A DNA stretch of 24,826 nucleotides from a virus. The translations under genes and the position numbers were made by a program. The notes beneath the pieces are model-generated. The model saw only the letters and a program-made list of their open reading frames with translations. It was not told the DNA's origin and ran no database searches. Positions 1 through 24,826 of the stretch are shown here, in pieces (the first letter of the stretch is position 1; each line of letters begins with the position of its first letter). The DNA is taken from positions 1 through 24,826 of the IMG/VR virus record IMGVR_UViG_3300044301_000603; one strand, written 5' to 3'.

Positions 1-1494
1 AGATGCTTGTTACCTATCAATGGCTATGCAGTACCACCATACCCAAAGCATTTAGAGGAGGATCATCCCGATGTAACGAGGTGGAGACTACAAGCTAGGT
101 ATATACATGAGAAGAATGAAAGGACTAGAAGTAAACGGATAGCACAAACAAAACTCTTATGGATAGCAGATAAGTTTAAAGATGAGGATGAAATCTATTT
201 CGTACAGCAACTAGATTTTCGTGGTCGCTATTACTCAAGGCCACCATTCTTAAATCCTCAAGGTAATGACTTGGCTAGGAGCTTACTTGTCTTTGCTCAT
301 GGCACACCTATCAAGAATGAGGATGATCTCAATTGGCTACGCATACATGGTGCAAATCTATATGGATTGAAGTCCACCTTTAATACACGCATTGACTGGG
401 TACTAGATAAAGAACAGCTAATCAGTGGAGCCGGCAATGATCCTTGGCTTAATGCTGAATTCTGGATGAGAGCTGATAAGCCGTGGCAATTTCTATCCTT
501 TTGTCGTGCTTACTATCTCTTTAAATGTGAGGGCTATGGACATATCTGTAATCATGCAGTGAATTTAGATGCCACTTGCTCAGGCATACAACACTACAGT
601 TCTTTACTTGCTAATCAGAAGATGGCAAGCATGGTCAACCTGATTAATACTGAACAACCTCAAGATATATATGGTGAAGTAATCAATAGAGTTAATGACA
701 GACTAAGAGATCACACTGATGAGAGAGCTAGAAGATGGATGGAACTACAACCTGATCGCAGCTTGGCTAAGAACATAGTGATGTGTACTCCATACTCAGC
801 AACACGCACTGCCTGTTATTACTTTGCTTATGACTGGGCACAGAAAAGAGGGAAAGAATTATATACACATGGAGGATGGACTACTAAGAAGGGAGCCATG
901 ACAACGGTTCACTTCATGGCAAAGATCCTCCATGATGAGGCGACTGCCTTGATCCAGCCAGCGGTCAAGGCTATGCAATGGTTTAAATCCATTGGTCGTA
1001 AAGCTGGCCAACAAAACAAACCACTTACATGGTTGAGTCCTAGTCAACTACCTGTTGTTCAGGACTATAAGGACATAAGGAAGACACGCATTCAGTTGAA
1101 CTATCTATCTGATGTTCACTTAGATATACGTGCTAACGAGGAGCTAGAAGATTTGGACACCAAACGTATGGCTAATTCACTATCGCCTAACGTCATCCAC
1201 TCTCTTGACTCTAGTCACCTTGCCTTTGCTGCTATCCATGCAGACATGAGTGGTATTAAAAACATAGGAGGTATCCATGACTGCTTTGTAAGTACACCAA
1301 GTGAGATGAGTCAACTAAGAGACTCAGTTCGATGGACATTTGCTGAGATGTATAAACAACCTTGGCTTAGTCACATCACAACCCACCTCACCAAACAAAT
1401 CGACACAACTAAAGGGAAAGAGTTACCACCTACTCCAGTAGCAGGTGACTTCGATCCATCATCCGTTAAACATTCAACCTATTTCATCACATGA
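1..1494 (+). CDS. T7-like single-subunit DNA-dependent RNA polymerase, C-terminal part (cut by left edge)
   Basis: This is the C-terminal palm, fingers and thumb-proximal part of a T7 gp1-type RNA polymerase, which transcribes the phage middle and late genes. The frame is open to base 1, so the TTG at 7 is not the real start. About 497 residues remain, against 883 in T7 gp1. Numbered from the TTG at 7, the metal-binding aspartates are D188 in LDATCSGIQH (T7 D537) and D425 in GIHDCF (T7 D812). The fingers motif is RSLAKNIVMCTPYS, with catalytic K255 (T7 K631) and Y263 (T7 Y639, sugar selection). The residue after that tyrosine is Ser, where T7 has Gly. The C-terminus is TYFIT rather than T7's FAFA. 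The stop overlaps the next start as ATGA, so the two genes are probably translationally coupled. The family call is certain from the motifs; promoter specificity cannot be read from the sequence. Confidence 0.97.
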   Translation, partial: RCLLPINGYAVPPYPKHLEEDHPDVTRWRLQARYIHEKNERTRSKRIAQTKLLWIADKFKDEDEIYFVQQLDFRGRYYSRPPFLNPQGNDLARSLLVFAHGTPIKNEDDLNWLRIHGANLYGLKSTFNTRIDWVLDKEQLISGAGNDPWLNAEFWMRADKPWQFLSFCRAYYLFKCEGYGHICNHAVNLDATCSGIQHYSSLLANQKMASMVNLINTEQPQDIYGEVINRVNDRLRDHTDERARRWMELQPDRSLAKNIVMCTPYSATRTACYYFAYDWAQKRGKELYTHGGWTTKKGAMTTVHFMAKILHDEATALIQPAVKAMQWFKSIGRKAGQQNKPLTWLSPSQLPVVQDYKDIRKTRIQLNYLSDVHLDIRANEELEDLDTKRMANSLSPNVIHSLDSSHLAFAAIHADMSGIKNIGGIHDCFVSTPSEMSQLRDSVRWTFAEMYKQPWLSHITTHLTKQIDTTKGKELPPTPVAGDFDPSSVKHSTYFIT

Positions 1495-2207
1495 ATCCCA
1501 AAGACTTTATAACTCCAGTGTGTAACTTGAGTTATGCCTTTATTACTACACATAAACTATCAACCATTGAGGAGAATGATCCAAGATGGGAGATCACTGG
1601 CATCATCCCTCTTAAGGATGGCAAGGCTACTACTAAAGAAGGAGAAGCCTTTATCTCTAGCATTGAAGGGTACTTCGATGAGTACAAGAAGGAACTAAAG
1701 GCTGGTAATCCTGATAAGAAGTTCAAGCTTCAAGAGTTTATGCCCTTTGGCTATAGATACTGTGACTCTAAGACTCTTAAGTTATTAAAGAACGATGAGC
1801 TTGGTGACTTCCAAGGTGAACCAATGGAGGTTTACTTTGTTAAGTGCAAGAGGAAACAGAAGGGAGTAAACAAGAAAGATGGTTCAACCTTTGAACGTAA
1901 TGCTCCCTTACTAGCTGATGCTAATGGTGTAGAGATTTCATCTGAGAAATCAAAGCCATTAGCCAACGTAGATCCCACCTCAACAGGGAAGATAGCTTTC
2001 AATGCTTCACCCTATAACCACACTGGCTCAGGTGTAGGACTTGCACTTAATCTAAATGCAGTACAAGTAACATCATTTGTCGAATACCAAAAACAAGGGG
2101 GATCAACAAGTAATCCCTTTTCCAAAGAGGAGGGCACGTTCACGCAAGAAGACGCACCTTCATGCAACCCCTTCTCATCCTCAGATGAGGACGCATCCAG
2201 CTTCTAA
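1491..2207 (+). CDS. Single-stranded DNA-binding protein, T7 gp2.5 type
   Basis: This 238-residue protein matches T7 gp2.5 (232 residues), which coats single-stranded DNA at the fork and contacts primase-helicase and polymerase. Its position directly after RNA polymerase and before endonuclease I is the T7 position. The body has an OB-fold-like pattern of alternating beta-rich segments, including the phrase GVGLALNLNAVQVTSFVEY near residues 179-197. The tail is acidic and ends in phenylalanine (DEDASSF), the hallmark gp2.5 C-terminus that docks on partner proteins. The acidic stretch is shorter than in T7. The start ATG overlaps the upstream stop (ATGA), and I see no clear Shine-Dalgarno sequence, so translation is probably coupled to the RNA polymerase gene. 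The 3' end overlaps the endonuclease I frame. Confidence 0.9.
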   Translation: MNPKDFITPVCNLSYAFITTHKLSTIEENDPRWEITGIIPLKDGKATTKEGEAFISSIEGYFDEYKKELKAGNPDKKFKLQEFMPFGYRYCDSKTLKLLKNDELGDFQGEPMEVYFVKCKRKQKGVNKKDGSTFERNAPLLADANGVEISSEKSKPLANVDPTSTGKIAFNASPYNHTGSGVGLALNLNAVQVTSFVEYQKQGGSTSNPFSKEEGTFTQEDAPSCNPFSSSDEDASSF

Positions 2208-2571
2208 ATATAGAAGTAAGTTCGAGGCTGGTATTGCAGCCAGCCTTGACAAGCGTAGTGTCTCATTCAGTTATGAATCCCTTGTCCTTGACTACACATG
2301 GGAGGGCAGGTATAAGCCTGACTTCATTCTTCCAAACGGTGTAATCGTAGAGACAAAGGGATTCTTTTCCCCAACTGATAGGCGCAAAATGCTATGCGTG
2401 AAAGCTCAGCATCCACACTTGGATATAAGACTGTGCTTTCAAAACGCCAAAGACAAGATCAGCCGTGCCAAAAGATCTATTACTTATGGTCAGTGGGCTA
2501 CAAGAAATGGATTCAAATGGAGCAGCGGCATTATCCCTGATGATTGGTATGACTCCAACCCAAAGATATAA
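2185..2571 (+). CDS. Endonuclease I (Holliday junction resolvase), T7 gp3 type
   Basis: T7 gp3-type endonuclease I resolves branched DNA and helps break down host DNA. Counting from the ATG at 2185 (128 residues), the catalytic set is E14, D46 in YKPDFILPNG, and E56 and K58 in VETKG. These match T7 E20, D55, E65 and K67, with identical D-E-K spacing. The later phrase QHPHLDIRLCF also matches the family. I chose ATG 2185 because it leaves 13 residues before the first catalytic Glu, close to T7 (19). The frame is open back to a TTG at 2077. That would add 36 residues rich in Arg and Lys and overlap the ssDNA-binding gene by 131 bases. Neither start has a convincing ribosome-binding site. From 2185 the overlap with the upstream gene is 23 bases. 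Confidence 0.93.
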   Translation: MRTHPASKYRSKFEAGIAASLDKRSVSFSYESLVLDYTWEGRYKPDFILPNGVIVETKGFFSPTDRRKMLCVKAQHPHLDIRLCFQNAKDKISRAKRSITYGQWATRNGFKWSSGIIPDDWYDSNPKI

Positions 2572-2785
2572 GCACATCTCAATTAGAGGTGACAACACAA
2601 CTCTTGTTGATGACTATGCACTAATCGAAAAGAAAGATCGGACTGGTCGTTCTGGTAAGAACATCAAGTGTCCTGAATGTGGCCATGTTCAAAGGGCATA
2701 TCACTTGGCATGGTCAAAGTGTTTTTGTTCTGGATGCAGGCAGTACATTCCTAAATACAACGGCTGGTTAATCGACCAACTATGA
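2549..2785 (+). CDS. Small zinc-ribbon protein of unknown role
   Basis: This 78-residue protein has one recognisable element: a four-cysteine zinc ribbon, C41-P-E-C44, then C58-F-C60-S-G-C63. A basic and polar N-terminal half precedes it. It sits between endonuclease I and primase-helicase, where T7 has the lysozyme gp3.5, but it shares no lysozyme motif. A role in DNA or RNA binding, or as an accessory replication factor, is a guess from the zinc ribbon and the neighbours. ATG 2549 overlaps the endonuclease gene by 23 bases. ATG 2540 in the same frame would add three residues. The longer frame from TTG 2465 only reads antiparallel to conserved endonuclease codons and is unlikely to be translated. 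Its stop overlaps the next ATG as ATGA. Confidence 0.75.
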   Translation: MTPTQRYKHISIRGDNTTLVDDYALIEKKDRTGRSGKNIKCPECGHVQRAYHLAWSKCFCSGCRQYIPKYNGWLIDQL

Positions 2786-2904
2786 ACACTCAACAACGTA
2801 TTGACTACGCATCCAAGCGTATAGATGAATTGCGTCTACTCATTAAACACTGGGAGGAACATGAAAGAGAAAAGCAAGTACCTAAGAAAGAGTCCATGCC
2901 CTGA
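2782..2904 (+). CDS. Short 40-residue ORF leading into primase-helicase
   Basis: This ORF begins MNTQQRIDYASKR and is mostly charged and probably helical. I recognise no family. Its ATG overlaps the zinc-ribbon gene's stop (ATGA), and its last 44 bases overlap the start of primase-helicase in another frame. Within it lies the GGGAGG ribosome-binding site for primase-helicase. It could be a real small protein, or a leader whose translation opens the downstream start. The ATGA coupling and the otherwise unfilled gap argue that it is translated. Function unknown. Confidence 0.5.
   Translation: MNTQQRIDYASKRIDELRLLIKHWEEHEREKQVPKKESMP
2852..2856 (+). promoter_or_regulatory. Ribosome-binding site for primase-helicase
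   Basis: A GGGAGG-like stretch at 2852-2856 is followed after a short spacer by ATG 2861. It decides the start of primase-helicase against the alternative upstream start at 2825. It lies inside the 40-residue upstream ORF, so translation of that ORF may influence access to it. Confidence 0.7.
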
Positions 2905-4492
2905 ATGTGATAGCAAGGACAACCTCGCTTGGTTTGATGATGGTCACGCCCACTGCTTTGGATGTGGCTATCAGTATCAACCCAACAAGAAAGAAAGCAA
3001 ACCCTTTACACCTAAGAAACCTGTTATGAATCCCTTCAAGAAAGAAAAGGTAACTAAACCACTGATCCCTAAGAATCAGATAGTTTATAAAGCCTTACCT
3101 AAAAGAGGAATCACTAAAGAAACTTGTGAACTATTTGAATATGGACTGTCTGAATACAACGGCCAGCCCGTTCAAGTTGCAACCTATCAAGATCACACTG
3201 GCAAAGATGTAGCTCAACACCTCCGATTCAAAGACAAGAAGTTCATTTGGTTAGGAGATATGTCAAAGATTCAATTATGGGGACAACGCTTATGGAGACA
3301 GACTAATCAGAGTCAAGTCTTTTGTGTTGTTGCAGAAGGTGAACTCGATTGTCTTGCCGCCTCACAGATTCAAGGCAATAAGTTTCCTGTAGTTTCCTTG
3401 CCGAGTGGAGCGCAGAGTGCTAGCAAATATTTAGTAATGAATGAGCTATGGCTCGCAGGACATCTTCGCACAGTTCTATGTTTCGACAACGATCAAGCAG
3501 GTAATGACGCTGCCCTCAAAGCAACAGAAGTTTTGGCTGGAGTACCTGTCGCTATTGCACGACTGCGAGAATTTAAAGACGCAAATGAAATGCTGCTCGC
3601 AGGAAAAGGAGATGAACTTAAAGACATATTATGGAAAGCTATACCCGTTAAGCCAGAAGGAATAAGAGATAGTGCTGACTGTTGGGATGAGGTAATCAAG
3701 CAGGGTGCTGACTCTATCTGTACCTATCCGTGGCCAAAACTAAACCACATGATGCGAGGGATCAGACGTTCAGAGATGAACCTGATTACAGCAGGTAGTG
3801 GTACTGGTAAGTCCAGTATGTGTAGGGAGTTAGCTCATCACTTCCTAACTAGAGGACTGAAGGTTGGATACATAGCACTAGAAGAAAGCATCCAACGCTC
3901 ATTGCAAGGGATCATTGCAGTAGATCTATCCAAACCTATACACCTTGACTCATCCTTAGTAGAGGAGGAGGAACTAAGAGAATCCTTTGATCGTCTGTGT
4001 TCTACACACCGACTACATCTATACGATCACTTTGGTTCAATGGATCCTGATACGTTGTGTCAACAGATTCAGTACCTTGCGAAAGTAGAAGGAGTAGATG
4101 TTGTCTTTGTTGACCACATCACCATTGTGGTTAGTGGACTCGACAACGTGGACGAGAGAAGGAGTCTTGATATCACTGTCACTAAGCTCAGGCAAATCGT
4201 TGAAGCCACTGGCATAACCCTCTTTCTCGTCTCCCATCTCAAACGCCCAGAAGGGCGAGGCCATGAAGAGGGAACCAAGGTTTCGCTTAGCCATCTAAGA
4301 GGATCACATTCACTAGCTCAATTATGCGATGGATGTATCTGCGCTTCAAGAAATCAGCAAGGTGATGCCGCTGAACGTAGCGAACTGCAACTTGCTGTAT
4401 TAAAGAACCGACATTGCGGTTCAACAGGTGAGGCCGACAAGCTTCTGTACTCAGAACAAACAGGCCGCCTATCCACTCCACTATTTAATTAA
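2861..4492 (+). CDS. Bifunctional DNA primase-helicase, T7 gp4 type
   Basis: This 543-residue protein (T7 gp4A is 566) unwinds the fork and makes primers. From the N-terminus it has a zinc-binding domain (C13, C16, C32, C35; T7 equivalents recognise the primase template site) and a TOPRIM primase core with E159 in VVAEGELDC and D209/D211 in CFDNDQAG. Then come a RecA-like helicase with Walker A near 311-319 (AGSGTGKSS) and Walker B ending at D418-H419 in VFVDHIT. ATG 2861 is chosen over the upstream alternative start at 2825 because GGGAGG lies four bases before it and the protein then begins just ahead of the zinc domain. M56 follows the zinc domain and could in principle start a helicase-only form, as Met64 does in T7 gp4B, but no ribosome-binding site is evident there. 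The next gene is the exonuclease after six bases. T7 has DNA polymerase in that place. Confidence 0.96.
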   Translation: MKEKSKYLRKSPCPECDSKDNLAWFDDGHAHCFGCGYQYQPNKKESKPFTPKKPVMNPFKKEKVTKPLIPKNQIVYKALPKRGITKETCELFEYGLSEYNGQPVQVATYQDHTGKDVAQHLRFKDKKFIWLGDMSKIQLWGQRLWRQTNQSQVFCVVAEGELDCLAASQIQGNKFPVVSLPSGAQSASKYLVMNELWLAGHLRTVLCFDNDQAGNDAALKATEVLAGVPVAIARLREFKDANEMLLAGKGDELKDILWKAIPVKPEGIRDSADCWDEVIKQGADSICTYPWPKLNHMMRGIRRSEMNLITAGSGTGKSSMCRELAHHFLTRGLKVGYIALEESIQRSLQGIIAVDLSKPIHLDSSLVEEEELRESFDRLCSTHRLHLYDHFGSMDPDTLCQQIQYLAKVEGVDVVFVDHITIVVSGLDNVDERRSLDITVTKLRQIVEATGITLFLVSHLKRPEGRGHEEGTKVSLSHLRGSHSLAQLCDGCICASRNQQGDAAERSELQLAVLKNRHCGSTGEADKLLYSEQTGRLSTPLFN

Positions 4493-4498
4493 CCCACC

Positions 4499-5239
4499 AT
4501 GACTTTATTACTAGATGCCGATTGGCTTGTCTATTCATCCTGTTGTGCATGTGAGCATGACTATCGCTGGGATGAGTGGAATCATTCACTTCACTTAGAT
4601 GAGAAGGAAGTACACGAACTGATTCAATACAGAGTTGAACAGTACCAAGGTATAGCTGAAGACTCAGGTCAAGTAATCATGTGCTTCAGTGAGTACCCAA
4701 CCTTTAGACATACACTCTCTCAAGATTACAAAACAAATAGGATAGGCAAGCGCAAACCTTTAGGATTAAAGAGAGTAATAGAACGAGTCGCTGACTACTA
4801 TCACTCTGTTAGTTTCCCTAACCTAGAAGGTGATGATGTTATGTCGTTACTTGCTACCGGTGGACGATATGATAATCCAATAATTGTTTCTGTTGATAAA
4901 GATATGCGAGGTGTACCGTGTACCTTGTTAGCTAAAGATGATCTTGAATTAGTAACAAGAAAAAAAGCAGATAGAAACTGGATGTTACAAGTATTACAAG
5001 GTGATGCGACTGATAATATTAAAGGACTAACAGGTGTTGGACCTAAGACTGCTGAGAAATTGTTAGGCGATTTGGAATCACCTAAAGATATGTGGAACAA
5101 GGTACTAGAAGAGTACAAAAAGAAAGGGAGGACTTATGCTGATGCTGTTATGACTGCTCAATTAACACGCATCTTGCGTGATGGGGAGTACGATCATGTA
5201 ACAGGTGAAGTTAAATTATGGGAACCAATTTATGAATGA
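4499..5239 (+). CDS. 5'-3' exonuclease (FEN/PIN-like), T7 gp6 type
   Basis: This 246-residue nuclease belongs to the flap endonuclease/PIN-like family, as does T7 gp6 (300 residues), which removes RNA primers and degrades host DNA. Metal-binding motifs run in the expected order: D6 and D8 in LLDADWL, E110-G-D-D113 in LEGDDVM, D133-K-D135 in VSVDKD, and D169/D172 in GDATDNIKG. The last is followed by the helix-hairpin-helix segment GLTGVGPKTAEKLL. The start is ATG 4499, six bases after the primase-helicase stop, with no obvious Shine-Dalgarno. In T7 the polymerase gene 5 sits directly before gene 6, and here it is missing. The 3' end overlaps the next small gene by eight bases. Confidence 0.94.
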   Translation: MTLLLDADWLVYSSCCACEHDYRWDEWNHSLHLDEKEVHELIQYRVEQYQGIAEDSGQVIMCFSEYPTFRHTLSQDYKTNRIGKRKPLGLKRVIERVADYYHSVSFPNLEGDDVMSLLATGGRYDNPIIVSVDKDMRGVPCTLLAKDDLELVTRKKADRNWMLQVLQGDATDNIKGLTGVGPKTAEKLLGDLESPKDMWNKVLEEYKKKGRTYADAVMTAQLTRILRDGEYDHVTGEVKLWEPIYE

Positions 5240-5420
5240 AGAAGAGCTATGGCCTCCTATTGAGGAGGCTTTAATTAAGAAGTTAGATGAAATATATCCA
5301 GAGAAATGTCCTGAATTAGAAGCAAAAGATAGAGATATCTGGCATTATGGAGGTGCAAGGAGTGTAGTGCGGATGCTCATATCCGTCTATGCTGACCAAA
5401 ACAAGCTTAATGAGGATTGA
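5232..5420 (+). CDS. Small acidic protein of unknown function
   Basis: This 62-residue protein begins MNEEELWPPIEEALIKKL and is acidic and predicted helical, with no cysteine cluster, membrane segment or signal peptide. It lies between exonuclease and the gp7.3-like gene, roughly where T7 carries the gp6.x small genes. ATG 5232 gives an eight-base overlap with the exonuclease stop. A GTG at 5205 in the same frame would add nine residues but lies inside conserved exonuclease sequence. No function can be assigned. Confidence 0.7.
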   Translation: MNEEELWPPIEEALIKKLDEIYPEKCPELEAKDRDIWHYGGARSVVRMLISVYADQNKLNED

Positions 5421-5422
5421 TT

Positions 5423-5746
5423 ATGTGCGGAGGCGGAGGCGGAGGTAGTCAACCCGACAACTCGGAGATGATAGCTCTCCAAAAAGAACAAATGGAGGAA
5501 CAGAAGCGTCAGTATGAAGAACAGAAAGCAGAACAAGAGAAAAGATATGCAGAACAGAAGGCTATAGCTGAAGCACCACCAGCACCAGCGCCTAGTCCGG
5601 TAGCAATGTCAGCAGCTTCAGCACTAGAAATAACTGATGGATCTTCAGCCGCCGCACCTACTAGTCCTCTTGCAAGAAGTAAAGGATATGGTAGGAAACA
5701 ATTTAGAACAGACTTAGAAGCAGGCAGTGGCCTTAACATCCCATAA
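5423..5746 (+). CDS. gp7.3-like virion or tail-assembly protein
   Basis: The protein has 107 residues. An N-terminal MCGGGGGGS run is followed by a charged Glu/Gln/Lys segment with a repeating EEQK-like pattern (about residues 18-50), which looks like a coiled coil. Then comes a Pro/Ala-rich linker. The C-terminus, GRKQFRTDLEAGSGLNIP, resembles the end of T7 gp7.3 (GRKKxxxSLSVARSSGGGINI), a small virion protein needed for tail assembly and adsorption. Its place directly before the portal is also the T7 7.3 position. ATG 5423 is preferred over an alternative start at 5417 because GAGGA at 5412-5416 is spaced six bases before it. The second-residue Cys is not part of a lipobox. The stop abuts the portal ATG (TAAATG). 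Confidence 0.75.
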   Translation: MCGGGGGGSQPDNSEMIALQKEQMEEQKRQYEEQKAEQEKRYAEQKAIAEAPPAPAPSPVAMSAASALEITDGSSAAAPTSPLARSKGYGRKQFRTDLEAGSGLNIP

Positions 5747-7513
5747 ATGGAACTAACACTAACTACTGATGTTGATGCAGTAGAAAAAAAATATGTTGAA
5801 GAGAAAGGTAGTGGCACTGCCGCTGCTAGATATCAACAACTTTGCACAACTAGAGATCCTTATCTTCAAAGGGCTAGAGATTGTAGCAAAGTAACTATCC
5901 CTTCTCTTGTACCTGAGACTCACCTTGGAGATCATGGCAGATTAAAGACACCATACCAATCAGTAGGTGCACGTGGTCTAGGGAACCTGAGTACAAAACT
6001 AGAGCTTAGTCTCTTCCCTCCTAACTCTCCTTTCTTTAAGTTAGAGATAGATACCCTTCTCTTACATGGTGAAGATGTAGATCCAAAGATGAAGACAGAA
6101 CTAGACACTGCCTTGGTAAAGGTAGAGCTAGCTGTAATGACAATGCTTGAGACTATGAGCGCACGTGCTTCAATGCACGAAGCATTCAAACAGTTGATAG
6201 TTGCAGGCAATGTTCTTCTCTATGTAAATCCAGAAGGCATAAGAGTTATACATCTTGATAGATATTGTGTAGTACGTGATCCAATGGGATCTATTACTGA
6301 GATTGTTATTGAAGAAGAGGTATATCCTGAAGCATTACCTGAAGGATTCTTGCCTGATGATGTAACAACTGAGGAATCAATAGGCCCGACTAAGAAATCA
6401 GTAAAGATACATACATGTGTACATTATGAAAATGAAAAATGTTATTGGTATCAAGAAGTAAAAGGTAAACAAATAAAAGGAACATCAGGTATGTGTCCTG
6501 AAGAGTGCTCTCCTTTTATCGCATTGAGGTGGGAGCGAATTGATACAGAAGAATACGGACGTTCATATATAGAACAGTGGTATGGAGATTTAACAGCACT
6601 GGAATCTCTTTATCAAAGTGTGCTTGAAGCAAGCGCAGCTATGAGCAAGGTGTTGTTCATGGTTAATCCCAATGGAACTACACGACCACGCACATTAGCT
6701 AATGCTGCCAATGGTGCGATAGTTCAAGGATCAGCTAATGATGTCACTGTCCTTCAAAGCCAAGGGAAACTTAATGACTTGCAACTAGCTTCTAATACTA
6801 TTGATCGGATTGAATCACGTTTATCATTTGCTTTCCTTTTAAATACAGCAGTACAAAGAGCAGGTGAAAGAGTAACAGCAGAAGAGATTAGATATATGGC
6901 ACAAGAACTTGAGACTTCAATCGGTGGTTTGTATTCCATCCTGACTCAGGAACTACAACTACCTTTAGTTAGAAGGTTGATGTATATATTGCAGAAGCAA
7001 AGAAAGATTCCAACAATGCCTATGAGTGAGAAGACTGGAGAAGCAATGGTTAATCCTAAACCTGTTACTGGACTTGAAGCTATTGGTAGAGGTGATGATA
7101 GAAATAAACTTGTTGACTTTATAAGTACAGCACAACAGGCTTTAGGTCCAGAGATAATGATGAAGTATATAAATATGGATGAAGCACTGCGAAGACTAGC
7201 AGCTAGTGCTTCAATAGATACAACTAACTTAGTTAAAACATCTGAGCAACTACAACAAGAAGCTCAGGCTGCTTTGCAAGAACAACAACAACAGCAGCAA
7301 CAAGAACAAATGGCTGCTTTAATGCAGTCATCAGCCGCAGCACAAGCGGTTAAAAACTACACAGCAGAAGGAGCACCCTATGGCCCCCAATACGCAGCAG
7401 GACTTAACCCCTCCGAAGAAAGCACCCAACCCAACGTCCTCCCAGACGGATTCGCAGCAGGTGAAGGCCTCCCCAGTGGAAACACAGGCGGCGGAGAAGC
7501 CCCCCCAGCCTAG
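5747..7513 (+). CDS. Portal (head-tail connector) protein, T7 gp8 type
   Basis: This 588-residue portal (T7 gp8 is 536) would form the dodecameric ring through which DNA is packaged and leaves. Family signature segments include PYQSVGARGLGNLSTKLE at about residues 69-86, followed by LFPPNSPFF, and the central ERIDTEEYGRSYIEQWYGDL region. A late helical region follows with AGERVTAEEIRYMAQELE. The C-terminus is an extension with a run of seven glutamines (Q513-Q519) and a Gly/Pro/Ser-rich tail. The final 134 bases also encode the start of the next gene in another frame. The start ATG touches the stop of the gp7.3-like gene, suggesting coupled translation. The portal is followed by scaffold, as in T7. 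Confidence 0.95.
   Translation: MELTLTTDVDAVEKKYVEEKGSGTAAARYQQLCTTRDPYLQRARDCSKVTIPSLVPETHLGDHGRLKTPYQSVGARGLGNLSTKLELSLFPPNSPFFKLEIDTLLLHGEDVDPKMKTELDTALVKVELAVMTMLETMSARASMHEAFKQLIVAGNVLLYVNPEGIRVIHLDRYCVVRDPMGSITEIVIEEEVYPEALPEGFLPDDVTTEESIGPTKKSVKIHTCVHYENEKCYWYQEVKGKQIKGTSGMCPEECSPFIALRWERIDTEEYGRSYIEQWYGDLTALESLYQSVLEASAAMSKVLFMVNPNGTTRPRTLANAANGAIVQGSANDVTVLQSQGKLNDLQLASNTIDRIESRLSFAFLLNTAVQRAGERVTAEEIRYMAQELETSIGGLYSILTQELQLPLVRRLMYILQKQRKIPTMPMSEKTGEAMVNPKPVTGLEAIGRGDDRNKLVDFISTAQQALGPEIMMKYINMDEALRRLAASASIDTTNLVKTSEQLQQEAQAALQEQQQQQQQEQMAALMQSSAAAQAVKNYTAEGAPYGPQYAAGLNPSEESTQPNVLPDGFAAGEGLPSGNTGGGEAPPA
7367..7373 (+). promoter_or_regulatory. Ribosome-binding site inside the portal gene
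   Basis: GAAGGAG at 7367-7373 lies six bases before ATG 7380. It is one of the best Shine-Dalgarno matches on the plus strand, and it supports the nested start of the 83-residue protein. Confidence 0.6.
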
Positions 7514-7631
7514 TGGTGTAAAGGAGATCACTGTCCCTAAAGAAGCTACTATTCAGAAGACTGGTAAAAAGAAATCAGATCAACCAAAGCTCAGCAAGAA
7601 TGCTGAAACAGGAGAGATTACTATTTCTTAA
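7380..7631 (+). CDS. Small Pro/Lys-rich protein starting inside the portal gene
   Basis: This 83-residue protein begins MAPNTQQDLTPPKKAP. It is hydrophilic, rich in Pro, Gln and Lys, and probably disordered. I recognise no family. Its ATG lies within the portal gene, and 134 bases are read in two frames. A strong AAGGAG-type site at about 7368-7373 stands six bases before the ATG, which supports real translation. The 118 bases after the portal stop are otherwise unexplained. The dual-coded stretch is clearly richer in C and G than its surroundings. Position between portal and scaffold suggests a capsid-assembly or minor virion role, but that is inference only. Confidence 0.65.
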   Translation: MAPNTQQDLTPPKKAPNPTSSQTDSQQVKASPVETQAAEKPPQPSGVKEITVPKEATIQKTGKKKSDQPKLSKNAETGEITIS

Positions 7632-7666
7632 CCCCACCACCTACACAGACCTAACCTTTTTTTATT

Positions 7667-8482
7667 ATGCCTGAAGCTATTACTATTAAGGAAGATCAAG
7701 TTGAAGCACTATCTTCTGAGAACAAAGAACAATTAGAACAGTTAGATAAGACAGAACTAAAAGATAGTCCTGCCGATCTTTCTACTAAAGAACCACAACA
7801 AGAAGAAAGAAAATTAGCTGGTAAGTTTGATTCAACTGAAGCTTTAGAGAAAGCTTATGAAGAACTACAACAGAAGATGAGCAAGGGAGAAGAAACTCCT
7901 GAGCAAGAATCAACTGAAGAGAAACCTCAGTCAGCTAAAGAAATCTATGGTGACTACATAGGTGAGCGCTTTGATGAGGCAGGTATTGAATATGTTGAGA
8001 TGAATGAGCACTTCCAAAAGGAAGGAACATTAAGTGATCAACACTTTGAAGAACTAAACAAAGCAGGATTCACAAGAGATGTTGTTGAGTCTTATCTTGC
8101 TGGCATCCAACAAAAGAGTGCAGTAACAGAACAACAGATCTATGACATCAAACAAGAATATGGTGGAGATACTGGCTACTCAAACATGATGGACTGGGCT
8201 GGCCAAACTTTATCTGATGCAGAGAAGAACGCCTTTAGTGTTGGTATTAATAATCCAAACATTGAAGTCGTAAAGCTAACAGTTGAAGGATTACATAGTA
8301 AGTATATTAAAGCTACTGGTACTGAGCCTCAGTTAATAGGAGGCAAGAAACCTTCTACTCCTACTGAGAGATTTGAATCATACGATCAATTAACTAGAGC
8401 AATGCAAGATGAGAAATATGCAACTGATCCTGCATATAGAAAGATGGTTGAAAGAAAAATTGCTAACTCTTCTATCTTCTAA
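7667..8482 (+). CDS. Capsid assembly scaffolding protein, T7 gp9 type
   Basis: This 271-residue protein is very acidic and Glu/Gln-rich, with long helical stretches, as expected for a scaffold that templates procapsid assembly and then leaves. The C-terminal segment, with FESYDQLTRAMQDEKY and DPAYRKMVERKIA, matches the conserved end of T7-like scaffolds, which contacts the capsid protein. Position after the portal agrees. A 35-base gap separates it from the upstream gene. That gap holds a run of seven T (7657-7663) and no Shine-Dalgarno sequence, so how this gene is translated at high level is unclear. In T7-like phages the major capsid gene follows on the same strand. Here the next gene is on the opposite strand, and the two coding regions overlap by 11 bases at their 3' ends. 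The protein looks complete. Confidence 0.9.
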   Translation: MPEAITIKEDQVEALSSENKEQLEQLDKTELKDSPADLSTKEPQQEERKLAGKFDSTEALEKAYEELQQKMSKGEETPEQESTEEKPQSAKEIYGDYIGERFDEAGIEYVEMNEHFQKEGTLSDQHFEELNKAGFTRDVVESYLAGIQQKSAVTEQQIYDIKQEYGGDTGYSNMMDWAGQTLSDAEKNAFSVGINNPNIEVVKLTVEGLHSKYIKATGTEPQLIGGKKPSTPTERFESYDQLTRAMQDEKYATDPAYRKMVERKIANSSIF

Positions 8483-8690
8483 AAGGCGCTGGCATTTGTG
8501 GGGCTGGTGTAGGTAGAGCTGGCCCTGATAAATCAGGTATCTGTATCGACTTAGTTACTTGCTCTATTGCTTTCTGCATTAAGGCATCCTTGTTTCCTTG
8601 GAACCAGAAGAAGCCATACGCCCCGCCACCAGCAATTGCTAAGACTCCAATACCTGAAGCAACTGCAATAGTATCAATAATTTTTCTCAT
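8472..8690 (-). CDS. Small single-pass membrane protein
   Basis: This 72-residue protein begins MRKIIDTIAVASGIGV. It has one hydrophobic, glycine-rich membrane segment at about residues 8-30, a short helical stretch and a Pro-rich tail (PTPAPQMPAPFRR). Similar small membrane proteins with a Pro-rich tail are common near tail genes in marine cyanophages. A holin-like role is possible but not shown. GGAGG lies ten bases before the ATG. The start overlaps the stop of the upstream 59-residue gene. It is the last gene of the minus-strand block and overlaps the scaffold stop tail-to-tail. Confidence 0.75.
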   Translation of the reverse strand: MRKIIDTIAVASGIGVLAIAGGGAYGFFWFQGNKDALMQKAIEQVTKSIQIPDLSGPALPTPAPQMPAPFRR

Positions 8691-8866
8691 TTGTCTGCTG
8701 CCTCCGGCGTATTACCTGCATCTAACCATTCCTTATAGAAAATATAATCCTTATTATCATCATCAAATGGTATAGAAGCACCATCTTCTTTTCTTAGAAT
8801 CATGTTAGTTAATGGACCATCTAACCTCTTGTTATATATTTGTTTGTATGTGTACGTTGGGTTCAT
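8687..8866 (-). CDS. Small 59-residue tail-region protein
   Basis: A 59-codon frame on the minus strand fills the gap between the 484-residue fibre gene and the membrane protein. It begins MNPTYTYKQIYNKRLDG and ends in a DYIFYKEWLDAGNTPEAAD segment. That ending resembles a widespread phage tail-associated small protein whose C-terminus reads roughly DYxxYLxWLxxGNTPxPAD. Its start overlaps the upstream stop as ATGA, with a GAGG site about seven bases before, and its stop overlaps the next ATG as ATGA. Both overlaps strongly support it as a real gene. The function of this family is not known to me, though a link to tail fibre assembly is plausible from position. Confidence 0.8.
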   Translation of the reverse strand: MNPTYTYKQIYNKRLDGPLTNMILRKEDGASIPFDDDNKDYIFYKEWLDAGNTPEAADK

Positions 8867-10317
8867 AGTTCTGCCTCTGCTTGATAATGGAAGTACGATT
8901 CATTGGCTTGGTTAGCAGCTCCTAGTGTCATACCTAGAAGTGCCATGTTAGGTCCAGCCTGAACAACAGTAAGAGTTACAGCAACGCTGGTACCTCCTGT
9001 ACCTTTATAAGTATGTGCTGTACCAGTTGCACCAGTATTTGCATTATATACAGTTACTGTTGGGTTCCCTCGTTTGGTAACCATAAGAGGGTAGCTAATA
9101 GCAGTTACTGTGTCATCACTAGCAATAAAGTTTTGAGCACAAGGTTTAGAAGTACCAAATGAATATACTTCGTTAAAGTTATGGCCGGGATAATATCCGG
9201 GTGGGTAAGAATTTTCGTAATATCTTTGGCATTCAGCTAACTCCGTAGCTATTGGCCTCAATTCAAATGGTGTTGCTTCACCTATTTCAAGTTGTACATC
9301 ACCTATGCTGAACCAATCATTAGCACCTGCTGTTCCTACTGGAGTAAACTGGAACGAAACTGTCATCTGAGTCTTATCATCTGGAATGGTATGTGTATGA
9401 GTAAATGTCTGAACTGAAGTAGTAAGAGTATTACTCTGTGAATTAGTCTCACTATTAGTCATACCGACTGGGTTTTGGTCAGTACCTTCTCCAGTACGAA
9501 TAGAACTTGTCATAACACTAGATGCATTCGAATAGTTTGCACCACATTCTGCTTTGAAGCTAAGTGTTACTTTCTTACCAGCAAATATATAAGAGTCTTT
9601 ACTTTCAAGACCTTGACATACTCCAGTTGGGTTTACTTGAGACGTACCATTATTTCTTTGGACTCTCAAACAATAACCACTATCATAAGCTATAGCTGAA
9701 GTCTGTTGACTTACAGTAAGATCTAATGCTCCACCATAACTTCTCCATCTATCGCAAGGTCCATAAGTGTTAATAGTACTATTTGTCGTTCCGCGTTGTG
9801 CGATTCTCATGCTTCCATTGATCAGGTGGTTGCGTCTACCTAATCCATAAGTACCTTTAACATCACCAGTTACATTGACACCAGTTGCAGTGGTTTTAAT
9901 CTTCTCGACATTATCATGGTATAGATGTACTGCTCCATCTCCAAAGCAGTCAATACTTTTCTCACCAGCTTTAGCTTGGATGTAGATATTCCCACCACTA
10001 TCTTCTATGTATAAATCACCTGTTGTATTCCTGAGACTACAGTTAGTTCCATCGTGTCTAAGATAAGCATCTGCATCACTACCTAAAGAAACTTTAACAC
10101 CATCTGAAAACTCTAAAGAATCATCTGATTCGTCCCAATTAAGATCTTTACCAGAATTACTTTGATTTAAAAATTTTACATCACCAGTAAATATGCCACC
10201 TGCCAGAGGCATGGCACCTGATATCTTACTAACTGTTATTGCCGCATCAGCTTTAATGTCAGCGTTAACAATAGAACCATCTTCTATACCGCCAGAATTT
10301 ACTTTAGTGAGTGCCAT
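8863..10317 (-). CDS. Tail fibre-like structural protein with carbohydrate-binding-like domain
   Basis: This 484-residue protein starts MALTKVNSGGIEDGSIVN, an opening common in marine cyanophage fibres. Residues about 40-155 hold beta-rich repeats such as YLRHDGTNCSLRNTTGDLYI and LYHDNVEKIKTTATGVNVTG. Residues about 160-360 begin RNHLINGSMRIAQRGT and end around DVQLEIGEATPFEL and ATELAECQRYYE. This layout is seen in many cyanophage putative fibre proteins and resembles carbohydrate-binding jelly-roll folds. The last 120 residues are Thr/Gly-rich. A role in binding host surface glycans is inferred. It lies downstream of the gp17-type fibre and shares a module with it. No Shine-Dalgarno is evident in the eight-base gap upstream. 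Confidence 0.75.
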   Translation of the reverse strand: MALTKVNSGGIEDGSIVNADIKADAAITVSKISGAMPLAGGIFTGDVKFLNQSNSGKDLNWDESDDSLEFSDGVKVSLGSDADAYLRHDGTNCSLRNTTGDLYIEDSGGNIYIQAKAGEKSIDCFGDGAVHLYHDNVEKIKTTATGVNVTGDVKGTYGLGRRNHLINGSMRIAQRGTTNSTINTYGPCDRWRSYGGALDLTVSQQTSAIAYDSGYCLRVQRNNGTSQVNPTGVCQGLESKDSYIFAGKKVTLSFKAECGANYSNASSVMTSSIRTGEGTDQNPVGMTNSETNSQSNTLTTSVQTFTHTHTIPDDKTQMTVSFQFTPVGTAGANDWFSIGDVQLEIGEATPFELRPIATELAECQRYYENSYPPGYYPGHNFNEVYSFGTSKPCAQNFIASDDTVTAISYPLMVTKRGNPTVTVYNANTGATGTAHTYKGTGGTSVAVTLTVVQAGPNMALLGMTLGAANQANESYFHYQAEAEL

Positions 10318-10325
10318 AGTTTTAG

Positions 10326-10625
10326 TTAATCAGGTTTCGGATACTTAGCTTTGACAGGATCGACTATATCTGTCTTCCACTTATCAAGTCCGTTATGGTA
10401 AATATAATCTAACTGTGTACCAAAATCTGGATACTCTCCAAGCCGTTTCATTTTATAAGATTCTTTTTCATTTAACCTTGTATGTTCTGTATTAATCGCA
10501 TCTTCAGCAGGTTTAGTACCTGATATCATTCTTAGATCTTCATACTTACGATCCTTTCCATCCCATACAAATTCTGCATTTGGTAAAAGACTTAGTAAAG
10601 CATCAGCTTTTGAATAGTATTCCAA
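10326..10625 (-). CDS. Small fibre-associated protein, possible tail fibre assembly factor
   Basis: This 99-residue charged protein ends with PDFGTQLDYIYHNGLDKW and a KYPKP tail. That C-terminal pattern recurs in small proteins placed next to phage tail fibre genes, and some are thought to be fibre chaperones. The frame has no ATG near its beginning. The likely start is TTG at 10625-10623, which has GGAG about eight bases before it, inside the end of the upstream gene. The next in-frame ATG is codon 33. It sits between the 148-residue protein and the second fibre, which fits an assembly or attachment role. Exact function unknown. Confidence 0.7.
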   Translation of the reverse strand: MEYYSKADALLSLLPNAEFVWDGKDRKYEDLRMISGTKPAEDAINTEHTRLNEKESYKMKRLGEYPDFGTQLDYIYHNGLDKWKTDIVDPVKAKYPKPD

Positions 10626-10627
10626 AG

Positions 10628-11074
10628 TTAACTCTCCAATTCAAAGACTGTAATTGAACCAGCAGCACCAAAGGTTGCTGTACCTAATCCACCACCATTA
10701 TGTTTTTTAAAATTAACTGCATAAGTTAACTGGTTAGTAGTAGTTGGACTATCTAGATGAACACTATACATTGGCATTAAAGCTCTAATACCACCGGGGT
10801 TGGCATACGCTCCACCAGTATGTATTTCAGTTGTAGTTGTAGTCGTGTGATCATACCTAGTAATTTGAAACAGTCCATTACTTGATCCTGTTTGCATAGT
10901 ACCAGCTGTTTCCATGATCACTAAAAATTTACAAGCATTAGATTGAGGGGTGAGTGAAACTGAATGTCCTGTTAGTGACTGATAACTATCGCTAGTAATA
11001 TCTCCACTAAAAGTACTTGTTGCCATACGAGCAACAGCTTGTGATAGTTCTACACTCCCGACGAAAAGACCCAT
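10628..11074 (-). CDS. Small beta-rich virion-like protein
   Basis: This 148-residue protein begins MGLFVGSVELSQAVARM and is Thr/Ser/Gly-rich with an alternating beta pattern throughout, typical of a fibre tip or decoration protein. It has no signal peptide or membrane segment. A strong GGAGGT site lies about seven bases upstream of the ATG, and the ATG shares one base with the stop of the 938-residue fibre (TAATG). Coupling to the fibre suggests a fibre-associated structural role, for instance a distal adhesin, but no family is recognised. Confidence 0.65.
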   Translation of the reverse strand: MGLFVGSVELSQAVARMATSTFSGDITSDSYQSLTGHSVSLTPQSNACKFLVIMETAGTMQTGSSNGLFQITRYDHTTTTTTEIHTGGAYANPGGIRALMPMYSVHLDSPTTTNQLTYAVNFKKHNGGGLGTATFGAAGSITVFELES

Positions 11075-13890
11075 TATGATACCTCCGTTAAATTAAATTT
11101 ATACTTCTTACCATTTCGTTTGTTAATCAAGAAGAGTTCCTCAGCTCCTTCTTGTATAGTATAACTCCCCCATGTACCGTCAACATCATTAGACGATCCT
11201 TCATTAGATAAGTTTAAGTCATTCGTATAGATGTTGGCCCATCCATTAGAAGATGATCCTAAGTCTCTAGTATTATTAGCTTCTGGTATTAAGTTTCCAG
11301 TTACAGTAGCACCAGCGGCTGATGTCTCCAGTTTCTTAACATTATCATGGTACAGCTCACACGCTCCGTTAGCTAAAAATCTTGCTCCAGTTTCATTACC
11401 TTGAACAGTAAAATTTATATTGCCACCACTTGTTAAAGTACCATCAGCACCTATCCTCAAATCAAAGTCATCTGAAGCAGGGGTTTTTAGATCAATAAAT
11501 GCACCTGTCGATCCACCAATTTCAAGCGATCCTAAGCCATTTGTAGCTGTAAAGTAGGCACTTAAATTACCACTTGTATTTTCTACAGTTAAATCATCTG
11601 CTGTTACTCTTCCAGTTACATCTATTCCAGCACTTGTTGTTTCAAATTTTTTAACATTATTATGATTCAATTCTACAGCCCCATCACCAATGAACTTAGC
11701 CATTGTTTCGATGGAAGTTCCATTGTTTTGAATATGTATTTGCCCTGATGCAGTGCCTGATCTCAGTACACCTTGAGTTCCATCAGAGAAAATAATCATT
11801 TCTCCATACGTTCCATCTCCAAGTTTTACACTTACGTTATCGTTAAACTGAACAGCATTATTACCACCTACCATTGTTACATCAGACCAACCGATACCTT
11901 CAGTTGATCCATCCTTCTTTAAGTATTGTCCTGTACTTCCTGTATTACTTGTATTTAACTTAGCTAAATCAATTGTTCCTGCTGATGGAGTTCCAATATT
12001 AACTGTTGATCCAATTGTAATAATAAAGAACGGAGCACCTGTAGCTGGAGCAGCAGCTAATTGAAGAGCAGATCCATTGAGACTAAAGCCTTCTGATGGA
12101 AAACCACTACCTGAATTTGGCTTTTGAATTACACCATTAATACTTACAATTAATTGTTGTGCTACAGAAGGAGGATTGCTAAGAGTAAACTTCCTAGCTG
12201 TTCCATTAAATGTTGCACTACCACCCGGAGGATTATCACTTCCACTACCTAAACTTGATAGTGTATTTATAAAGAACTCACCAACAGATACGACCTCATC
12301 CCATGCGTTATTGGCTGCATTTCTGACATACATTTTGTCAGTATCTTGACTAAAGAATAGATCTCCAGCGTCATTATCTGATGATGGATTACTACCTGTT
12401 GCTGTTCTATATCTATTGTTGAAGTCATTAATATCATCTGACAACCGTTCTACATCTGCTTCTTTCGCAAGAACTTTATGATAAGTATAAGTATGAAGCG
12501 TTGTTGTAGTTTGAACTTGCAGTCCTATACCTGTTCCAAGTGTCTTGCTTTGTAGAGAAGAAGGGAATCCATTAATAGTTACGGTATTACCAGTGCCAGC
12601 TCCATTGGCAATAGTTGCGACTCCACTTCCATTAACAACAACACCACCTGCATCTGAAATAGATACAACTGTTCCAGCTCCATCGCTCGGATCTGGGTTG
12701 GTAGCAGGGAAAGAAGTCTCATTTGAAATTGCAACGAACCCTCCTAAGGCATTCGTTACAGTTAGAATTCGATCATTTACTGCTTTAGAAGTTGGGAACT
12801 CTGTGTCGCTATTGCTTGTAAGAGTAGTGGCTTTAGTCATGCCACTTACTACGTTTAAGTTTGTAGTAGTAGCAGTGACTCCATCTAATTTATTTAGTTC
12901 TGCTGTAGAAGAATTGAGTCCAGATAAAGTATTAAGTTCAGCAGTTGAAAGAGTTGCTCCGTCTAAAATTGCAACCTCACCTGATGTAAGTAATGCAATG
13001 TTTGCTGATGCTCCAGCTTGACAACCAGCAAGATTAGTTAGGTCAGCATCTAAAGGCTGCTTTGCATCTAGCTGTGTTTGTAATGCTGAAGTAACACCAT
13101 CAACAAAGTTAAGTTCAGCAGTTGAAAGAGTTGCACCATCAAGTATCTGTGCTTCAGCTTGAGTTAGATCAGCCAACGCAGCGGCTGTATCAGAACTCAT
13201 AGTTGCTAGTTCTGTTAACTCTGCATCTAGTGGCTGCCTTGCATCGAGTTGAGTCTGGACATTAGAAGTAACACCATCGACATAGTTAATCTCTGCTGTT
13301 GTAGCAGTTACCCCATCAAGAAGATTTAATTCAGTAGTGGTAACTGTTGCGCCATCTAGGATTTGGACTTCTGTATTAGTCAGATCAGCAAGAGAAGAAG
13401 CTGTACCTGAACTCATCGTTGCTAGTTCTGTTAGTTCAGCATCTACTGGCTGCGTTGTTGTATCTACATAGTTCTTTGTCGCTGCATCCTGTGCTGCTGT
13501 TGGATCAGAAACTTCAGTTAACTTTTGACTTCCTAATGTTGGTAGACCTGTACTAGAACTAATAGATATACCTTGCTTAAGACTGTCATCTAACTCTTGT
13601 GCAATATATAAATGCTGAAGATTACTGGTATCTAAATCACTAGCAGTAAGAGTCGAACCATCTGCATAATCAACAAGAACAGCAGCAGGAGGAGTAACTC
13701 GTCTAACTTCAACACGTGTACCAGAAGCAGGGGCACTAGCTAATCGTGCCGTAGTTGCATTATGGAAGGTAAAGCTAGTGTCTACATAGTTAACATAGAC
13801 TTTTACATGTGCTTCCTTAATGTAAGGAAACGAGATTGTGTAATCGGTTTGGCTACTCCCTGCTGAGTAGATGGTGTATGCGTAGGCCAT
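11074..13890 (-). CDS. Tail fibre protein with T7 gp17-type N-terminal domain
   Basis: This 938-residue fibre has an N-terminus (about 1-105) matching the T7 gp17 tail-attachment domain. The phrases VEVRRVTPPAAVLVDYADGS and LTASDLDTSNLQHLYIAQEL parallel T7's ELRRVTSTTDRLVDFTDGS and its following helix. Residues about 148-350 hold three diverged repeats with starts at P148, P220 and P279 (core ELTELATMSS, ILDGAT, ELNxxDGVT, QTQLDAxQPLDA). Later come a segment with GDLFFSQDTDKMYVRN, then two modules of the form LYHDNVKKxET-x-GxxVTG, and a C-terminal end DLNLSNEGSSNDVDGTW. The shaft is probably trimeric and the distal part would contact the host, by inference. The start has no Shine-Dalgarno but lies just after a duplicated stop region of the upstream gene, so reinitiation is possible. 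At 938 residues it is much longer than T7 gp17 (553). Confidence 0.9.
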   Translation of the reverse strand: MAYAYTIYSAGSSQTDYTISFPYIKEAHVKVYVNYVDTSFTFHNATTARLASAPASGTRVEVRRVTPPAAVLVDYADGSTLTASDLDTSNLQHLYIAQELDDSLKQGISISSSTGLPTLGSQKLTEVSDPTAAQDAATKNYVDTTTQPVDAELTELATMSSGTASSLADLTNTEVQILDGATVTTTELNLLDGVTATTAEINYVDGVTSNVQTQLDARQPLDAELTELATMSSDTAAALADLTQAEAQILDGATLSTAELNFVDGVTSALQTQLDAKQPLDADLTNLAGCQAGASANIALLTSGEVAILDGATLSTAELNTLSGLNSSTAELNKLDGVTATTTNLNVVSGMTKATTLTSNSDTEFPTSKAVNDRILTVTNALGGFVAISNETSFPATNPDPSDGAGTVVSISDAGGVVVNGSGVATIANGAGTGNTVTINGFPSSLQSKTLGTGIGLQVQTTTTLHTYTYHKVLAKEADVERLSDDINDFNNRYRTATGSNPSSDNDAGDLFFSQDTDKMYVRNAANNAWDEVVSVGEFFINTLSSLGSGSDNPPGGSATFNGTARKFTLSNPPSVAQQLIVSINGVIQKPNSGSGFPSEGFSLNGSALQLAAAPATGAPFFIITIGSTVNIGTPSAGTIDLAKLNTSNTGSTGQYLKKDGSTEGIGWSDVTMVGGNNAVQFNDNVSVKLGDGTYGEMIIFSDGTQGVLRSGTASGQIHIQNNGTSIETMAKFIGDGAVELNHNNVKKFETTSAGIDVTGRVTADDLTVENTSGNLSAYFTATNGLGSLEIGGSTGAFIDLKTPASDDFDLRIGADGTLTSGGNINFTVQGNETGARFLANGACELYHDNVKKLETSAAGATVTGNLIPEANNTRDLGSSSNGWANIYTNDLNLSNEGSSNDVDGTWGSYTIQEGAEELFLINKRNGKKYKFNLTEVS
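12836..13449 (-). repeat. Three diverged tandem repeats in the tail fibre gene
   Basis: Three copies of a roughly 60-72 codon unit start at codons 148, 220 and 279. Each opens with a P-x-D-A-x-L-T-x-L-A phrase and contains ILDGAT followed by T/S-x-ELN. Copies 1 and 2 are closest to each other, and copy 3 is more diverged and lacks the MSS segment. Copies 1 and 2 also end alike (QTQLDARQ/QTQLDAKQ). This is likely the fibre shaft. Repeats of this kind can change length by recombination. Confidence 0.75.
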
Positions 13891-13893
13891 AGG

Positions 13894-13917
13894 TTAAGCG
13901 ATGAGTTAAGCGATGAG
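13894..13917 (-). repeat. 12-base tandem duplication spanning a stop codon
   Basis: The unit CTCATCGCTTAA (minus-strand reading) occurs twice in direct succession at the end of the 3132-residue gene. Each copy reads Leu-Ile-Ala-stop in the same frame, so the gene has two consecutive in-frame stops 12 bases apart. The fibre ATG follows four bases after the second copy. It looks like a recent slippage duplication. Confidence 0.85.
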
Positions 13918-16900
13918 TGCCCTCCATGCTTCAAGGTTACTCTGTGGTCCTAGGTTATCAGTTGTTGCATTTCTTTCCCAGTTAAATTGATCTTGTTCAT
14001 CCTTCATCTCTTGCAACTCAGGATGCCTATTGAAGAATTCCTCGATTGCTAGTTTTTTATATAGATTAATTGTTTCCATTAAATAGTTAACCTTCTCTCC
14101 GGGGCCATGAATGTTTGGTCGTTGTAGATCTCTCTTGTCTCCGGGAATGACAACATTACCCATATCTCTTTTCCCTGCATAAACTGGAGACTCTCTAATT
14201 ATTCTAGATAATTCTTCATGCAATGTAAGACCATCACTATTTTTTATCTCTTTAGTTCCAATAGTAATCAACTCATTCAATTCTTTAGTAGAAAGAATAT
14301 AGTTAGATAATCCAAGCATTCTCCTATCCCATATAACAAACGATGAATTCTTACCAGTTAATCGTGCCATCTCTTCATCGACTATATCTGTAGATTGATT
14401 CCTAACTTTCAATGCACCTAATGGATTCAATACACCATTAACCATTTTGAATGGGTCCCATAGATATTGACTTAAGCCTGAGCCGAGATGTCCATCTAAC
14501 ACAATAGGTTCACCTGTTATTTGATGTAAGACAGCAGGCTGATTACGAGAGGAATAAGGAAGCTTTGCTCCAATTCTATTCATAGTATTTATCAATGTAG
14601 CCACTGGTCCCCAAGCTTCACTCTCTTCTATTCTTCGTAGTGTTGGATCTACCGAATTAGTTATATCTTGAACAACACCCGGAACTATCATTCCACTTAA
14701 CAATCTCTCTAGCCATACACCAGCAGCACTGGACTTTCCTCGAATATGACGATGATCTCTAACATCAGTTATATCTTGGAATAGCTCAAACAAATCAGCT
14801 ATTGGTTTTATCGTTGCATCGCCAAAGGGAGTTAGCCCTGCTTTAAAGATTGCATTTCTTAAAGCTGCTACATGGATTCCCATCATGGCAGTCAAGTCGT
14901 CATTACCATCATTTCTTTCACTGTGTGGGATTCTATCTAGTTCTGTTATATAACTACCGATGATTGCAAGGATAGGAGATGCAGCATCAAAAGCACCTAC
15001 ATTTACCCAAGGACCAGCACCACCCCAAGGGAACTTAAGCCTAATACTATTTGCTTGCTTTCCAATATTTTTCCACTTTTCTCTTTCTCTCCACTCAATA
15101 GGTTCAGGCCCACTAAATTCCAACATTCCACCTACTGCTACCAATGTTCCTGACGCAAGAATGAATTGACCAATCGCATGTTCTCCTAGTGCATTGGCTC
15201 TAATGTTTGCATCCTCATGATTTATATCTCTCCATGCACTATCAATAATATGTTCACCTAATCCCACATAACGAACGGTTGCTTTGAATAGATTTATTAA
15301 AGTTCTATTAGTAGGAATAACTGCACCTGTTATAGGGAATGCCTGTTCAGTTTCTTTGATCTTCTGTGATATGTGAGGTATGGCTTTTCTTGCAGTATGG
15401 AATGCAGCGTTAACTTCTTTATTAGCAAAGCCTTTATAAAAATTCTCTTCATCAACGTTTGCCTTTACAAATTCTTCTGCGAACTTAACTTTTTCCGCAG
15501 CATCAACAATACCTTGTTCCTCTGCTTTCTTGATTCCATAACGCCATGTTCTTTGTTCTGGATCAACCTTAATTTCATCTGTCATGTTTACATAATTCAT
15601 CCCATTCTGTGCATACTTACTATCTAAATAAGCATTCTCTATTAGTTCACCATTGATAATCATATCAACCCATTTAGATTTTATTTGTTTCTCTACTTTC
15701 TCTACAGCTAAGTTAAAGTTTTTCTGAGTCGGCATGATTCCTTTCGCTCTCATATTATGTAGTTCTAATTCAAGTAGTCGAGCGTGTTCAAAAGCAGGAC
15801 CACCAACTCCGCTAATGAATGTATCTACAGCAGATAATCCTTTACGTGCACCTGTTTGATATAAGAATCTAGTAGGTGCAAATTTATTCATATAACGAAT
15901 AGCTAAAGCAATTGGATTAGCAGTTGGTTTATCAAACCAGTTAGCAGTAGGCGACTCTCTTTTAACTAAAGCCCTATCTGTACCAGCCGCTTCAAATTCT
16001 TCTTGTGTTAATAAATTACCAGCTTTATCTTGAGCCTCGAATTGTTTTACTCTTGCATCCTGATAATGTTGTTTTCCGGGATTAACTAAAGCCTCTCCTG
16101 TCTTCCAAGCAAATCCTGACAATCTCCAAGCATTAGGAATTTCATAGAACATCTGTCTCCATAAACGCATATCAATTGCCTGTCTAACCTTTGCTGACTC
16201 TGCTTCAAAGTAATTACCTTTTGCCATTGCTTGCTTATACATTTTCCCATTACCTATATATCTAGCAATTGGCATGGCAAGTAATCTAGTCGTACCAGCC
16301 AACGCAACCTTGCCCCATGTACTCATCCTTAAGAATAATGCGTTACGTCTAATGTCTGCAATAGTCCTCTGGAAGCCCATACCATCAGGGATCTCAGTAA
16401 TTAGATCACTAACATCTTTGATGTAGAAAGTAGAATCTTTCTTCGGTAATGTATTCATTGTGTATGCAACTTCTGCTAACTCATCAATAACCTTTTCTGC
16501 CTCAACAGTAAGCTCTCCACTTTGAATTGATTTAAGTACATCTGGTGGTAACTTCTTCTCTAATATCTGTCCAGCATCTCTAATAGCTCTTTCTATAAAT
16601 GGACGTAAAGCATCGTTACCTGCATCAACATCCATAGATGGAGGTTGTGCTGCCTGAGAGTTAATAACTCTATTCGCATCATTACGATCATAAATAACAA
16701 CTCGATCTCCAACTGATTCAGTCTTTAAATCAGTCGGGAATCTAACCCCGTCATATCCTTTTTCTAGAGCATAGTTTTGTATGCCTAGTTTTTGGTCAGT
16801 ACTTAAGATTCCACCTTTAATAACTGGATTAAGACCTATCTCTTCTAAAAACCCAGAAAGAGTTTTACCTTCTCTAACAAGATCAAGGATGACTATGCTA

Positions 16901-19900
16901 CTAGGAAGACTTCCTTCAATAACAGCAACACCATTTGGATCATCATTAGTTGTGAAGTAAACACCATCACCTAGTTGACCATTCTCTACATCAAGTCCTT
17001 CAGTCATGGCTTTCTCTACCAACTCTTCACTTACCTGATAACTTTTTAATGGTGTATTACCTTGCAGAGTTAGATGTGATGTATCTACATTTATCTGCAT
17101 CATGCGTCCAGACTGTCCCCACTTCCTTGTTATCTGTTCCCATACCTGATTAAGAACTAATTGGTTCTGCCATAAAGCAGTTAACTTACTTGCAAGAATT
17201 CCTTTCTGTTCAATACCAATCTCACCATCAGCAATTCCTTTGAAGGTAACTGATAATTCTTTAATGGCTAATTGATTTTGATCTCTAAGAACTCCAATAG
17301 CTGTGCTAGTAATAAGATCATCGTTAGCAGTAATATCTCCACCCCTTGCTTTCTCCCATAAATTAATTACTTTTTCTGTACTCATTTCATTTCCTAACGC
17401 CAACTCCTTAGCTGCATGTAAGATTTGAGCTTCACTTACATCTTCAATCCCTGTTCTTCCAGCACGTGTATCACTAATTAATTCCTTAATTTGATCTTCA
17501 ACTACTCTGCTAGATAAAATAAATCCTTCTTCACTTAGAGATAAGTATAAAGTTTTACCCGGAATCTTCGAGTCATAGTTACCCTTAGCGTCTCTTCCTC
17601 TGCTAACAGTTCTTCTTGTATCTGACATCATTAACTCTAATAATGTAATATCACCCGCTTTCATTTGAGCTTTATATCCTTCTATTCTTGCATTGAAATC
17701 TTCTGGATCAGGTGTTCTAAATGCTGGCAGGAAATCTATATCTTGAACACTCTTATTGAAAGCACCAAAGTAATACATTGTATCACCAATCTTAAGAGAA
17801 TCTCTTGCAGCAATCTTTCTATCTTTAACGTATTCACCTTCAACAATATCCTCAAACAATTCATCCCATCTTGTATATCCTTTTTTACCAAGCCATGATT
17901 TAACTGTATTTACAATCTGCTCTAACTTCTGTAGAGGTTGTGCCCATGTTGGTTCAGGCTTACCAACTGTTAAATACTGTCCCTTAACTTTATGCCATCC
18001 CATTGCTGCATAGGAAAGAACTTCACCAAAGCCTTCACTACCATTCAATATCTCTATAGCTTTATGTGGAGCAACACTTGCTGCTATTTCACGTAGATGA
18101 CTTTCGCCAGTAAGAAGTAGCTCAGCATGTTCTCTAGTCATAAATCTTCTAAACACAGCATGAACTGCTTCATGTGTTATTGTCCAAAATTTCTGACTAA
18201 AACTTGCACGAACACCACCATAAGATTGAGCAACACGAATAAGATCGTGAGCAGCTCCTCTTGGATCAGCATGATAAGCACCTGCCGCCCTAAAGGTTTG
18301 CCCGACTCTATCTTTCAATTTAGGATGAACTCTTGCCGTTCTTTCTGAAACTATTTCTTTAATTTCAAATGGAAAGTCAATCTTACCTGCTGGAAATATT
18401 CTTCTAGCTTGTCTAATTAATGCTTCTTGTTCTGCTGTCTCAGCAAGTGGACCTCTAAATCGAGCACCAAGAGTATCATCTCCATATCCTTCTGTTGGGA
18501 ATAAATCTATATAATCAGTTTCATATTTTTGCTTCGCCCTCTTCATTAATTCATCTACAGATTTACTCTTAGGATCGTTTACATCTAAATATTTTTTCTT
18601 TGTTTCTTCATCTAATTCTTCTAAAAACTTACCAGCTCTTGCATCCTCCCAAGGGAAAACCATTAAATCTGTTCTTCCTCCAAATTGCCAAGCAAGTGTA
18701 TCCTCAACTCTCCAAGTAGAACTATCCTTATAGTTCTCCTTTAATTCATCTCTAATAAGAACACCAGTCTCAACAATCTCATCTTCTGGTATCCCTAATT
18801 CTTCTGTTAGCCAAGTCCAAAATTTCGCATGTGCTTTACTATTCTTCTTATTAGCTTTAGCAGTAGTAACTATATAGATAGCCTTATCAACATCTGATTC
18901 CCAATCAATATACATACCAGCATATTTAGGGGCAGACTTACCAGCCCAATTCTTACCTTGAGAACTATCAGCAAATGTAGGTCGTTTCGTAGGAAATACT
19001 CTTTCAGCATCTTCTTTTAATCCAGCTCTTTCAAAGAATTTATTTAACCACTTTGGATTCTCCCAGTTGTCTATATCAGCTAATTGCTTATCTGCATCTT
19101 CTCCTGCCTTTAGTATTTTCTTTCCAGCCGCATCAATCTTTCCAGCTATCTCAAGTTGCAAAGCCTTTGTATATATCTGAACTTGTTCAATATCTGCAAT
19201 AGCTTTCTGAAGAAAAGCCTTACCTGCTTTCTGAACATAAGGTGCAGCTAGTCTTCCAAATCTATCTGCTGTTTTTATATCTCTTAAAGCTTTCTGTGTC
19301 CCTTCTTCTATCGCAACTCTTCCTATATTTAATAGATTAACAAAATCTCCTACAGTATCAATTGGACCTAATCTACCCTCTGCGTCTCTACCATCGGCAA
19401 ACTTTTCAAAAGAATCTATTAATCTATTAAATGCAATTGATGCTTGTTGACTATCAGGTGCAGATCTAATAAATAAATCAAGTGGTGTTTTTGGATCTAC
19501 AGTCGCTAATGCTGTAACTGCTGGAGAAAGATCTTCTATAGGAATTTCATTTGGACGTTCAGTTAAAAGCTTTTGGATCTCAGGTATTGGAATTTCTTCT
19601 GCGTTTACATCAACTGTTTGATCTTTTGCATCACTAATAAACCAAGGATCTTCAGGATCAATACTCTTCTTTATTTCTTGAACTAATGCAGGTGAAACCT
19701 TAGCCTTTGTAACTTTTGTAGGAGGTGGAGTATCTTCAATCTTTCTTAGATCTGAGGTAATCTGACCTTTATTTGCAAGTTGATTAGTAGCTTTTGCTCT
19801 AACTTCTGTTGGGAATGTCTCATTAAATGTAGCCTCATCTTCAATAACAGTTTTAGGATTTATCTCTTCATCTGGTAGTTCTCTCACTATTTCTGTTCTT

Positions 19901-22900
19901 GCTACTTGTTCTGTCTTTTTAGATAGATCAGTTACTTGTTTGACTACTGATTGATTGAATATACTTTCAGGAACTTTTGTATCAATACGACCTTCCTGCA
20001 TAATTGCTTCTTCAATATCAGAAAGCCTTTTCTTAACTAAAGATGCAGCATTATTTCCTTTAACTTGTGAAGCTAAATCTGTAAGAATATTAGTGACTGG
20101 TCCATCAAGTCCTGCCACTCTATTAAAGACATTTAATACAGCCTGAGTTGCTAACCTTTGTTCTTTACTACCTTCAATATTAATTCTTGTACCTGCTACT
20201 TCTTCCAACATTCCAGCTTGTTCAAGTCTTGTAGCTGGAGCTAATGCTCTTATTCTTGCCCTTAATTGTTTTACTACCTCAGTTCTAATTGTTAATAGCT
20301 GCTTGATGTTTGACTGTTTAAAGTAAGCACTTAACTCTGGGAATACACCTTCTTCAACTCCAACAGTTGCATTCCTTGCCATTACTATCGCTTGCTCAAT
20401 CCTTGCAATAGACCATCGCTGTTTCTTGGCAATCTTATAAATATCTTGGATAGCTTCTGGACTCACACCTTCAGCCGAACCTAAGGCCAATGCTTTAGAT
20501 ACAGCCAATTCACCTGTACCAACTTGAGCAAATAAATCATCTGGCAATCTATTAAGTCGAACAGCTTCAGCAACTAAGGAACTTTGTAAGTTAATTCCTC
20601 TTGCTGCTAAATCATCAATAGTAAAGTTCTCATCACGTAGGAACCTTGCAACATCTAATGATTCAATACTTCCTTTTAAACTTTGAGTACCTGCAATATT
20701 GATTAATGCTGCTTTGGCTCTAGCCTCCTGCCATGTAGGAACATTAATAAAACGAGAGAGAATATTCTTTCTACCAGATCTCCTAGCAAGGTCTAATCTA
20801 TTATGACCATCTATTACATAGATACTTCCGGAATCACCAATAGTTCCATCTGTATCACGCCATAGAGTTACTAATCCTGCTAATTCTGTATCAAATCCTC
20901 TAGCCCCTTGAAGAGATCCACTTACCCCTTCTACTTGTGTAGCTCCAGATTCTTTAACTTGGAAGTATTGAGGAGCGGTTTTAATTTCATTAAGAGGAAC
21001 ATCTGATACTTCTTCAGGCAACGGCTTGATTAACGCTTCATCTATATCCATCTGACGAAGAATCTGTTGCTCTTTTGGCTGAGCCGTCTCTTTCATTCTC
21101 GACATTGTTTCCGTCAGTTCCTTTAATGCCGATTCAACTTTATTATTAACAACTTCTAATTTTGCTTCTGCCTTTTTAATAGCGTTATTTAAAGCTTTTT
21201 CATCTTTAATATCAAATTGAAGTAGATCTGCTGTATCAAAAGAGAAACGTGCATCTAATTTCGACTGTGGATCTATAACAATATTTTGTTGTTCTGTATA
21301 TGGTTGAGGCCATTCTGGTTTTCTTTGATTCTCCTTAAGCCAATTAGACCACCTACCTCCCGGAACCATTTCAGTGGCTGCACTTTTACCTTTCTTTGTT
21401 TGTACTCCTGTCTCCTCAGCAGGCCACTTAAGTTTTCCTTCTCCAAAGCCTAATTTAATTTTATTAAGTAGACCTACCTTAAAACTAAGAGTATCGCTAT
21501 GAAATACCTGCCCAAATAAATTCGTATAGTTTTCACTCAATGCAGTATTAAATTCGGTTCCTATTTGTGAAGCTAAACTTCTATCAAATTTAATCCCACT
21601 ACTCAATCCACGCCTACTTAGATTATAAGCATCACCTAGTACTTCAAATCCAGTACCAGCAGTAGCACCACCAAATAATTCATTAACACCAACGTTTTTA
21701 AATAGTGCCCAACTAGTAGAATCTAATTCATTACTTTGAAAGATTTTTGTAAATGGACTTTCTAATGCAGGCCATTGTGCAACAATTGCATCAGATATAT
21801 TTCCATTCTGTCGGTTATAGGAAATAAGTTCAATTCCAAGAGAAGGAATAGCCCATTCAGAAATTCCTTTAAGTGCAGTTCCCTTACTGTATTGACTAAA
21901 TGCTGCTGCGAAATTACCACCAGCAAAACTCTTTCCAGCCTTATATCTTAATGCAGTTGATGTCCTCATTCCCGGACCATGCAAAGGCATTTTATTTCCA
22001 CCTGCCTTTTTCATTGCAATTATTGATATTGCAGTAAGAACTACATGTGGTCCCATATGTGGAGCACCACCTTCTATAAATCGCTGATACCATTTAGCAT
22101 CAGTTCCTAGAAGAGGAACATTAAAAGTAGGATCTTTTAATCCCCAAACATTATCTAAATTTCCACCTTGGAAATTAAGCAAACCACTTTTTAAATCTTC
22201 TGACAGATATTCACGACCATTATATAAAACTGATTTAAAAGATCCATCCTCGTTATATTCAACTTTCAAACCTAAGTTATCTCTAATACGACCTCGACTT
22301 GAGTCATAAGCTCCGGGAATAACTGCACCAAGAACTGTAGTTCCACCATCTCTATTCGGAACTTCTAAATAAGTTGGCCATTCTTGTCTCTTCCAAAACC
22401 ATTTAGCTGTTTCAAGTTCATTTAATCCAAGTCGATTTCCAACTTGAGATTGATTTAGATAAACCTCCTCGCCATTCCCTGTTATCCATGCCCTTGAACT
22501 TATCCCTTTTTGCTTTAAGAAGTCAGAGTTAAAGTTACGATTAGCTCCCATTGGAGCATCATCAAAGACAGGCCCCTCTCCTGTGTAGACAGGATAATTA
22601 CCTGTTAAATTTCTTGCATTATTTCCTTGAAAAGAAATTCCTCTATTGACATTTGCAAGGATATCTCCAGTAAAAGATGTTGTAGCATTCCAACTTGACA
22701 TTGCTGTTCTTCTTGCACTACCACTGAAATTATGTTGATAAGCAGTGCCACTGGGATTTTGCCCGTTACTTAGTGCTTGTAATTTAAATCGAGTTTCTTG
22801 AGGTATCTCTGGATTATTAATAGCAGCATTCAGTTCTTCAACAGTAACGTTTACTCCTCCATCACTTGTTTCTTTTACTAATTCCTCTATGACTGGTATC

Positions 22901-23304
22901 AAATCAGGATTCTCATCTATCCAAACACTTATTTGCTTAGTTATTTTCTCTTGATCAGAGTCAACTTCTTTTTCTTCTGGTGCTGTATATACACCTTCAT
23001 AATCTATATCGAATAAATTTAGATTTTTATCAAGGAATGTCTGATCTGTAGTGAATCCTTTCTCTTCAAAGATACCCTCATAATTCTTAAAATCATAAAA
23101 ATAATTAGTTGGCTCTTTAATATCTACTTTCTCTGATTCTACTTTTATTGGCTCTACTGTTTCTCCCGTTGGAATATCTCCATAAGTATCCTCTGATTCC
23201 TCACCATCTGGACCTACAGATTCGATGACTTCAGGGAAATCTCCTTCAGGCATCACCCATTCTGTTTTTTCAACACCTTCTGTTACTACTTTCTCAAGCG
23301 ACAT
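13906..23304 (-). CDS. Giant multi-domain (polyvalent) internal virion protein, T7 gp16 position
   Basis: At 3132 residues this is over twice T7 gp16 (1318) and takes up 38% of the window. It lies between the gp15-position gene and the fibre, so it is probably packaged and ejected. The N-terminus (1-150) is acidic. Residues about 700-760 are helical, probably coiled coil. About 760-940 resemble ParB/sulfiredoxin-type domains, with D832-G-H-N-R and a following LPDDLFAQVGTGELAVSKAL. H1711-E-A-V-H1715, with E1761 as a possible third ligand, looks like a zinc metallopeptidase. About 2070-2225 resemble the ADP-ribosyltransferase-like domain of phage polyvalent proteins (GDGVYFTT at 2112, GYDGVRF at 2183). 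About 2600-3050 form a C-terminal region with a hydrophobic segment (2711-2728) preceded by TNRTLINLFKATVRYVGLGE. I see no T7 gp16-type transglycosylase motif. GAGGG lies seven bases before the ATG. Domain calls are by eye. A single intact frame of this length argues for selection. Confidence 0.85.
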   Translation of the reverse strand: MSLEKVVTEGVEKTEWVMPEGDFPEVIESVGPDGEESEDTYGDIPTGETVEPIKVESEKVDIKEPTNYFYDFKNYEGIFEEKGFTTDQTFLDKNLNLFDIDYEGVYTAPEEKEVDSDQEKITKQISVWIDENPDLIPVIEELVKETSDGGVNVTVEELNAAINNPEIPQETRFKLQALSNGQNPSGTAYQHNFSGSARRTAMSSWNATTSFTGDILANVNRGISFQGNNARNLTGNYPVYTGEGPVFDDAPMGANRNFNSDFLKQKGISSRAWITGNGEEVYLNQSQVGNRLGLNELETAKWFWKRQEWPTYLEVPNRDGGTTVLGAVIPGAYDSSRGRIRDNLGLKVEYNEDGSFKSVLYNGREYLSEDLKSGLLNFQGGNLDNVWGLKDPTFNVPLLGTDAKWYQRFIEGGAPHMGPHVVLTAISIIAMKKAGGNKMPLHGPGMRTSTALRYKAGKSFAGGNFAAAFSQYSKGTALKGISEWAIPSLGIELISYNRQNGNISDAIVAQWPALESPFTKIFQSNELDSTSWALFKNVGVNELFGGATAGTGFEVLGDAYNLSRRGLSSGIKFDRSLASQIGTEFNTALSENYTNLFGQVFHSDTLSFKVGLLNKIKLGFGEGKLKWPAEETGVQTKKGKSAATEMVPGGRWSNWLKENQRKPEWPQPYTEQQNIVIDPQSKLDARFSFDTADLLQFDIKDEKALNNAIKKAEAKLEVVNNKVESALKELTETMSRMKETAQPKEQQILRQMDIDEALIKPLPEEVSDVPLNEIKTAPQYFQVKESGATQVEGVSGSLQGARGFDTELAGLVTLWRDTDGTIGDSGSIYVIDGHNRLDLARRSGRKNILSRFINVPTWQEARAKAALINIAGTQSLKGSIESLDVARFLRDENFTIDDLAARGINLQSSLVAEAVRLNRLPDDLFAQVGTGELAVSKALALGSAEGVSPEAIQDIYKIAKKQRWSIARIEQAIVMARNATVGVEEGVFPELSAYFKQSNIKQLLTIRTEVVKQLRARIRALAPATRLEQAGMLEEVAGTRINIEGSKEQRLATQAVLNVFNRVAGLDGPVTNILTDLASQVKGNNAASLVKKRLSDIEEAIMQEGRIDTKVPESIFNQSVVKQVTDLSKKTEQVARTEIVRELPDEEINPKTVIEDEATFNETFPTEVRAKATNQLANKGQITSDLRKIEDTPPPTKVTKAKVSPALVQEIKKSIDPEDPWFISDAKDQTVDVNAEEIPIPEIQKLLTERPNEIPIEDLSPAVTALATVDPKTPLDLFIRSAPDSQQASIAFNRLIDSFEKFADGRDAEGRLGPIDTVGDFVNLLNIGRVAIEEGTQKALRDIKTADRFGRLAAPYVQKAGKAFLQKAIADIEQVQIYTKALQLEIAGKIDAAGKKILKAGEDADKQLADIDNWENPKWLNKFFERAGLKEDAERVFPTKRPTFADSSQGKNWAGKSAPKYAGMYIDWESDVDKAIYIVTTAKANKKNSKAHAKFWTWLTEELGIPEDEIVETGVLIRDELKENYKDSSTWRVEDTLAWQFGGRTDLMVFPWEDARAGKFLEELDEETKKKYLDVNDPKSKSVDELMKRAKQKYETDYIDLFPTEGYGDDTLGARFRGPLAETAEQEALIRQARRIFPAGKIDFPFEIKEIVSERTARVHPKLKDRVGQTFRAAGAYHADPRGAAHDLIRVAQSYGGVRASFSQKFWTITHEAVHAVFRRFMTREHAELLLTGESHLREIAASVAPHKAIEILNGSEGFGEVLSYAAMGWHKVKGQYLTVGKPEPTWAQPLQKLEQIVNTVKSWLGKKGYTRWDELFEDIVEGEYVKDRKIAARDSLKIGDTMYYFGAFNKSVQDIDFLPAFRTPDPEDFNARIEGYKAQMKAGDITLLELMMSDTRRTVSRGRDAKGNYDSKIPGKTLYLSLSEEGFILSSRVVEDQIKELISDTRAGRTGIEDVSEAQILHAAKELALGNEMSTEKVINLWEKARGGDITANDDLITSTAIGVLRDQNQLAIKELSVTFKGIADGEIGIEQKGILASKLTALWQNQLVLNQVWEQITRKWGQSGRMMQINVDTSHLTLQGNTPLKSYQVSEELVEKAMTEGLDVENGQLGDGVYFTTNDDPNGVAVIEGSLPSSIVILDLVREGKTLSGFLEEIGLNPVIKGGILSTDQKLGIQNYALEKGYDGVRFPTDLKTESVGDRVVIYDRNDANRVINSQAAQPPSMDVDAGNDALRPFIERAIRDAGQILEKKLPPDVLKSIQSGELTVEAEKVIDELAEVAYTMNTLPKKDSTFYIKDVSDLITEIPDGMGFQRTIADIRRNALFLRMSTWGKVALAGTTRLLAMPIARYIGNGKMYKQAMAKGNYFEAESAKVRQAIDMRLWRQMFYEIPNAWRLSGFAWKTGEALVNPGKQHYQDARVKQFEAQDKAGNLLTQEEFEAAGTDRALVKRESPTANWFDKPTANPIALAIRYMNKFAPTRFLYQTGARKGLSAVDTFISGVGGPAFEHARLLELELHNMRAKGIMPTQKNFNLAVEKVEKQIKSKWVDMIINGELIENAYLDSKYAQNGMNYVNMTDEIKVDPEQRTWRYGIKKAEEQGIVDAAEKVKFAEEFVKANVDEENFYKGFANKEVNAAFHTARKAIPHISQKIKETEQAFPITGAVIPTNRTLINLFKATVRYVGLGEHIIDSAWRDINHEDANIRANALGEHAIGQFILASGTLVAVGGMLEFSGPEPIEWREREKWKNIGKQANSIRLKFPWGGAGPWVNVGAFDAASPILAIIGSYITELDRIPHSERNDGNDDLTAMMGIHVAALRNAIFKAGLTPFGDATIKPIADLFELFQDITDVRDHRHIRGKSSAAGVWLERLLSGMIVPGVVQDITNSVDPTLRRIEESEAWGPVATLINTMNRIGAKLPYSSRNQPAVLHQITGEPIVLDGHLGSGLSQYLWDPFKMVNGVLNPLGALKVRNQSTDIVDEEMARLTGKNSSFVIWDRRMLGLSNYILSTKELNELITIGTKEIKNSDGLTLHEELSRIIRESPVYAGKRDMGNVVIPGDKRDLQRPNIHGPGEKVNYLMETINLYKKLAIEEFFNRHPELQEMKDEQDQFNWERNATTDNLGPQSNLEAWRALIA

Positions 23305-23307
23305 GAG

Positions 23308-24826
23308 TTAACCCTCGGATTTGATTTGAGATGTAAATTGATTCCTATGGAAATAGTATAGAGTCCTTGCTCTCTTAGGACTAACTTGTAGTAGTAATCC
23401 TAATTTCACAAAGTTTGGAGTAGCGTTTAGCTCTTCTACTGTATAAGGAGTTAATCCTTTTACTCTCCCCATTGGATTGAAGATTGCTTCATATTGATTA
23501 GGTGCAGCCAAGATCTCTGCAATTGGAGCATTATTTGCTGCTACTGAACGAATTAAAAGATTCGCACCTACCTCAAATTTTTCTAAGTCAGTAGTCCCAG
23601 CTTCTAATAAAGCACCTAATGTCATTGCGTTTAGATCTTGTTCAGTAAGCGTTTGTATCCTTTCACCTGCTGCATCAATTAACTCAGGTTTAAAATCAAA
23701 GAACCAATTGCCTTTCTTATTGCTTCGATAATCTCCTTCTCGATAATTAGGATTACTCGCTCCACGAAACTGATAGGCTCCATTCATCTCACTAATTAGA
23801 TTCTTTAAAGCATCTGGTTCTTTAAGAGGATCTGTTTCTTGAGTTATAGCTGGTAGAGGTGGCATACCTTGGAAGACACCAGATAAATTAGTAGAAGCAA
23901 TTAAAACTGAAGGTTGAAAGAATGAAGAAGTAGAAGCAAAAGTATTAAATGAATTATTCATGGTCTCTTTCTGTGCGATCTTTCTATCGTTTAAACTTGA
24001 GATTTCTTTCTTTTGAGCTTCGTTTAAAATAATTCCATGCTTCTTGTATTCATGTATAAGAAAAGTTCCTAATTTTCCCTGTGCATCTGCTGGTAAATTA
24101 TTAACAATAACTTTAAGTCGCCTATCAATTGTCCCTTTACTTTTAAGTTGTTTAATAACACTATCTAAAGAGTCAACACTTAATAAAGGTGTATCACTTT
24201 CATATAAAATTCTTAGCCTATCTCTACCATTATTATTTAACAATCCTTCAGGAGAAAGCTCTTCAGTCTTAATTGCTTGTTGCTCCCATCTATTTAAACC
24301 TTCTGTTACTGTTCCTTCATAAGTAGGTTTTACAATAGTTTTCTCTTCTTCTTCTTTCTGATAGGCATCTGGCATATATTTATTTATGAATTGTTTTTTA
24401 TTGTCTGCTGTAAATTGTGCAACAAACTTCTCATTGTAGTCATCTAATTCTTTTGTTGACCAGTTAAGATCTATTCCTCTGACATAAGTATCTATTATAT
24501 TTGCTTCAATTAAACTCCACTGAGCCTCTTCATCTAAAGTATTATATTTTCCTTTTTCTTCTCTACCTATAGTATCAATATAGTATTTTTTAGCTGATGA
24601 TAAAACCCCTTGGATTGGTTTAAGTTGTGATGTTTGTAACTTTGAATATAAACTTTGATATTTATTTGCCTTCTCGTTTAAATAAGTATCAGCCTTATTA
24701 TATCCTGACCATTTCTCAGTGAAGATATTAAGCTTCCGATTAAATAATTCAATCTTACTTGAATCTCTCATTGCTAATTGTGCTGCTCTATTTAAATCAT
24801 CCACATCTTGGTTGTAGTCAACAGAT
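23308..24826 (-). CDS. Internal virion protein, T7 gp15 position (cut by right edge)
   Basis: The frame is open to the right edge, so the GTG at 24804 is not proven as the start and the gene probably continues beyond the window. About 505 residues are visible, against 747 in T7 gp15. The visible part is hydrophilic and mostly helical, without cysteine clusters or membrane segments. It contains SNPNYREGDYRSNKKGNWFF, a Gly-rich AGTTDLEKFEVGANLLIRS stretch and a C-terminal segment with SPKRARTLYYFHRN. Assignment rests mainly on position: it directly precedes the giant gp16-position gene with a three-base gap, and the next start's GAGGG site lies in its last codons. I could not confirm gp15 by sequence motif, so another core or tail-tube-proximal protein remains possible. 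Confidence 0.6.
   Translation of the reverse strand, partial: SVDYNQDVDDLNRAAQLAMRDSSKIELFNRKLNIFTEKWSGYNKADTYLNEKANKYQSLYSKLQTSQLKPIQGVLSSAKKYYIDTIGREEKGKYNTLDEEAQWSLIEANIIDTYVRGIDLNWSTKELDDYNEKFVAQFTADNKKQFINKYMPDAYQKEEEEKTIVKPTYEGTVTEGLNRWEQQAIKTEELSPEGLLNNNGRDRLRILYESDTPLLSVDSLDSVIKQLKSKGTIDRRLKVIVNNLPADAQGKLGTFLIHEYKKHGIILNEAQKKEISSLNDRKIAQKETMNNSFNTFASTSSFFQPSVLIASTNLSGVFQGMPPLPAITQETDPLKEPDALKNLISEMNGAYQFRGASNPNYREGDYRSNKKGNWFFDFKPELIDAAGERIQTLTEQDLNAMTLGALLEAGTTDLEKFEVGANLLIRSVAANNAPIAEILAAPNQYEAIFNPMGRVKGLTPYTVEELNATPNFVKLGLLLQVSPKRARTLYYFHRNQFTSQIKSEG

Follow-up and report, generated by a model that had tools for sequence, protein, structure and literature searches.

Convergent gene arms in a T7-like marine phage clade point to a derived inversion of the block from the major capsid gene to a membrane-protein gene

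T7-like genomes are explained by an entry into the cell that is coupled to transcription and by a timed, one-way expression of their genes. The window analysed here, an IMG/VR virus record of 24,826 bases (IMGVR_UViG_3300044301_000603), breaks this direction directly behind the scaffold gene, where the far end of the structural block follows on the other strand. This raises the question if the junction is real and, if so, how a T7-like phage came to carry its late genes in reverse. With a probability of about 0.83 we attribute the layout to a derived and fixed inversion from the major capsid gene to a membrane-protein gene in a T7-like, MPP-C-related clade without DNA polymerase, the block being flippable as an autonomous transcription unit.

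The plus strand of the window starts with a T7-type single-subunit RNA polymerase (1-1494, 5' end outside the window; phrog_414, 6e-139; 60% identity to the P-SCSP1u polymerase). A gp2.5-like ssDNA-binding protein (1491-2207; phrog_112, 1e-14), the gp3-like endonuclease I (2077-2571; phrog_945, 2e-40), a gp4-like primase/helicase (2825-4492; phrog_239, 2e-160) and an exonuclease (4499-5239; phrog_107, 1e-56) follow in the gene order of P-SCSP1u. Between exonuclease and portal stand the two small conserved genes f1 and f4 (5205-5746), with homologues in P-SCSP1u and relatives; a DNA polymerase gene is absent there, as in MPP-C. The portal (portal/head-tail adaptor, 5747-7513; phrog_449, 4e-166) and the scaffolding protein (7667-8482; phrog_1052, 3e-52) complete the rightward arm. 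The gap between these two is filled by a small conserved plus-strand gene (7380-7631), which overlaps the 3' end of the portal in the +1 frame. Its frame is open in the 18 relatives checked beside the window, and an ITIS/ITIK-like C-terminus occurs in nearly all relatives checked; in P-SCSP1u no gene is annotated at this position.

All further genes of the window lie on the minus strand. A 72-aa protein with a single membrane helix (8472-8690; phrog_568, 3e-11), termed TM in the following, is the final gene of the inverted block. It is joined by the 59-aa f20 (8687-8866), which has a homologue in the complete relative G001 and adjoins TM in the uninverted contig L298. Next are a fibre-like protein (8863-10317; phrog_4492, 6e-47), two small tail-associated genes of 99 and 148 aa (10326-11074; the first with phrog_9114, the second with no phrog match) and a tail fibre of 938 aa (11074-13890; phrog_13518, 1e-182; phrog_21412 tail fibre, 2e-94; 39% to P-SCSP1u gene 24). 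The gp16-position internal virion protein of 3132 aa (13906-23304) has 28% identity to P-SCSP1u gene 23 over about 1600 aa (4e-154), and the gp15-position protein (23308-24825, 5' end outside the window) matches its counterpart in G001. Both assignments were made via synteny with P-SCSP1u and G001. In the 3132-aa protein a weak ParB-type HTH was seen at residues 887-973, under the Pfam cut-off, with a phrog_21 match at 760-961. The capsid gene itself lies beyond the right edge of the window and is known only from relatives. Open reading frames, coordinates and strands agree with the earlier note: portal and scaffold on plus; membrane protein, fibres, gp16- and gp15-position proteins on minus.

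Scaffold and TM overlap tail-to-tail by exactly 11 nt (8472-8482), the length that had been reported before. L002, a relative, has an overlap of 11 nt as well, and L004 has one of 4 nt. The plus-strand AT skew is +0.23 before the junction and -0.10 behind it, the pattern to be expected of coding strands that have long been settled. A search of IMG/VR with the scaffold returned contigs at 83-91% scaffold identity. Six of them (3300030107_001140, 3300030116_000956, 3300030333_001647, 3300030333_000615, 3300030376_001552 and 3300031774_000929) carry the same junction of plus-strand scaffold and minus-strand TM, which makes seven contigs of this type B with the window. A variant of the junction without the membrane protein was found in 3300020472_000328 and 3300030328_003716. 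The window contig is metagenomic and includes one of the two junctions, so that a scaffold-end contig fused to the reverse complement of a fibre end might be considered. We give next to no credence to this reading. The same junction recurs in similar but distinct sequences from five other samples, the second junction is present in nine contigs, and one closed contig carries both. Because independent contigs share the junction, the chimera is rejected; the earlier note had already called the ends neater than a chimeric assembly would lead one to expect. The tail-to-tail junction of scaffold and TM is confirmed as real.

The closed contig is G001, with 41,227 bases and a portal 97% identical to that of the window. 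Its ends overlap by 333 nt with 324 matches (97%), so the map is closed and the genome essentially complete. The rightward arm runs from the early genes and the RNA polymerase (full-length, 791 aa) through portal to scaffold. The leftward arm, listed from the junction, consists of TM, fibres, gp16, gp15, g21, g20, gp12, gp11, capsid, g31, f6, f2, terL and terS; it is broken up by f7 and f8, two small plus-strand open reading frames. Apart from the main convergent junction, the map has a single main divergent region, which separates terS from the early genes. From the window alone it had been predicted that the block from capsid to fibres is cleanly inverted, with a minus-strand capsid gene past the right edge. 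In G001 the major capsid gene is indeed on minus (21021-21998), and the sought tail tube genes gp11 and gp12 are likewise minus, as are gp15, gp16 and fibre. Two convergent arms, a rightward one with early, replication, portal and scaffold genes and a leftward one with terminase, lysis-like, capsid, tail and fibre genes, are hereby shown to meet between scaffold and TM. Among the small genes f2 was identified as DUF6450 (Pfam); a Pfam search of TM, g31, f6 and f7 gave no match.

Among annotated phages the 17 P-SCSP1 strains, phages of Prochlorococcus, come nearest, with 43% identity for the scaffold, about 61-62% for the portal and 78% for the capsid. They are the nearest sequenced isolates for all three proteins, and in the portal tree the window phage stands on a separate branch. 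Short DNA stretches of the window fibres are 76-80% like Prochlorococcus phages; the phage is uncultivated. The P-SCSP1 strains belong to the MPP-C clade, described as lacking DNA polymerase (PMC9860041). As a refinement of the T7-like assignment, gene content would place the phage near these cyanopodoviruses without DNA polymerase. In G001, too, no unassigned open reading frame has the size of a DNA polymerase gene. Common to both are RNA polymerase, SSB, endonuclease I, primase/helicase, exonuclease, portal, scaffold, a giant internal protein, the absence of DNA polymerase (PMC9860041) and a terminase on the opposite strand. P-SCSP1u carries RNA polymerase, SSB, endonuclease I, primase/helicase, exonuclease, portal, scaffold, capsid, gp11, gp12, internal proteins and fibres on its plus strand and the terminase on its minus strand. 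The comparison of synteny with cyanopodoviruses that had been proposed thus separates the two: P-SCSP1u is collinear, its capsid-to-fibre genes sharing the strand of portal and scaffold, and in the clade of the window they are opposite. The genomes also differ in size, with 37.9 kb for P-SCSP1u and about 40.9 kb for the inverted type.

Of the features of T7-like phages (Autographiviridae), the single-subunit RNA polymerase, portal and scaffold are found in the window and capsid, gp11 and gp12 in G001. The one-strand structural order is lacking, since the genes from capsid to fibre oppose portal and scaffold; this order is usual and not by itself a taxonomic criterion. Classical T7 and the marine MPP-A/B cyanopodoviruses have homologous portal, scaffold, capsid, tail tube and RNA polymerase, but are collinear. 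Marine cyanopodoviruses have been called 'highly syntenic' (PMC4646655). By eye, portal and capsid share a strand in each of the 43 annotated phage records common to the top-60 lists of the two proteins. No report of this arrangement, or of any inversion in cyanopodoviruses or Autographiviridae, was found among the open-access papers searched.

The direction of the change was examined with a portal tree of 90 rows and a capsid tree of 62 rows. In the former all inverted portals (types B and D) form one clade with an SH-aLRT of 100 inside the collinear genomes, and in the latter the B and D capsids occupy one side of a branch with a support of 96. Architectures among the 76 labelled portal rows are collinear in 61, inverted in eight and of a further class C in seven. 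The inverted state was found in all close relatives with a visible junction, and no collinear genome with more than 74% portal identity occurred among the relatives examined. Since the inverted genomes nest in collinear ones and all close relatives with a visible junction are inverted, the inversion is taken as derived and fixed. One could also imagine the inverted layout as ancestral, or as imported when modules were exchanged with another group of phages, for instance a cobavirus-like phage with two arms; two-arm T7-like marine phages do exist (PMC6775973). The nesting in the portal tree, the grouping in the capsid tree and the 78% identity of the capsid to that of the collinear P-SCSP1u make this highly improbable. 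Tree positions and capsid identity instead mark the block as native.

The breakpoints of this derived inversion can be read from gene orders. Close collinear relatives have, 2-5 nt behind the scaffold stop, a conserved promoter-like element with its leader and then the capsid gene. Where the block is inverted, the antisense tail of TM directly adjoins or overlaps the scaffold stop, and element and leader are intact 5' of the flipped capsid gene. On the other side TM lies between fibre genes and f7 in collinear relatives; the uninverted contigs L292 and L296-L298 have the order fibre genes, TM(+), f7(+), g31(-), f6(-), f2(-), f8(+), terL(-). From this order the right break of type B falls between TM and f7. 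The comparison thus shows the left breakpoint to be at most a few bases from the stop codon of the scaffold gene and the right one to be in the gap between TM and f7. The predicted capsid-to-fibre inversion stands, with its end refined to just after the membrane-protein gene, and the minus-strand terminase was already on that side in the ancestor. In variant D (L023, L024/L102, L101 and L295) the left break is as in B, but TM was left behind beside f7. The flank 5' of the capsid promoter is common to B and D, and the lysis-side genes of the uninverted L298 are nearer to B than those of D are. B and D may go back to a single inversion, after which TM was moved, or to two that occurred separately. 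In L024 (3300030328_003716), the f7-g31-f6-f2-f8 cassette by terL (1507-5029) is flipped, a small additional inversion when compared with the closely related L023 and L295.

The differing arrangements of this block among related contigs could also be produced by a programmed invertible segment, which a recombinase flips so that both orientations coexist. However, a comparison of the 600-bp regions around the two junctions of G001 gave no exact word of 9 nt or more in common, be it direct or inverted, where random pairs usually yield more. G001 has no recombinase-sized unexplained gene, and the inverted state is uniform among close relatives with a visible junction. We hold such a switch to be very improbable. 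As inverted repeats are absent at the flanks, an evolutionary rearrangement is favoured, and the inversion would have joined module boundaries through recombination that was illegitimate or otherwise poor in homology. It may have been tolerated because it left every gene and operon head intact.

Rearrangements of another kind were found in class C (L070, L095, L054, L116, L117, L120, L122 and L126). Here terL is followed by f1, f4, portal, scaffold and capsid, all on the strand of the terminase and against that of the RNA polymerase, and terL stands beside the portal on one strand in eight contigs. As in the window, replication and structural arms are opposed through an inversion in these contigs (e.g. 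IMGVR 3300006751_000077 and 3300030090_004705). In contrast to the window, the inverted segment extends from the genes before the portal to the gene beside terL and leaves portal, scaffold and capsid undivided. At least three changes are required for class C on the portal tree. Because it arose repeatedly, inversions between operon boundaries are regarded as recurrent in this group.

What travelled with the block was seen on the 5' side of the capsid gene. No genome has the motif GGCCCNYTGCGNNGGAYACC more than once; it stands on the strand of the capsid, shortly before the capsid start, and is present in arrangements A to D. P-SCSP1u and L023 deviate from the exact pattern by one or two bases, yet align. 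A scan of IMG/VR with this motif alone gave 73 new loci. A capsid gene, down to 31% identity, lies downstream in 69 of them; the other four are truncated, and three of these begin a capsid-like reading frame. In all 54 distinct MPP-C-like capsid upstream segments, inverted ones included, TAnnnT stands 12 or 13 nt ahead of the first A of the leader. This spacing is that of a sigma70 -10 box to its start site, which suggests a host-type promoter; no -35 box was shown. The candidate leader RNA comprises about 110 nt with GGCCCNYTGCGNNGGAYACC as core and covarying helices, directly 5' of the major capsid gene (L010:19074-19223 and more than 100 other loci). It is conserved in many marine T7-like phages whose capsid proteins are just 31-35% identical. 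A five-helix model, drawn by hand on the very alignment used for its evaluation, gave 27 double-change cells where shuffles gave 9.5, and 90% paired cells against at most 50% when slid. Automatic RNAalifold recovered six pairs and no more, and single-sequence folding of the leaders was not better than shuffles. In Rfam no family reached the gathering score, with E-value hits at chance level. By eye, several collinear relatives have a terminator-like hairpin with a T-run between scaffold and promoter-like element. Taken together, the alignments show a conserved -10-like element and an apparently structured leader that moved with the block.

These observations are consistent with a capsid block that acts as an autonomous transcription unit, with a sigma70-type promoter and a start at the first base of the leader, and that would be readable in either orientation. 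A block that looks self-contained in this way could explain why the flip is tolerated, probably since it retains its own promoter. Late proteins would then come from the leftward arm without a dedicated terminator at the convergent junction. The scan for terminators and promoters at the junction of scaffold and TM remained at background level; with no terminator-like site between the arms, convergent transcripts may overlap. The earlier note had called for separate late promoters or else a circular or alternate-end layout. The first part is borne out by the conserved promoter-like element and leader 5' of the capsid, and the second has become needless.

The position of the leader could instead hold a promoter for the phage RNA polymerase. 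The polymerase gene is present, and T7 and LUZ100 have such a local promoter for the phage enzyme at the capsid gene (PMC10134795). Nevertheless, a search for a repeated T7-like or phage promoter motif across the genomes checked gave none that was convincing genome-wide, bar a local cluster in one collinear relative. Furthermore, the conserved TAnnnT covers -12/-7 and not -4/-1, the position of TATA in the T7 promoter. Hence, we regard transcription of the capsid block by the phage enzyme as unlikely. In the collinear A_G013 (3300030372_001081), near-repeats of TCTTATAGGGGG at 35693-35790, 5' of terS, resemble a T7-type promoter start (TATAGGG).

The nearest architectural parallel is given by the cobaviruses, T7-like roseophages with opposed replication and structure arms, between which a bidirectional terminator is reported (PMC6775973). 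Two arms with opposite transcription directions are common to both. In cobaviruses the arms are split into replication and structure; here portal and scaffold remain in the replication arm and the split lies between scaffold and capsid. Moreover, the window phage keeps a T7-type RNA polymerase gene, and the bidirectional rho-independent terminator of cobaviruses is unmatched, the arms meeting in an 11-nt gene overlap. The phage has a T7-like genome with two convergent arms, a layout known from cobaviruses, but with its split at another place.

A wider proposal would be that cyanopodoviruses without DNA polymerase and their kin repeatedly invert promoter-led late modules at operon boundaries, and that a host-type capsid promoter with an undescribed structured leader frees the late genes from the rule of T7 that they are read in the same direction as the DNA is drawn into the cell by transcription. 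We put it forward tentatively, at clearly less than even odds. The capsid leader RNA is a separate lead. For the family, a stable clade with about 23 kb flipped between scaffold and terminase side, together with the further, independent inversions in relatives, means that the T7-like order is not obligatory. With the flip it becomes testable which polymerase transcribes the late genes and by what means the right-hand genome part gets into the cell.
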